From positions 1 through 64,000 of the forward strand of contig NZ_JAOPWB010000162.1 in the NCBI RefSeq assembly GCF_025965855.1: a DNA stretch of 64,000 nucleotides, read 5' to 3'. The translations under genes and the position numbers were made by a program. Position 1 is the first letter of the stretch, and each line of letters begins with the position of its first letter. Below, piece after piece: positions 1 to 64,000 of the stretch. This DNA is from Mycobacterium sp. Its GTDB lineage: Bacteria > Actinomycetota > Actinomycetes > Mycobacteriales > Mycobacteriaceae. Under the pieces are notes generated by a model, which was given only the letters and a program-made list of their open reading frames with translations, did not search any database and was not told the origin of the DNA.

Positions 1-70
1 GCGTTGCGCTACAGCAGGAGTGGGTAAACAAATGCAGAAGTGCGGGCGTCGGGTCGGAAGGTGGGATCTC

Positions 71-343
71 ATGGCACGTCAGGCGGAGGGCCGGTGGGAC
101 GTCAGTATCAAGAGCAACGCGGTTTGCCTGGAGCGCGTCGCTGACGGCGACAAGCGGTTATTCGAAGACTTGTTGGCACCCGAGGAGGCCCGCGCACTAG
201 CTGAGCTCTTGACGAAATTCGCCGACAAGTTCGACAAGTTCGACGAATCCGACAAGTCCGATAGATCTGACGATAAGTCCGATGAGCCTGACGACTCCGG
301 CGAGCGCGATGAGCGCGATGAGTCTGACGACTCCGACAAGTAG
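71..343 (+). CDS. hypothetical protein with Asp/Ser/Lys-rich low-complexity C-terminal tail
   Basis: ORF 20..343; in-frame ATG at 71 (MARQAEGRW...) looks the better start. Tail DKFDKFDESDKSDRSDDKSDEPDDSGERDERDESDDSDK. Confidence 0.55.
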   Translation: MARQAEGRWDVSIKSNAVCLERVADGDKRLFEDLLAPEEARALAELLTKFADKFDKFDESDKSDRSDDKSDEPDDSGERDERDESDDSDK

Positions 344-355
344 AGGACTAGATTC

Positions 356-655
356 CTAGTAGCACCCGCTCACATTAATTCGCCGGCCCGCATTGACGCA
401 GACGTTCACGTTCGGCGGTGGCGGAGGCGGAAAGTCCTGCGGCAGCGGCGCGTAGTCGGCCGGCGGCGGGGCATAGCTGTTGACCGTGTCGGCGACGTTG
501 GTGCACCCGCTCACCGAAACACGCCTGCCGACGCTCGCGCAGACGTCGGCGTTGGCAACACCTGACGGCTGGACGACGGCATAGATTTCCGGGATTGCCG
601 CAAGGGCAAACAGCGCGACCCCCGCGGCGGTCCAAGACCGCACCCACAGATTCAT
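356..655 (-). CDS. small putative secreted protein with duplicated C-x3-GRR-x-xVSGC motif and Pro-rich linker
   Basis: In-frame ATG at 655 gives MNLWVRSWTAAGVALFALAAIPEIYAVV (signal-like) followed by VCASVGRRVSVSGC ... VCVNAGRRINVSGCY. Confidence 0.65.
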   Translation of the reverse strand: MNLWVRSWTAAGVALFALAAIPEIYAVVQPSGVANADVCASVGRRVSVSGCTNVADTVNSYAPPPADYAPLPQDFPPPPPPNVNVCVNAGRRINVSGCY

Positions 656-696
656 TCCGATCTCCTTCCCATCACCGCCGACGCGAGCTCGATCAC

Positions 697-1089
697 TCAG
701 GGAGTGGCGCCGCTCTCCCCGACTAGTGGGGTCCATTGGCAACGCTGCCGGATGTCGACCAGAGGCTGGCGGATGTTCTCCAGGTCGGCCTGCTCTTGCG
801 GATTGGCGCTGAAGTAGTTCTGCACGTCGTCGCGGATCTGATCTTTGGGCCGATCCTGAAGGCCGGTGTAGAACCCGTTCACGTCCGGGTGCGTGAACAG
901 GTAGGTCGAGAGCGACGCCGCGACACCGGCAGCGACACCGGCTACGTCCCCGGCAGTGCAGTCGGCCGGCCGAGGCGGCGGATCAGCCGAGGCGGTCCCC
1001 GCGGTAGCACATAACAGCGTGCCGGCGACTGCGCCAGCTCCGATTGCGCCGACTACCACCCGGCGACGAATGGAGGTCGGGAGAAACAT
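697..1089 (-). CDS. hemophore-like / heme-binding family secreted protein
   Basis: ATG at 1089; signal peptide MFLPTSIRRRVVVGAIGAGAVAGTLLCATAGTASA; two Cys, 'FTHPDVNGFY...YFSANPQEQADLENIRQPL' typical of mycobacterial hemophore-like proteins. Confidence 0.75.
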   Translation of the reverse strand: MFLPTSIRRRVVVGAIGAGAVAGTLLCATAGTASADPPPRPADCTAGDVAGVAAGVAASLSTYLFTHPDVNGFYTGLQDRPKDQIRDDVQNYFSANPQEQADLENIRQPLVDIRQRCQWTPLVGESGATP

Positions 1090-1212
1090 GGCGGGCTCCT
1101 TCGTCCGGTAACCAATCCGACGGCAACTGGCGACGGTTGCCGACCTGCGCATAAACCATCTTCTGCCAACCTTGCCGGTTCCGGAAGGGATCACAGGCGC
1201 GAATCCCGCGCG

Positions 1213-1794
1213 GTGGCTATGACCGCGTCGACGCGGCGTCGACAGTCGCGGACTGTCCGCAAGCGCTTCGTCGGTGCGCCGATCGTGCGATGGTTGTCGA
1301 GCAAGGCAATCACCGCGCTGGCGACCGGAAGGAATGCAGTGAGCCGTTTGCACGCGCGGCCAGCCGGATTCAAGTCTGCGGCATCGGCAACTGCCCTGTG
1401 GGTGTGCGTGGCCACCGTGCTGCCCGCGACGGCACACGCAACGCCACCGATCGGGGTCACGGCGGTGACCTTGTCGAAGCAAACCGTTGACGGCAAGGAT
1501 TACATCGTTAGCGAGGTTACGATTTCGCCCGATGGGAGCACCGGCTGGCACACACATCAAGGTCTGATTTATGGCGTCATCAAGTCCGGCGTGTTGACGC
1601 ACTATGGATCGGACTGTCACGAAGATGGCATCTACGGTCCCGGGGCGCCCATCACCGACCCCTCGGGCCCGGAGCACGTGCACCTCGCCCGCAACCTTGG
1701 AACGACGCCGCTTGTCCTCGAGGTGACCTACGTAGATCCGGCGGGAGCACCCACCTCCGACAGCGCGCCCAACCCCGGCTGTGACTTCGCATGA
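1213..1794 (+). CDS. cupin domain-containing protein (secreted/membrane-anchored)
   Basis: GSTGWHTHQGLIYGVIKSGVLTHY...GPEHVHLARN cupin motifs; start codon uncertain. Confidence 0.7.
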   Translation: MAMTASTRRRQSRTVRKRFVGAPIVRWLSSKAITALATGRNAVSRLHARPAGFKSAASATALWVCVATVLPATAHATPPIGVTAVTLSKQTVDGKDYIVSEVTISPDGSTGWHTHQGLIYGVIKSGVLTHYGSDCHEDGIYGPGAPITDPSGPEHVHLARNLGTTPLVLEVTYVDPAGAPTSDSAPNPGCDFA

Positions 1795-1970
1795 GCACAG
1801 CGCCCGCGGAGGGGCCTTCGTCGCCGACATCGCCTGACCCCCGCTCGACTCCCATGTCGTTTCCGGGCTGACCGCGAACGGCGAGGCAAAATGACTTCAT
1901 GCCGACACCGAACATCGCCCGCAAGCAGCCGGAAGCCTAGTGGGCTCGCTGCGGCACAAGGGCCGCTGAC

Positions 1971-3149
1971 GTGCACGGCTTCGGTTTCGACACCCTGGCG
2001 CTGCTGACCGCGATCGGTTTCGCCGGTCCGCTGCTGGCATCGGTGCCGCGCCTGCGGATACCGGTCGTCATCGGCGAGCTACTCGCGGGGCTCATCGTCG
2101 GCAAGACCGGCTTCGGTGTCATCGATGACACCAATCCCACCCTTCAATTGCTCGCCAACATCGGCTTCGCACTGGTGATGTTTGTGGTGGGCACCCACGT
2201 TCCCGTCCGCGACCCACAGCTGCGCTCGGCGGCGCCGCGGGCGCTGTTGCGCGCGGTCGTGATCGGTGCCGTCGCGGCGGCCCTCGGTGTCGGGCTGGCG
2301 GCGGCGTTCGGCACCGGACACGCGGCGCTCTACGCGGTCCTGATGGCGTCCTCGTCGGCGGCGCTGGCGCTGCCCGTGATCGATTCGCTGCGGTTGCAGG
2401 GCCCGGAAGTGCTGTCGGTGACCGTGCAGATCGCAATCGCCGACGCCGCGTGCATTGTGTTGCTGCCGTTGGTAATTGACTTGCGACGGGCGCCGATCGC
2501 GGCGCTCGGTGGGCTTTCGATCGCGGCCTGCGCGGTGGTGCTCTTTATCCTGCTGCGCGCGCTCGACCGCAAGGGCTGGCGCCGGCGCATGCACAAGTAC
2601 TCCGAAAAGCAGCGGTTCGCACTGGAATTGCGCACCAACCTGGCCGTGCTGTTCGCGCTGGCGGCGCTGGCCGTCAGCACCCACGTGTCCATCATGCTGG
2701 CGGGCTTCGCGTTCGGTTTGGTGATCGCGTTGGCCGGCGAACCGCGACGGCTGGCGCGACAGCTGTTCGGCATCACCGAGGGGTTTTTCGGCCCGCTGTT
2801 CTTCGTCTGGCTGGGCGCCTCGCTGCAAGTGCGCGAGCTGGGCGCGCACCCGAAGCTCATCCTGCTGGGGCTCGGCCTGGGACTGGGTGCCGTGCTGGCG
2901 CATTGCGCGGGCAGGCTGTTCGGTCAGCCGCTGACCCTCGCGGCGCTGTCGGCGGCGCAGCTCGGAGTGCCGGTGGCCGCGGCCACCGTCGGCAACGAGG
3001 AACACCTTCTCGTCGCGGGCGAAGCCTCGGCGCTGATGTTCGGCGCCTTGCTGACGATCGCCGCCACGTCGATCGCGGGCGCGCTGGCCGCGCGCGGCCG
3101 GACCGCCGGAAACGCGGAAAAGCCTGCCGTCACCGACAAGTCCGCCTGA
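1971..3149 (+). CDS. cation:proton antiporter (monovalent cation:proton antiporter-2 / KefB-like family)
   Basis: 392 aa polytopic hydrophobic protein, PVVIGELLAGLIVGKTGFG signature. Confidence 0.85.
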   Translation: MHGFGFDTLALLTAIGFAGPLLASVPRLRIPVVIGELLAGLIVGKTGFGVIDDTNPTLQLLANIGFALVMFVVGTHVPVRDPQLRSAAPRALLRAVVIGAVAAALGVGLAAAFGTGHAALYAVLMASSSAALALPVIDSLRLQGPEVLSVTVQIAIADAACIVLLPLVIDLRRAPIAALGGLSIAACAVVLFILLRALDRKGWRRRMHKYSEKQRFALELRTNLAVLFALAALAVSTHVSIMLAGFAFGLVIALAGEPRRLARQLFGITEGFFGPLFFVWLGASLQVRELGAHPKLILLGLGLGLGAVLAHCAGRLFGQPLTLAALSAAQLGVPVAAATVGNEEHLLVAGEASALMFGALLTIAATSIAGALAARGRTAGNAEKPAVTDKSA

Positions 3150-3262
3150 GGCGCCCCTGTGTAACGAAGGGACCGAAGTACTCCCATTGAGTTCCGTTCG
3201 GCCCTACGGGCCGGCTCGGCGCAGTGGTCGGATGAACCGTAATGCCGATCGAGGGGGCTGCC

Positions 3263-3487
3263 ATGAGGGATCGCTTGTACCGCGTCACCGATCGCCTGCA
3301 CCAGGACCGCACCGTTGCGGTGCCCGGTCATGAGATCGCGCACGTGGTGTCGGCGTGGCTTGCTGAGCTGGGGGCCCGCAGTCCGCTGGTGGACGATCTC
3401 GAACGGGCGGTGCGCGTCGGCGATTGGGTGGCAGCCCGCGCCGTCGGCGACCAGTTATCCGTCGACGTGGCCGTCATCGCGGCCTAG
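3263..3487 (+). CDS. hypothetical protein
   Basis: Short ORF, ATG at 3263, intergenic between two strong CDSs. Confidence 0.45.
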   Translation: MRDRLYRVTDRLHQDRTVAVPGHEIAHVVSAWLAELGARSPLVDDLERAVRVGDWVAARAVGDQLSVDVAVIAA

Positions 3488-3612
3488 GAATGGTCATGCC
3501 CACCAGAAATTGGCACAAAGTCCTTTTGCCTAGTGCCGTCGTGCTCTCGCATGACCCGGCGTGATTACGCGATCGTGGATGTGACGAAGCTTTACCGAAG
3601 GAAACGAGAGCC

Positions 3613-4590
3613 ATGAATGCGCGCTTTCCGGATGCCGGCACAGTCCGGACTGTGCTGACCCTGGCGGCTCGCGCACCCTCGGTGCACAACACGCAACCGT
3701 GGCGGTGGCGGGTCGACGACGCGAGCCTGCATCTGTACGCGGACTCCGAACGGCAACTGCCCAACACCGACCCCGACGGCCGGGACCTGATCTTGAGTTG
3801 CGGCACGGCGCTGCAGCACTGCGTAATCGCTTTCGCCGCCGTCGGGTGGCTATCCAAGGTGACTCGGCTGCCGGATCCGGACGACGCCAATCACCTTGCC
3901 GCGATCGAGTTATCCCCTTACCCCGCCAACGCCGTCGACATAGCGCTCGCCGCGGCGATACCGCGTCGTCGAACCGATCGTCGCCACTACAGCTCCTGGC
4001 CGGTGCCGATCGGTGACATCGCCCTCATGGCCGCGCGGGCGGTCCGAAATGGCGTGACACTGTGCCAAGTCGAGGACCTCGACAAGCTGAACAAGATCGT
4101 CGCCGAATCCGTTTCGGAACACTTCAATCGTGACTACCTGGCCGAGCTCACGGCGTGGAGCGGGCGCTACGCATCGGTGGCGGGGGTCCCGGCGCACAGC
4201 ACACCGCCGTCGGACCCCGAAGCGAAAATCCCCGGCCGGCTCTTTGCCGGTCCCACGTTGGCCATGCCACCGGAATCGTCGGCCGCCGACGACAATGCCG
4301 TGGTGCTTGCGCTGGGCACCCGGGCCGACGACCGGCTGGCGCAGCTGCGCGCCGGCGAGGCCACCAGCGTCGTGCTCCTCACCGCGACTTCGATGGGATT
4401 GGCCAGTTGCCCGGTCACCGAACCACTGGAGATCGCCGACACACGCGAGTCGGTCCGCTCCGACATCTTCGGCGGCGCCGACTACCCGCAGATGTTGCTC
4501 CGGGTGGGCTGGGCACCGATCAACGCCGACCCGCTGCCGGCGACACCGCGACGCGAACTGTCCGAGATCGTCGAGTGGGTCAACGAGTAA
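3613..4590 (+). CDS. Acg family FMN-binding (nitroreductase-like) oxidoreductase
   Basis: APSVHNTQPWRWRVDD...LYADSERQLPNTDPDGRDLILSCGTALQH; Acg/Rv3131-type. Confidence 0.85.
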   Translation: MNARFPDAGTVRTVLTLAARAPSVHNTQPWRWRVDDASLHLYADSERQLPNTDPDGRDLILSCGTALQHCVIAFAAVGWLSKVTRLPDPDDANHLAAIELSPYPANAVDIALAAAIPRRRTDRRHYSSWPVPIGDIALMAARAVRNGVTLCQVEDLDKLNKIVAESVSEHFNRDYLAELTAWSGRYASVAGVPAHSTPPSDPEAKIPGRLFAGPTLAMPPESSAADDNAVVLALGTRADDRLAQLRAGEATSVVLLTATSMGLASCPVTEPLEIADTRESVRSDIFGGADYPQMLLRVGWAPINADPLPATPRRELSEIVEWVNE

Positions 4591-4716
4591 GGACGGCAAG
4601 CCATCGTCACCCGAACCGCTGTGCAGCACAGGCCATTTAGGCGGATGATGTGTCGGTGAGCGGAGACGGCGAACATCAACGGGTCGCGTTGTTCGGCGCG
4701 GGCGGCGCAATTCCCG

Positions 4717-5697
4717 CTAGCGGATCTCCAGCACATCGTCGGGCGCACGCCGCGGAGTCGGGGGCGGAACGGCTTCCATCGGCGGCGCTATGCCGGCGCG
4801 GACCAGTACCTGCGGCTGGGCGTCGTTGTCCAGCAGGCCGCGTACGACGTCGCGGCTTTCGTCCAGCTCGATCAGATGGGTGAGCGTGCAGGTCACCAGG
4901 AATGCCATCGTGCATTCGAGTAGCACGGTCGACAACACTTCGCCGCACCGCAGCACGTCCGCCCTGGTGTCTTCGGGGGTGGACAGCACTAAAATCTTCG
5001 ACCAGTCCACCGCGACCTCGGGACGCCGATCCTCGTGGTCCCCGGCCGGGAATTCGCGCGCCACGTCCACGCGGCCGCTTTCCTTGTCGGACAACAGCGC
5101 CCTCGGCGGCACACCCTCGTTCGGCGCGAACGGCGAAGTCCACCATTCGAGTTCGGCGTGATACGCCGCGTCGTCGCGGCGAAGCGCCTCGGTGAGCTGT
5201 GAGGCCTTGACCAGCGTGGGCCGGTCGTCGTCGGCGAGCACGTCGAGCGTCACCAGATTCTCGTCGAACGTGCTGCGCAGCACGGGTTCGAACAGCTCCC
5301 AGTAGGTGGGCTGACCCATCGGCAGCCTGTCGGTTCTGCGTTGCAGGATCGCGTTGGCGCGGTCGCGCTGCGCGCGGGTGACGTGCTCGACGGAACGGAA
5401 TTCGATCGTGGCCAAATGGTCGCAGTCATTGGGATTGGGAAACCGTTCGACCTCCGCGCCCCAACCCGCGGCGAGCATGGCGACCCGAAGGTGATCGAGC
5501 GCGGCGCCACAGCTGAGGATCGCTTCCCTACCGGAAGGGTCCATGCCCGGCACCGTTCGGTCGCGGTCGACAAAGAGGCGCAAAACCCCGCCCTCGGCGA
5601 CCCACCGCCACGGCTGGCTGTTGCGCACGGACGGAGCCCGGCACGCGAGCTGCACCGCTTTTCTGAGAGTCTGGGTGTGCAGCGTCATCGTTTTCAT
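4717..5697 (-). CDS. Acg family FMN-binding (nitroreductase-like) oxidoreductase
   Basis: RAPSVRNSQPWRWVAEGGVLRLFVDRDRTVPGMDPSGREAILSCGAALDHLRVAM; likely start MKTMTLH at 5697. Confidence 0.85.
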   Translation of the reverse strand: MKTMTLHTQTLRKAVQLACRAPSVRNSQPWRWVAEGGVLRLFVDRDRTVPGMDPSGREAILSCGAALDHLRVAMLAAGWGAEVERFPNPNDCDHLATIEFRSVEHVTRAQRDRANAILQRRTDRLPMGQPTYWELFEPVLRSTFDENLVTLDVLADDDRPTLVKASQLTEALRRDDAAYHAELEWWTSPFAPNEGVPPRALLSDKESGRVDVAREFPAGDHEDRRPEVAVDWSKILVLSTPEDTRADVLRCGEVLSTVLLECTMAFLVTCTLTHLIELDESRDVVRGLLDNDAQPQVLVRAGIAPPMEAVPPPTPRRAPDDVLEIR

Positions 5698-5857
5698 AGC
5701 CGTCAATTTCCTTGCCGAGTTCCGGTTCACCATCGACGTTAGGCCTCAACCGAGCTGGTGGCCAGGATCGTTCGTCCCGGCCGGCAGGGCCGCTGGGAGG
5801 CCGAAAGGCCGTAGGGCCGCCGAGCAATTGCACGGGGGTCCAATGATGTGACGCCTG

Positions 5858-5871
5858 AGGACCAAGGACCC
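5858..5871. promoter_or_regulatory. candidate DosR (DevR) box AGGACCAAGGACCC
   Basis: 10 of 14 match to GGGACTWWAGTCCC; lies between a divergent Acg gene and the USP remnant/devR side. Confidence 0.4.
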
Positions 5872-5983
5872 TGTCGTGCGCCGTTCGCATGCCTGAGTGT
5901 CGAAGGCAGATACGAGGCGCGGATCGGCTGCGAAGGATCGCCAATTCGGTTACCGCCCAGTCTTTTCTATCTAGGAGTTGACG

Positions 5984-6622
5984 ATGAAGGCCGACGTCGG
6001 GGACTGGCGCGTGATCAAGAGCGGCACGGTTGGGCACCGGGATCGGTCGAAACGGCCATTCTCTCAGGCGATCCCGGGCAGGAGTTGGTCGATCGATCGC
6101 AGGACGCGGCGCTGATTTGCATGCGCACCTCCAGGCGCGGATGGTGCCACGCCACCGTGCGCCAGCTCGATCGGCGACCGAAGAGCTGGGTCGGGCGCTA
6201 TCCGGGACGTGCGGGGCCAGACGGTCGCCGCCTGCACCGGCGTGAAGACCGGCGAGAGGCTGGGCAGCGCCATCGAATTGGCCGTTGTCGGCAGCGCCGA
6301 CGCCCTGGAGATCGCGGGGCTGGCCATCTGGAACTGCCACCCGATCGTGGGCCATCCGGACTGTTCTGTGCTCGTGGTCCGCCACTAAGACGCAGGCGGC
6401 GGCCATGAAGACCGTCAAAGAGTTGGCAACCCCGCAGTCGATCGTGGTGGGCATCGACGGCTCGAAGTCGGCGATTCGCCAGGCGGTCAAGGTAATTGGG
6501 GCCTAGGCAAGCTGGTGAAGATCGAAACCGAGGTGGCCCACGGGCTGGTGATTGCTTGCGCCCGCGACCGTCGGCGACACGCCGACTGTTCGCTGTTGGT
6601 CGTCAATCAGCAGCATTTGTGA
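5984..6622 (+). pseudogene. composite remnant: DUF1918-like N-terminus plus fragments of universal stress protein (USP) genes
   Basis: MKADVGDWRVIKSGTV (DUF1918-like) shifts frame to VETAILSGDPGQELVDRSQDAALICM (USP C-terminal region), then ...HPDCSVLVVRH*, then SIVVGIDGSKSAIRQAV (USP N-terminus), then VKIETEV...[13 protein letters not shown] (USP C-terminus); no single frame covers them. Confidence 0.7.
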
Positions 6623-6681
6623 GGCGGGCGATGATGAAAACATGCGATATTGAGAGTCGGTCGTTTCAGAAAGGGCCCTTC

Positions 6682-7353
6682 ATGGTCAAGGTTTTCCTCG
6701 TCGACGACCATGAGGTCGTTCGGCGCGGTCTTGCCGATCTGCTCGCGTCGGACCCCGAACTGGAAATCGTCGGCGAAGCCGGTTCCGTATCGGAGGCGAA
6801 GGCGCGAATACCGGCCTTGCAGCCCGACGTCGCGGTGCTTGACGTGCGCCTTCCCGATGGGAACGGAATCGAGCTGTGCCGCGATCTGGTGTCCGATCAT
6901 CCGGATCTGCGGTGTCTGATGTTGACGTCGTTCACCTCCGATGAGGCGATGCTGGAGGCGATTCTGGCCGGGGCCAGCGGCTATGTCGTCAAGGACATCA
7001 AAGGCATGGAGCTGGCCCACGCGATCAAAGAGGTCGGCGCCGGCAAATCCCTGCTGGATAACCGGGCGGCCGCCGCGCTGATGGCGAAGCTTCGGGGGAC
7101 AGCGGAACGCGAAGACCCATTGTCCGGGCTGACCGAACAGGAGCGAACGCTGCTCGCGCTGCTCAGTGAAGGTTTGACCAACAGGCAGATCGCCGCGCGG
7201 ATGTTCCTCGCGGAGAAAACGGTGAAGAACTACGTGTCGCGGTTGCTGGCCAAACTGGGCATGGAGCGCCGGACGCAGGCGGCGGTGTTCGCCTCCAGAC
7301 TGGATCAACGGCCCGGCCGGCCGGCCACCCGGGCGGAAGCGCCGCCGGACTGA
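6682..7353 (+). CDS. devR: LuxR/NarL-family response regulator, DevR/DosR-like
   Basis: [21 protein letters not shown]...[11 protein letters not shown]...[12 protein letters not shown]...[45 protein letters not shown]. Confidence 0.9.
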
Positions 7354-7522
7354 TCGGCGGCGAGGACAGAGCGGCCCGCGTGGTTTGCTGGTCGGCACCG
7401 CTGGCGCACGCCTGTTGATCTTGGGTGCCCGACCCCTTGGCGTTAAGCTGGCTGCGGCATCTTCGCGCTACTTGGACACCTCGCTGTTCGCCAACGCAGG
7501 TTGCCACTTGCCAGGAGTTGTC

Positions 7523-9385
7523 GTGGAGGTACGAGGTCCGGTGGCCGGCGGCGACGAACGCGGCTCGGCGTTTGCCGGGCTCGGCCAGCGTGGGCTGGTC
7601 AGCAGGATGCACACGCAGCTCGACGAGTTGCTGGCGGCGCGCGATCAGATGGAGCAACTGCTGCGCGTGTTCGTCGAGATCGGCGCGGACGTCGGCGACC
7701 TGGACGCGACGTTGCACCGGATCATCGCCGCGGCCAGGGAATTGACCTCCGCGACCTACGGCGCGCTCGCCATACGCGATCCCGAGGGCACCTTGCTCAG
7801 GTTCGTCCATGAGGGAATGGACGCAGACACAGTCGGACGCATCGGCCATCTGCCGGTGGGCAAGGGGCTTTTGAGCCTGTCGCTCCTGGACACGCCGGCA
7901 CTGCACGTGGATGACCTGACAGCACACCAGGCCGCCGTGGGGTTTCCCGAGCACCACCCGCCCATGCGTGCGTTCCTCGCGGTGCCGATCACCATCCGCG
8001 GCATCGTGTTCGGCAACATCTACCTCACCCACGTCGACCCGGCGCGGGTGTTCTCCGAATCCGATGAGGTTGCCGCTCGCGCGCTGGCGTTCGCGGCCGC
8101 GGCCACCATCGACAATGCGCAACTGTTCGAGCGCGAGCGGTTGGCGGTGAAGTGGATGGAGGCCAGCCGCGAGATCACGACCGCCCTGCTGTCCAGCGCC
8201 GAGCCGCAGCGGCGCCCGTTGCGGTTGATCGCCGAAAGCGCGCGGATCCTGACCGACGCCGAACAGGCGATCGTCCTTGTCCCGGCCGACGCGGACCTGC
8301 CGAACGACGAAACCGACACGCTGGTGGTCTCCGCGGCGGTGGGAGTTCACGCCGACGAGGTCATGGGCCGCCAAGTTCCGGTGCAGGGTTCCACCAGCGG
8401 CGAGGTCTTCCGTTCCGCCCAACCCGTGATCACCGAGTCGCTGCGGTACCCGATCCAGGCGTTCACGGATGTCGGGCAGCGCCCCGCCATCCTGATGCCG
8501 CTGCGCGCCGACGACCAGGTCGCGGGCGTGATTGCGATCGCCCGCGCCGCCGACCAGCCACCGTTCGACGAAAGCTACCTCGACCTGGTCAGCGATTTCG
8601 CCACCCACGCCGCGATAGCGCTGGTGCTGGCGGCGGCCCGGGACGACGCGCGCCAACTGACCATCCTCGCCGAGCGCGAGCGCATCGCGCACGATCTGCA
8701 CGACCACGTCATCCAGCGACTGTTCGCCGCCGGCATGGACCTGCAGGGCACGCTCGCGCGGGCGCGATCGCCGGAGGTGGCCGAGCGGCTCAACCGCACC
8801 CTCGACGATCTCCAAACCATCATCGAGGAGATCCGAACGACGATCTTCCAGCTCAAATCCCCGTTGGGCAAGAATGCCGACTTCCGGCAGAGGATTCAGC
8901 AAGTGGTCGCCGACCTGACCGAAAACCGCGAGATCGTCACCACACTGCGCCTGCACGGACCGATGACCGCCGTCGGCGGCGAGCTCGCCGAGCACGCCGA
9001 AGCGGTCACCACGGAGGCCGTCAGTAACGCGCTTCGCCACTCCGGTGCGTCGCGGCTGACCGTCGAGGTAGACGTCGCCGACATGTTCATCCTCGACGTC
9101 AGCGACAACGGCTGCGGCATACCCGCCGACAACTCCCGCAACAGCGGCTTGGCCAACATGAAGTACCGCGCCGAACAACTCGGCGGCACCTGCGAGATCA
9201 CCAATCCACCGGAGGGCGGCACCCGGGTCCACTGGGTCGCTCCGCTGACCGATCAGAAACAGGCAGGATCAATGGCGCGTGGGTGGGGTCTAACGGCCCT
9301 GCCGAACGGTGCCGCCTCGGCGCCGGCGATGCGACGGCCGTCATCCGGGCGGCATCACCGGGACGCTGCTGGGTTCGGTCAGTAA
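7523..9385 (+). CDS. devS: GAF-GAF sensor histidine kinase, DevS/DosS-like
   Basis: GTG at 7523; HHPPMRAFLAVPITIRGIVFGNIYLT (GAF-A heme region), ERERIAHDLHDHVIQRLFAAGMDLQ (HisKA_3), HATPase DNGCGI. Confidence 0.88.
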   Translation: MEVRGPVAGGDERGSAFAGLGQRGLVSRMHTQLDELLAARDQMEQLLRVFVEIGADVGDLDATLHRIIAAARELTSATYGALAIRDPEGTLLRFVHEGMDADTVGRIGHLPVGKGLLSLSLLDTPALHVDDLTAHQAAVGFPEHHPPMRAFLAVPITIRGIVFGNIYLTHVDPARVFSESDEVAARALAFAAAATIDNAQLFERERLAVKWMEASREITTALLSSAEPQRRPLRLIAESARILTDAEQAIVLVPADADLPNDETDTLVVSAAVGVHADEVMGRQVPVQGSTSGEVFRSAQPVITESLRYPIQAFTDVGQRPAILMPLRADDQVAGVIAIARAADQPPFDESYLDLVSDFATHAAIALVLAAARDDARQLTILAERERIAHDLHDHVIQRLFAAGMDLQGTLARARSPEVAERLNRTLDDLQTIIEEIRTTIFQLKSPLGKNADFRQRIQQVVADLTENREIVTTLRLHGPMTAVGGELAEHAEAVTTEAVSNALRHSGASRLTVEVDVADMFILDVSDNGCGIPADNSRNSGLANMKYRAEQLGGTCEITNPPEGGTRVHWVAPLTDQKQAGSMARGWGLTALPNGAASAPAMRRPSSGRHHRDAAGFGQ

Positions 9386-9437
9386 CGCCGTCGTCCACTC
9401 GGTCCGGATGCCGGAGATCGTGGCGCGGCCGTCTTAA
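9348..9437 (+). pseudogene. C-terminal remnant of a universal stress protein
   Basis: Frame reads GGITGTLLGSVSNAVVHSVRMPEIVARPS*, matching the GS-V-S-x-AVV-H-x-x-x-x-P-V-x-V-x-RP end of mycobacterial USPs; no complete USP ORF upstream. Confidence 0.55.
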
Positions 9438-9473
9438 GACTTGGCGCGGACGTCCGGGGCGGCGGACGCTTAG

Positions 9474-10946
9474 TTGGTGACCGATACTGCGCCTTTCGCC
9501 CCCTATGCGGATGTGCACGAAACCCACACGGGCGTGGTCGTGCTCGCCGGCGACCGCGCGTTCAAGGCGAAGAAGCCGGTCCTGACCGACTTTCTCGACT
9601 TCCGCACGCCGGAGCAGCGCGAGCGCGCGTGCCTCCGGGAGGTCGAGCTGAACAGCCGGCTGTCGCCCGGCAGCTACCTCGGGGTCGCGCGCCTGTCCGA
9701 CCCCGGCGGCGGCGCGGCCGAACCGATCGTCGTCATGCGTCGCTACCGAGACGACGACCGGCTGGTGTCCATCGCGACCCGCGACGCCGACGGCTCCGTT
9801 CGACGCCTCCTGGACACCATCGCCGCCGTGCTGGCTAGCTTTCACGAGCGCGCCGAGCGCGGCCGCGCGATCGACGCGCAGGGCGAGCCCGGCGCGATCG
9901 ACCGACGCTGGCGCGACAACCTGGTCGAACTCGACCGCCACGCGGACACGCTGCCCACCGAGACCCTGTCGCGAATCGCGCGGCTTGCCGGCGAATTCAT
10001 CGCGGGCCGCGAACCACTGTTCCGGCGCCGCATCGAGGACGGACTCATCGTCGACGGCCACGGCGATCTGCTCGCCGACGACATCTTCTGCGGCCAGGAC
10101 GAACCGGCGCTGCTCGATTGCCTGGAGTTCGACGACAATCTTCGCTACGTCGACTGCGTGGATGACGCCGCGTTCCTCGCCATGGATCTGGAGTTCCTCG
10201 GCCGCAAGGAACTTGGCGAGCACTTCCTCGAACGCTACGCCGCGCACTCGGCGCGGACGGCGCCGCCGGCGCTAGGGCACTTTTACGTCGCCTACCGCGC
10301 CGTCGTGCGGGCGAAGATCGACTGCGTGCGAGGGTCGCAGGGCAAGCCGGAGGCCGCCGAGGATGCCGCCCGGCACCTCGCGATCGCGGACGAGCGCCTT
10401 CGCGGCGCCACCGTGCGCCTGGCGCTCGTCGGCGGAAACCCGGGCACCGGCAAGTCCACCGTCGCCCGTGCGCTCGCCGAACAGACTGGCGCCCAGGTCA
10501 TTTCGACCGACGACGTCCGCCGGGAACTGCGGGAATCCGGCGCGATCGCGGGCGACGCCGGCGTCCTGGATCAGGGGCTCTACAGCCCGGACAACGTCGC
10601 GGTGGTTTACGAGTTCGCCCTGCGGCGGGCGCGTTCGTTGCTGGCCGATGGGCAATCGGTGATCCTCGACGGCACCTGGCGGGATCCGCGGATGCGTGCG
10701 CGGGCCCATCGCCTCGCCTCCGAAACGCACTCGGCGACGGTGGAACTCATGTTCTCGTCGACTGTCGACACGGCGGCCGGCCGAATCACCACCCGGCAGC
10801 CGGGCAACTCGGAGGTGACCCCGGAGATCGCCGCGGCGCTGGCCGCCGAGCGCGCCGGCTGGGACACCGCGCACCGGATCGACACGTCGGGGGCACTCGA
10901 AGACTCGGCGCGAGAGGCCCTCGATGTCTGGCGCGGGACGTTGTAG
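9474..10946 (+). CDS. bifunctional aminoglycoside-phosphotransferase-like / P-loop kinase protein (Rv2004c-like)
   Basis: N-terminal APT-like (VDGHGDLLADDIF) and C-terminal P-loop ALVGGNPGTGKSTVARALAEQTGAQVISTDDVRRELR. Confidence 0.8.
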   Translation: MVTDTAPFAPYADVHETHTGVVVLAGDRAFKAKKPVLTDFLDFRTPEQRERACLREVELNSRLSPGSYLGVARLSDPGGGAAEPIVVMRRYRDDDRLVSIATRDADGSVRRLLDTIAAVLASFHERAERGRAIDAQGEPGAIDRRWRDNLVELDRHADTLPTETLSRIARLAGEFIAGREPLFRRRIEDGLIVDGHGDLLADDIFCGQDEPALLDCLEFDDNLRYVDCVDDAAFLAMDLEFLGRKELGEHFLERYAAHSARTAPPALGHFYVAYRAVVRAKIDCVRGSQGKPEAAEDAARHLAIADERLRGATVRLALVGGNPGTGKSTVARALAEQTGAQVISTDDVRRELRESGAIAGDAGVLDQGLYSPDNVAVVYEFALRRARSLLADGQSVILDGTWRDPRMRARAHRLASETHSATVELMFSSTVDTAAGRITTRQPGNSEVTPEIAAALAAERAGWDTAHRIDTSGALEDSAREALDVWRGTL

Positions 10947-11049
10947 GCCCAGTTCACGACCCGAGCGGGGTGGTTGACATGTTGGTCTCGGCGGCCAAAA
11001 CGCCCCATTCGCGTTCTCCGCGTGGGCGATTCGCTGTTGGCGTGGCTCT

Positions 11050-11283
11050 CCCACCGTTCCCGCAGCAGAAACTGATGGGCCGGCAGGTGCTGGAAGTCTT
11101 GCCGATACCCCGATGGCCCTGCAGTTGCGCACCGGCATCGCGATGCTCAGCTACGCCGACACGTTCGCCTCCGGCTTCACCGCCGACTACGACACCGCGC
11201 CCGACGTCGAGGCGCTCGCCGCCGGAATCGAAAACGGCGTCGCGCAATTGGTTTGGGCCGGCCGCCACTCCGCTATCGGGTGA
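11050..11283 (+). pseudogene. C-terminal remnant of WS/DGAT (tgs-type wax ester synthase / diacylglycerol acyltransferase)
   Basis: QQKLMGRQVLEVLPIP in one frame, then MALQLRTGIAMLSYADTFASGFTADYDTAPDVEALAAGIENGVAQLVWAGR* in another; matches the WS/DGAT C-terminal pattern. Confidence 0.65.
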
Positions 11284-11962
11284 CCGGCCGGTCGTTGGAG
11301 CGGCGGATGCGACGATGCGCGGTCACCAGCAGGTGGTCGAACTCCTGCGAGTTGAGGGGCAGGCCGGCGCCGAGGAAGTCTTCGGCGATCTGCTCGGCCA
11401 ACAGCCGCAGCTTGACGTTTGCCTCCTGGGACAGCCATTTGAGCAGGTTGAACGCGGCATTGTCGTTGATCCGGTAGATCAGCATCAGCATGCCCTTGGT
11501 CTGCTCGATGCTGGCGCGGTTCTCGCTGATCTCGGCCAGTCTCGCGGTGACAAGGTCCTCCTGCGCCCGTTCTGGCGGCGGGGAGACGTCGACGTAGAAC
11601 CCGTGCGTTCCGATCACTTCGCCTTGATCGTCGAAGAGTTGGTCACCGACGACGACGATGTGGCGCACGTTGCCGGCGGTGTCGATGATGCGGTGGCGGG
11701 TGCTGAACGCCTGGTGGGCGTTCAGGATCTGATCGATCGTGGCCGCGACCTGCCTGCGATCGTCGGGGTGTTTGTGGGCGAGCACCAGGTCGGTGGTCGG
11801 GGTGACGCTGCCCGGCTCGTAGCCGTGCATCCGCTGCACCTGCGCGGACCATTCCCACCGCTGGTCGGCGAAGTAGAACCGGAACCAGCCCACCCGTTGC
11901 GGATCGCCGCCGGCCAGGGCCTGTTCGATGTCAGGCGTCTGGCCGTCTAGATGCCATTTCAT
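11273..11962 (-). CDS. PAS and ANTAR domain-containing RNA-binding regulator
   Basis: PAS region then ENRASIEQTKGMLMLIYRINDNAAFNLLKWLSQEANVKLRLLAEQI (ANTAR). Confidence 0.85.
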   Translation of the reverse strand: MKWHLDGQTPDIEQALAGGDPQRVGWFRFYFADQRWEWSAQVQRMHGYEPGSVTPTTDLVLAHKHPDDRRQVAATIDQILNAHQAFSTRHRIIDTAGNVRHIVVVGDQLFDDQGEVIGTHGFYVDVSPPPERAQEDLVTARLAEISENRASIEQTKGMLMLIYRINDNAAFNLLKWLSQEANVKLRLLAEQIAEDFLGAGLPLNSQEFDHLLVTAHRRIRRSNDRPVTR

Positions 11963-12036
11963 CTGAGACCTTGCCTCCTCGGGCAAAGGGCGGCGGCGGC
12001 GGCCAGGTCGCGGTCGCCGCCCCGCCCGCCGGCTGA

Positions 12037-12486
12037 TCAGGCGTCTATGACCTCCCGCTTCGAAGCGGTGTCGTCGAGGGCCTGGTGCCCGTTGCCGTGA
12101 GCGACGGAGATCTTGCGCGGCTTGGCCTTTTCGGCCACCGGGATGCGCAGGCTCAGGACGCCTTCCTGGTATGACGCCTCGATCCTGTCGGTGTCGAGGT
12201 TTTCACCGAGCACGAGCTGGCGACTGAACACCCCTCGGGGCCGCTCGGTGGCCAGCATCTCGCGGTTCGGGTCCACGGCGGGCCGCTCGGCACGCACGGT
12301 CACCACATTGCGCTCGATGTCGATGTCCAGCGAGTTGGCGTCGATGCCCGGCAGGTCGAACTCGACGACAAATCGTTCCCCCTCGCGCCAGGCGTCCATC
12401 GGCATCACTGCGGGCCGCGCGGCCGTGCCGAGTACGTGCTGGGCGAAGCGGTCCAGGTCACGGAACGGATCGGTACGCATCAGCAT
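12037..12486 (-). CDS. Hsp20/alpha-crystallin family small heat shock protein
   Basis: [26 protein letters not shown] ... [35 protein letters not shown]. Confidence 0.92.
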
Positions 12487-12532
12487 GGCGGTCACCTCTC
12501 ACTCCAATCTGTTGGTTGTGAAACGGCTTTTC

Positions 12533-12560
12533 CTATGTCTTTCTATGTCAAAAGACATAG
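12533..12560. promoter_or_regulatory. nested inverted repeat CTATGTCTTT-CTATGTCA-AAAGACATAG, probable operator for the divergent Hsp20/MerR genes
   Basis: Exact 10-bp inverted arms (12533-12542 / 12551-12560) plus an internal CTATGTC-AAAA-GACATAG palindrome. Confidence 0.7.
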
Positions 12561-12639
12561 ATTTCATATATCACCATCGACAGCACTGCGCAAGTGTGAT
12601 AAACAGATTTTCCGAGCGAATCAGTCGAGGAGATGTCCG

Positions 12640-13002
12640 ATGACCGAGAACACTGGCGCCACGGGGGCGCCGGCGTCGGATCGCGGGGTGTACGGAATCT
12701 CTGTGGCCGCCGAACTTTCCGGCATCCCGGTGCAGTCGCTTCGCCTCTACGAACGGCACGGGCTCTTGAGGCCGGCGCGAAGCGACGGCGGAACGCGGCG
12801 CTACAGCCCCGACGACCTGGCCCGGCTCCAGCGCATCAGCGCCCTGGTCGACGCCGGGGTCAACCTCGCCGGCATTGCCCGCATCCTGAGCCTGGAAGAT
12901 GACAACGCCACGCTATCGGCGGTCAACACCGATCTGCGGTCCACCAACCGCAGCTTGCGGAACGCGGGGAAGGGCGCGCGGGCCAAAGACAACGCAACAT
13001 GA
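12640..13002 (+). CDS. MerR family regulator, HspR-like
   Basis: YGISVAAELSGIPVQSLRLYERHGLLRPARSDGGTRRYSPDDLARLQRISALVDAGVNLAGIARIL. Confidence 0.85.
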   Translation: MTENTGATGAPASDRGVYGISVAAELSGIPVQSLRLYERHGLLRPARSDGGTRRYSPDDLARLQRISALVDAGVNLAGIARILSLEDDNATLSAVNTDLRSTNRSLRNAGKGARAKDNAT

Positions 13003-13252
13003 CACACGAAAAGGGTTGGTCACCGACGCGTTACCGAGCCGCCTTGCGGTTGGGCTCGCTCGGCCCGTTCATATGCGCACCCGGGCGCCTTCCGGATGTT
13101 CGTTTGAGGTGTTTGCACTTGGTTGTCTGGCTCCTAGACTGCGCTTTATGGGTCGACGCGTCGGGAGGTGCTCCGCCGGGTCGTGGCAGGCGACGGGGGG
13201 CGCACCGCTGCCGTGCAGCAGCGCCCGTGAAGCCCTTGAGGGGGGTGATGGA

Positions 13253-13972
13253 ATGCCGGACGGCCAGAACACAGTCGTCGCTCAGTTGACGGAACTGATG
13301 ACCAATATGGACCGCAACGGGGCGGAGACCACGGCCGGACTGCGTGAACTCGTCGAAACTGGTGTTCAGCACATGCCGGGCTGCCAATACGCCGGGATCA
13401 CCCTGGCCGAGAAGGGCAAGGCGGTTACCAACGTGGTCGCCACGCATCGCTACGCGACGATCCTCGATACGATCCAGGACCGGCGCGGGGAGGGGCCGTG
13501 CCTGACCGCGGCGTGGCGGCACCACATGATGTTCGTCGACGACTTGAATGTCGACCAGCGCTGGCCGCGCTATCAGCGCGACGCGCTCGCGGAGACCCCG
13601 GTCCGCTCGATCGTGTCGTACGAGTTGTTCGACGATGGTAAGAGCATGGCGGCGCTCAACTTCTATGCCGAGCATCCGCACGTGTTCGACGACGAATCAC
13701 TAGAGATTGGCGGGGTTTTCGCCACCCATGTGGCGTTGGCGTGGTCGATGATGCGCCGGCAAAACCAGTTTCGCAGCGCGCTGGCGTCACGGGATATCAT
13801 CGGTCAGGCCAAAGGCGTCGTCATGGAGCGCTTCAACCTCGACGCCGTCGAAGCGTTCGAACTCCTCACCCGGCTATCGCAGCAATCGAACACCAAAGTG
13901 ATCGACATCGCCAAAGCGCTGATCGACAACGAGCATCCGCTCAAGCCACCGCATCGCGGCCCCCGCGCATAG
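13253..13972 (+). CDS. GAF and ANTAR domain-containing regulator
   Basis: GAF region; ANTAR RDIIGQAKGVVMERFNLDAVEAFELLTRLSQQSNTKVIDIAKALI. Confidence 0.88.
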   Translation: MPDGQNTVVAQLTELMTNMDRNGAETTAGLRELVETGVQHMPGCQYAGITLAEKGKAVTNVVATHRYATILDTIQDRRGEGPCLTAAWRHHMMFVDDLNVDQRWPRYQRDALAETPVRSIVSYELFDDGKSMAALNFYAEHPHVFDDESLEIGGVFATHVALAWSMMRRQNQFRSALASRDIIGQAKGVVMERFNLDAVEAFELLTRLSQQSNTKVIDIAKALIDNEHPLKPPHRGPRA

Positions 13973-14007
13973 CTGCGACCGTTCCGCAATGGATGGCGGG
14001 CTGCGGC

Positions 14008-14032
14008 GTTTCGGCCGGCGCGACACGGGTAT
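14008..14032 (+). promoter_or_regulatory. SigF-type promoter GTTT-N15-GGGTAT upstream of ADH
   Basis: Exact match; -10 ends 12 nt before ATG 14044. Confidence 0.65.
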
Positions 14033-14043
14033 GTGCCATGCAC

Positions 14044-15225
14044 ATGAAAGCCGTCACGTGGCAGGGCAAGCGCGACGTTCGCGTGGAGTCGGTCCCCGAT
14101 CCGAAGATCGAACAGTCAACGGACGCCATCGTCGAGGTCACCTCGACGAACATCTGCGGGTCCGACCTGCACCTCTACGAAATTCTCGGGGCCTTCATGA
14201 ACCCTGGGGACATCCTCGGGCACGAGCCGATGGGGATCGTCCGCGAGGTCGGCGCGGAAACGGGCGATCTGCGGATCGGTGATCGGGTCGTCATCCCGTT
14301 CCAGATCTCCTGCGGCCGGTGCCACATGTGTGGCAAGCAGCTCTACACCCAGTGTGAGACCACCCAGGTGCGCGATCAGGGCATGGGCGCGGCGTTGTTC
14401 GGTTATTCAGAGCTCTACGGCGAAATTCCCGGCGGCCAAGCCGAACTGCTGCGGGTCCCGCAAGCCCAGTTCACCCACATCAAAGTTCCTGTGGGACCGC
14501 CGGATTCGCGCTTCGTGTACCTGTCGGATGTGCTGCCGACCGCGTGGCAGGCGGTGGCCTACGCCGACATTCCCGACGGTGGGTCGGTGGCCGTGCTCGG
14601 CCTGGGTCCCATCGGGGACATGGCGGCACGCATCGCCGACCATCTCGGCTACCGGGTAATCGCCGTCGATCTGGTGCCCGAACGCCTGGCCCGCGCCGCG
14701 GCGCGCGGCATCCACACCATCGATCTGGGCCGGCTCGATTCCCCCCTCGGCGACGCGATCCGCGACCTGACCGACGGCCGGGGCACCGACTCGGTGATCG
14801 ACGCGGTGGGCATGGAGTCGCACGGTTCCCCCGTCGCCAGGCTGGTTCAGCAGGCGAGCACCATGTTGCCGGACGTGCTGGCCAAGCGGCTCATGCAGAC
14901 CGCCGGTGTGGACCGACTCAGCGCCCTGTATTCCGCCATCGACATCGTGCGGCGCGGCGGAACAATCTCGCTGATCGGCGTCTACGGCGGGATGGCCGAC
15001 CCCCTGCCGATGCTCACCCTCTTCGACAAGCAAGTGACCCTGCGGATGGGACAGGCCAACGTGAAGAAGTGGGTCGACGACATCATGCCCCTGCTGACCG
15101 ACGACGATCCGCTCGGCGTCGACACCTTCGCCACCCACGTGCTGTCCCTCGACGAGGCCCCGCACGCCTACGAGATCTTCCAGAAAAAGCAGGACGGGGC
15201 CGTCAAGGTCATGCTGAAGCCGTAA
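14044..15225 (+). CDS. zinc-dependent alcohol dehydrogenase (formaldehyde-dehydrogenase-like)
   Basis: MKAVTWQGKRDVRVESVPDP...STNICGSDLHLYE...GHEPMGIV...CGRCHMCGKQLYTQC. Confidence 0.85.
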   Translation: MKAVTWQGKRDVRVESVPDPKIEQSTDAIVEVTSTNICGSDLHLYEILGAFMNPGDILGHEPMGIVREVGAETGDLRIGDRVVIPFQISCGRCHMCGKQLYTQCETTQVRDQGMGAALFGYSELYGEIPGGQAELLRVPQAQFTHIKVPVGPPDSRFVYLSDVLPTAWQAVAYADIPDGGSVAVLGLGPIGDMAARIADHLGYRVIAVDLVPERLARAAARGIHTIDLGRLDSPLGDAIRDLTDGRGTDSVIDAVGMESHGSPVARLVQQASTMLPDVLAKRLMQTAGVDRLSALYSAIDIVRRGGTISLIGVYGGMADPLPMLTLFDKQVTLRMGQANVKKWVDDIMPLLTDDDPLGVDTFATHVLSLDEAPHAYEIFQKKQDGAVKVMLKP

Positions 15226-15293
15226 TCTCGTTGTGAACCAGGCGATTTCGGACACATCGGGGTCGCCAGGGGGCGCGCTTGCGGCCGCGCGCG

Positions 15294-15319
15294 GTTTGAC
15301 CGCCGGGTCGGCCGGGTAT
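15294..15319 (+). promoter_or_regulatory. SigF-type promoter GTTT-N16-GGGTAT upstream of glgX
   Basis: Exact match; -10 ends 11 nt before ATG 15330 (near-leaderless). Confidence 0.7.
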
Positions 15320-15329
15320 CAACTGCGCT

Positions 15330-17489
15330 ATGACCGGCCCAGTAGCCCTTGCGCCCACGCCCACCGGTGAAGTGTGGCCGGGCAAGGCTTATCCGCTGGG
15401 CGCGACCTATGACGGCGCGGGCACCAACTTCGCGGTGTTCAGCGAGGCGGCCGAGCGCGTGGAGCTGTGTCTGTTCGACGCCGACGGCATCGAAAGCCGA
15501 ATCACCCTGCCCGAGGTCGACGGGTTCGTCTGGCACGCCTACGTGCCGAACATCGAACCGGGTCAGCGCTACGGCTATCGCGTTCACGGTCCGTACGACC
15601 CGCAGGCCGGGCTGCGGTGCAATCCGAACAAGCTGTTGCTGGACCCGTACTCCAAGGCCATAGACGGCACATTCGACTGGAACCAGTCGCTGTTCGGCTA
15701 CAACTTCGGAGACCCCGACAGCCGCAACGACGACGACTCCGCCGCCAGCATGCCCAAGTCGGTGGTGATCAGCCCGTACTTCGACTGGGGCAACGACCGC
15801 CCGCCGGACCACCACTACGCCGACACGGTCATCTACGAGGCGCACGTCAAGGGCCTGACGCAGACCCACCCGGACATCCCCGATCAATTGCGCGGAACCT
15901 ACGCGGCCGTGGCGCACCCGGTGATGATCGAGCACCTCAAAACCCTCGGCGTCACCGCGATCGAGCTGATGCCGGTGCACCACTTCGCCAACGACTCGAC
16001 GCTGATCGAGAAGGGCCTCTCGAATTACTGGGGCTACAACACGATTTCGTTCTTCGCGCCCGACCCGAAGTATTCCAGCGCCGCCTCGGCGGGCGGGCAG
16101 GTGCAGGAGTTCAAGGCGATGGTGCGCGCCCTGCACGAGGCCGGCATCGAGGTCATCCTCGACGTGGTCTACAACCACACGGCAGAGGGCAACCATCTGG
16201 GCCCGACGCTGTCCATGCGCGGCATCGACAACGCGGCGTATTACCGGCTCGTCGATGACGACAAGCGCTACTACATGGACTACACCGGCACGGGCAACAG
16301 CCTCAACGTCGGGCATCCGCACGCGCTGCAGCTGATCATGGACTCGCTGCGCTACTGGGTGACCGAGATGCACGTCGACGGCTTCCGTTTCGACCTGGCC
16401 GCGACGCTGGCCCGTGAGTTCTACGACGTCGATCGGCTGGCGACGTTCTTCGAACTCGTGCAACAGGATCCGACGGTCAGCCAGGTCAAGCTCATCGCCG
16501 AGCCGTGGGACGTCGGGCCGGGCGGCTACCAGGTGGGCAATTTCCCGCCGCAGTGGACGGAGTGGAACGGAAAGTACCGCGATACCGTGCGCGACTTCTG
16601 GCGCGGTGAGCCCTCCACCCTCGACGAATTCGCCTACCGGCTGTCCGGATCGGCCGACCTCTACGAGCACACCGCGCGCCGGCCGGTGGCGTCGATCAAC
16701 TTCGTCACCGCCCATGACGGGTTCACGCTGCGCGACCTGGTGTCCTACAACGAAAAGCACAACGAGGCCAACCGCGAGGACAACAACGACGGCGAGAGCC
16801 ACAACCGGTCGTGGAACTGCGGCGTGGAGGGGCCAACTGACGACGAGGGCGGCCCCGGTGTCAATGACCTGCGCGCCCGCCAGCAGCGCAATTTCCTGAC
16901 CACTCTGCTGCTGTCGCAGGGCGTGCCGATGATCTGCCACGGCGACGAGCTGGGTCGCACGCAGAACGGGAACAACAACGGCTACTGCCAGGACAACGAG
17001 CTCACCTGGATCAACTGGGCCAACGCAGACGCGAGCCTGCTGGAGTTCACCCGCGCGGTGTCGGCGCTGCGCGCGAACCACCCGGTGTTCCGCAGGCGCC
17101 GGTTCTTTTCCGGCAAGCCGGTGGGGCGCCGCGGCCAGGACGGCCTGCCCGATATCGCCTGGTTCACCCCCGAGGGCACCGAGATGACCGACGAGGATTG
17201 GGGCGCGGGGTTCGCGAAATCGGTCACGGTGTTTTTCAACGGCCACGGCATCCCCGGTCTCGACGCGCGGGGGCAGCGGGTGCTCGACGACTCCTTCCTG
17301 CTGTGCTTCAACGCCCACCACGAGTCCATCGAGTTCACCCTGCCGCCAAAGGAATTCGGCGCCAGCTGGCATGTCGTGGTATTCACCGGACCCGAGGAGA
17401 CGTCGCCCGCCGACGAAGTGCCCGGCGGAGGGGCGCTGACCGTCGAAGCGCACACGGCCGTGGTGCTGCAGGTCCCCGACGAGGCCTGA
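15330..17489 (+). CDS. glgX: glycogen debranching enzyme GlgX
   Basis: [36 protein letters not shown] ... [11 protein letters not shown] ... VDGFRFDLA ... [21 protein letters not shown]. Confidence 0.93.
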
Positions 17490-17581
17490 GCCGGTTGCCG
17501 CAAATCCGCCCGACAGTTACGCAGCCCGCCGCTGGTAGATACGCTGTGGCTGCAGCGGGCTCGTTACAGGAGAGGGCGGAT

Positions 17582-18361
17582 ATGTCAAGGACAGTGGTGG
17601 TTGGCGCCTCGAGCGGACTGGGGCGCTGCATTGGCGTCGGCCTGGCGCAACGCGGCGATAAGGTCGCGCTGCTCGCCCGGCGCCGCGAGCGCATCGAGGT
17701 CGCGGCGAAGGAGGCGGGACCGGCTGCGATCGCCGTCGAATGCGATGTCACCGACGAGGCCTCCTGCCGGTCGGCGATCGGCGCCGCCGCGGACGCGCTC
17801 GGCGGGATCGACAACCTCGTCTACACGCCGGCCGTCGGGCCACTCGTGCGAATGGTCGACACGGACGCCGAGACGTGGCGGCGGATCTTCGATACCAACG
17901 TCATCGGCGCGGCGCTGGTGACGGCGGCCGCGGTGCCACACCTGACGGCCTCCGCGGGCAAGGCGGTCTACCTCTCCTCCGACGCGGGCACGTTCGGGCC
18001 GCCCTGGCCGGGTCTCGGGGGGTACGGCGTCAGCAAGGCGGCCCTCGAGCGACTCGTCGAGGCCTGGCGGGCCGAGCACCCGGACATCGGCTTCACCTGC
18101 CTCATCGTGGGGGAGTGCGGGGGCGGCGAGGGCGACGCGGCGACGGGCATGACCACCGGCTGGGACGCCGAACTGGCCATGAAGGCCGTCCCGCTGTGGG
18201 CCTCCCGCGGCTGCATGCCCGGCAAGCTGATGCCGGTCGAGGACCTCATCGACGTGGTCCACTTGATCCTGGGCACCCATGCGTCGACGTCGATGCCGGT
18301 CGTGGTCGCCAGGGGAGCTCCCGCCAGCCCCGCGGCGTTCGCGGAGTCCGCCCAGTCCTAA
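17582..18361 (+). CDS. SDR family oxidoreductase
   Basis: [33 protein letters not shown]. Confidence 0.85.
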
Positions 18362-19326
18362 CGCGCCAACTTCTCGCGGACTTTGTCGACCAGGAAGCGC
18401 CCGTACGACGCCGGCCGGAACGCGCGCGCCGCGCCGGTGAGGGCCTCGCGAGAATCCGGGGGTAGCTCGATGTCGGCGGCGGCCACGTTGAACTCGAGCT
18501 GCTCGACGCTGGAGGCACCGGGGATGGCCACCACTCCCGGCAGGCTGATCAGCCAGGCCAGCGCCACCTGCGCCGGCTTGGCGTCGACCTGCGCCGCGAC
18601 ATCGCGCAACGTCTGCAGGAGCGGCTCGATGCGGCGCAGGTTCTCGGTGCCGAACAGCGGGTTCACGGCGCGAACGCCACCGGGGCGGTTGTCCAGGCCG
18701 TACTTGCCGCCCAGCAGCCCCTGCGCCAGCGGGCTGTAGGCGATCACGATGCGGTTCTCGCGCTCGGCGAAGGGCACCAGGTCCTCCAGCGCCCCGGCGT
18801 GGGCGAGCGAAAAATGCACCTGGTTGCTGATGACCGGCCGCCCGAGCGCGGCGTCGGCCTTTCGCCATCGCGCCAGCGAGTAGTTGGAAACGCCGGCGGC
18901 CCCGATCTTTCCGCCGTCGAGCAGGTCGCGCATCCCCGGCATGATCACCGAATCGGGGACCACCGGGTTGGGCTGGTGGATCTGGTACAGCGGGATGCGG
19001 TCGAGCCCCAGCCGCCGCGCGCTGGCGCGCTCGCGCTGCTTGATCACGGCGGGGAAGGGGGCCACCGGGAAGACCTTGGTGGCCACCGCGACCTCGGCGC
19101 GCTCGTCGCCGAGCGCCTCGCCGAGGATCCGCTCGCTCTTGCCCAGCCCGTATATCTCGGCGGTGTCGAACAGGGTCACCCCCAGGGCGCGGGCCCGCCG
19201 CACGATGTCCCGCGCGGCGCCCGACGCGTATCCCTCCCCGTAGCCCCACTCGCGCGACCCGAACTGCCACGTGCCCAGGCCGATTCGGCTGACCCGTCCG
19301 ACCCCGTCGACGTCAAGATATTTCAT
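18358..19326 (-). CDS. aldo/keto reductase
   Basis: [15 protein letters not shown]...[24 protein letters not shown]...[13 protein letters not shown]. Confidence 0.9.
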
Positions 19327-19411
19327 GAGACCACCCTACTGGGGCGCCGAGTGTGGGCTGAGTACGGGAACCGCCCCTTGAATTCGTCCACGGGCCCGGC
19401 TCGGACTCGCC

Positions 19412-20407
19412 TCAGCCGGGAATCTTGTTGAGCGCGTAGTTCGCGATGCTCACGGCCGATTGCCGGGGACGGACGGCGTCGGTGGTGCCGCTGTAGGAGA
19501 CGTACAGGTCCACGACGACATTGGCTTTGGCCGCGACCGCGCGCGCGGAGCGCACCTGCAGACCCTTCGGCGCCAGATCCATCGTGGTGATGCCGTTGCC
19601 GGCATCGGCCGGAGCGCTCAGGGCGAACGGGATCGCTCCCGCCTCGGGGATCGTCACGCTCACCGTCGTGCCGCCGCACTGGCGCCATCCGTCCAGCAGC
19701 TTCTGCAGTTGTGATTGGGCAGCCGGCGCATCACGAAACGCCGCGACGGCCTGGATCACCTGGACCGACTTGAGCAGGCTGCGCGTGTCGGAGAATTCCG
19801 CCGCGTGGTAGCCGAAGATGGCATCGACGTTGTAGGCGTCGGGTGTGCCCGGGGCGATGCTTCCCCAGCACTCCGGACGGTCGATGGTTCCTTCCCGGTC
19901 GGACCTGGCCGGATGGTCCCACGTCTGGCCCGCGTCGAGGTTCTGGTCGTCGGTGATGGTCTTCAGGTCGCCGAGGCCGGGCAAGACCGTGGCGATGGCG
20001 TCCGGCGCAACCGTGGGGCCCGGGGGCGCCGCGGCGGTGGTGACGGGTGCCGCCGGGTGGCTCGACGTGGATGTGAACGCGGCCAGGGTGGCCCATGCGA
20101 CCAGGGTGAGGACCGCGAGGCTGACGAACGCGTACGACAGCGCCACCCCGGCCAGCGCGCGGTTTCGGCCGAGCTCACCCGTGCGGCGGATCTGCGCGAG
20201 CGCCAGGTGTCCCAGAACCGCACCGACGGGCGGGGACGCGAACGCGAACACCAAAGACTGCGTGGCCAACGGGTTGACGGGCGGGCGGTAAGGCTGTGCG
20301 GGCGGTGGTGTGACGACCGGCGGTTGCACCGGCGGGCCGGCGGGTGGCATGCGACCGAGCGGGTCGTAGCTCAGCGGGCCGTACCCGTACGGATCCTGAG
20401 GATTCAC
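19412..20407 (-). CDS. membrane protein with DUF4190-like TM region and PknH-like sensor/extracellular domain
   Basis: Pro-rich N-terminus, NPLATQSLVFAFASPPVGAVLGHLALAQIRRTGELGRNRALAGVALSYAF; C-terminal GGTTVSVTIPEAG-type domain. Confidence 0.75.
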   Translation of the reverse strand: MNPQDPYGYGPLSYDPLGRMPPAGPPVQPPVVTPPPAQPYRPPVNPLATQSLVFAFASPPVGAVLGHLALAQIRRTGELGRNRALAGVALSYAFVSLAVLTLVAWATLAAFTSTSSHPAAPVTTAAAPPGPTVAPDAIATVLPGLGDLKTITDDQNLDAGQTWDHPARSDREGTIDRPECWGSIAPGTPDAYNVDAIFGYHAAEFSDTRSLLKSVQVIQAVAAFRDAPAAQSQLQKLLDGWRQCGGTTVSVTIPEAGAIPFALSAPADAGNGITTMDLAPKGLQVRSARAVAAKANVVVDLYVSYSGTTDAVRPRQSAVSIANYALNKIPG

Positions 20408-20617
20408 GCCAGTGGCCTCCTTAGCCCGGCAGCCTGCCCAGAATGTAGCCGAACGGTGGCGCGCCGTCGAAACGACAATTTCTATAAGTCCACGTTTGAG
20501 AAACCCGTGGCCGGATAGGTGCGCACGGTGGGTTTTCTCGTCGAGGCGCGTTGACCTGTCGCAACCCGGATTGCGCCAAGCCGCGGACCGGAATCGTGTT
20601 GTGCGGTAAGGACTTTC

Positions 20618-20983
20618 TCAGCAACGGCTCCGGCGGCGGAAACTCTTCGCCGTCGCGGGCGCAGCGTCGGTGAAATTCGGTTGAGCGAGCCGGAATCGAT
20701 CGATCAGGTGCGATAGTGTGCGCAGTTCGTTGCGCAGCGCGTCGAACGTGCGCTCGTCCGAGTCGTCGAGCCGACCCAGCGAGCTGTAGTGCACCAGGCG
20801 TCGCAGCCGCCCGGCCAGCACGGTGCCCCACCTGATGCTGAAGTCGTAGCGCTGGCCTTCGCTGATCGGCGCTTCGTCGTCCTGCTTCGCGAGTTCCCTG
20901 AGCGCCCGGATCTGTCCGCTGATCAGTTCGACGTCGTTGTCGATCTCGACCGCCGCCCGTGCGGGATTTCGTGTCGCGCTCAT
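20618..20983 (-). CDS. hypothetical protein
   Basis: Start ATG at 20983; coherent 121-aa helical protein. Confidence 0.6.
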   Translation of the reverse strand: MSATRNPARAAVEIDNDVELISGQIRALRELAKQDDEAPISEGQRYDFSIRWGTVLAGRLRRLVHYSSLGRLDDSDERTFDALRNELRTLSHLIDRFRLAQPNFTDAAPATAKSFRRRSRC

Positions 20984-21197
20984 CGGTTCCTCCTCTGCGT
21001 CAGCCCCGCACCCACGGGCCACCACACAACGCGGGGCGCGCTCTTTAACGCCGTCCCGGGGCCGTACAGCCTCCCACGACCGCGCCGAGGGCGCACCCCG
21101 CCCCTAAACGTCGCAGCCGTCGAGTCCAGCGGCTCACTCGGGAGAATTACCCCGATCGGCGCACATCACACGTGTTTTTCTTGCCGCGACGCACGTC

Positions 21198-21223
21198 GTT
21201 TGGTGGCCGCGTCGGTCGGGTAG
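21198..21223 (+). promoter_or_regulatory. SigF-type promoter GTTT-N16-GGGTAG upstream of hemerythrin gene
   Basis: Exact match about 58 nt upstream of ATG 21281. Confidence 0.65.
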
Positions 21224-21280
21224 CCGCTACAGAGCGCGCAACAGCCCGCGCGCGGATGTGTAATCAGAGGGAGAGACATC

Positions 21281-21841
21281 ATGGCTCAGGCCGCCATAAA
21301 ATCGCGCTCCGATGTAGTCGACTTCCTGGTCAGTCAGCACGAGCAGATCAAGTCGATGTTCGCCGAAACCCTGTCGGCCTCCGGGAAAGAACGAGAGAAA
21401 GCGTTCGTCGAACTCCGGCGCTTGCTCGCGGTGCACGAGACCGCCGAGGAGGAAGTCGTTCACCCGCGCGCCAAGCGGAAGATCGCCGACGGTGCCGCGG
21501 TGGTGGACAAGCGACTGGAGGAGGAGCACGAGGCCAAGACGGTCCTGCAGAAGCTGGAAAAGCTCGACGTCGACAGCGAGGAGTTCACCCGCCACCTGAC
21601 GGAGCTCCGCGACGCCGTTATCGAGCACGCCGAGCACGAGGAGAAGGACGAGTTCGCCAAGCTGGGCGAGGAATTGAGCGACGAGGAGCTGGCGAGGATG
21701 GGCCGCGCCGCCAAGCTCGCCGAAGCGATCGCCCCCACCCGGCCGCACCCGGGCGTCGAATCCCAGGCCGCCAACCTGACCGCGGGCCCGTTCGCGGCGA
21801 TGATGGACCGGGCGCGCGACGCCATCATGGGCAAGGGCTGA
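21281..21841 (+). CDS. hemerythrin HHE domain-containing protein
   Basis: VDFLVSQHEQIKSMFAE...RRLLAVHETAEEEVVHP...IEHAEHEEKDEFAKL. Confidence 0.88.
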   Translation: MAQAAIKSRSDVVDFLVSQHEQIKSMFAETLSASGKEREKAFVELRRLLAVHETAEEEVVHPRAKRKIADGAAVVDKRLEEEHEAKTVLQKLEKLDVDSEEFTRHLTELRDAVIEHAEHEEKDEFAKLGEELSDEELARMGRAAKLAEAIAPTRPHPGVESQAANLTAGPFAAMMDRARDAIMGKG

Positions 21842-21855
21842 TCCTGGCCTGAACC

Positions 21856-22515
21856 ATGGCCGCGCCAAAAACGCCAAAAACCAGCGCCGCGCGCTACCTG
21901 CCGCAGGATCGCGGACTGGATTCCCTGAAAGCCGCGGCCGAGCGCTGCCACGGTTGCCCGTTATTTGCCGACGCCACCCAAACGGTGTTCGGTCACGGGC
22001 ACCGGGGCGCGCCCATCATGCTGGTGGGCGAGCAGCCGGGGGACCAGGAGGACCGTGCCGGCCTGCCCTTCGTCGGGCCCGCGGGGCGGTTGCTGGCCCG
22101 GGCGCTCGACGACGCCGACATCGACCCGACGCTGACGTATCAGACCAACGCCGTCAAACATTTCAAGTTCACCCGTAAGGGCAAGCGGCGGATACACCAG
22201 AAACCGACCCGCACCGAAGTCGTCGCGTGCCGGCCGTGGCTCATCGCCGAGATCGAGGCGGTGCGGCCCCAGGTGATCGTCTGCCTCGGTGCCACCGCCG
22301 CGCAATCGCTTCTCGGAGCGGCCTTTCGGGTGTCCGCCCAGCGTGGCGAGGTCATCCAGCTGCCCGCCGCGGTCGACGTCGAATTAACGCCCGAGCCGAT
22401 CGTGGTCGCAACCGTGCACCCGTCGTCGGTGCTGCGCGATCGCAGCGAATCCCGCGACGAGGCCTACAAGCTATTCGTCGACGACCTGCGCAGCGTGCGC
22501 TCGCGGCTCGGCTAG
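21856..22515 (+). CDS. udgX: UdgX family uracil-DNA binding protein
   Basis: GEQPGDQEDRAGLPFVGPAGRLL, NAVKHFKFTRKGKRRIHQKP (UdgX-specific loop with His), TVHPSSVLR. Confidence 0.9.
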   Translation: MAAPKTPKTSAARYLPQDRGLDSLKAAAERCHGCPLFADATQTVFGHGHRGAPIMLVGEQPGDQEDRAGLPFVGPAGRLLARALDDADIDPTLTYQTNAVKHFKFTRKGKRRIHQKPTRTEVVACRPWLIAEIEAVRPQVIVCLGATAAQSLLGAAFRVSAQRGEVIQLPAAVDVELTPEPIVVATVHPSSVLRDRSESRDEAYKLFVDDLRSVRSRLG

Positions 22516-22607
22516 GCCTTCGATTTTTTGGGCGAGGACCTACGCGATGTGCATCGGCGGTCGGTCGGTGGCGAGGCCGCGAATCTGGGTGCGGCAACTG
22601 AATCCCG

Positions 22608-24401
22608 TCAATTGTTCTTGTGCGGCAGGAACTCCTGCGCCTTGGTTTTCAGGCCCACCTTGACGAAGCCGACGCGATCCTCGTCACCGGACAGCACCGC
22701 GGCGGTGGCCGCCTTGAACTGATCCCAGGTGGCGTGCGGCGGAATCGGCGGCATGTCTGGATCGGTGTAGACGTCCAAGACGGTGGGACGGTCCGCGGAC
22801 AAGGCGTTGCGCCAGGCATTCCCGAGTTCGTCGGCGTCCTTGATGGCCATCGCGTTAAGGCCGAGGCTGGCGGCGAAGCCGGCGAAGTCGACGTCGGGAA
22901 GGTTCTGGGATTCCGCGAATTTCGGCGCGCCGGCCATCGCTCGCATCTCCCAGGTGACCTGGTTCAGGTCGTTGTTGTGCAGGATTGCGACGATCAGGCG
23001 GGGATCGTCCCACTCCTGCCAGTACCGCTTGACCGTGATGAGTTCGGCCATGCCGTTCATTTGCATGGCGCCGTCACCGCTGAACACGATGACGGGTCGT
23101 TCCGGGTGGCCGAACTTCGCGCCGATGCCGTACGGGACACCGGGACCCATCGTCGCAAGGGTGCCCGACAGCGAGCCCCGAATGTTGCCACGGAACCGCA
23201 GGTTTCGCGCATACCAGTTGGCCGCCGAACCGGAATCGGCCGTGACGACGGCGTTGTCGGGCAGCTGCGAGGATAGCTCGGAGAACAACCGCATGGGGTT
23301 GATCGGATCGGCGCTGACTTTCGCTTCCATGTCCATGGTTTCCCACCAGCGCGCCACTTTGGCCTCGATGGCGTCGCGCCAACCCCGGTCCTCCTTGCGG
23401 CGCAGGTGTGGAATCAGTGCCCGAAGCGCGGCTTTCGCGTCGGAAACGAGGTTGACCTCGTAGGGGTATCGCATGCCGATGAACCGGCCGTCGACATCGA
23501 TCTGCACGGCGCGGCACTGCCCGAACTCCGGCAGGAATTGCGTGTAGGGGAAATTGGACCCAACCGTGAGCAGGGTGTCGCAGTCGCGCATCAGCTCGTA
23601 GCTCGGCCGGGTTCCCAGCAAGCCGATCGAGCCGGTGACCCAAGGCAATTCGTCACTCAACACGTCCTTGCCCAGCAGCGCCTTGGCCGCCCCGGCCCCG
23701 AGCAGATCGGCGACCTCGGCCAGCTCCTCGTGCGCCCCGCGCGCGCCGGACCCTACCAGCATGGCGACCTTTTTTCCGTCGTTGAGCACCTGAGCCGCGC
23801 GCTTGACCGCGGCGTCGTCGGGAACGACCGCCGGCCACTCGATGCCCAGACTCGAGGGCACCATCTTGAAGGCGTGGGTGGGTGGCGAATAGGGCAGCTC
23901 CTGCACGTCGGCCGGGATGATCAGGGCCGTGGGCGCGCGCTGGGCCATGGCCACCCGGATCGCGCGGTCCAACACGTTGGGTAACTGCTCTGGGACAGTG
24001 ACCATTTGAACGTAGTCACTGGCAACGTCCTTATACAGACTGAGCAGGTCCACCTCCTGCTGATAAGACCCGCCCATGGCGCTGCGGTTTGTCTGACCGA
24101 CTATCGCCACGACGGGCACGTGGTCGAGTTTGGCGTCGTAAAGACCGTTGAGCAGGTGAATCGCGCCGGGGCCCGACGTGGCCATACATATGCCGACCCG
24201 ATCGGTGAACTTGGCGTACCCCACCGCCTCGAACGCGCTCATCTCTTCGTGACGCGACTGGATGAACTTGGGCCGGTTGTCGGCGCGCCCGAATGCGGCG
24301 AGGATCCCGTTGATGCCGTCGCCCGGATAGCCGTACACATGCTCAACGCCCCACGCCCGCAGTCGCTCCAGCAGGTAGTCCGAGACCTCTTGTTTAGACA
24401 T
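22608..24401 (-). CDS. thiamine pyrophosphate-requiring enzyme (pyruvate oxidase/acetolactate synthase-like)
   Basis: YGYPGDGINGILAAFGRADNRPKFIQSRHEEMSAFEAVGYAKF...VFSGDGAMQMNGMAELITV. Confidence 0.9.
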   Translation of the reverse strand: MSKQEVSDYLLERLRAWGVEHVYGYPGDGINGILAAFGRADNRPKFIQSRHEEMSAFEAVGYAKFTDRVGICMATSGPGAIHLLNGLYDAKLDHVPVVAIVGQTNRSAMGGSYQQEVDLLSLYKDVASDYVQMVTVPEQLPNVLDRAIRVAMAQRAPTALIIPADVQELPYSPPTHAFKMVPSSLGIEWPAVVPDDAAVKRAAQVLNDGKKVAMLVGSGARGAHEELAEVADLLGAGAAKALLGKDVLSDELPWVTGSIGLLGTRPSYELMRDCDTLLTVGSNFPYTQFLPEFGQCRAVQIDVDGRFIGMRYPYEVNLVSDAKAALRALIPHLRRKEDRGWRDAIEAKVARWWETMDMEAKVSADPINPMRLFSELSSQLPDNAVVTADSGSAANWYARNLRFRGNIRGSLSGTLATMGPGVPYGIGAKFGHPERPVIVFSGDGAMQMNGMAELITVKRYWQEWDDPRLIVAILHNNDLNQVTWEMRAMAGAPKFAESQNLPDVDFAGFAASLGLNAMAIKDADELGNAWRNALSADRPTVLDVYTDPDMPPIPPHATWDQFKAATAAVLSGDEDRVGFVKVGLKTKAQEFLPHKNN

Positions 24402-24747
24402 TGGTTGCCCTCCTAGGCGGACGGTTGGGGTGGCGTCGGGCGCGCGAGTGGTCGCCCGCGTCGGCTTGTTCGTCGCGCCGAACGGGCCCGGGGCGCCATG
24501 GGTTCGACGGTCCGGGCAGCGACGTCACGCGTGGGAAACCGCAGGTGGGCCCAGTTACAACCACAACCCGGCCTCCGTGCGGCTTCGGCACACAACCCCC
24601 GGCATACCCGGAATCGTGATCCTTATGCCTGCATCGGTCGGTCGGGCGTTGGTCCGCCACCATAGCAACGCCGAAGCAATTGCTGGTTTCGGGCCATTTC
24701 ACGTTTTCGGAGACGCTTGTCCCCCGGGCCTGCGTAGCCGAGCGACG

Positions 24748-26052
24748 TCAAAATCCGCACGGGGCACCGTTTCCCAGGTAGGCCAGCCCGGCGGCTTGCA
24801 CGGCGGCCGGGTCGAGTGTGTTCCTGGTATCCAGGACCAGCGCCAGTGGCGCGTCTCGCGCGATGGCATGCCAATCGAGGTTACGAAACTGCGGCCACTC
24901 GGTCAGCACCACGATCGCCTCCGCCGCCTTGGCGGCCCGATACGGGTCATCCACGGCGGTCACCCGGGCCCGTTGCAGAGCAGTGGGATCGAGGTTCGGC
25001 AGTTGCGGGTCATAACCCATCACCTGGGCGCCGTCCTCGGCAAGTTTCAGGCAGGCGGCCAGCGCGGGGGAATCCCGCGTGTCGCCGGTCGCGGCCTTGA
25101 ATGTCAACCCCAACGCGGTGATTCGGCAGCCGGTCAGCGGCCGACCGATCCGGTGCCGCAGTGCCGTGGCGATCCGTGGGGCCTGGGCGGTATTGGTGCG
25201 CCGCGCCGCCTCGACTTCGACGAACGAGACGCCGTGACGGCGAGCCGTGTGCAGCAGCGCCGCGGTGTCCTTCGGGAGGCAGGAACCGCCCCAACCCGGG
25301 CCGGGCCGCAGGAAATCCGGCCCGATCCGGCGATCGGCACCCATGCAACCGGTGACGTCGCCGATGTCGGCACCGACGCGCGCGCACAGGGTGGCCAGCG
25401 AATTCGCGTAGGAGAGTTTGACGGCCAGGAAAGCGTTGCTTGCGTACTTGGCCAGTTCGGCACTCTCCGGACTCATCCGCAGTACGAGTTCGGCGCCCAG
25501 CCCGTACGAGCGTTGCACCACCCCGGCCGCCGACTCGTCGTGGGTGCCGATGACCAGTCGGTCGGGGTGACGGAAATCGTGGACGGCTCGGCCCTCGCGC
25601 AGAAACTCGGGTGTGGAGACGACGCGAATCTCCTTGTCGCGCAGGCGATCGGCCATGGCGGAGGTGGTGCCGACGGGAACCGTCGACTTCAACGCCACGA
25701 TGGCGCCGCGCCGCACGACGTTGCCGAGCCGGTCGACCGCCGACCGCACCGCACCCAGGTCCGCCCGCCCGTTGTCGGCGCTGGGAGTGGGGACGCAAAC
25801 GAAGACGACGTCGCGATCGGCGAGCGCGCAGAAGTCGCCGCTGAAGGCCAGCACGCCACGGGCGAGCCCGTCGCGCAGCAGCTTTGGCAGCTCCGGCTCG
25901 TCGATTACCGGGATGCCGGCCGTCAGTTTTCGCACCCGTTCGGAGTCGATATCCACCGCCACCGTGTTCAGGCCCGCCGCGGCCACGCAGACGGCGGTGG
26001 TCAGACCGACGTAGCCGACGCCCACCACACCGACACGCGGCGCGTTATTCAT
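24748..26052 (-). CDS. UDP-glucose 6-dehydrogenase family protein
   Basis: VGVVGVGYVGLTTAVCVAAAGLNTVAVDIDSERV...GPGWGGSCLPKDT...ALGLTFKAATGDTRDSPAL. Confidence 0.9.
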   Translation of the reverse strand: MNNAPRVGVVGVGYVGLTTAVCVAAAGLNTVAVDIDSERVRKLTAGIPVIDEPELPKLLRDGLARGVLAFSGDFCALADRDVVFVCVPTPSADNGRADLGAVRSAVDRLGNVVRRGAIVALKSTVPVGTTSAMADRLRDKEIRVVSTPEFLREGRAVHDFRHPDRLVIGTHDESAAGVVQRSYGLGAELVLRMSPESAELAKYASNAFLAVKLSYANSLATLCARVGADIGDVTGCMGADRRIGPDFLRPGPGWGGSCLPKDTAALLHTARRHGVSFVEVEAARRTNTAQAPRIATALRHRIGRPLTGCRITALGLTFKAATGDTRDSPALAACLKLAEDGAQVMGYDPQLPNLDPTALQRARVTAVDDPYRAAKAAEAIVVLTEWPQFRNLDWHAIARDAPLALVLDTRNTLDPAAVQAAGLAYLGNGAPCGF

Positions 26053-27017
26053 GCCGTCTCCCTTAAGATTTCGCGGCTTGCCGCCAGCACCCTGTCAACC
26101 GTGATCACAAGAAGCCCTTCGTGCGGCACGTCGGCGTGCGGGTCACCGACACCGCCCGTCCACAGCGCGATAAGGGGGGCCGGACCGCGCGGCCCCCAAC
26201 GGCCGGGAGCGGTGGGACCGAACAGCACCACCGACGCCGTGCCGGTCGAGGCGGCCAGATGAGCCACCCCGGTGTCCCCGCAGATCACCAGCCGGCTGTC
26301 ACTGATCAGCGCGACCAACGCGGTCAGGTCCAGCAGGCCGGCCACCACCGCGGTCCGCGGCAAGCGGGCCGCACGGGCGACCTCGTGGGCGAGCCCGAAT
26401 TCCCCGGCCGATCCCGTGATGACGATTTCGTGGCCCTCATCGCGCAGCGCGGACGCCACCGCCGCGAACCGGTCTGCTGGCCATTGCCGCGCCGGCGCCG
26501 AGGCCCCGGGGTGGATCACGACCGCGCCAATTCGATCGGGATGTACCGTGGGTCGCGGCAGCCTCACGTTGTCCGCTTCACAAGGGATTCCGGCCCATTC
26601 CAGCAGGGCACACCAGCGATGCACTTCGTGCACGTCGGTGCGCCACGGTGGTCCGGCCAGGGCGGGATGGTGGCGATGGCAATGAGTGAGCACCGTGTGG
26701 GGCCGCCAGGCGAGCAAATGGTCGATGCTCTGCGGCCCGCACCCATGCAGATTGACCGCCAGCTCCGGCGGCTGCGGCAGCGGTTGCAGGTCGCCCAGGC
26801 GCGCGGTCGGCAGCACGTCGTCGACGGCTCCGGTGAGCAAGGCGAGTTCGCGGTAGCGGGAGGGGGCGGCGAGCATCACCCGCGCCTCGGGGTAATGCCG
26901 GCGCAGTCCCCGCAGGGCGGGCACCCCCGTCAGTAAGTCACCGAGCCCCAAGGCGCGCAGCACCACGATGGTTTCGCCTCCGTCGGTGCTGAGGTCGGCC
27001 TGCGGGCCTATGGCCAC
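26049..27017 (-). CDS. glycosyltransferase family 9 (heptosyltransferase-like)
   Basis: GTG start at 27017; VVLRALGLGDLLTGVPALRGLRRHYP...AVVIHPGASAPARQWPADRFAAVASAL...CGDTGVAHLAASTGTASVVLFGPTAPGRWGP. Confidence 0.87.
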   Translation of the reverse strand: MAIGPQADLSTDGGETIVVLRALGLGDLLTGVPALRGLRRHYPEARVMLAAPSRYRELALLTGAVDDVLPTARLGDLQPLPQPPELAVNLHGCGPQSIDHLLAWRPHTVLTHCHRHHPALAGPPWRTDVHEVHRWCALLEWAGIPCEADNVRLPRPTVHPDRIGAVVIHPGASAPARQWPADRFAAVASALRDEGHEIVITGSAGEFGLAHEVARAARLPRTAVVAGLLDLTALVALISDSRLVICGDTGVAHLAASTGTASVVLFGPTAPGRWGPRGPAPLIALWTGGVGDPHADVPHEGLLVITVDRVLAASREILRETA

Positions 27018-27712
27018 GACGACTCCGTGGCGGCACAGACCACCATTTCGCGCACCTCGCATCCGGCGGGCTGGGAGAGAGCGAAAAGCACGGCCTCGGC
27101 GACGTCCTCGGGCCGGTTGAGCTTGGCGTCCGCCGGTGGCTTGTACTGGTCGGGCCGGCCGTCGAAGAACGCGGTGTGCATGCCACCGGGAATGAGCAGC
27201 GTCACGCCGACCTCGCCCGCGAGTTCGGCCGCGAGCGCGCGGGTGAAGCCAACGACCCCGAATTTGGATGCGCAGTAGGCAGTGGCATCGCTGACCGCCT
27301 TGATGCCCAGCGTCGAGGCGCACGTGACAATGCGCCCACCGGTCGACCTCAGGTACGGCAGCGCGGCGCGAACGACGGCGGCGGTGCCGATCAGGTTGAC
27401 GGCGATGACCTGTTCCCATTCCTTGGCCGGCACTTGCTCGAGCGTGCCGCAGCAGTCGATGCCCGCCGCGGTGAAGACACCGGTGATGCGGCCGCCCACC
27501 CGTTCGGCCAGCGACTCGACGGCAGTGGCAACCGCGCTGGTGTCAGCCAGGTCGGCGGCCACGTACGGCACGTCCGAGGCTGCCGAGGCGGGCGGCTTCT
27601 TGTCGATCACCAGCGGCACGCCGCCGCGCCGGAGCACGGCGGCCACGGTGGCCGCGCCAAGGCCGGACGAGCCGCCGGTGATGAGCACGCCGTCAAGTGG
27701 TTGTGCCGTCAT
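27008..27712 (-). CDS. SDR family oxidoreductase
   Basis: VLITGGSSGLGAATVAAVLRRGG...AYCASKFGVVGFTRALAAEL. Confidence 0.88.
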   Translation of the reverse strand: MTAQPLDGVLITGGSSGLGAATVAAVLRRGGVPLVIDKKPPASAASDVPYVAADLADTSAVATAVESLAERVGGRITGVFTAAGIDCCGTLEQVPAKEWEQVIAVNLIGTAAVVRAALPYLRSTGGRIVTCASTLGIKAVSDATAYCASKFGVVGFTRALAAELAGEVGVTLLIPGGMHTAFFDGRPDQYKPPADAKLNRPEDVAEAVLFALSQPAGCEVREMVVCAATESSWP

Positions 27713-27713
27713 A

Positions 27714-29129
27714 TCAAGACCTTTCGGTGAGTGTGCGGGCGGAAGTCGCCGCGGCGATCAGGCGGGAAGAGGAGTAACCGGCCACCGTGGGCAGGATGAT
27801 CACCGTGCCGCCGTGGCGTTGCACGGTTTCGGTTTCGGGGAGCTCGCCGGCCTCGTAGTCCCCGCCCTTCACCCAGATGTTGGGCCGCAGGGTGTCCAGC
27901 AAGCGCTCGGGGGTGGGTCCGTCGAAGATCGCCACGGCGTCGACGCACGCGAGCGCGGCCAGGACCCGGGCGCGGTCGACGTCGCGCATCACCGGCCGTC
28001 CGGTGCCCTTGAGCGCCCGCACCGACTTGTCCGAATTGACCAGGACTATCAGGGCGTCGCCGAGTTCGCGGGCCTGTCGAAGCAGCCGAACGTGTCCGGT
28101 GTGCAAGAGGTCGAAGCAACCGCCGGCGGCCACCACCGATCGTCCGTCGCGCCGCAGCCGTTCGGCCAGGGCGATCGCGTCGACCGCAACGGTATCCTCG
28201 AATTGCGTTTCGGCGGAAAGGATGTCGGCGCCGTGGCGGGGGACCGGCGTCGAGACCGCGGCCGCGCCGCCCGCGGCCACGAACCGGGCTGCGTCGGCGA
28301 CCGCCGCTTCGACCGCGGCGACGGGGTCGGCACCGGCGCCCAGGGCCACGGCCGCGGCGACAGCAAACCGGTCTCCTGCCCCGCAGACATCGGCCGCGCC
28401 CGCCGCCGCGCCCGCCGGGATTCCCACGTGGTGGGCGCCCAGCCGCCGTCCGTGCACGCGTGCGCCACGGGCACCGCGGGTGACGCACACCGCGCCGGCA
28501 CCCCACTTCCGCAGCAGCACCTCAGCGGCGTCGCCCGCGACATCGCCGCAAAAGTGGCGCGCCTCTTCGTCGTTCGGGGTCACCAGGGCGCATCCGGGCA
28601 CCGGCGGCGCGCCGCGCGGATGTGGGTCCCAGACCACGGGGACGCGGGACGCCGCTTCCGTCAGCGCCTGGCGGACGGCGGGCAGCGCCGTCAAGCCCGC
28701 GCCGTAATCGGCGACACAAATCGCGCGGGCGCCGGCCAAGGTTTCCCCGACCTCAACCGGAAGCCGGTGGTTCACGGGGGCGCCGTCACCCCGGTCGAGC
28801 CGGAGCATCGACTGACCCCGCGCCCGTATCCTCGTCTTGGTCACGGTGGTCCCGGTCATCGGTAACGCAAGCACCGTGACTCCCGCGGCCGCGAGCAGGC
28901 CGCGCAGCCGTCGGCCCGCGTCGTCGTCGGCGATGCCGGTGATCAACGCCACGCCGGTCTCGGTTCGGGCCGCCAGCACGGCCGCCAGCCCGGCGCCCCC
29001 CGGCCGTTGTACGAGCCGTTCGGCGTCGACCACCGGCACCGGAGCCTCGGGGCTCAGCCGTGTCGCCGAGCCCAACACGTCGATGTCGAGGATCGAATCA
29101 CCAATGATGACAAGGGGTTTGGCGGTCAC
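27714..29129 (-). CDS. hldE: bifunctional D-glycero-beta-D-manno-heptose-7-phosphate kinase / heptose-1-phosphate adenylyltransferase
   Basis: PfkB-type kinase (GDSILDIDVLG, CGAGDRFAVA) fused to nucleotidyltransferase AAGGCFDLLHTGHVRLLRQARELGDALIVLVNSDKSVRALKGTGRPV...WVKGGDY. Confidence 0.88.
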   Translation of the reverse strand: MTAKPLVIIGDSILDIDVLGSATRLSPEAPVPVVDAERLVQRPGGAGLAAVLAARTETGVALITGIADDDAGRRLRGLLAAAGVTVLALPMTGTTVTKTRIRARGQSMLRLDRGDGAPVNHRLPVEVGETLAGARAICVADYGAGLTALPAVRQALTEAASRVPVVWDPHPRGAPPVPGCALVTPNDEEARHFCGDVAGDAAEVLLRKWGAGAVCVTRGARGARVHGRRLGAHHVGIPAGAAAGAADVCGAGDRFAVAAAVALGAGADPVAAVEAAVADAARFVAAGGAAAVSTPVPRHGADILSAETQFEDTVAVDAIALAERLRRDGRSVVAAGGCFDLLHTGHVRLLRQARELGDALIVLVNSDKSVRALKGTGRPVMRDVDRARVLAALACVDAVAIFDGPTPERLLDTLRPNIWVKGGDYEAGELPETETVQRHGGTVIILPTVAGYSSSRLIAAATSARTLTERS

Positions 29130-29695
29130 GCCGTTTCCTCTCGCAGCAGCACGTCGTCGAGCGCCAGGCACAATCCGTGGATCAGCATCAAGTGGATCTC
29201 CTGCACGGTGGCCGTGGTCGGGGCGTCCACGCAGATGGCCTCGTCGCACATGGCGGCCAGCACGTTGGGCTCCGGCCCGGTCAGCGCCCACGTCAGCATG
29301 CCGATGTCTTGGGCCGCTTTGGCCGCGGCCAGCACGTTGCGACTGGTGCCGCTGGTGGACAGAGCCACCAGCACGTCGCCGGGCCGCCCGTGCGCCCGGA
29401 CCCCGCGCGCGAACATCTCCTCCTCGCCGTAGTCGTTGACGATCGCGGTCAACGCCGACGTGTCGGCGTGTAAGGCGATGGCCGACAGCGGTATTCGCTC
29501 CTCGCGAAAGCGGCCGACGATTTCGGCGGTAAGATGCTGCGCCTCCGCCGCGCTGCCGCCGTTCCCGCACGCGAGCAGGCGGCCCCCGCTCGTCAGCACC
29601 CACGCGAGCTGTTGGCCCCAGCCACGCAGCCGGACCGCCTCGGAGCTGGTGCGGCCCACCGCGTCTCGCAGCGCATCGAAGTGCATCTCGATCAT
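29126..29695 (-). CDS. gmhA: D-sedoheptulose-7-phosphate isomerase
   Basis: GGRLLACGNGGSAAEAQHLTAEIVGRF...LSTSGTSRNVLAAAKAAQDIGM (SIS domain, GmhA-like). Confidence 0.88.
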   Translation of the reverse strand: MIEMHFDALRDAVGRTSSEAVRLRGWGQQLAWVLTSGGRLLACGNGGSAAEAQHLTAEIVGRFREERIPLSAIALHADTSALTAIVNDYGEEEMFARGVRAHGRPGDVLVALSTSGTSRNVLAAAKAAQDIGMLTWALTGPEPNVLAAMCDEAICVDAPTTATVQEIHLMLIHGLCLALDDVLLREETA

Positions 29696-30714
29696 GGCGT
29701 TCCTCCTTCATTGACCGCGGCGAGCAGTTCGGCGTCGGTGATGTGGTCCAGGCAGGGATGGCCCGGCACCGGGCAGATCCGGGCACGGCTGTCGCGACAC
29801 GGTGCAGATTGATTGCCCAGCACCGTCACCCGGCGCCCGAAGGGCCGCCACTGCGCGGCCGGCACCACCGGCGCGAACAATGACACCGCCGGCGTGCCGA
29901 CGGCGGCGGCCAGGTGCGCCGGCCCGGTGTTCGGAACCACGACCGCGTCCGCCGCCGCAAACACCGCCGCCAGTTCGGCTAGGCTGGTCCGGCCACCCAG
30001 GTCCACCGCGAGGTCGCCCGCGACGTCGGCGGTGAGCGCCGCCTCCTCGGGGCCGCCGGTGACCACGACCCGGTGGCCGGCCCCGACCAGCGCCGCCACC
30101 ATGGCGGCGCTGCGCGCCCGGCTCGGCCGCCGGGCCGGCACCGCGGCCCCGGGATGGAACACCACGAACGGGCCGGCGCCGATCCGGCTCGCCAACCTCG
30201 GACACAGCGGATCGACGGTACGGATCCGCAGCGCGCCGTCGTCACCGGCGGGCAGTTGGCAACCCGCCGCCTCGGCGAGCGATAGCGCCCGCCTCGGCTC
30301 CGGGATCCCCGTCGGCACGCGGTGCCGCAGATCGAGCAGGGTGCCGGGGTAGTCCGCGCAGATCGCACCCACCCAGGGCACCGACGCCATCCGGCACAAC
30401 AACGCCAACGGCAGCGGAGACTGGTGAAACGACGTGAAGATGTAGGCCTTGGTGGGCGCGATATCGCGCAGCTGCTTGATCACCGCATCGGCATGTGCGG
30501 CCGTCAATTCCGGTGCGTCGAAATCCACCCAGGGCGCCTGCCATTCGAGGATCTCGTCGACGCCCGGCAGCAGTTCGGCGGCATCGCGTCCGCGCGGTCC
30601 GGCCAGCATCACCACCCGGTCGTGGCAATTGGCCACCGCGCGCACCGCCGGGCCGGTGATCAGCACGTCGCCGGCGCTATCGAGGCGGGCCACGACGGCG
30701 GTATTCACCGGCAC
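29692..30714 (-). CDS. glycosyltransferase family 9 (heptosyltransferase-like)
   Basis: VVARLDSAGDVLITGPAVRAVA...VVFHPGAAVPARRPSRARSAAMVAALVGAGHRVVVTGGPEE...VPNTGPAHLAAAVGTPAVSLFAPVVPAAQWRPFG. Confidence 0.86.
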   Translation of the reverse strand: MPVNTAVVARLDSAGDVLITGPAVRAVANCHDRVVMLAGPRGRDAAELLPGVDEILEWQAPWVDFDAPELTAAHADAVIKQLRDIAPTKAYIFTSFHQSPLPLALLCRMASVPWVGAICADYPGTLLDLRHRVPTGIPEPRRALSLAEAAGCQLPAGDDGALRIRTVDPLCPRLASRIGAGPFVVFHPGAAVPARRPSRARSAAMVAALVGAGHRVVVTGGPEEAALTADVAGDLAVDLGGRTSLAELAAVFAAADAVVVPNTGPAHLAAAVGTPAVSLFAPVVPAAQWRPFGRRVTVLGNQSAPCRDSRARICPVPGHPCLDHITDAELLAAVNEGGTP

Positions 30715-32207
30715 TCCCTTAGCACTAAAGACACCGCGTCACTGAGGGTTTCGGCCACCCGCGCATGGGCGCGGGCGTGGTGGATTTCCGCGGGCAGGGT
30801 GCGCGTGGTCGGCACCAGCACGGCCTGTGCGTCGGCGGCCAGGGCCGCCTCCACATCGCCCCCGGTGTCGCCGATCAGCACGCACCGCGCCGGCGGCACC
30901 GCCAGCGCCTCGGCCGCCGCCAGCACCATCCCGGGCTGCGGCTTGCGGCACCCGCAGCCGTCCGCCTCGCCGTGCACGCACACCTGCCAGGAGTCGAACG
31001 GCCCGAGGACCTCATTGACCCGGGCGTTCACGGCGGTGAGCTGGTCCGCACTGATCAGCCCGCGCGCCACGCCGGACTGATTGGTCACGACCGCGAGCAG
31101 CAGGCCCCGCCGGCGCAGGCGGGCCAGGGCCCGGCCGGCATCGCGGGTGGGCCGCACACCCGCGGGGTCGTTGAGATACGGCCGGTCGACGATCAGGGTG
31201 TCGTCGCGGTCCAGCAGCACGGCCAGCGGCGGATCGCGCCGGGCCCGGCGAACCGCCCACTCGCCGGCCAGTCGGTGCGCCACCGCGACCGGCGGGATAA
31301 GGGCGCTGCTCACCGAAAGGCGAAGCGCCTCAACGGCGGAGCGCGGGCCGCTGCGCCAGCGCCTGGCCGCGAACTCGGCTGTGAGCGCCAGCCACAGCGC
31401 CGCGGCGGCGCGGGCCCCGATGCCACGGCGCGGCAGCCCGGAAGCGGTGGCCGCGATGGCTAGGGCGCCGGCCGCGGTGGTCGCGATGTGCGCCGGCATC
31501 CTGCCCGGCCCCTCGCCGATCTTGGCGCGCCAGGATCGGCCGTGCTTGCGACGCATCAGCGCGTTGTCGCGGTTACCGACCTGCGCGCGCACGCTCGACC
31601 ACCAGCCGGCGGGGGCGACGGGATGGCTGCAGCGACGGGCGCCGCGGGCAATCTGCCCGCCGGCCTCCACGATCCGCAGCGCCAGGTCCGAATCTTCGCG
31701 GTAGGCGCGCGGGAACCGCTCGTCGAAGCCCCCGACGGCCACCAGCACGTCGCGGCGATACGCCATGTCGGCGGTGATCCACCGCGCCTCGGACAGCCGC
31801 AGGGTCCGCCGCTCGTCGTCGGTGGGCCGGCGGGAGGCCTCCGTCGGCACCTCGATGACCGCCTGGGAGCCGCCGGCACCCGCCGCGTCGGAGGCGCGCA
31901 GATCGGTCGCCACGGCCCATCTCCACCACGCGTCCGGCAGCACATCGTCGTCGAGAAAGCACACCCAGCGCACGGTGGTGGCCCGCCATCCCACGTTGCG
32001 CGCCGCGGCCGGCCCCCGCCCGCCGCTGCGCAGCACCCGCACCGGAAGCCCGGCGGTGACCGGAAGGTCGGTAACCGGCTCGGGCCGGTCGTCGACCAGC
32101 ACCACCTCCGCCGGCGCAGGACCGGATCCCCGCTCCAGCGCGATGAGCAAGCGGCGCAGGGAGTCCCGGCCGATGGTGGGCACCACGATCGCGTAATCGG
32201 GTGTCAT
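30705..32207 (-). CDS. GT2 glycosyltransferase fused to GmhB-type HAD-IIIA phosphatase (heptose-1,7-bisphosphate phosphatase)
   Basis: ATG 32207; N-terminal YAIVVPTIGRDSLRRLLIALE...VCFLDDDVLPD; C-terminal VLLDRDDTLIVDRPYL...VVTNQSGVARGLI...CVHGEADGCGCRKPQPGM (GmhB zinc motif). Confidence 0.85.
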   Translation of the reverse strand: MTPDYAIVVPTIGRDSLRRLLIALERGSGPAPAEVVLVDDRPEPVTDLPVTAGLPVRVLRSGGRGPAAARNVGWRATTVRWVCFLDDDVLPDAWWRWAVATDLRASDAAGAGGSQAVIEVPTEASRRPTDDERRTLRLSEARWITADMAYRRDVLVAVGGFDERFPRAYREDSDLALRIVEAGGQIARGARRCSHPVAPAGWWSSVRAQVGNRDNALMRRKHGRSWRAKIGEGPGRMPAHIATTAAGALAIAATASGLPRRGIGARAAAALWLALTAEFAARRWRSGPRSAVEALRLSVSSALIPPVAVAHRLAGEWAVRRARRDPPLAVLLDRDDTLIVDRPYLNDPAGVRPTRDAGRALARLRRRGLLLAVVTNQSGVARGLISADQLTAVNARVNEVLGPFDSWQVCVHGEADGCGCRKPQPGMVLAAAEALAVPPARCVLIGDTGGDVEAALAADAQAVLVPTTRTLPAEIHHARAHARVAETLSDAVSLVLRECR

Positions 32208-33844
32208 CGCCGTCGCCGGAGCACATAGGGGCCGATGGCCAGCACGTCGATGGGGGAACTGCCGAAGACCTCGAGGGCATCGCGCGGGCTGTCCACCATC
32301 GGCCGCCCGGCGGTGTTGAAGCTCGTGTTGACGACCACCGGGACCCCGGTGCGCTGGGCGAAGCGGCTGATCGTCGCGTGCAGGCGCGGATCCGCGGCTT
32401 GGTCGACGGTCTGGATTCGTGCCGTGCCGTCGACATGGGTGACCGCGGGGATGCGGTCGCGCCAGTTCTCGGCGACGTCGTGCACGAACAGCATGTACGG
32501 GCTGGGCAGCGGTCCGCGAGAGAAGATTTCGGCGGCCCGCTCGGCCAGCACCATCGGGGCGACGGGCCGGAACTGCTCGCGGCCCTTGACCGCGTTGAGG
32601 CGCTCCAGGTTGGCGGGATGACGCGGGTCGGCCAGCAGCGAGCGGCCGCCGAGGGCCCGCGGCCCAAATTCGGCGCGGCCCTGGAACCATCCGACCAACC
32701 GGTTGTCGGCCAGCGCGTCGCCGATCGCGGCGGCCGGGTCGGGTGGCCGTTCGTAGCCGACGGCCGCGTCGTCGAGCGCCGCCCGGATCTGGTCGTCGGA
32801 CCAGCCGCGGCCCAGTTGCGCCGCCGGCATCGGGGCGATCGGCTCGCCGAACGCGGCGGCCAGGCTGAGCGCCGCTCCCAGCGCCGTGCCCGAGTCACCG
32901 GCGGCCGGCTGAACCCACACCCGGTCGAAGCCGGACTCGGCGTAGATGCGCGTGTTGGCAACGCAATTCAGCGCCACGCCTCCCGCCAGGCACAGCGCGT
33001 CGCCGTCGGTGCGGTCGCGCAGCCACCCCACCAGCTCCAGCAGCACGTCTTCGACGACGCGCTGCACGCTGCAGGCGAGGTCGGCGTGCACGGGATCGAG
33101 CGTGCCTTCGTTCGGCCGGCGTGCGGGCGCCAAATCGTCCCATACGATCGGCTCGGTGCGGAACCCGCCGTCACCGCACGCGTAGACCCGCTCCCGCAGC
33201 GCCCCGGCGAACCGCGGGCTGCCGTAGGAGGCCATGGCCATCACCTTGTACTCGTCGCTGGAGCGGACGAAACCCAGATGCTCGGTGAGGCTTTCGTAAA
33301 GCAATCCCAGCGAGTGCGGCAGCGCCTGGGAGGCCAGCACGTCGAGCTTCTGGTCACGGTAGACACCGGCGAGCATCGACGTGCGTTCGCCGCGGCCGTC
33401 GACCACCAGCACCGCCGTGTCGGGATGCGGTGAGGCGAGCGCCGTGGACGCCGCGTGCGCGACATGGTGGCGGACGTGGCACACCGCGGCGGGGTTGAGG
33501 CCGGGCACGGCCGACGCCAGGAAGCGCGGGGCGCGCTCCGCGTACATGGTGCGCAGGTGCTCCCAGTCCCGGTCGAGCCCGGCCGGGTCGAGGGGTTCCT
33601 CCTGCATCAGGGCCGGGTCGTAGGAGTATCCGACCGCGTCGATGTCGCCCGCGTCCAGCCCGGAGTGATCCAGGCACCACCGGATGGCGCCGACGGGAAG
33701 TTCCCACGTGGAGAACGGGACCGCCTGCTTACCGTGCTTGCGCCGTGAGAAGCGCTCTTCCTCAGCGGCCGCTACCACCTCGCCGTCGACCACCAGGGCC
33801 GCGGCCGAGTCGTGGAACACCGCGTTAACGCCGAGAATCCGCAC
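32204..33844 (-). CDS. carbamoyltransferase (NodU/CmcH/TobZ family)
   Basis: GTG 33844; ILGVNAVFHDSAAALVVDGEVVAAAEEERFSRRKH...CLAGGVALNCVANTRI...GRAEFGPRALGGRSLLADPR. Confidence 0.92.
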   Translation of the reverse strand: MRILGVNAVFHDSAAALVVDGEVVAAAEEERFSRRKHGKQAVPFSTWELPVGAIRWCLDHSGLDAGDIDAVGYSYDPALMQEEPLDPAGLDRDWEHLRTMYAERAPRFLASAVPGLNPAAVCHVRHHVAHAASTALASPHPDTAVLVVDGRGERTSMLAGVYRDQKLDVLASQALPHSLGLLYESLTEHLGFVRSSDEYKVMAMASYGSPRFAGALRERVYACGDGGFRTEPIVWDDLAPARRPNEGTLDPVHADLACSVQRVVEDVLLELVGWLRDRTDGDALCLAGGVALNCVANTRIYAESGFDRVWVQPAAGDSGTALGAALSLAAAFGEPIAPMPAAQLGRGWSDDQIRAALDDAAVGYERPPDPAAAIGDALADNRLVGWFQGRAEFGPRALGGRSLLADPRHPANLERLNAVKGREQFRPVAPMVLAERAAEIFSRGPLPSPYMLFVHDVAENWRDRIPAVTHVDGTARIQTVDQAADPRLHATISRFAQRTGVPVVVNTSFNTAGRPMVDSPRDALEVFGSSPIDVLAIGPYVLRRRR

Positions 33845-33852
33845 CGCACCTC

Positions 33853-34842
33853 CTACTGCGCCAATTGCCCAGGGGTCGAGACGAAGTCCGCGTGCGCTTC
33901 GTCGGCCAATATGCGAAACCACGCCACGGTGGTACTCAGCCCGCTGCGGTAGTCGACCCGCGGCTCCCAGCCCAACTCCCGGCGGGCCAGCGTGATGTCG
34001 GGGCATCGGCGCTGCGGGTCGTCTACGGCCGGTGGGATGAGCTGGATCGTGGAGTTGCTGCCGGCCAGGTCGCGGATCATCTCGGCAACGGCACGCACCG
34101 TCAGCTCGGTGGGGTTGCCGATGTTGACCGGGCCGCTGAAATCGCGGTGCGTCAGCGCAATGAGCGCCGTGACGGTGTCATCGACATAGCACAGTGAGCG
34201 CGTCTGCAGGCCCGTGCCGGACACGGTCAGCGGTTCTCCGCGCAGTGCCTGGCGGCAGAACGTCGGAACCATCCGGCCGTCGTCGGGGCGCATACCCGGC
34301 CCGTAGGTGTTGAAGATGCGGGCCACGCCGACGTCGGCCCGGCCGAGGCGGTGGTAGGCGAAGGTCAGCGCTTCGGCGTAGCGTTTGGCTTCGTCGTACA
34401 TGCTGCGCGGGCCCACGGGATTCACGTTGCCCCAATAGGTTTCGCGCTGGGGATGCGATTCGGGATCGCCGTAGACCTCGCTGGTGGACGCCAGAACGAA
34501 GCGAGCGCCGGCGCGCTCGGCAATTTCCAGCGCCGTCGCCGTGCCCGCCGATCCGGCGCGCAGCGTGTCGATCGGTAACCGTTGATAGTCGGCCGGCGAC
34601 GCCGGCGACGCCAGGTGGAACACCGTGTCGAACGAGGAGCCGAGGATCTGCACCGCGTCGGCATCGCAAATGTTCCGCTGCACAAAGTGATATCCGGGCC
34701 GCCCGGCCAGTCCGGCCGCCGCGCCAGGTGGGCTGGTGGACAGGTCGTCGACGCTGACGACTTCGACACCGGCGCCGAGCAGCCGGTCGCACAAGTGGAC
34801 GCCCAGGAATCCGGCGCCGCCGGTTACCAGTACACGCGACAT
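33853..34842 (-). CDS. NAD-dependent epimerase/dehydratase, UDP-glucuronate decarboxylase (UDP-xylose synthase)-like
   Basis: VLVTGGAGFLGVHLCDRLL...ASTSEVYGDPESHPQRETYWGNVNPVGPRSMYDEAKRYAEAL. Confidence 0.85.
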   Translation of the reverse strand: MSRVLVTGGAGFLGVHLCDRLLGAGVEVVSVDDLSTSPPGAAAGLAGRPGYHFVQRNICDADAVQILGSSFDTVFHLASPASPADYQRLPIDTLRAGSAGTATALEIAERAGARFVLASTSEVYGDPESHPQRETYWGNVNPVGPRSMYDEAKRYAEALTFAYHRLGRADVGVARIFNTYGPGMRPDDGRMVPTFCRQALRGEPLTVSGTGLQTRSLCYVDDTVTALIALTHRDFSGPVNIGNPTELTVRAVAEMIRDLAGSNSTIQLIPPAVDDPQRRCPDITLARRELGWEPRVDYRSGLSTTVAWFRILADEAHADFVSTPGQLAQ

Positions 34843-34860
34843 GGAACGCATCCGGTCTTC

Positions 34861-34885
34861 ATACCCGGCGGTGCAGTGCTGAAAC
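34861..34885 (-). promoter_or_regulatory. SigF-type promoter GTTT-N15-GGGTAT for the 34842 to 24748 heptose/carbamoyl operon
   Basis: Exact match on minus strand, 18 nt upstream of ATG 34842. Confidence 0.7.
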
Positions 34886-34888
34886 GGT

Positions 34889-34913
34889 GTTTCGCCGACC
34901 GATTCCCGGGTAG
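34889..34913 (+). promoter_or_regulatory. SigF-type promoter GTTT-N15-GGGTAG for the divergent GT2 gene
   Basis: Exact match on plus strand, 11 nt upstream of ATG 34925. Confidence 0.68.
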
Positions 34914-34924
34914 TCGCACCGGGC

Positions 34925-35815
34925 ATGGCCGCCTCGCCCGAAGCCCCGCCCCAAACGTCTTTTGTCATCGCGACACGAGACCGCTCCTCCGAGCTGCGCG
35001 CCGTGCTGCACCGCCTGCTTGACATCGGCGAGTGCCCGATCGTCGTGGTGGACAACGCATCCCGGGACGACTCGGTGGCGGCCGCCCGTGGCGTCGCCGC
35101 CGGTTGCGGCGGCCGGGTGACCGTCATCCCGCTGAACAAGAACGAGGGCGCGGTGGCGCGCAACATCGGCGTGGCACGTTGCGGCACACCGTATGTCGCG
35201 TTTTGCGACGACGATTCATGGTGGGCGCCGGGGGTGCCCGCACTCGCCGAGGCGATATTCGACCGGTATCCTACCGTCGCGCTGCTGGCCGCGAGAACCG
35301 TCGTTTGGCCACAGCAGCGCGATGACCCGCTGGTCGCCGAATTGGCCGCTAGCCCGCTGGGCCGTGATCCGGCCCTGCCGGGCCCGTCGATCCTGGGCTT
35401 CCAGTCGTGCTCGGCGGTGGTACGCAAGGCGGCGTTCGAGGCGGTCGGCGGGTTCAGTCCGATCCTGCACTTTCGAGCCGAGGAGGGTTTGCTCGCTTGG
35501 GATCTCGCCGCGAACGGCTGGGATCTGTGCTTCTGCCCGGGTTTGGTGGCATACCACCAGCCCTCGACGACTCGATCGGCGAGCCAGGTCCAACGCGCTC
35601 GCGTCAGGCGCAACGAACTGCTGACCGCGTGTCTGCGCCGGCCCGTCGGGAGGTGCGCCAGGGCCGCGGCCGGCCTGGCGTGGGCCGCCAGCCATGACAC
35701 CGCCCACGCCAGGGCACTGCTCGAGGCCGTGGCCGCAATGCCGGCCGTCCTGGGCGCCCGGCGGCGACTGCCCGACTCGGTGGAGCGGTCGGTGCGACTG
35801 CTGGAGAAGCGCTGA
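34925..35815 (+). CDS. glycosyltransferase family 2
   Basis: TSFVIATRDRSSELRAVLHRLL...VVVDNASRDDSV...VAFCDDDSWWAPG. Confidence 0.88.
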   Translation: MAASPEAPPQTSFVIATRDRSSELRAVLHRLLDIGECPIVVVDNASRDDSVAAARGVAAGCGGRVTVIPLNKNEGAVARNIGVARCGTPYVAFCDDDSWWAPGVPALAEAIFDRYPTVALLAARTVVWPQQRDDPLVAELAASPLGRDPALPGPSILGFQSCSAVVRKAAFEAVGGFSPILHFRAEEGLLAWDLAANGWDLCFCPGLVAYHQPSTTRSASQVQRARVRRNELLTACLRRPVGRCARAAAGLAWAASHDTAHARALLEAVAAMPAVLGARRRLPDSVERSVRLLEKR

Positions 35816-35824
35816 GCCACAATG

Positions 35825-37045
35825 TCATCCGGAACGGGTGTTCGGTGCGCTCAGCCCGCGCCGTACGGCCGCCACCTTCTCGTAGACGCGTTCGGTGTCG
35901 GCCGCGATCCGGTCCCACGTGTAGCGCGCCCTCGCGCGCTCCCGTCCCGCCTGACCCAACGCCCTGCGCCGCCGGCCATCTTCCAGGAGCGGGTTGATCG
36001 CTTCGGCCAGCGCGCCGGGATCCTTCGGTGGCACCAGGCGTCCCGTCACGCCGTCGACGACGGTGTCGCGGATCCCGCCGACCGCCGCGGCCACGACCGG
36101 AACTCCGCAGGCCATCGCCTCGAGTGGCACGATGCCGAACGGCTCATACCAGGGGGTGCAGGCCACCACGTCGGCCGACCGCAGCACCGCGGGCATCTCG
36201 TCGCGTGTGATCCCGCCGAGCAGCAGCACCCGGTCGGCCACAGCGAGGCGGTGGGCCAACCGCCGCAAATGTTGCGCTTCCGGGTCCTGCGCCAGCGAAT
36301 CGCGGGCGGGGCCACCGACGATGACCAGCTCGGCGTCGGGGATGCCCGGCAAGGCGCGGATCAGCGTCTCAAAACCCTTGCGCGGCACCAGACGTCCGAC
36401 GGACACGATCCGAGGACGAGCGCCCCGCGGCGCGGCCGCTCCGTCCGGGTGGAACGCATCGATATCGACGCCGCAGGGCACCACCGACGTTCGCGACCGG
36501 GCGCGGCCCATTCGGACCAGCTCGAACACCTCGTCGGTGCTGGTGGCCGCCACCCAGTCGGCGCCGCGCGCGACGACGGTCTCGAGCCCGATGCGGCAGT
36601 CCGGGCTGGTGTCATCGACACCCTGGTGCAGCCTCTTGACCAGTCCCAGCGCATGGAATGTCTGCACGGTGGGTACGCGGTGCGGTCGTGCGGCCCGCTG
36701 GGTCGCGAGGCCCGACATCCAAAAGTGGGCATGAGCCACGTCGGGCGGTTCGCTTGTCCACCGCCCGTCGAGGTAATGGCCGAAGGCGTACATGTATTGC
36801 AGCAGCGCGTCTTTGGGCAAGACGCGGGCCGGGCCCGCGGACACGTGGACCACGGAGTAGCCATCCGCGGTCTCGGCACGGTCGGGCAGGTCGGGGTCGT
36901 CGCGGCGGGTGTACACGACCACGTCGTGGCCGCGCCGCGCCAGCGTGGCGGACAGCTCGGCGACATGGACGTTCTGCCCGCCCGCGTCCACGCCGCCCAA
37001 GTGCGCCAGCGGGCTGGCGTGCTCGGAGATCATCGCGATCCTCAT
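35825..37045 (-). CDS. glycosyltransferase family 4
   Basis: ATG 37045; [38 protein letters not shown]...[11 protein letters not shown]...[25 protein letters not shown]. Confidence 0.9.
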
Positions 37046-37062
37046 GCGGGCTCCCTTCTGGG

Positions 37063-38031
37063 TCAACTGCACAGCTCCTCGATGACTTGGTCCCATTCGG
37101 TGAGAAAGCGCCCCAATCCGAAGCGGCCGGTGACGAATTCGCGTGCCGCCTTGCCCGCGGCCACCGCGGTCGCGTGGTCGTTCAAGAAGTCCCGCAAGCC
37201 ATGGCCCAGGGCCGCGAGGTCGGCGCTGACGACGCCCGCCTCGCAAGGCACCACCAGCGGGGCCATCGTCGTGCCGACGGCCACCACCGGCATCCCGAGG
37301 AACATCGCCTCGATGAGCGAAAGGCCCAGCGAGGTCCAGCGGGCGGCATGCAGGTAGACGCGCCGCCGGGCGATCTCATCCCACAACTTCGGGGCCGCGA
37401 CATCGCCGCGGCCGGTCACCCCGCCGCTTCGCGCGTACAGCGACTCCGTACCGATGCCCCACACATCGATCTGCGCGTGGGCCGACAACGGTTCCAACAG
37501 GTCGGCACCGACGGTGCGGCCGCGGCGCAGCGGCTCGTTGATCATCGTCGCCGCTCTCAGGACGTCGCCGGTGTAGCGCCTGCCCGGATCGGCCACGCCG
37601 TGGTCGATCACCCGAGTCGGGGCCCGTCCGTTGTCCCACATCAGCCGGTTGAAGTCGGTGACGTGGACCAGCGGGATGTCGCTGCGGTCCGCGAGCGGAT
37701 GCCGGCTGCGTTCGGCGTGCGGGCGCGGAGCGTTGTGCTCGACGTAGACAGCGGGCAGGTCGTTGCCCGCTGTGCGGCCCGCCCACCGGGCCATCAGCGC
37801 GGCATCGTGCGGGCGTTGCAACACCACGAGATCGATGTCCTGGCCTCCCAGCTCCTGGAGGGCGATCTCCCGGGCGTTCGGCCATGTCCGCCCGGCCAAC
37901 CCGATGCCATCGGCGCCGCGATCGGGGGCGACCGGGATCAAATACCTGTGCCGGCCCGCGACGAACGCCTGCGTCCAGGATCCATGGACGTGCCAAACCA
38001 GCACATTCTTTGCGGAGCCTAAACGGAGCAT
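37063..38031 (-). CDS. glycosyltransferase (GT4-like)
   Basis: [25 protein letters not shown]...[32 protein letters not shown]. Confidence 0.82.
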
Positions 38032-38041
38032 GGCGGGCGAA

Positions 38042-38066
38042 ATACCCTATAGGTCATTACGTAAAC
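38042..38066 (-). promoter_or_regulatory. SigF-type promoter GTTT-N15-GGGTAT for the GT4 pair
   Basis: Exact match on minus strand; -10 ends 11 nt before ATG 38031 (near-leaderless). Confidence 0.7.
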
Positions 38067-38350
38067 GCTTTTGTTCGACCGGTTCTCCGCCGTCATGCCG
38101 GCCACGCAGCGCTTTGCGACGCCAATTAGCTTGTCCCGCGGAGATTTCCAAGCCGACACCAGTGGGCTGGACACGGCTCGGCGCCCCCACGCAGGACATC
38201 CTGCGAAATGTCAAGGACCCGAGGCGGATGCCGCAGTGACCGGGATTTGTGCTGGTAAGGCGGCCGGTCGGGCCCGCGGTTTGCCACCTCGCCTGACGAA
38301 AATTCTTCGCAATGTGGACGAGACGGCGCCGAACGCCGCGAGGCGTCAGG

Positions 38351-39406
38351 TCACGCGCTCTTGGGCAGTTCCGAGGAGCCGGATAGCCTCTGGCCCTTGG
38401 CTACTCGGCGAATCAGCATGCGGGTCGCCTTCTCCAGGATTTCCTGCGTGGCCTCGGGTCGGCGGGCGCGTTCGGCGCGACGTGCTGCCGCCTCGATCGT
38501 CAGTGCCTGCTCATAACCGGTGACGACGCGCGGGTCCACGTACGACCCTCGCGCCACCGCCGGGGTGTTGCCCAGCTCCTCGGCGACCTCCTTCATGACG
38601 GCGGACTCGACGCGCTTGACCACCCGCTGCGAGACGGGCGGGTCCCCGTCGGCGAACGCCGCGGCGGCCAGTACGGTGCCGTGCCAGGTCCGCAGGTCCT
38701 TGACGGTGTACTCGTCGCCCACCATTTCCTTGAATCGGGCATTGAGGTCGTCGGACCGGATGTCGACCCACCCGGATTCCGTGCGGCACACCAGCAATCG
38801 GTCGGTGCCTTCCGAGCGTCGCATCAGCGCGCGCACCGCCCGAACGATTTCGGCGTCCTCGATTTCCACCGTGCGACGCACCCCGCTCTTCGCGGGGAAG
38901 TCGAATTCGACCGCGTTGCGGTGCACCGTCACGTGGCTGCACAGCAAGGTGGCCAGTCCGTAGGACTCGTGTTCCTCGGCGTACTGCTCGCCGCCGGCGC
39001 GAAAGTAGCCGCGGTCCAGCAGGCGCAGCGCGACCGCGAGCACGCGCTCGCGGGTCAAGCCGGGGCGCGCCAGGTCTTTGGCGACGCGCGCCCGCCACAT
39101 CGGCAGCTGCGTGGACAGCTCCAGGACGCGGTCGAACTTCTCCTCGGCGCGTTCCTGCTGCCAGGCGGTGTGGTAGATGTACTGGCGGCGTCCGGCCGCA
39201 TCGGTGCCGACGGCCTGGATGTGGCCTCCCGCGTGCGGCGAGATCCACACCTTCTTCCACGCCGGCGGAATGACGAGATCATTGATGCGCGCCAGGGTGG
39301 CCGGATCGGACAGCCGGTTGCCCTCGGCGTCGTAGTAGGCGAAGCCCTTGCCCCGGCGTTTGCGTGCGATTCCCGGCTTGCTGAGATCGCTGCGACGCAG
39401 CCGCAT
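38351..39406 (-). CDS. DNA topoisomerase IB (poxvirus-type)
   Basis: KRRGKGFAYYDAEGNRLSDPATLARINDLVIPPAWKKVWISPHAGGHIQAVGTDAAGRRQYIYH...YTVKDLRTWHGTVLAA...SYVDPRVV. Confidence 0.92.
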   Translation of the reverse strand: MRLRRSDLSKPGIARKRRGKGFAYYDAEGNRLSDPATLARINDLVIPPAWKKVWISPHAGGHIQAVGTDAAGRRQYIYHTAWQQERAEEKFDRVLELSTQLPMWRARVAKDLARPGLTRERVLAVALRLLDRGYFRAGGEQYAEEHESYGLATLLCSHVTVHRNAVEFDFPAKSGVRRTVEIEDAEIVRAVRALMRRSEGTDRLLVCRTESGWVDIRSDDLNARFKEMVGDEYTVKDLRTWHGTVLAAAAFADGDPPVSQRVVKRVESAVMKEVAEELGNTPAVARGSYVDPRVVTGYEQALTIEAAARRAERARRPEATQEILEKATRMLIRRVAKGQRLSGSSELPKSA

Positions 39407-39439
39407 CGTTGCCTCCAGTCCCATTGGCTGACTGCACAA

Positions 39440-39465
39440 TTACCCGCCCGGTATGAACGCGAAAC
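39440..39465 (-). promoter_or_regulatory. SigF-type promoter GTTT-N16-GGGTAA for topoisomerase IB
   Basis: Exact match on minus strand, about 33 nt upstream of ATG 39406. Confidence 0.55.
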
Positions 39466-39493
39466 GACCCGCCACGGCGCTGTGGCGGGTCGT
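39464..39493 (-). terminator. 12-bp stem hairpin ACGACCCGCCAC-GGCGCT-GTGGCGGGTCGT downstream of hemophore-like gene
   Basis: Perfect inverted repeat just after stop (39505), followed on the minus strand by a short T run. Confidence 0.6.
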
Positions 39494-39504
39494 TGTCGGC
39501 GAAG

Positions 39505-39903
39505 TCAGCCGGCCATGAACTCCTGGTAGGCGGACTCCAGATTTGGCGGCAGGGCCGTGACGTTGCACTGCCGTTCCGTGTCGCCGATCGGCGCCAGGAT
39601 GCCGCGCAGGTCGTAGTACTCCTGCGGGTGCCCGGTGAAGTAGCCGCGCAGGCTGGACTCGGCCTCCGGCCGCGGCTGGCCGTAGGCGGCCGTGACCACC
39701 TGGTTGGCGTCCGGATGTGCGGCCAGGTACTGCTGCGCCGCGCCCTGCGCCGAGGAGACGGTGGCGTTCACACCGCCAGGGCTGCAGTCGGGCGCTGCGG
39801 CCGCCGACGGGGCAGCAATTACGCCCATGGTCAAGCCCCCGAGCAGAAAGCCCGCGCTGATGCCGGCAACTCGCCGGCGCGCGACGATACTGCTGATTTT
39901 CAT
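39505..39903 (-). CDS. hemophore-like / heme-binding secreted protein
   Basis: Signal peptide; DCSPGGVNATVSSAQGAAQQYLAAHPDANQVVTAAYGQPRPEAESSLRGYFTGHPQEYYDLRGILAPIGDTERQC. Confidence 0.8.
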   Translation of the reverse strand: MKISSIVARRRVAGISAGFLLGGLTMGVIAAPSAAAAPDCSPGGVNATVSSAQGAAQQYLAAHPDANQVVTAAYGQPRPEAESSLRGYFTGHPQEYYDLRGILAPIGDTERQCNVTALPPNLESAYQEFMAG

Positions 39904-40205
39904 GATCAGTGTTGTCCTTCGAAATAGATCAATTGACTTACTGCAGAGGTTCCCGATCCCTCCAAACCCAAAGTAGCGGAAGAGAAAAGTGCGGGTGTTC
40001 GCTGGAAACGAACATCGCCCTTCACGCTCCTCCCGAAAGGGCCACTAGAGGGGTTTTTGCTAAGCGGGCAACCAAATTGGCCCGCCATTGCTGAGATTTC
40101 TTAGGAAACCCGGCCAGTTCTTAAGCAATCGTCACACCGATCGTGACGGAACCGTGACCTTACTTGCGGCCGATCGACTAACCGATTTCGTTTCCCCGGC
40201 TGCGC

Positions 40206-41048
40206 CTAACGGCTCGTGTTTGAAAAATCCCGCGTCGGCAAGCCGGTCTTCGGATCGCTGCCGTCCCCGGCCGAATCGCCGTCAGTGCCGGCGGGGGAAA
40301 GGGTGAGCAGCCAAGCGTCGACGTCGGGGCCGACGACGACTGCGCCGTCGGACGCGAGCAGCGCGCCGGAGGCGAGCGCGGCCAGGTCGGGCTGCACGGT
40401 GCGGACGCGGCGGTTATCGCCTTGCTGGGCGAGCATTTTGGTCGTCAGCTCAGGCAGTCGGATCGCATCCGGGCCGGTGATGGTGCGCGGCGCGGGTGTC
40501 TGACTTAGGGCCGCCTCGACCAGCACGTCGGCGACGGTGTCGGCGGCAATAGGCTGAACCAGCCAGTCCTGGACGATCACCTCGCCGTCGTGAGAGCTCA
40601 CCGCGGCGGGATTGGTGGCGAACTCGTACCACTGGGTCGATTTCACGATCGTCGCCGGCACCGGACCCTCGAGCACGATGTCCTTCGCCGCTCGTTTCGC
40701 CTCGTAGTAGGGAAAGCCGTCGAACACGGGATCTTCGATGCCGGCGATCGTCAAAACCACCAGACGCTGGATGTCGCGCGCGGCGCACGCACCCACGACG
40801 TTACGGGTTGCGGTGGCCACCGTCTGGGTGATGCTGGCGTGCCCATCGGCCGGCATCGGGTTGGAGACGTCGATCACGACATCCACCCCCGCCAGTGCCT
40901 GGAACAGCCCCCGCCCGGAGATCACGTCAACGCCGTGCGCGCGTGAGATCTCGACCACCCCGACGTCGCGGGCCCTCAGCCTGGAGACGACGCGGGATCC
41001 GGCCGTGCCGGTCGCCCCGATGACAGCGATGGTGCTCAGGGAATCCAC
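40206..41048 (-). CDS. NmrA-like NAD(P)-binding oxidoreductase
   Basis: IAVIGATGTAGSRVVSRLRARDVGVVEISR...SQTPAPRTITGPDAIRLPELT. Confidence 0.85.
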   Translation of the reverse strand: MDSLSTIAVIGATGTAGSRVVSRLRARDVGVVEISRAHGVDVISGRGLFQALAGVDVVIDVSNPMPADGHASITQTVATATRNVVGACAARDIQRLVVLTIAGIEDPVFDGFPYYEAKRAAKDIVLEGPVPATIVKSTQWYEFATNPAAVSSHDGEVIVQDWLVQPIAADTVADVLVEAALSQTPAPRTITGPDAIRLPELTTKMLAQQGDNRRVRTVQPDLAALASGALLASDGAVVVGPDVDAWLLTLSPAGTDGDSAGDGSDPKTGLPTRDFSNTSR

Positions 41049-41072
41049 CCCCTTGGTAGTCGCCGGCTAGAG

Positions 41073-41097
41073 CTACCCATAAAAACTCCGTTCAAAC
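41073..41097 (-). promoter_or_regulatory. SigF-type promoter GTTT-N15-GGGTAG for the NmrA-like gene
   Basis: Exact match on minus strand, 24 nt upstream of ATG 41048. Confidence 0.65.
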
Positions 41098-41258
41098 AAG
41101 TTCGCTCGAAAAGCGAGTCGCCCGGGTGATCAATCGCACAGCCCCGACGTGACCAGGGTCAATCGACCGGAGATGTGGTGCGGGCGTTTGGCCGGGCGCC
41201 CGGCGGGAAGCCGGTAGGTGCGAAGCAAACACGTAACCACCGAGAGGGAGGTCGACCC

Positions 41259-41495
41259 ATGGGGGATCAAAAGAGCGGACCGCAAGAGGCCGTCAAGGGC
41301 GTCGTGGAAGGCGTCAAGGGCAAGGTCAAGGAGGTGGGCGGAACCGTCGCCGGTCGCGACGACATCGTCGAAGAGGGCCAGGCGCAACAGGATAAGGCCG
41401 ACGCTCAGCGCGACGCGGGCAAGAAGGAAGCCGAAGCCGATTCCGCACGCGCCGGCGCAAAGGCCGCGGAAGAGCGCCAGAAGCAAAACCAGTAA
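41259..41495 (+). CDS. CsbD-like stress protein (charged, Ala/Lys/Glu-rich)
   Basis: QEAVKGVVEGVKGKVKEVGGTVAGRDDIVEEGQAQQDKADAQRDAGKKEAEA. Confidence 0.75.
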   Translation: MGDQKSGPQEAVKGVVEGVKGKVKEVGGTVAGRDDIVEEGQAQQDKADAQRDAGKKEAEADSARAGAKAAEERQKQNQ

Positions 41496-41509
41496 GCCGA
41501 TCCCGAAGG

Positions 41510-41544
41510 GGGTCCGGTCCAGCAGTAGGACCGGACCCCTTTTC
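41510..41544 (+). terminator. intrinsic terminator GGGGTCCGGTCC-AGCAGTA-GGACCGGACCCC-TTTT
   Basis: Perfect 12-bp stem, 7-nt loop, T tract, 14 nt after the CsbD-like stop. Confidence 0.88.
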
Positions 41545-41624
41545 GGCGTTTCAAACCGGTGCGGCGGGTTATTCCCGGCAAGAACCGTCCCGCTTTGCCC
41601 GGCGTGGCGGCGGGGAGGTTGAAG

Positions 41625-41912
41625 ATGAGCTTGCGCGACGGAATGTCGAGCATTATTGCGTTTTTGCGCGCCGGTTACCCGAGCGGCGTGCCGCGCTTCG
41701 GCTACGCGCCGGCGTTGGCGCTGTTGCCACGGCGAATATGCGACGACGAGGTCGCCACTATCGCGACCACTCTCACCGGGCGCAAACGCCCGTCGATCGA
41801 CAATGCCGACGTCGGCGTGGCGATCACCCGCGTCACTGACGAGATGCCCTCGCTTGACGACATCGATCGCGTCCAGCATCGACTCGATGCGATGGGATGG
41901 GCCGGTGACTAA
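41625..41912 (+). CDS. DUF3349-like hypothetical protein
   Basis: SSIIAFLRAGYPSGVPRFGYAPALALLPRRICDDEVATIATTL. Confidence 0.75.
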   Translation: MSLRDGMSSIIAFLRAGYPSGVPRFGYAPALALLPRRICDDEVATIATTLTGRKRPSIDNADVGVAITRVTDEMPSLDDIDRVQHRLDAMGWAGD

Positions 41913-42694
41913 GGACGTCCGCCCGGCGCTGACACGCATTCCAGGTCGACCACCAGCGGCCGGTGATCGGAGATCGGCATCGCGTCGGACTCCACGGCAC
42001 CGCCGCGCAGGCGAGGGTCGTCGGTCAGGATGTGGTCGAGCTGCCGCTGGGGCGCGTCCGCGGGAAACGTCGGCGCCACGGCCAGTGGCCGCATGCGCGA
42101 CCAGCGGCGAACCGCGTCCGGTGTCATGTTGAGGTCGCCGATCAGCAGCCGCGGACCCGGGAAGCCGCGCAAGTCATGGATCAGTCGCCGCAGCTGGCGC
42201 CGATTCCAGCCGGGCACGAAGGACAGATGCGTGTTGGCCACCGTGAGCCCGCCCCACGGGGCGTGCAGCTGCGCGATCACGGCCGCCCGCGGTTCCTCGT
42301 CGACGATCATCACCCGGTTGGGTCCCGGCAGATACATGGGAAACCGCATCGGAATCCGCGGCAACCGCACCACCTGCCAGCTGTCCACCGGAACCCGGGA
42401 CAGCAGCGCGATCCCGTAGGCCGCCGTGCCGGGTTGCTCGCGGCCGGTGGCGGCCATCCAGGTCGCACCGGGGGTGCCGGAGATCGCGGCCACGAACCGG
42501 TGCTCCACCGCGCCCATCGCGTCGGCCGCCACCGCGGTGAGATCGGCGAGGGATGACCGAGGTTGGTCGCAGTCGACCTCCTGCAATCCGAGGACGTCGG
42601 GATTCAGGCGGCGCACGCAGTCTGCGAGCCGCTCAGGGTGCACCCCGTCCCCGACGGTGCGGCCATGCAAGATGTTGAAGGTCGCTACGCGCAT
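41909..42694 (-). CDS. endonuclease/exonuclease/phosphatase family protein
   Basis: MRVATFNILHGRTVGDGVHPERLADCVRRLNPDVLGLQEVD...LIGDLNMTPDA...ISDHRPLVVDLE. Confidence 0.92.
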   Translation of the reverse strand: MRVATFNILHGRTVGDGVHPERLADCVRRLNPDVLGLQEVDCDQPRSSLADLTAVAADAMGAVEHRFVAAISGTPGATWMAATGREQPGTAAYGIALLSRVPVDSWQVVRLPRIPMRFPMYLPGPNRVMIVDEEPRAAVIAQLHAPWGGLTVANTHLSFVPGWNRRQLRRLIHDLRGFPGPRLLIGDLNMTPDAVRRWSRMRPLAVAPTFPADAPQRQLDHILTDDPRLRGGAVESDAMPISDHRPLVVDLECVSAPGGRP

Positions 42695-42747
42695 AACTTT
42701 TCGATACCCGCTCTGGGGCGTGTGCTCACCTTGGCCGGCCTTCCGCG

Positions 42748-43374
42748 CTAGCGGGCGCCGGGCACGTGTTCGCGCGCCGCCACCGACCGGCCGTCACCCG
42801 TGTCGAACACCTCGACGACGAAATCGCGGTCCCCGTATCGGGCTACGGACGTCAGCCCGGGCGTTTCCGCGATCACGGCTTGCGCCGCGTCACCGGTGAG
42901 CGGATAGTCGGCCACGACATGGCGCCAGTGCGCGGCAACAACTTTCGCACCCCGCTGCAGCCGGGGGCATTCGCGGCCCAACACCGCGGCCAGCGCATCG
43001 GCCTCCAGGTAGTAGGCGACCTCGCTGAGCATCAGAAGGTCGAAGGGACCGGGCGGCCATGTGACGTCCAGGGACGACTGATACAGCGTCACCCTGTCCC
43101 GGCAGCCGGCCCGCCGCAGCCGCGCATCCGCGCTTCGCAGCGCCGCATCGGCCACGTCCATCGCGGTCACGTGATCGCAGCGGCGTGCCAGCCGCGCGGT
43201 CAGGGCCCCAATCGAACAGCCCGGCTCAAAAGCGTGTCGATACCGGCGGTCGGGTAGCAGGGCCATGGTAATGGCGTACTTGCGCTGCTCGTACCAGCGC
43301 GTCGACAGCTGCCACGGATCGTCGGCTCCGTCGTACATCCGGTCGAAGTAGGCATCGGGCAGCCGTGTGGTCAC
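42748..43374 (-). CDS. NodS-like SAM-dependent methyltransferase
   Basis: GTG 43374; DAYFDRMYDGADDPWQLSTRWYEQRKYAITMALLPDRRYRHAFEPGCSIGALTARLA. Confidence 0.88.
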   Translation of the reverse strand: MTTRLPDAYFDRMYDGADDPWQLSTRWYEQRKYAITMALLPDRRYRHAFEPGCSIGALTARLARRCDHVTAMDVADAALRSADARLRRAGCRDRVTLYQSSLDVTWPPGPFDLLMLSEVAYYLEADALAAVLGRECPRLQRGAKVVAAHWRHVVADYPLTGDAAQAVIAETPGLTSVARYGDRDFVVEVFDTGDGRSVAAREHVPGAR

Positions 43375-44174
43375 CGGAACACCACTTCTCCCACCGCGAG
43401 CTGCCGCTGCAGCACGAACGGCGGCAACACGGGCGGGGTGCCCGCGGCGCCCGGCTCGAGCTGGCTGCGAAAACAATGCGCGGCAAGGCGTTTGCGATCA
43501 AGCGCCCAGCAAGGCACGCGCACACGGCGGGCCCGGTCCCACGGCACCGCGGGGTCGGCCGGGCTGGCCCACTGCCACATCCAAATCGGATATTCCAGCA
43601 GCGCGGCGCCCGTGCGCCCGCACGCTTCGGCGGCCGCACGGCCCACGGCTTCGTGATCGGGATGCCCGTCGCCCCGCCAGGTGGCGGCACACCAGGTTCC
43701 GGGCGCGGCCTCCTCGAAGACCCCGGTGAGCAGTTCGGCGAGCGTGTCCTCGTGGTCGGCCAGCTCACCATCGGGCAGACCCAGCGACACCGGCGGAGAA
43801 ACCCCCAAAACTCCTGTTGCTCTGCGTAGTTCGTACTTACGTATGATCTCCACACGCGTCCGCTCCCGCGGCGTCGCGCCGGGCCGGGCGGCCCCGCCGT
43901 CGCTGACCGAGATCAGCTGCACGTTGACGCCCGAGGCGACCAATTGTGCGATCGTCGCGCCGAGGCCGAGCGTCTCGTCGTCGGGGTGGGGCGCGACGAC
44001 GACCAGCCCGGGGCAAGTGCTCAGGTCCAGTGGCGGCGGCGGTTCGGAGTCGAGGGCGGCCAGCCACACCGGCACCGGAGTGCCGCCGCGGGTCAGCGGC
44101 TTGGCGGCGAATTTTGCGCAATTGCTTGCGGGAAGGGTCTTCACAGCCCGCGGCAGGCCCTCGAGTGTGGTCAT
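43371..44174 (-). CDS. PIG-L family deacetylase
   Basis: VVVAPHPDDETLGLGATIAQLVASGVNVQLISVSDGGAARPG...GDGHPDHEAVGRAAAEA. Confidence 0.9.
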   Translation of the reverse strand: MTTLEGLPRAVKTLPASNCAKFAAKPLTRGGTPVPVWLAALDSEPPPPLDLSTCPGLVVVAPHPDDETLGLGATIAQLVASGVNVQLISVSDGGAARPGATPRERTRVEIIRKYELRRATGVLGVSPPVSLGLPDGELADHEDTLAELLTGVFEEAAPGTWCAATWRGDGHPDHEAVGRAAAEACGRTGAALLEYPIWMWQWASPADPAVPWDRARRVRVPCWALDRKRLAAHCFRSQLEPGAAGTPPVLPPFVLQRQLAVGEVVFR

Positions 44175-45115
44175 GGCCGCCGCCCGGCGAGTCGCCCGAG
44201 CTCGGCCAGATCGCGCTCGGCGTGGCTTTGTCGTATGTAGATGGTCAGGTCGGCCACTCGCTGAGCATGCCGGCCGTCCTGACACAGCGGGCCCGGCCCG
44301 AGGGCGCGGCCGGTCCGGGTGATGGCCTCATCGACCGAGTGTTCCACCACCGTGCGCGCGCGCCGAGCGAGCAGTTGAGCGGTGTCGGAGCGGTCGAACG
44401 GATCCACGTCTATCTGGGCTGCCGCCGCGGCCAGGATCGCGTCGCCTGCGGCAAGCGCGGCGTCCACGGCACCCAGATGCGCCAGCGAATACGCGTCGGC
44501 CGATTTGCTTGTGGTGCAGCGGTACAACGGCTCGGCGACCCTCCGCGCACCGCCGAGCCAGCAAGCGGCCACGCCGATCGCGCCGTGCCAGAACCCCGGC
44601 CGATTCAGGTAGTCATCGGGATCCCCGACGGCGACGGCGTGGGCGTTGGTGAATTGCACCGCCCGGGTGTCGCTGCCGGCCATCCCGACGTTCCACCACG
44701 TGGTCGGCAACGCTTTGACGGCAGGTTCGCTGACCGGCACGGCGAACAGGCCGCGTCTTCCGTCGTCGAGTCGGGCGGTCACCAGCGCGTGGGTACAGAA
44801 CCCCGCGCCCGAGCACCACACCTTGGTGCCATTGAGAATGATCGCGCCGCCGCTGACTTTGCTGGCAATCACCGCGGCGTCGGACGACTCGGCCGCCCAA
44901 ACGCCCCACAGCTGATCGGAATCGGGCGGCTTACCGCCCAGCTCGTGCAGTATCGCGACGGCGTCAACGTGGGCCTCGGCGATCCGGGCCGCCACGATGT
45001 CGTCCTCGGCCAGCCGGGCCAGGCGTTGCCAGCGTTCGGCGGTGCGTCCCGAGGCGGGCAGTGGCAACTCGAGTCGTCCCGACTCCAGCCAGTGCTGCAC
45101 CAACCCCGCCGTCAC
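44171..45115 (-). CDS. acyl-CoA dehydrogenase family protein
   Basis: GGAIILNGTKVWCSGAGFCTHALVTARLDDGRRGLFAVPVSEP; overlaps neighbours by 4 nt on both sides. Confidence 0.82.
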   Translation of the reverse strand: MTAGLVQHWLESGRLELPLPASGRTAERWQRLARLAEDDIVAARIAEAHVDAVAILHELGGKPPDSDQLWGVWAAESSDAAVIASKVSGGAIILNGTKVWCSGAGFCTHALVTARLDDGRRGLFAVPVSEPAVKALPTTWWNVGMAGSDTRAVQFTNAHAVAVGDPDDYLNRPGFWHGAIGVAACWLGGARRVAEPLYRCTTSKSADAYSLAHLGAVDAALAAGDAILAAAAAQIDVDPFDRSDTAQLLARRARTVVEHSVDEAITRTGRALGPGPLCQDGRHAQRVADLTIYIRQSHAERDLAELGRLAGRRP

Positions 45116-45837
45116 GCGCGATCTCCTGCCGGCGATCTCTCCAATTGCCCGAGATAATGCGCGAATCCGTGGGGGGCCCGAGCGTGAGTTCGCGCCGACG
45201 TGATGACTGACGACTCGGCGTCGCGGTGAATCGTGTAGCCGGCGGCCTCGAACCGCTCCGCCAGGTCGACGTCCTCACCCGAGGCCAGCGCGCGAAATCC
45301 GCCGACCCGCCAGTAGGCCCGGGCGCTGAAGCCCATGTTGGCGCCGTGCACGTGGCCGTCCCGGCCCGGCGCGCCCGCCTGGTAGGCCTCGTCGAAGCGG
45401 TCGGCGACCTCGGGGGAACGGTGGCGCCAATCGGCGACCCGTACCAGGCCCAGAACCATGTCGGCACCAAGCTCGAGCTGATGCACCAGCCAGCCGGGGT
45501 CCACTCGACTGTCGCCGTCGGTTGTGGCATACCAGCAGTCGTCGCCGTCGGCGAACAGCGAGCGCGCGTAACCGAACCCGACCGCCCGCGCGGCGCCGAC
45601 GTTGTGCGCATCGACCTGGACGAAATGTATGTCCGGCCCGTACTCGCCGGCCAGCTTCGCGCTGTCGTCGTCGCTGGCGTCCAAGACCACCACGATCGCG
45701 ACCGGGATCGGCGCGCACAGCGCCGCGGTAAGCGCCGCCCGCAGGCAAGCCGGCAGCTTCGCCCCTTCGTTGTGGGCCGGAACCACGACGGCCGCCCGAT
45801 CGTAAGCACGGCAGGCGCGGAAAACGGGGGCTGACAT
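45112..45837 (-). CDS. glycosyltransferase family 2
   Basis: AAVVVPAHNEGAKLPACLRAAL...TTDGDSRVDPGWLVHQLELGADMVLG...GANMGFSARAYWRVGGF. Confidence 0.88.
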   Translation of the reverse strand: MSAPVFRACRAYDRAAVVVPAHNEGAKLPACLRAALTAALCAPIPVAIVVVLDASDDDSAKLAGEYGPDIHFVQVDAHNVGAARAVGFGYARSLFADGDDCWYATTDGDSRVDPGWLVHQLELGADMVLGLVRVADWRHRSPEVADRFDEAYQAGAPGRDGHVHGANMGFSARAYWRVGGFRALASGEDVDLAERFEAAGYTIHRDAESSVITSARTHARAPHGFAHYLGQLERSPAGDRA

Positions 45838-45911
45838 AACTCAAGACTTGCCCCGTCTGACCGTCACTTAAACGGACAGCAAACGAAGCGGTGCGGTTTG
45901 GGCCAGGTTGT

Positions 45912-45931
45912 ATACCCCGGAGGAGGGGTAT
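45912..45931. promoter_or_regulatory. inverted repeat ATACCCC-GGAGGA-GGGGTAT upstream of nucleotidyltransferase gene
   Basis: Exact 7-bp arms; also embeds GGTTG-N15-GGGTAT. Confidence 0.5.
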
Positions 45932-45943
45932 GACCTATGCATC

Positions 45944-46519
45944 ATGACACGCACTGAGCCGCCCGCGGATGCGTCCGCCTCCTGCGCGCAGCTGCGAGAA
46001 GCGTTGCGCAGTGCGGCGTCCGCCCTCAAGGAGAACGGGCCGCGCTTCGCATTGGCCGGCACCTATGCCCTCTGGGCTTTCGGCGCGCCCGAACCCAGCC
46101 ACGATGTGGACCTTGTGGTCGCCGAATCAGATGTGGCCAGCGCCGAGGCAACCCTCACCGCCGCCGGATTCGCCGTCGAGCATCCCCCGGAGGACTGGCT
46201 TTTCAAGGCGCGCACCGGCGATACGGTCGTGGACGTCCTACACCGCATCAATGGGGAGCGCGTGGAGCCGGCGACACTCGATCGCGCCGAACATCGCGAA
46301 GTGCTGGCGATCGCGATGCCGGTGCTGCCGCCCACCATGGTGGTCGTCCAGAAACTGCGCTCCCTGGGCGAACATCACTGCGACTTCGCGAAACTGCTTC
46401 CGGTGGTGCGGGCGGTCCGCGAACGGCTGGACTGGGAGCACATCAGGGCCCAGACCGCCGACAACGATTACGCGGTAGCGTTTCTGGTGTTGGCCGACCG
46501 GCTGGGCCTCATCGGCTGA
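45944..46519 (+). CDS. nucleotidyltransferase-like protein (AbiEii/MNT-type fold)
   Basis: FALAGTYALWAFGAPEPSHDVDLVVAESD...VDVLHRI (G-S/T...DxD-type core). Confidence 0.7.
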   Translation: MTRTEPPADASASCAQLREALRSAASALKENGPRFALAGTYALWAFGAPEPSHDVDLVVAESDVASAEATLTAAGFAVEHPPEDWLFKARTGDTVVDVLHRINGERVEPATLDRAEHREVLAIAMPVLPPTMVVVQKLRSLGEHHCDFAKLLPVVRAVRERLDWEHIRAQTADNDYAVAFLVLADRLGLIG

Positions 46520-46528
46520 GTGCGCTCG

Positions 46529-46786
46529 TCAGTGGTTGCGCAGTTTGGCGACCAGCTTGTCCTTGGTCAGGCTCGAATACCCGGACATGCCAAGCTCTTT
46601 GGCCTTTTTCCTCAACTGCGGGACCGTCCAGTCCGCATAGGAACCGGACTTGCCACCCTTGCGGCCGACCGACGACTTCCCCCGCCCGGCGGCCGCATTG
46701 GAGATCCGCGCCGCCTTTTCCTTGGAGTCGCCCTTCTTGCGGAGATCCTGATATAACTTCTCGTTCTTGATCGACGAACGTGGCAT
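46529..46786 (-). CDS. small basic protein with Rho N-terminal/SAP-like motif (DUF7218-like)
   Basis: MPRSSIKNEKLYQDLRKKGDSKEKAARISNAAAGRG...YADWTVPQLRKKAKELGMSGYSSLTKDKLVAKLRNH. Confidence 0.8.
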   Translation of the reverse strand: MPRSSIKNEKLYQDLRKKGDSKEKAARISNAAAGRGKSSVGRKGGKSGSYADWTVPQLRKKAKELGMSGYSSLTKDKLVAKLRNH

Positions 46787-46855
46787 GGCTCATCCTTCCT
46801 GTGTCTAGACGCTGCCAGAATGCCCGGCCCGCAAAAGGCCGAAACCCGTTGATCG

Positions 46856-48964
46856 CTAGGCGGGCACCGGGTCGGTTTGGCGCTCCCAGCAGCGATGGCG
46901 CGCGAGCGCGGCGGCGAATTCCTCAACGAACTGGTCTGGTAACTCGTCGGCCGCCGCCGTCGTGGTCACGACGGATCGGTCGTTGACTACTTCGGTGTCC
47001 TCGGCGAGCCGGGTTTCGATGTGTGCGGCCCGCAGCAGGTCGATCCCGGCGCCGTACGCGCCGATCGGTTTGAGGTGCTTATAGGCCTCGACCACGAAGT
47101 GCACGGCGTAACCGTCGTTGGAAAGCGTCGATACCGAATCCGGTCCGCACGCCACCACCACGGCGTCGTAGAGGACCGACGCCATCGTCGTGAACGCCCG
47201 GTCGACGGGGAGTTCGCCGCCGGATCCACCGCGCAGGGTGCCACCGGCGACGGGGGCCAGGACTTCGACGATCGCCCCGCGCTGTTGCATCAGTTCTTTG
47301 AAGCGTTGCGTTCCAACGACATCCACACCATCGGCGGCCAGCACGGCGATCTTGCGCGACTCGATGGTGTCGCCGACGCCGATTTGGGACAGCGCCGGCG
47401 AGGCGGCCACCGCGCCGTCGACCGCTTCGTCGGGCGGTTCGGGGAGTCCCAACTTCGCCGCGACCTGGGTGGCCAGCTCGTGGTCCACGCGGGCGAGTTG
47501 GGCCACAACCGCCGAACGGATGTCGAGCACTTCCACCTTGCCGAGTTCGAAGGCGAACGCGGCGACGATGTGTTCGGCCTCGACCGGCGACATGCTCTTC
47601 CAGAACATCCGCGCCTGGCTGTAGTGATTCTCGAAGGACTTGGCGCGCTTGCGCATCACAGCGCCGTCGACCCGCTCCGTGTAGTGGCGGAACACGTCCT
47701 CATTGGCCAGCGCCGGACATCCGCTGCCGAGGGTGTTCTTGTAGTAGCTCGATCGGCCCTGTGGGATCGCGTGCTGACCGTAGCCGTCCTGTTGATTGTT
47801 TCGAACATCGGCCACGGGACGGTTGACCGGCAATTGCGCAAAGTTGGGGCCGCCCAGGCGGATCAACTGGGTGTCGAGGTAGGAGAAGTTGCGGAACTGC
47901 AGCAACGGGTCGTTGGTGAAGTCTATCCCGGGCACCACGTTGGCGGTGTGAAAGGCAACCTGCTCGGTTTCGGCGAAGAAGTTGTCCGGGTTGCGGTTCA
48001 GCACCATCTTGCCCACCGGCCGGACCGGAACCTGCTCCTCCGGAATGATTTTCGTCGCGTCGAGAAGGTCGAAGTCGAACTTGAACTCGTCGGCCTCGGC
48101 CACGAGCTGTACCCCGAGTTCCCATTCCGGATACTGGCCGGACTCGATGGCCTCCCACAGGTCGCGGCGGTTGTAATCGGGGTCCTTCCCGGCGATCTTC
48201 TGACACTCGTCCCAGATCAGCGAATGGACGCCGAGGCGGGGCTTCCAATGGAACTTCACGAAAGTGCCTTCACCGCGGTCGTTTACCAGACGGAACGTGT
48301 GCACGCCGAAACCCTGCATCATGCGATAGCTGCGTGGCAGGGCACGGTCCGACATCAGCCACATGATGGTGTGCAGCGTCTCGGGCTGCAGCGAGACGAA
48401 GTCCCACAGCGTGTCGTGGGCCGACTGTGCCTGGGGGATCTCGTTGTGCGGCTCGGGTTTTACCGCATGGACGAAGTCGGGGAACTTGATGCCGTCCTGG
48501 ATGAAGAAGACCGGAAAATTGTTGCCGACCAGGTCGTAATTGCCCTGCTCGGTGTAGAACTTGGTGGCGAACCCGCGTACGTCGCGGACCGTGTCGGCCG
48601 AACCACGGGACCCGACCACCGTGGAGAATCGCACGAAAACCGGCGTGCGGGTACCCGGCCTGGTCAGGAATTTCGCCGCGGTGTATTCGGCCAGCCAGTC
48701 GTCGTACGGTTCGAAGAAGCCGTATGCGCCGGCCCCGCGCGCGTGAACGACGCGCTCCGGGATGCGCTCGTGGTCGAAGTGGGTGATCTTTTCCCGAGCA
48801 TGAAAGTCCTCCAGCAGCGTGGGACCCCGCTCACCGACGGTCAACGAATCATCGGTGTGATCGACGCGGACGCCCTGCTGGGTGGTCAGGTATCCGGTGT
48901 CGCGCCGGACCCGCGACGGCTCGAGATCGCGCTGCTTGGTATCGGACGTGTTGTTGGTGTCCAT
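46856..48964 (-). CDS. katE: large-subunit catalase (HPII/KatE type) with C-terminal DJ-1/PfpI-like domain
   Basis: [109 protein letters not shown]-terminal extension about 200 aa. Confidence 0.95.
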
Positions 48965-49071
48965 GGGGTTCGGTTACCACGGTTCACCGGCCGTAAACGG
49001 GTCCTCTGACACGGCAAGTGTCTCTATCCACCAGCTGCGCGGTTACGTACGCTTGGGGAGGGTAGTCGAGG

Positions 49072-50091
49072 GTGGTGATTGACGCGACCAGTGAAAGGGG
49101 CGGTGGAAGCGACGGCCTGTGCGGTGTGGTCGCAATCGGTGCCTCGGCGGGCGGCGTCGAAGCGCTCTCGCGTTTGGCCGCCGGTCTATCGGCGGATTTG
49201 CCGTACGCCTACTTGATCGTGCTGCACGTCCCACCCGGTGCGCCGAGCGTCCTGGCTCGGATCGTCAACCGCAGCGGCCCGCTGCCCGCGGTCGCCGCCG
49301 AGGACGGCGCGGCGCTGAAGCCCGGCCATATCTACGTCAGCGTTCCGGATCGCCATGTGCTGGTCGCCGACCATCGGGTGATGTTGTCACAGGGACCGAC
49401 CGAGAACGGGCATCGCCCCGCGATCAACGCTCTGTTCCGCTCGGTAGCCGTGGCATTCGGCCGCCGCGCGGTCGGGGTGTTGCTGTCGGGCGTGCTCGAC
49501 GATGGCGTGCTGGGCTTGGCCGCGATCCGCTCGCGCGGCGGCACCACCATCGGCCAGTCCCCGGAGGACGCGGTGTTCGCGGCGCTGCCGACCAACGCGC
49601 GCGACGCCGGCGTGCTGGATCGGCAGGTCGGGGCGGCCGAGGTCGGCGCGGTCCTCAAAGAGCTCGCCCAGAAAGAAATCGAGGACCGGACCATGGAACC
49701 CGACGCGGCGCTGGACCTGGAGAACCGTATCGCGATGACCTCCCGGTTTTCGACCGACTTCGACACCCGACAACTCGGCGCGCCGTCGGGATACACGTGC
49801 CCCGACTGCAATGGCTCGCTGATCTCGATCAGCGAGGGCCACTTCCGCTGCCACGTCGGCCATCCCTGGACGGCGGATGCCTTGCTCGCCGCGCGGGACG
49901 AGGAGGTTGAGGGCGCGCTGCGCAGCCTGCAAGAAGAGGCCGAATTGGCCCGGCAACTCGTCGAAAAGGCCGGTCCCGGCCTACTCTCGCGGCACTACAG
50001 CCGCCTGGCCGAGGAAAGCGAACGGGCGCTGGGCGTGCTCAGCGGCCGGCTCGCGGCCCATTCCCCTCGTCGCGGTGATGCCGGTGGATGA
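49072..50091 (+). CDS. CheB-type methylesterase domain protein with C-terminal zinc-ribbon region
   Basis: VVAIGASAGGVEALSRLA, LIVLHVPP, LLSGVLDDGVLGLAAI (S/H/D triad); YTCPDCNGSLISISEGHFRCHVGH; no receiver domain. Confidence 0.85.
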   Translation: MVIDATSERGGGSDGLCGVVAIGASAGGVEALSRLAAGLSADLPYAYLIVLHVPPGAPSVLARIVNRSGPLPAVAAEDGAALKPGHIYVSVPDRHVLVADHRVMLSQGPTENGHRPAINALFRSVAVAFGRRAVGVLLSGVLDDGVLGLAAIRSRGGTTIGQSPEDAVFAALPTNARDAGVLDRQVGAAEVGAVLKELAQKEIEDRTMEPDAALDLENRIAMTSRFSTDFDTRQLGAPSGYTCPDCNGSLISISEGHFRCHVGHPWTADALLAARDEEVEGALRSLQEEAELARQLVEKAGPGLLSRHYSRLAEESERALGVLSGRLAAHSPRRGDAGG

Positions 50092-50842
50092 ACCCGGGGC
50101 GGCCATCCGGATCGACGCGGCACCTCAGCAGGATGTACCGATCCTGGTGATGGGCGGTGTGCTGGACAGCTCGACGTACCGAACGGTCCGCGACACCATG
50201 ATCAAGGCCGCCCTCGACGAGCCGCGGGCGGTGATCGCGGATGTCAACCGCCTGTCCGTGCCGTCCGCGTCGGCGTGGATGGTATTCACCAGCGCCCGCT
50301 GGCACGTGAGTACCTGGCCGGACGTTCCAATCCTGCTGGTGTGCGAGCATCCGGACGTTCGTCGAGCGGTCGCCGCCGTCGGTGTGACCCGATACGTGCC
50401 GGTGCACGCCAACCGCGAGTTGGCGCTCGACGCCGTCCGGGGCCAGGCGGTAGCCGTCCGGCGGCGGGCGCGCACCAACCTCCCGGCCAGCAGGGTCAGC
50501 GTCGGACTGGCCCGAGCCATGGTCAACGACTGGCTCATCCGGTGGGAAATGCAGGACCTGATCCCGCTCGCGACAACGGTAGCGACGGTTTTCGTCGAGA
50601 ACGCGCTCGACCATACTCACAGCGAGCCGGTGCTGATCGTCGAGAGCTATCGCGACTCCGTCACAGTCGCGGTGGAGGACGGCAGCGACAGCCTGCCGGG
50701 CCGGCACGAAGATCCCGATCGCGGCGCCGAAATCGTGTCCGGCTTGGCCATCGTTTCGGCGCTGAGCCGGATGTGGGGCGCCATCCCGACGCCCTCGGGC
50801 AAGACGGTGTGGGCACTGGTCGGTCGCGAAAATCGGCTCTAG
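50078..50842 (+). CDS. STAS-like / HATPase (anti-sigma-type) regulatory protein
   Basis: ATG 50078; VPILVMGGVLDSSTYRTVRDTMIKAAL...VIADVNRLSVPSASAWMVF; VATVFVENALDHTHSEPVLIVESYRDSVTVAVEDGS. Confidence 0.72.
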   Translation: MPVDEPGAAIRIDAAPQQDVPILVMGGVLDSSTYRTVRDTMIKAALDEPRAVIADVNRLSVPSASAWMVFTSARWHVSTWPDVPILLVCEHPDVRRAVAAVGVTRYVPVHANRELALDAVRGQAVAVRRRARTNLPASRVSVGLARAMVNDWLIRWEMQDLIPLATTVATVFVENALDHTHSEPVLIVESYRDSVTVAVEDGSDSLPGRHEDPDRGAEIVSGLAIVSALSRMWGAIPTPSGKTVWALVGRENRL

Positions 50843-50896
50843 CGGCGCGAGTAGTGTTCGAGTCCTTAAGCGAACGCTCTTTCGAACGGGACGTTT

Positions 50897-52738
50897 ATGG
50901 ACGGCACGACTGACGAGGCCTTCGAAGCCTTGTTACACTATATGCGGGATTCCCGCGGCTTCGACTTCACGGGCTACAAGCGCACGTCGCTGATGCGCCG
51001 GGTCCGGCACCGGATGGATCAGGCCGGCTACACCACCTTCGAGGAGTACCTCGACGTTCTGCAGGCCAGCTCGGACGAGTTCGCGTCGCTGTTCAACACC
51101 ATCCTCATCAACGTCACCGCGTTCTTCCGGGACCCGGAGGCCTGGGAATTCGTCAGGGCCGAGGTCATTCCGCGGATGCTGGCCGAGCGCGGACCCGGCG
51201 ACCCGATCCGGGTGTGGAGCGCGGGATGTGCGTCCGGGCAGGAGGCCTACACGCTGGCCATGCTGCTTGCCGAGGCCCTGGGCCCCGACGCGTTCCGGCA
51301 GCGGATCAAGATCTATGCCACCGACATCGACGAGGAGGCGCTCACCGAGGCGCGCGCGGCGTCCTACGACGCCAAGGCCGTCGACTCGGTGCCCGAAGAC
51401 CTGCTTGCGCGCTATTTCGAACAGGTCAACGGTCGCTACATTTTCCACAAGGATCTGCGCCGCGCGGTCATCTTCGGCCGCAACGACCTTGTCAAGGACG
51501 CGCCGATCTCGCGCGTCGATCTGCTGGCGTGCCGCAACACCCTGATGTATCTCAACGCCGAGACGCAGCGAAACGTATTGGGGCGCCTACGTTTCGCGCT
51601 TGCGCCCCAGGGCACGCTGTTCCTCGGGCACGCCGAGATGTTGTTGAGCCACAGCGAACGCTACGCGCCGTTGAGCCTCAAGAATCGGATCTTCCGCAAG
51701 TTCGCCGGGGCCCGGGGCATGGTGGATCCCTACGATCCGGCCGCCGCATTCTACGAACGCCACGGCGACCTGCCCGGCTTGACCACGGTGCGCGACTTGG
51801 CTTTTCGCGCCAGCCCGGTCGCCCAGATCGTGATCACCGGCGAGGACACCGTCGCGATGATCAACCAGCAGGCCGAAAGCGTCTTCGGCCTCTCGGCGCG
51901 CGACATCGGCCGGCTACTGGGTGATCTCGAAGTGTCCTACCGCCCGCTCGAGCTGCGCGCCTACCTGGAACAGGCCAAGGTGGAGCGGCGATCGACCCGG
52001 ATTCCCGACGTCAAATGGCAGCGACCCGCTGCCGAGACGGTGTGGTTCGAGATCCACGTCAATCCGCTCGTCGACGCCGAGAACGGCCTGCTTGGCGTGT
52101 CGATCGTGTTCTTCGACGTCACCGCGACGCGTGCCCTCCTCGACAAGGTCGTGGATACCAACCGCCAGCTCGAGGCCGCATACGAAGAGCTGCAATCCAC
52201 AAACGAGGAGCTCGAGACGACCAACGAGGAACTGCAGTCCACGGTGGAGGAGCTCGAGACGACCAACGAGGAACTGCAGTCCACCAACGAAGAGCTCGAG
52301 ACGATGAACGAGGAGCTGCAGTCCACCAACGACGAACTGCACACCATCAACGGCACGCTGCATGAACGCAGCGTGGAACTGGACAACGCCAAGAATTTCC
52401 TGGATTCGCTGATCAGCTCGGTTCAGCTGGGGATGGTCGTGGTGGACCGGGAGATGCGGGTGGTGGTGTGGAACCGCGGATGCGAAGACCTGTGGGGGCT
52501 GAGGGCCGACGAGACGACGGGAACCCGGTTGACCGAGCTGGATATCGGGCTGCCGCTGGACGGCGTGCGGCCCTTGATCGGCAACGCGTTCGTCGATCCC
52601 GACAGCTCCGGCGAAGCGGTGGTGGACGCGGTCAACCGCCGCGGCCGCCCGGCTCGGATACGGGTCGTGTGCACTTCTTTTCGGTCGAGCCTGGGAACCG
52701 TCGGCGGTGCACTGTTGCTGATGGAGGTCTTGGGCTGA
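50897..52738 (+). CDS. CheR-type methyltransferase with PAS domains and long coiled coil
   Basis: FTGYKRTSLMRRVRHRMDQAGY...NVTAFFRDPEAWEF...VWSAGCASGQEAYTLAMLLAEAL...ISRVDLLACRNTLMYLN; PAS regions; repeated EELQSTNEELETTN. Confidence 0.9.
   Translation: MDGTTDEAFEALLHYMRDSRGFDFTGYKRTSLMRRVRHRMDQAGYTTFEEYLDVLQASSDEFASLFNTILINVTAFFRDPEAWEFVRAEVIPRMLAERGPGDPIRVWSAGCASGQEAYTLAMLLAEALGPDAFRQRIKIYATDIDEEALTEARAASYDAKAVDSVPEDLLARYFEQVNGRYIFHKDLRRAVIFGRNDLVKDAPISRVDLLACRNTLMYLNAETQRNVLGRLRFALAPQGTLFLGHAEMLLSHSERYAPLSLKNRIFRKFAGARGMVDPYDPAAAFYERHGDLPGLTTVRDLAFRASPVAQIVITGEDTVAMINQQAESVFGLSARDIGRLLGDLEVSYRPLELRAYLEQAKVERRSTRIPDVKWQRPAAETVWFEIHVNPLVDAENGLLGVSIVFFDVTATRALLDKVVDTNRQLEAAYEELQSTNEELETTNEELQSTVEELETTNEELQSTNEELETMNEELQSTNDELHTINGTLHERSVELDNAKNFLDSLISSVQLGMVVVDREMRVVVWNRGCEDLWGLRADETTGTRLTELDIGLPLDGVRPLIGNAFVDPDSSGEAVVDAVNRRGRPARIRVVCTSFRSSLGTVGGALLLMEVLG
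52190..52345 (+). repeat. 42-nt period tandem repeat encoding ELETTNEELQST(V/N)E coiled-coil units
   Basis: gaggagctcgagacgaccaacgaggaactgcagtccac recurs with near identity. Confidence 0.85.
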
Positions 52739-52763
52739 GCCGGGGCTTAGCGCGGCGGCGCGG

Positions 52764-53696
52764 TCACTGCCCCCACCGCGCGGCCGCCTCTTCGGCCGCT
52801 TGGTGAGCCAGTTGCGCGCGGCGCAGAGACTCCGCGGCGCGGCGTCGCGCCGCGGCCACCGTCTGTTTGCTGGCACCGAATCCCGCGGACAGATCCTGGT
52901 GTCTGCGCCGAAGTTCGGCCGCGCGCAGCCGTGCCAGTTCGGCGCGACTGGCGGCGCTGTCCGCCGAGTGGTTCGGGGATAGCCCCGTAAGACCGTCGCG
53001 CTGTGCGGCGGGCGCGTCGCCGGCGTTCCCCTCCGCCGGACATTGTCCCAACGATCCCGGCGGTATCTCCCGGCTCTCGCCGCGCGGCCGCGGCTTGGGT
53101 GGCGGCGCTCCGGCGACGATGTCGGCGAGGACATGCCCAATCTCGTAAATCGGCAACACCAGATCGGCGCCGGCTCGTGCGGCCGCGATCGGCATCGAGG
53201 CGTACTGGGCGGTGTCCGGGCTTTGTGCGATGACGATGGCGCCGGCCCGCTTCATCGCGACGGTGCCGACCGCGCCGTCTTGCCCGGAACCCGACAATAC
53301 GACCGCCACACCCCGTGTTCCGTACGACTTCGCCACCGACGCCAGCAGCACGTCGAAGCGCTGCTCGTTGTGGGGCTTCGCCTCCCGCAGGCGACAGCGG
53401 CCGTCCGGCGTCAATTCCAGGTGCACCCCGGGCGGACACGCGATCACCTCACCCGGGGCGACGGCCTGCCCGTCTTCCGCCCAGCTGACCCGATGGGGCG
53501 TTTGTCTGCCCAGGATCGTCGGTAGCACGCTGCTCAGGCCGCCGAGGTGTTGCTGCACGACGACGGCGGCGGGAAACTCCGCCGGCAAGTCGCGCAAGAC
53601 GATGGACAAGGCGTCCAAGCCGCCCGCCGACGCCAGCAGCACGACCAGCTCGATCGCCGGCCGCGGTTCGTCGGTCGTCATGTCCTCAGTGTCCAC
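52764..53696 (-). CDS. CheB-type methylesterase domain protein
   Basis: VVLLASAGGLDALSIVLRDLPAEFPAAVVVQQHLGG...VVLSGSGQDGAVGTVAMKRAGAIVIAQSPDTAQYASMP; no receiver domain. Confidence 0.85.
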   Translation of the reverse strand: MDTEDMTTDEPRPAIELVVLLASAGGLDALSIVLRDLPAEFPAAVVVQQHLGGLSSVLPTILGRQTPHRVSWAEDGQAVAPGEVIACPPGVHLELTPDGRCRLREAKPHNEQRFDVLLASVAKSYGTRGVAVVLSGSGQDGAVGTVAMKRAGAIVIAQSPDTAQYASMPIAAARAGADLVLPIYEIGHVLADIVAGAPPPKPRPRGESREIPPGSLGQCPAEGNAGDAPAAQRDGLTGLSPNHSADSAASRAELARLRAAELRRRHQDLSAGFGASKQTVAAARRRAAESLRRAQLAHQAAEEAAARWGQ

Positions 53697-53789
53697 CCGC
53701 GCGCGCCCGCAGCACAGTTCGGCGACGCCGCGCGAAAGAGATCCGCTATGCGAAACACCAGGCCGCTGAACGAAGAGCGCGGGGGCGGC

Positions 53790-53814
53790 GTTTCGTTTCT
53801 GTCGGGCGGGGTAA
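53790..53814 (+). promoter_or_regulatory. SigF-type promoter GTTT-N15-GGGTAA upstream of GT4 gene
   Basis: Exact match 46 nt upstream of GTG 53861. Confidence 0.55.
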
Positions 53815-53860
53815 CAACTTCTTGGCTGGGCGTAGCGCGCGTTAGAAGGGAGCCGCCGTT

Positions 53861-55045
53861 GTGAAGATCGCCATTGTCACCGGTGACGACCTCGTCGGAG
53901 ATGACCCCCAGCGACTTTGTGCCGCGCTCGCGGCCCAAGGCCATGAGGCGACTGCCTACGTCAGGGGACAAGGCCGGCGACCCGTGGGGTTGAGCGCCGA
54001 CGGGGACTACCGAGCCCGCTCGATCCACATCGGCCCCCGCGCTGCCGCGCCGGTCGAGGCGGTGTTGCCGTATGTCGGGGAGTGGGCAGTCGCGCTGGAG
54101 CGCCTGTGGTCATCCGAACAGCCTGACGTCGTGCACGCATACGGCTGGCTGGGCGGGTTGGCCGCCCAGCTTGCCGCGCGACGGCAGCGGATACCGATCA
54201 TGCAAAGCTTCCAGGGCCTCGCGGCGACGTCGCGCGCCCACTCTGTTGGCGGCCCGCACCGAGACAGCGAACGCGAGCGTATCGAGCCGCTCTTGGTGCG
54301 CAGCGCCACGTGGGTGACCGGCGAGTGCACAGCCGATGTGAACGTGCTGGCCCGGTTACGCCACGGTCGCGCTCGAGTGTCCGCTCTGTGCAGCGGCGTC
54401 GATGTCGGGCGATTCTGCCCGGTGGGCCCCGCGGTTGCTCGCGATGGCCTGCATCGCATCCTCTGCGTCGCACCAAATCCCTTGGAATCCAATGGGTTTG
54501 ATATCGCCATTCGCGCGCTGCCCAGGGTCGCGGCGGCAGAGCTTGTGATCGCCGAAACCGCCGCCAGCGAACCCGGCCACGACCAGGCGCGGGCCCGGCT
54601 CGAACGCCTCGCCACCGAGTTGGGGGTGGCCGACCGGGTCCGCTTTGCGGGCGCGATCGGCGATGACGAGCTGCCATTGCTGCTGCGATCCGCCGACGTG
54701 GTCGCGTGCACACCCCGGCAGCCGTCGCGGGCGACCCCGGTGTTACAGGCCATGGCCAGCGGAGTGGCCGTGGTCGCGCTCCCCGTCGGTGTCCTGACCG
54801 ACGTGGTCGTGGACGCCGTCACCGGACTGGTGCTGTCGCGACAAAGTCCGGCCGCAGTGGCCGTGGCGTTGAGAAGCCTTCTGGCGCAGAGCTTTCAGTG
54901 TGACAGCATGGGTGCGGCGGGCCGGAGCCGGGCGGTGTCGCGCTTCTCCTGGGACCGGATCGCGCTCGACTCGTTAAACGTCTATCGACAGCTCCTGTCG
55001 CTGCGCAGCGACCGACGAGAGCTGCAGTCGACGAAGAGACGGTGA
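53861..55045 (+). CDS. glycosyltransferase family 4
   Basis: PDVVHAYGWLGGLAAQLAARRQRIPIMQSFQG...LCSGVDVGRFCP...[40 protein letters not shown]. Confidence 0.82.
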   Translation: MKIAIVTGDDLVGDDPQRLCAALAAQGHEATAYVRGQGRRPVGLSADGDYRARSIHIGPRAAAPVEAVLPYVGEWAVALERLWSSEQPDVVHAYGWLGGLAAQLAARRQRIPIMQSFQGLAATSRAHSVGGPHRDSERERIEPLLVRSATWVTGECTADVNVLARLRHGRARVSALCSGVDVGRFCPVGPAVARDGLHRILCVAPNPLESNGFDIAIRALPRVAAAELVIAETAASEPGHDQARARLERLATELGVADRVRFAGAIGDDELPLLLRSADVVACTPRQPSRATPVLQAMASGVAVVALPVGVLTDVVVDAVTGLVLSRQSPAAVAVALRSLLAQSFQCDSMGAAGRSRAVSRFSWDRIALDSLNVYRQLLSLRSDRRELQSTKRR

Positions 55046-55060
55046 GGTAACGGGCCTGCC

Positions 55061-56116
55061 ATGACGACGACCATGCCGAGCATCACGGAGGACGCGTCGC
55101 CCGACGCGATCCAGGTCGAATTGAGCCCCGCCCGTGACGCCGTCGCGCGCGACCTCGGGCCGGCCCGAAACACGGCCGCGGTTCGGTACGAGCAATTCCG
55201 CACCGTAGAGCCGGAGGCTGCGCGCCGGTTTTTTGCCCGTGCCTACGCGCCGGGCTGGGGCGTCAGCGGGCTCACAAGCCGCTCGTCCGTGACCCATGGG
55301 CGCTGCGCGGCGGGTTCGATGGCGGTCGACGAGGTGCTGATTCAGGGCCCATCGGTCTTCGAAATCCCTTCCGGCGAAACCGTTGTCGTGATTCAACCCC
55401 GGTCGGGAGCGCTGACCGTGCGGGGTGCTCCCTTGCCGAATGTGGATTGCCCCGTCCTGATCGCTCACGGGATGTCGTGTGCGCTGCGGGTGAACGGCGC
55501 GCGCTTCGATGTGGTGACCGTCCCGGCGGACGCGCTGCAAAAGGTCGCCGCGGACTGGCAGGCGCCGCTGTCGAAGCACATCCGGTTCCTGAATTGGCGC
55601 CCGATCTCGCGCGGCGCCGTGCGCGCGTGGCATCGAGCGCTGGATTACGTGACCGCCACCTTGGCCGTCCCGGACACCGCCCAGCAGCCGATGATCGTGG
55701 CGGCGATGGCTCCTTTGCTGGCCGGCGCGCTGCTTGAGTGCTACCCGTCCAACGTGACCGAACAGCACGTGGCAGGTGACCCGTCGTTGCCGGAAACGCT
55801 GAAGGACGCGGTGGCCTTCATCCACCGGCATGCCGCCGACGACGTGAGCATCAACGACATCGCGACGGCCGTACACCTGACCCCGAGGGCGGTGCAGTAC
55901 CTGTTCCGGCGCCAGCTAGATACCACCCCCACCGAGTACATGCGTCGCGTCCGGCTACACCGCGTGCACCAAGAGCTGATCGCCGGGGAGCGCGCTACCA
56001 CCACCGTGGCCGAAATCGCGCGGCGTTGGGGCTTCGCACACACCGGCCGGTTCGCGGTGCTGTATCGACAGACCTACGGCCAGAGCCCCCACACCACGCT
56101 CAACCCGGTGATGTAG
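55061..56116 (+). CDS. AraC family transcriptional regulator
   Basis: C-terminal HTH: DVSINDIATAVHLTPRAVQYLFRRQLDTTPTEYMRRVRLHRVHQELIAG...TVAEIARRWGFAHTGRFAVLYRQTYGQSPHTTL. Confidence 0.9.
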   Translation: MTTTMPSITEDASPDAIQVELSPARDAVARDLGPARNTAAVRYEQFRTVEPEAARRFFARAYAPGWGVSGLTSRSSVTHGRCAAGSMAVDEVLIQGPSVFEIPSGETVVVIQPRSGALTVRGAPLPNVDCPVLIAHGMSCALRVNGARFDVVTVPADALQKVAADWQAPLSKHIRFLNWRPISRGAVRAWHRALDYVTATLAVPDTAQQPMIVAAMAPLLAGALLECYPSNVTEQHVAGDPSLPETLKDAVAFIHRHAADDVSINDIATAVHLTPRAVQYLFRRQLDTTPTEYMRRVRLHRVHQELIAGERATTTVAEIARRWGFAHTGRFAVLYRQTYGQSPHTTLNPVM

Positions 56117-56122
56117 CGGCTC

Positions 56123-57478
56123 TCACCCACTCAACCGGTGCATCAATTGGCCGGCGGCGTATCGGCCGCTGGCCATGGCGCCGGTCGCGGTGGACGGATT
56201 GTCGACGCCGACGGCCTCACCCGCCAGGTAAAGCCGGTCGTCGATCGGTTCCTGCAGCCGGCGCCGATCGTTCAGGCCGGAACCGGGCGCGTGGAACGAG
56301 TAGGAGCCGAGCGCGTAGGGGTCGACCGTCCACTTCGACGTGCGCACTTGCAGCGGGGAGATGTCCCCGCCGAACAGCTGGCGCGCGATGGGCAGGGCGC
56401 CGGCGATCAGGTCGGCGGGCGCGGCCGACTCCACCCACCGGCCGCGCTCACCGGCGTTGAACGCCAACACGATTGGACCCGCGGTGCTGGGCAGGGTGAA
56501 CCATTGTGACCAAACTCCCGGCTCGCTGCCGATGTACTGATAAAAGGCGTTCTCCACGCCCCACGTTCGCCGGTCGAAGCGAAAGTAGCTCTTGGACAGC
56601 ACGCCGAATCCCAGCGCTTGCACGGCCCGGCTATGTTCGTCCGGAAGGGGCGGGTCGAAGGCGATCGCGCCGGATTTGAGAACCCCAAGGGGAACGGTGA
56701 CGATCGCCGCGGGTCCCTCGAACGACCGGTCGCCGGCCCGCACGACGACTGAGGCGTCGCGTCGCGCGATCGCGGTCACCGGCGTCTTCAGCCGGATCTG
56801 GAGGCCGTCGGCAAGGATGCGCGGCAGCGCGTCGTAGCCGCTGATGACGACGTCCTGGTCGCCCTCCGCGTACTCGCCATGGTCAAATGTGTTGGCGGAC
56901 AGTTGATCCACGCCGGCAGCGTATTCGTCCTCGATCTCGGCGGTGAGATAAAAAGCCAATTGGGCGCGGTCGGGATCGGAAAGCCCCGCGCGGGTCGCCG
57001 CGGCGTCGACGGCGGCGCCGAGACTCCCGTCGTCGACGCGGCCGCGCGCCCGTTTTACGAAGGTGCGCCAGGTTTGCGGGTCGTAGGCCAGCGGCGGGAG
57101 CCGTGGATCGACCGCAAGCTTGGCCCATCCGTAGTAGTCGGTCGGGGCGAGCTGTGCGCGCGCCTTTTGCGCGAGCTCCATCAGCGGATTGTCCGTCGTG
57201 CCATGGATCCAGGACGCGCCCATCTCGAGCGGTGCGCCCCAGTCGCGGTTGGTGTACACCCGGCCGCCGATGCGGTCACGGGCCTCGATGACGCGCACCG
57301 GCCATCCCGCGTCGGCAAGGCTGCGTGCCGCGGACAGGCCGGCCATGCCGGCGCCGACGATGAGCACCGCCTTGGTGTCCGGCGGGGGCGGGGGACCCGA
57401 CGCGCAGGCGGCCGCCAGCCCGCCGCCGACGAGGCTCGCCGTGGCCGCGAAGAACTCCCGACGGGACATCGGGTACAC
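56123..57478 (-). CDS. flavin-containing amine oxidase, Tat-type lipoprotein signal
   Basis: MSRREFFAATASLVGGGLAAAC then VLIVGAGMAGLSAARSLADAGWPVRVIEARDRIGGRVYTN. Confidence 0.9.
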   Translation of the reverse strand: MYPMSRREFFAATASLVGGGLAAACASGPPPPPDTKAVLIVGAGMAGLSAARSLADAGWPVRVIEARDRIGGRVYTNRDWGAPLEMGASWIHGTTDNPLMELAQKARAQLAPTDYYGWAKLAVDPRLPPLAYDPQTWRTFVKRARGRVDDGSLGAAVDAAATRAGLSDPDRAQLAFYLTAEIEDEYAAGVDQLSANTFDHGEYAEGDQDVVISGYDALPRILADGLQIRLKTPVTAIARRDASVVVRAGDRSFEGPAAIVTVPLGVLKSGAIAFDPPLPDEHSRAVQALGFGVLSKSYFRFDRRTWGVENAFYQYIGSEPGVWSQWFTLPSTAGPIVLAFNAGERGRWVESAAPADLIAGALPIARQLFGGDISPLQVRTSKWTVDPYALGSYSFHAPGSGLNDRRRLQEPIDDRLYLAGEAVGVDNPSTATGAMASGRYAAGQLMHRLSG

Positions 57479-57627
57479 GGCTGTCAGCGTCTCACAAGTT
57501 GTTGGACGATCGTGCCCGAATTCGTGGCGTGTAATGCGCCGTTTTCACCAGTTCGTCGTTGAGTTGCGGCTACACTCGCGTACATCCGGAGTGCGGCGAC
57601 GGGGCCGCGTTCGAAGGGGGAGCGGCG

Positions 57628-58593
57628 ATGAATGCTGGGCGATCGACTCGCACAACTGACCGGCTTCCCGACGAACTGCCGCCAAGCCGCACCCTGACCG
57701 TGCGCGCGGGCGACGGAACCCCGCTGCACACGCAGGTTTTCGGGCCACCCGAGGGTTATCCGATTGTGCTCACACACGGCATCACCTGCGCGATCCGGGC
57801 CTGGGTTCACCAGATCTCCGACCTGGCCGCCGATTACCGGGTCATCGCATTCGACCATCGCGGCCACGGACGAAGCGGCGTCCCGCGGCGCGGCGGCTAT
57901 AGCCTGAAACACCTTGCGTCGGACCTGGATTCGGTGCTCGAAGCGACCTTGGCGCCGCGTGAGCGAGCGGTGCTGGCCGGGCACTCGATGGGCGGGATCA
58001 CCATCGCCGCCTGGTCGGCGCACTACCGCCAACAGGTTCATCGGCGCGCCGACGCCGTCGCGCTGATCAACACCACCACCGGGGATCTGGTGCGCAGGGT
58101 GAAACTGTTGTCGGTGCCGCGCGAGCTGTCAGCGGCGCGAGTCCTGGCGGGGCGCGGCCTGGTCACCGCGTTCGGCGGGTTTCCCCTGCCCTCCGCGGCC
58201 CGGATCCCGAGCCGCTACGTGGTCGCGACGCTGGCGGTCGGCAAGGACGCCGACCCGGGCGCCGGCCGGGTCGTCTACGAGCTGTTCGCGCAGACGTCGC
58301 CCGCCGGGCGCGGCGGCTGCGCGAAGATGCTTGTCGATGCGTTGGGGTCGCGGTATCTCGAATTGGACGGGTTGACGGTGCCGACCCTGGTCATCGGCAG
58401 CGAGCGCGATCGCCTCACCCCGCTCAGCCAGTCCCGCAGGATCGCCCGCACCGCGCCCAACGTCGTCGGCCTGGTCGAGCTGCCCGGCGGCCACTGCTCG
58501 ATGCTGGAACAGCCGCGCGAGGTAAACCGGCACCTGCGGGCCCTGGTGGAATCGGTGACCCACGGTGTGCGGGTGCGCCGGATCAGCTCATAG
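57628..58593 (+). CDS. alpha/beta hydrolase
   Basis: [15 protein letters not shown]...[11 protein letters not shown]...[15 protein letters not shown]. Confidence 0.9.
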
Positions 58594-59934
58594 CAGGGCG
58601 GTGATCTCGGCGGCCGCCCGCTGGCCGGACCTGACGGCGCCGTCGAGGAATCCGGTCCATTCGTCCGCGGTCTCCGTGCCCGCCCAGTGAATCGGCCCGA
58701 CCGGCGCGCGCAACCACGGCCCGAATCGTGTCCACGACCCCGGCGGTACCGCCGCGGTGGGGCCGCCGGGCGCGAAATCCTCTGCGCCCCAACACTGGTC
58801 GACGTAGTCGAGGGGTTTGAGCGCATCGTCGCCGAACAGCGACGCGAAGCAGCGCAACGTGTCGCGGCGGCGCTGCTCGGTGGGCAGCGAGTCGAACGCG
58901 CGGGCATCGACGAAGCCCATCAGGATGCCCGGACCGTCGGGGTGCGGGCTGACGTCGAAGGTGACGAACACCGGGCCCTTGTCGGATAGCGCCTGCCCGG
59001 AGAACCCGTCGGCGCGCCAGAACGGCGTCTCGTAGGCGGCGTACGCCTTGCTGAGCCGGCCCTGCGGCCAGTGCCGGGAGAGTTGCTCGTACTCGGCGGG
59101 CAGCGGGGGTGCGAACTCGATCGACGCGCGGTGGGCCGGCGCGATCGCGACGATCACGAACCCGGCCTCGGCCGAGCCCGCGTCGGTCGTGACGGTGACC
59201 CCCGACCCGTGCCGCTCGATGCGGCGGACCGGTGCGCCCAGCACCACGCGCGCACCGAGTTCGGCGGCGGCGGCCTCGGCGATCTGCTGGGTGCCGCCCG
59301 GGAAACGGTCCTGCTGGGCGCCGTTCTCGACGTCGAGCAGCGGGTCCAGCCCCCCGGCCGCGTGCACGTAGCGTGCGGCGTGCAGCATCGACACCTCGTC
59401 GGGTTCGCAGCCCCACGTCACCCGGGCCACGATGGCCATCAGGTCGTGCGACGACGCGGACGCGCGCACCGAGCGCAACCACCCGCCGAGCGACATGCCG
59501 TCCAGCTGGCGGGCCCGGCGGGCGTCCCAGGGCGCCGCCACCGGGACGCTGCGGGCGATCCTCTCGAATTGCCAACGCAGCCGGCCGATGTCGAGCAGTC
59601 CGGTCAGCGACAGCTTGGGGATCGTGCCGCGGTAGGGGCGCGCCCAGCCGCGCCAGTGGATCACGTTCTTGCCGTCGTGGTGGGTCGGAATGGTCGGGAC
59701 CCGAAGCTCGGCCGCCAGCGCCAGGACGGCGTCTTGGGTCGGGCCGACAAAGGTGCCGCCCAGATCGGCGGGCAGCCCGGCGACGCTGCCGGTGAACGAG
59801 CGGCCGCCGACCCGGTCGCGCCCCTCGAAGACCAGGACGTCGTGGCCCTGTCGCGTCAGCTCCCGCGCCGCGGACAGCCCGGCAAATCCGGCACCGACCA
59901 CGACGACGTCGACGACCGGCGGCGGCTTTGTCAC
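58588..59934 (-). CDS. flavin monoamine oxidase family protein
   Basis: [40 protein letters not shown]...[32 protein letters not shown]. Confidence 0.92.
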
Positions 59935-60111
59935 GTCGTCTAGTCAACCGCATTTTGACGGTTTCGTAGGACAAATTTCGATTGCCGGTCTAACTAGGCT
60001 GTTGCGGGCCCGCGCTGTCGTCGGGCAGGTGCTAGCGCTGAAAGCGCTCCAACGTCGACTTGTTGCCCGCAATCGGCCCAAACTGCCCCAACAAGTCGAC
60101 GTTCGGGGCGC

Positions 60112-61235
60112 TTACGGCGCGACCGTCAGCCAGTCCTCGAAGCCGGACGGGTCGTGGCGGCCCAGCGCGCCGTGCTCGTACAGCCCCCAGCCCTCCACCG
60201 GATCCGCATCGCCGTCGCGGCACACCGCGCGGCCCACGTGGTCGATCACGCCGAAGCCGGACCGCGCGATGACGGCCGGGTCGGTCATGTCGTAAGTCAG
60301 CCGCTCGACAAACTTTTCGCCCTTCCACATGCCGTGCAGCCAGTCCGAATCGCCACCGTAGCCGCCGCCGACGTGGATGGGGACTCCCAGCTTGGACTCC
60401 ACGTCGAAGTGAACCGGGGTGCCGTCGGGGGCGGTCGCGTCGATGGTGGCGCCGGTCGGGATGCGGGTGCCGGACCGGTAGTGGATTTTGACTCGCGGCC
60501 AGCCCAGCTGCTCGACGCGGCCGTCGCGCCACACCCGGGTGCAATCGTTCAGCGAGCGGAACCCGCTGGGCTCCTCCTGGATGATCAGCACGATCGCGAA
60601 CTCGTCGAACGCCATCGGCACGTAGAGCCACCACATGCCCTCGAACGGTGGGTCGGCGGGCCGGCCCGCGGGCTCGGGTTCGCCGATCGGCCGGATGCCC
60701 CAGGACCGGTCGCGGCTGCCGAGCCAGGTCGAGGGGTCGACGGCGATCTCCTCGCCGTCGATCGCGATGCGTCCGCTCCAGCTGCCGAGCTGGGCGAATC
60801 GCTGCGCGTTCAGCGTCACCCGATTCCCGGACCGCAGGATGTGCGGCTGCTCCCGGACGACGTCGAAGAGGCCCTCCCAGGTGAGATCGGCGGCGATGCC
60901 CTCGGTTTCGTCGAGGACCAGTCGCAGCTTGCGCAGCGGTTCGCCGACCTCGATGCGGTAGCCGTTGACGTTCTGGTTCAGCCGGTCGGAGTCGATGGCG
61001 TCGGACAGGTGCACCGCCGTCTGCGTGTCCCCGCGCCGGACGAGCACGAACGCGTCCTTGACGCCCAGGTTGGGGTAGTAGCCGATGCCGCTGATCAAGA
61101 AGACGTTCCCGGTGCGGTCGTGGGCGTTGAAGTAGGAACGGTCGTAGAAGTTGCGGTCAGACGAACCCGCCCACGCGATGGGCTGGGGAACCTGATGTAC
61201 CGGGAACTCGTCGAGCGGGCCAAGTATTTGCGGCA

Positions 61236-61236
<1 letters not shown>
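60112..61236 (-). CDS. conserved hypothetical protein
   Basis: ATG 61236; 374 aa coherent protein (SSDRNFYDRSYFNAHDRTGNVFLISGIGYYPNLGVKDAFVLVR), abuts downstream phosphotransferase. Confidence 0.78.
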
Positions 61237-62412
<1,176 letters not shown>

Positions 62413-62413
62413 T

Positions 62414-63016
62414 ATGAAAGCAGACCGGTCCGACCTTGACAAGGCCCCCGGCGCCGGCCGCCCCCGGGATCCGCGCATCGACTCGGCGATCCTATCGGCG
62501 ACCGCGGAACTGCTTGTGGAGATCGGCTATTCCAACCTCAGCCTGGCCGCGGTGGCCGAGCGCGCCGGCACCACGAAATCGGCGCTGTATCGCCGGTGGT
62601 CGAGCAAGGCGGAACTGGTGCACGAGGCGGCGTTCCCGACGGCCCCCACCGCCCTGCAGGCTCCGGCCGGCGACATCGCCGCCGATGTCCGGATGATGAT
62701 CGAGGCCACCCGCGACGTGTTCACCACGCCCGTGGTGCGAGCGGCTCTGCCCGGCTTGGTTGCCGACATGACCGCCGATCACGCCCTGAACGCCCGCGTG
62801 ATGTCGCGCTTCGCCGACGTGTTCACGGCGGTGCGGGTGCGGCTGCGTGAGGCCATCGACCGGGGCGAGGCGCATCCCGACGTGGACCCGGACCGATTGA
62901 TCGAGTTGATGGGGGGAGCGACGATGCTGCGGATGTTGCTGCGACCGGAGGAAAAGCTGGACGACACCTGGGTGGAGCAGACGACCGCCATCGTCGTGCA
63001 CGGGGTAACGGGATGA
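62414..63016 (+). CDS. TetR/AcrR family transcriptional regulator
   Basis: DSAILSATAELLVEIGYSNLSLAAVAERAGTTKSALYRRWSSKAELVHEA. Confidence 0.92.
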   Translation: MKADRSDLDKAPGAGRPRDPRIDSAILSATAELLVEIGYSNLSLAAVAERAGTTKSALYRRWSSKAELVHEAAFPTAPTALQAPAGDIAADVRMMIEATRDVFTTPVVRAALPGLVADMTADHALNARVMSRFADVFTAVRVRLREAIDRGEAHPDVDPDRLIELMGGATMLRMLLRPEEKLDDTWVEQTTAIVVHGVTG

Positions 63017-63863
63017 CGGGGCGACTGGCGGGACGGGCCGCGATCGTCACCGGCGGCAGCCGCGGCCTGGGCCGGGCGCTCGCGGCGGAGGGCGCGGCGG
63101 TGGCGGTTGCCGGGCGCACCGAACAGGTATGGGACGACCGGTTGCCCGGAACCATCGGCGAGACGGTTGCCGAGGTCGAGGCGGCCGGCGGGCACGCCGT
63201 GGCGATCTGACGGACCGCGACGACGTCGCGCGGCTGGTCGGCGAGGCGCGAGACGCGTTGGGGCCCATCACGATTCTCGTCAACAACGCGGCGTTCACCG
63301 CGCCCGGCCGCCCGCCGGTGCCGGGCGCGCAGCCGCGCGCAAAGCCCGCCAAGGCCGCCGGCGGTGGCGGCAAGCCGGGCTGGCCGGGGTTCGTCAACAC
63401 GCCGTTGCAGGCGTTTCGCCGGCATTTCGACATCGCGGTGTTCGCCGCCTACGAGCTGATGCAACTGGTGTGCCCTGACATGATCGGCGCGGGCGGTGGC
63501 TCGATCATCAACATCACCTCAGTGGCGTCAAGGATGCCCGGCGACGGACCCTATGCCGACCGCGGCGGCGGGGTCCTGCCGGGTTACGGCGGATCCAAGG
63601 CGGCGCTCGAGCATCTCACCCAGTGCGCGGCCTACGACCTGGCCGACCACAACGTCGCGGTGAACGCGCTCTCGCCGCCGAAACCAATCCTCACCCCGGG
63701 CCTGGCCTACTATGCCCGCGAATTCATCGACACCGCCCCCGCCGATGAATTCGCAAGGGCGGCAGTGGAATTGGCGCTCGTGGACCCGGCCGTGGTCACC
63801 GGGCGCACGATCGGCCATCTGAACGTACTCGACGGCAGCTTCCGCCCGTTCACGCTGGGCTAG
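63013..63863 (+). pseudogene. SDR family oxidoreductase, frameshifted
   Basis: 63013..63210 (GRAAIVTGGSRGLGRALAAEGAAVAVAGRTE...GGHAVAI*) continues in another frame as DLTDRDDVARLVGEARDALGPITILVNNAAF...GYGGSKAALEHL... to 63863. Confidence 0.75.
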
Positions 63864-64000
63864 ACCGGCTTGGTCGCCGTGACGCCGTTGATGATCAGCG
63901 TGTACAGCCGGTGCCATTGCGGGGAACGAAACCCCGCGCGCAGCAGCAGAGCCGTGGCACGGCTCCTGGTGCGGGCCTTGCCGCGACGGCTGGTGGCCAG
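63860..64000 (-). CDS. TetR family regulator, C-terminal part (runs off window)
   Basis: Minus frame ends ...LLLRAGFRSPQWHRLYTLIINGVTATKPV*. Confidence 0.55.
   Translation of the reverse strand: MATSRRGKARTRSRATALLLRAGFRSPQWHRLYTLIINGVTATKPV

Follow-up and report, generated by a model that had tools for sequence, protein, structure and literature searches.

Gene content and conservation of the locus

The 64,000-nucleotide stretch of Mycobacterium sp. DNA analysed here (hereafter the window) carries, at positions 24748-34842, nine minus-strand genes arranged head to tail from UXS to UGD, as determined by codon-usage gene calling. An initial annotation had counted ten genes in this interval, although its own list names nine. 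Its description of genes that overlap or nearly abut was confirmed, neighbours overlapping by 4-10 bp or standing at most 8 bp apart, and all the families that it named were assigned at their positions by Pfam and NCBIfam. Together with three glycosyltransferase genes at 34925-38031 (GT2x, GT4a and GT4b), which accompany the nine genes in most mycobacterial relatives, they form a conserved 12-gene cluster with six glycosyltransferases. The genes, with their counterparts in the Streptomyces cwg operon discussed below, are as follows:

24748..26052, minus strand: UGD, UDP-glucose 6-dehydrogenase (TIGR03026, 388 bits; nearest equivalogs TuaD and AglM)
26049..27017, minus strand: GT9b, heptosyltransferase-like, cwgJ counterpart (PF01075, 93 bits; WaaF at E 3e-26)
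27008..27712, minus strand: classical SDR, substrate unassigned (PF00106; YxxxK and C-terminal SWP conserved)
27714..29129, minus strand: HldE, putative PfkB heptose-7-phosphate kinase and heptose-1-phosphate nucleotidyltransferase, cwgI counterpart (NF008454, 288 bits)
29126..29695, minus strand: GmhA, putative sedoheptulose-7-phosphate isomerase, cwgH counterpart (TIGR00441, E 3e-49)
29692..30708, minus strand: GT9a, heptosyltransferase-like, cwgE counterpart (PF01075, 78 bits; nearest solved relatives WaaF and WaaC)
30705..32207, minus strand: GT2 fused to a GmhB-type D,D-heptose-1,7-bisphosphate 7-phosphatase, cwgC plus cwgD (PRK08942/GmhB matches)
32204..33844, minus strand: O-carbamoyltransferase of the NodU/TobZ/NovN family, cwgB counterpart (Pfam Carbam_trans_N and Carbam_trans_C; 65% identical to the Streptomyces gene)
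33853..34842, minus strand: UXS, UDP-glucuronate decarboxylase (UDP-xylose synthase), cwgA counterpart (solved relatives UXS1; 58% to cwgA)
34925..35815, plus strand: GT2x, divergent GT2, cwgK/cwgL counterpart (PF00535; conserved position in mycobacterial loci)
35825..37072, minus strand: GT4a, cwgG counterpart (PF00534; 60% to the Streptomyces gene)
37063..38031, minus strand: GT4b, cwgF counterpart (PF00534, weak; 52% to the Streptomyces gene)

A search for synteny across actinobacteria, as the initial annotation had proposed, found the gene order conserved across Actinomycetes and repeated in dozens of genomes at identities of mostly 45-93%, and hence the recurrence of the cluster is far beyond chance.

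Orthology to the Streptomyces cwg operon

The 'cell wall glycan' (cwg) operon of S. coelicolor comprises SCO6179-SCO6190 (Hong et al. 2002, as described in PMC6767563 and PMC5839063). It is induced by vancomycin in a σE-dependent manner, and its cell-wall glycan product is a prediction in S. coelicolor too (PMC6767563). The published cwg promoter, CGCAACCTGGTCCCCGTTTTCGTCGTCTT (PMC6767563), has an exact match in a single 8.6 Mb genome, where it stands 147 bp ahead of the UXS gene, the same distance as published. This UXS gene is followed by genes for the carbamoyltransferase, GT2, GmhB, GT9a, GT4b, GT4a, GmhA, HldE, GT9b, and two GT2x proteins. Each of the twelve genes that follow this promoter has a window counterpart at 45-65% identity; in the other direction, every gene of the window cluster except those for SDR and UGD, ten of twelve in all, matches this locus, and GT2x is 45-46% identical to the two genes that end the Streptomyces operon. 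SCO6186 and SCO6187 have independently been called a phosphoheptose isomerase and a bifunctional synthase/transferase, respectively (PMC5839063). Moreover, the first half of the gene order (UXS, carbamoyltransferase, GT2, GmhB, GT9a) is the same as in Streptomyces; the GT4 pair keeps its Streptomyces position in Actinomadura and Nocardiopsis, but in mycobacteria it has moved, as has GT2x. Judged by sequence and gene order, the window locus is orthologous to the S. coelicolor cwg operon.

Predicted ADP-heptose arm and GT9 enzymes

The synthesis and attachment of ADP-heptose are usually regarded as a Gram-negative trait. GmhA, HldE and GmhB had been proposed to represent the full set of enzymes for ADP-D,D-heptose, and the conservation of the catalytic motifs in all three agrees with this proposal. 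GmhA is matched by solved phosphoheptose isomerases at E 1e-58, and the Glu and His that we take to be its catalytic residues are invariant among its relatives. HldE keeps the GAGD motif of the kinase, the HxGH motif of the transferase and KGGDY, and its nearest solved relatives belong to the ADP-heptose route. In the GmhB domain, the solved relatives of which are GmhB proteins, the HAD aspartates and the C-x-H...C-x-C zinc-loop motif are invariant. On the other side, NCBIfam profile searches placed both GmhA (TIGR00441, 166.8 bits against a cut-off of 209.45) and HldE (NF008454, 288 against 521; kinase domain, 144 against 345; transferase domain II, TIGR02199, 177.1 against 181.5) below the equivalog cut-offs, so their nucleotide and sugar preferences are putative. 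The locus appears to work like an ADP-heptose pathway, a reading that does not claim strict equivalog membership for HldE or GmhA.

The epimerase HldD is required only for L,D-heptose, and no protein in the whole genome scored above the HldD family cut-off (best 84.9 bits against 274.6). Since the motifs of GmhA, GmhB and HldE are intact and no HldD is found, ADP-D-glycero-β-D-manno-heptose (ADP-D,D-heptose) is the likely donor. A second heptose route was rejected, as the only other GmhA-like gene in the genome sits among hydrogenase-maturation genes. With both observations, the earlier reading that there is no obvious hldD and that D,D-heptose may be used directly stands.

Both GT9 enzymes best match ADP-heptosyltransferases, as had been suggested. 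GT9b lies above the GT9 profile cut-off and conserves the LGD and DTGxxH motifs, so that the DxGxxH donor motif is present. GT9a also lies above the Pfam cut-off, but has NTGxxH in place of DxGxxH; because of this invariant Asn, where the matched heptosyltransferases carry Asp, and the missing RWP motif, its donor may differ from ADP-heptose. Such deviating donor-site residues, together with the scores of the HldE kinase (144 against 345 bits) and transferase (177 against 181.5), would fit an alternative in which the HldE, GmhA and GmhB paralogues make another nucleotide sugar (with a different heptose, a different nucleotide or, as has been proposed for BlmC, a hexose) that serves as the GT9 donor. 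This is quite improbable given that three successive ADP-heptose activities share one operon across the class, the catalytic motifs are intact, and the best solved relatives come from the ADP-heptose route.

Predicted UDP-xylose arm and SDR

The best solved relatives of UXS are UXS1 proteins (E 1e-93), followed by the next family at E 1e-35. A role as a 4,6-dehydratase was rejected, since these solved relatives are UDP-glucuronate decarboxylases and match far better than dehydratases, in line with the UDP-xylose arm proposed in the initial annotation. The SDR gene adjoins HldE in most relatives outside Streptomyces. It was not found in the Streptomyces cwg locus, including the 680 bp gap of that operon, and the earlier suggestion that the SDR at 27008 may modify the heptose remains a conjecture.

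SigF-type promoters

The consensus of M. smegmatis SigF promoters is GTTT-N14-19-GGGTA (PMC4694148). Sites of this form lie close to start codons, ahead of the transcription units of the window:

34862..34885, minus strand: SigF-type promoter (GTTT-N15-GGGTA) of the UXS-to-UGD operon
34889..34912, plus strand: SigF-type promoter of GT2x
38043..38066, minus strand: SigF-type promoter of GT4b-GT4a

Nine SigF-type sites are present in the window against 0.45 expected, a number reached by 0 of 100 shuffles. Among mycobacterial loci, the motif (GTTT-N14-18-GGGTA) occurs upstream of GT2x in 45/45, GT4b in 30/35 and UXS in 16/48, whereas 79 permuted motifs gave on average 1.4, 0.9 and 0.13 loci, respectively; these counts were made on the same loci on which the motif was first noticed. 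In addition, the mycobacterial cluster is often a close neighbour of sigF-rsbW: in 19 of 34 loci, a sigF gene sharing 75% identity or more with an NCBIfam-confirmed SigF lies no more than 2 kb away, and in three further loci a more distant paralogue lies within 5.5 kb. The mycobacterial cluster is therefore a likely target of SigF, the general-stress sigma factor, which appears to activate it. These SigF-type promoters and the frequent closeness to sigF-rsbW are new in this analysis, whereas the cwg operon itself was already known.

Distribution and ancestry

Relatives of the cluster are present in hundreds of actinobacteria, among them roughly one in four Mycobacterium species; the collection of papers searched contained no account of a mycobacterial cwg or ADP-heptose locus. 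As ADP-heptose genes are mostly Gram-negative, the cluster might be an LPS-type island newly acquired from a Gram-negative donor. However, the carbamoyltransferase tree, built without Gram-negative relatives, follows actinobacterial taxonomy, groups all the mycobacteria in a single clade (support 100/99) and does not support such a recent transfer, the gene order is actinobacterial, and SigF-type promoters are built in; the island reading is largely refuted and extremely improbable.

Recurrent neighbours of the cluster, annotated and otherwise unassigned, include sigF-rsbW, an Nramp-type transporter, aldehyde dehydrogenase, epimerase/SDR proteins, a FUSC/ArAE-type exporter domain, and a polysaccharide pyruvyltransferase-like family.

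Proposed product and its significance

From the observed gene content, cwg orthology, motif integrity, conserved promoter sequences and frequent proximity of sigF, we infer the donor, glycan, acceptor, carbamoyl site, SigF dependence and envelope location. The locus is probably the cwg operon of actinobacteria in its mycobacterial version, transcribed by SigF and directing the formation of a carbamoylated glycan of heptose and xylose, most likely for the envelope. UGD and then UXS would convert UDP-glucose to UDP-glucuronate and UDP-xylose, the GT9 pair would add heptose, and the GT2 and GT4 enzymes would add other residues. The carbamoyltransferase, whose profile matches include TobZ, GdmN and the novobiocin carbamoyltransferase, may decorate the oligosaccharide, perhaps on heptose, to which the carbamoyltransferase WapO has been assigned in the Pseudomonas LPS core (PMC8005017). 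With SigF transcribing the cluster, synthesis of the glycan would take place under stress or in stationary phase.

An envelope glycan or glycolipid had been put forward as the product in the initial annotation. The locus by itself does not establish this: a clear transmembrane segment is missing from all twelve proteins, the cluster encodes neither a flippase or polymerase nor an initiating transferase or membrane protein, and its surroundings hold no conserved gene for a polymerase or flippase. A conserved flippase or polymerase beside the cluster was considered and rejected, the annotated recurrent neighbours being other families.

The product might instead be a soluble or secreted small molecule, namely a carbamoylated, heptose-containing oligosaccharide or glycoside that serves as a stress solute or is a natural product comparable to those made with the sugar genes of septacidin, hygromycin B or bleomycin. 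Every one of the twelve proteins looks soluble, and the cluster has no conserved gene for a transporter, a polymerase or a lipid-carrier transferase; natural products are also what the Gram-positive users of ADP-heptose listed in a review produce (PMC10221265). Among the bleomycin sugar genes are those for a sugar synthase, a sugar transferase and a carbamoyltransferase (PMC7017467), and the M. smegmatis SigF regulon contains glycine betaine transport genes (PMC4694148). However, the cluster was not seen to travel with genes for an NRPS, a PKS or an aglycone, and six glycosyltransferases suggest a larger oligosaccharide; the vancomycin and sigma-E induction of cwg, and the divergent, secreted-looking polysaccharide deacetylase that adjoins it in Streptomyces, suggest the envelope. 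A small molecule is considered unlikely, and an envelope glycan is preferred.

The cwg product has been a prediction since 2002 and is now testable: the reading of cwg as an ADP-heptose operon with mycobacterial orthologues, and its likely SigF control there, provide both the sugars (D,D-heptose, xylose, carbamoyl) and the growth conditions to examine. If true, an envelope role throughout Actinomycetes would extend the range known for ADP-heptose, a sugar nucleotide that host cells sense, because a 2023 review of this compound mentions it in Gram-positive bacteria only for two Streptomyces natural products (PMC10221265). More tentatively, and with somewhat more doubt than confidence, a SigF-controlled, carbamoylated, D,D-heptose-containing surface glycan of undescribed structure might be made by many actinobacteria, with roughly one Mycobacterium species in four among them, through an ADP-heptose pool that the host sensor ALPK1 could read.

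Comparison with known systems

The closest known system is the S. coelicolor cwg operon, which likewise has UXS, carbamoyltransferase, GT2, GmhB, two GT9, two GT4, GmhA, HldE and GT2x. The mycobacterial form differs in the fusion of GT2 and GmhB (separate genes in Streptomyces), the additional UGD and SDR, the upstream GT4 pair and divergent GT2x, and the SigF-type promoters, often beside sigF, whereas Streptomyces uses sigma-E. The first enzymes and the GT9 family are also common to the Gram-negative LPS core route (GmhA, HldE, GmhB, HldD, WaaC/WaaF); in contrast to that route, the cluster has neither HldD nor LPS, and its GmhB is fused to GT2.

The bleomycin disaccharide genes blmC-G may be homologous to genes of the cluster. 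They also bring together a sugar synthase, a carbamoyltransferase and a sugar transferase, although their donors have been assigned as GDP-mannose and GDP-gulose (PMC7017467), unlike the ADP-heptose reading of the cluster. Septacidin and hygromycin B of Streptomyces share with the cluster the use of ADP-heptose in Gram-positive bacteria, but these are natural-product routes, and a cwg-like use is absent from the review (PMC10221265). By its description, WapO of Pseudomonas offers a further likeness, that of a carbamoyltransferase in a heptose-containing glycan (PMC8005017).

Gene organization and enzyme assignments

The cluster consists of a compact minus-strand block and further glycosyltransferase genes upstream of it, with families assigned by Pfam and NCBIfam. 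The initial annotation had given ten genes for the block; there are nine.

Genes of the cluster
24748-34842, minus strand: nine genes, neighbours overlapping by 4 or 10 bp or separated by no more than 8 bp; 5' to 3', UXS-like decarboxylase, NodU/TobZ-type carbamoyltransferase, GT2-GmhB fusion, GT9 (GT9a), GmhA, HldE, classical SDR, second GT9 (GT9b), UDP-glucose dehydrogenase (UGD)
34925-35815, plus strand: GT2x glycosyltransferase, upstream of the block
35825-38031, minus strand: GT4a and GT4b glycosyltransferases, upstream of the block

A separate minus-strand block (41909-45837) encodes a GT2, an acyl-CoA dehydrogenase-like protein, a PIG-L deacetylase, a NodS-like methyltransferase and an endo/exonuclease-phosphatase family protein.

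The proposed GmhA/HldE/GmhB set was found complete with intact catalytic motifs, including the catalytic Glu and His of GmhA, the PfkB GAGD and nucleotidyltransferase HxGH and KGGDY motifs of HldE, and the HAD aspartates and C-x-H...C-x-C zinc loop of the GmhB domain. Both GmhA and HldE score below the NCBIfam equivalog cut-offs, and the heptose chemistry of the cluster is predicted from family membership. As the initial annotation had suspected, no HldD scored above the family cut-off in the whole genome. A second GmhA-like gene of this genome sits in a hydrogenase-maturation locus. The UXS assignment held as well, with UDP-glucuronate decarboxylases as the best match (E 1e-93; next family, E 1e-35). 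Heptosyltransferase motifs are conserved in GT9b, and GT9a has Asn in place of the usual Asp. The carbamoyltransferase is nearest to antibiotic O-carbamoyltransferases; heptose is a plausible carbamoyl acceptor, since the Pseudomonas carbamoyltransferase WapO has been assigned to core heptose (PMC8005017).

SigF-type promoters

When upstream regions were compared side by side, GTTT...GGGTA elements recurred, matching the published M. smegmatis SigF consensus GTTT-N(14-19)-GGGTA (PMC4694148). The window contains nine such sites against 0.45 expected, a number reached by 0/100 shuffles, and is rich in likely SigF targets. Three of the nine belong to this cluster (the first three listed).

SigF-type sites in the window (consensus matches)
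34862-34885: UXS operon
34889-34912: GT2x
38043-38066: GT4b
14008: dehydrogenase
15294: glgX
21198: gene at 21281
39441: topoisomerase IB
41074: gene at 41048
53790: GT4

Among mycobacterial loci, the site lies upstream of GT2x in 45/45 (about 38 distinct site sequences), of GT4b in 30/35 and of UXS in 16/48; because the motif was first noticed on the same sequences, these counts, from a locus set with some species present twice, are descriptive only. For 79 permuted motifs, the mean numbers of loci were 1.4, 0.9 and 0.13, respectively; permuted motifs overlapping the true one count higher (maximum 40, for GTTT/GGTAG), because the G after GGGTA is conserved. The same element precedes UXS in 19/49 loci of other genera.

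Outside support for the motif comes from the published consensus and from sigF proximity. Of 34 mycobacterial loci, 19 have sigF no further than 2 kb from the cluster, nearly always alongside rsbW; these genes share at least 75% identity with one that NCBIfam names SigF (487 bits vs 372 for the latter). In three further loci, a sigma-factor paralogue that is more distant occurs within 5.5 kb. No sigF was found in the window itself, and two SigB/F/G-family genes above the cut-off are located elsewhere in its genome. SigF control of the mycobacterial cluster is proposed as a new candidate regulatory link.

Distribution and evolution

All twelve genes occur in unchanged order in nine other genomes of the genus (first sample), and a nearly identical arrangement was found in several other genera of the family (mostly 45-93% identity). 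An alignment search of named genomes with GT2-GmhB confirmed at least 512 relatives. The best 80 of these are all actinobacterial, including Mycobacterium persicum, Mycolicibacterium senegalense, M. chubuense, Nocardia, Amycolatopsis, Saccharopolyspora, Prauserella, Glycomyces, Nocardiopsis and Actinomadura, and most have the cluster around the gene. HldE was detected in 94/395 genomes sampled from the class and GT9b in 47/199 Mycobacterium species. The carbamoyltransferase tree broadly follows taxonomy and all mycobacteria form one clade; ancient inheritance with repeated loss fits best.

In another mycobacterium (G167, locus L166, 7980-12621), only UGD, GT9b, SDR and a broken GT4b remain, and the cluster is therefore undergoing loss in some lineages. 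The window's own genome contains a second, decayed copy (L151; contig C221, 9538-16041), which retains GT4b, GT4a, GT2x, UXS, GT9b and UGD, has a 55-residue carbamoyltransferase stub and a GT9a cut to 73 residues, and lacks GT2-GmhB, GmhA, HldE and SDR. This copy is similar to the fast-grower type and may derive from assembly contamination (4.95%). In the Amycolatopsis loci L110, L111, L116 and L123, GT2-GmhB and GT9a are separated from the other cluster genes, near a 36% identical carbamoyltransferase.

Relationship to the Streptomyces cwg operon

The cwg ("cell wall glycan") operon of Streptomyces coelicolor and its 29-base promoter have been described (PMC6767563), and in a separate annotation SCO6186 is a phosphoheptose isomerase and SCO6187 a bifunctional synthase/transferase (PMC5839063). 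This promoter was matched with zero mismatches in one of 394 genomes (genus taken as Streptomyces), with the UXS gene start 147 bp downstream; promoter and spacing are consistent with S. coelicolor or one of its nearest relatives. The operon behind it encodes UXS, carbamoyltransferase, GT2, GmhB, GT9a, GT4b, GT4a, GmhA, HldE, GT9b and two GT2x, each with 45-65% identity to its counterpart in the window. Judged by the exact promoter, its spacing and the matching gene set, the window therefore carries a cwg orthologue. Several genomes (such as G302:C15:138330-145052) encode two HldE proteins, the second of which is more distant and lies a few kilobases away from the cwg-type one.

No clear membrane segment was found in any protein of the cluster, nor a conserved polymerase or flippase beside it, and thus the cluster does not fix the acceptor. 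A cell-wall role would be carried over from the Streptomyces prediction, to which vancomycin induction and a divergent polysaccharide deacetylase there add a little support.

Compared with the Streptomyces operon, the window fuses GT2 with GmhB, which are separate genes there, has UGD and SDR in addition, and has the GT4 pair and GT2x relocated. Moreover, the operon is driven by sigma-E in S. coelicolor, whereas SigF-type sites precede the window cluster. The biochemical reading in the initial annotation was a good one, and the novelty is narrower than was thought: the cluster is a member of a known yet unsolved operon family, in which the host group and the candidate link to SigF are new.
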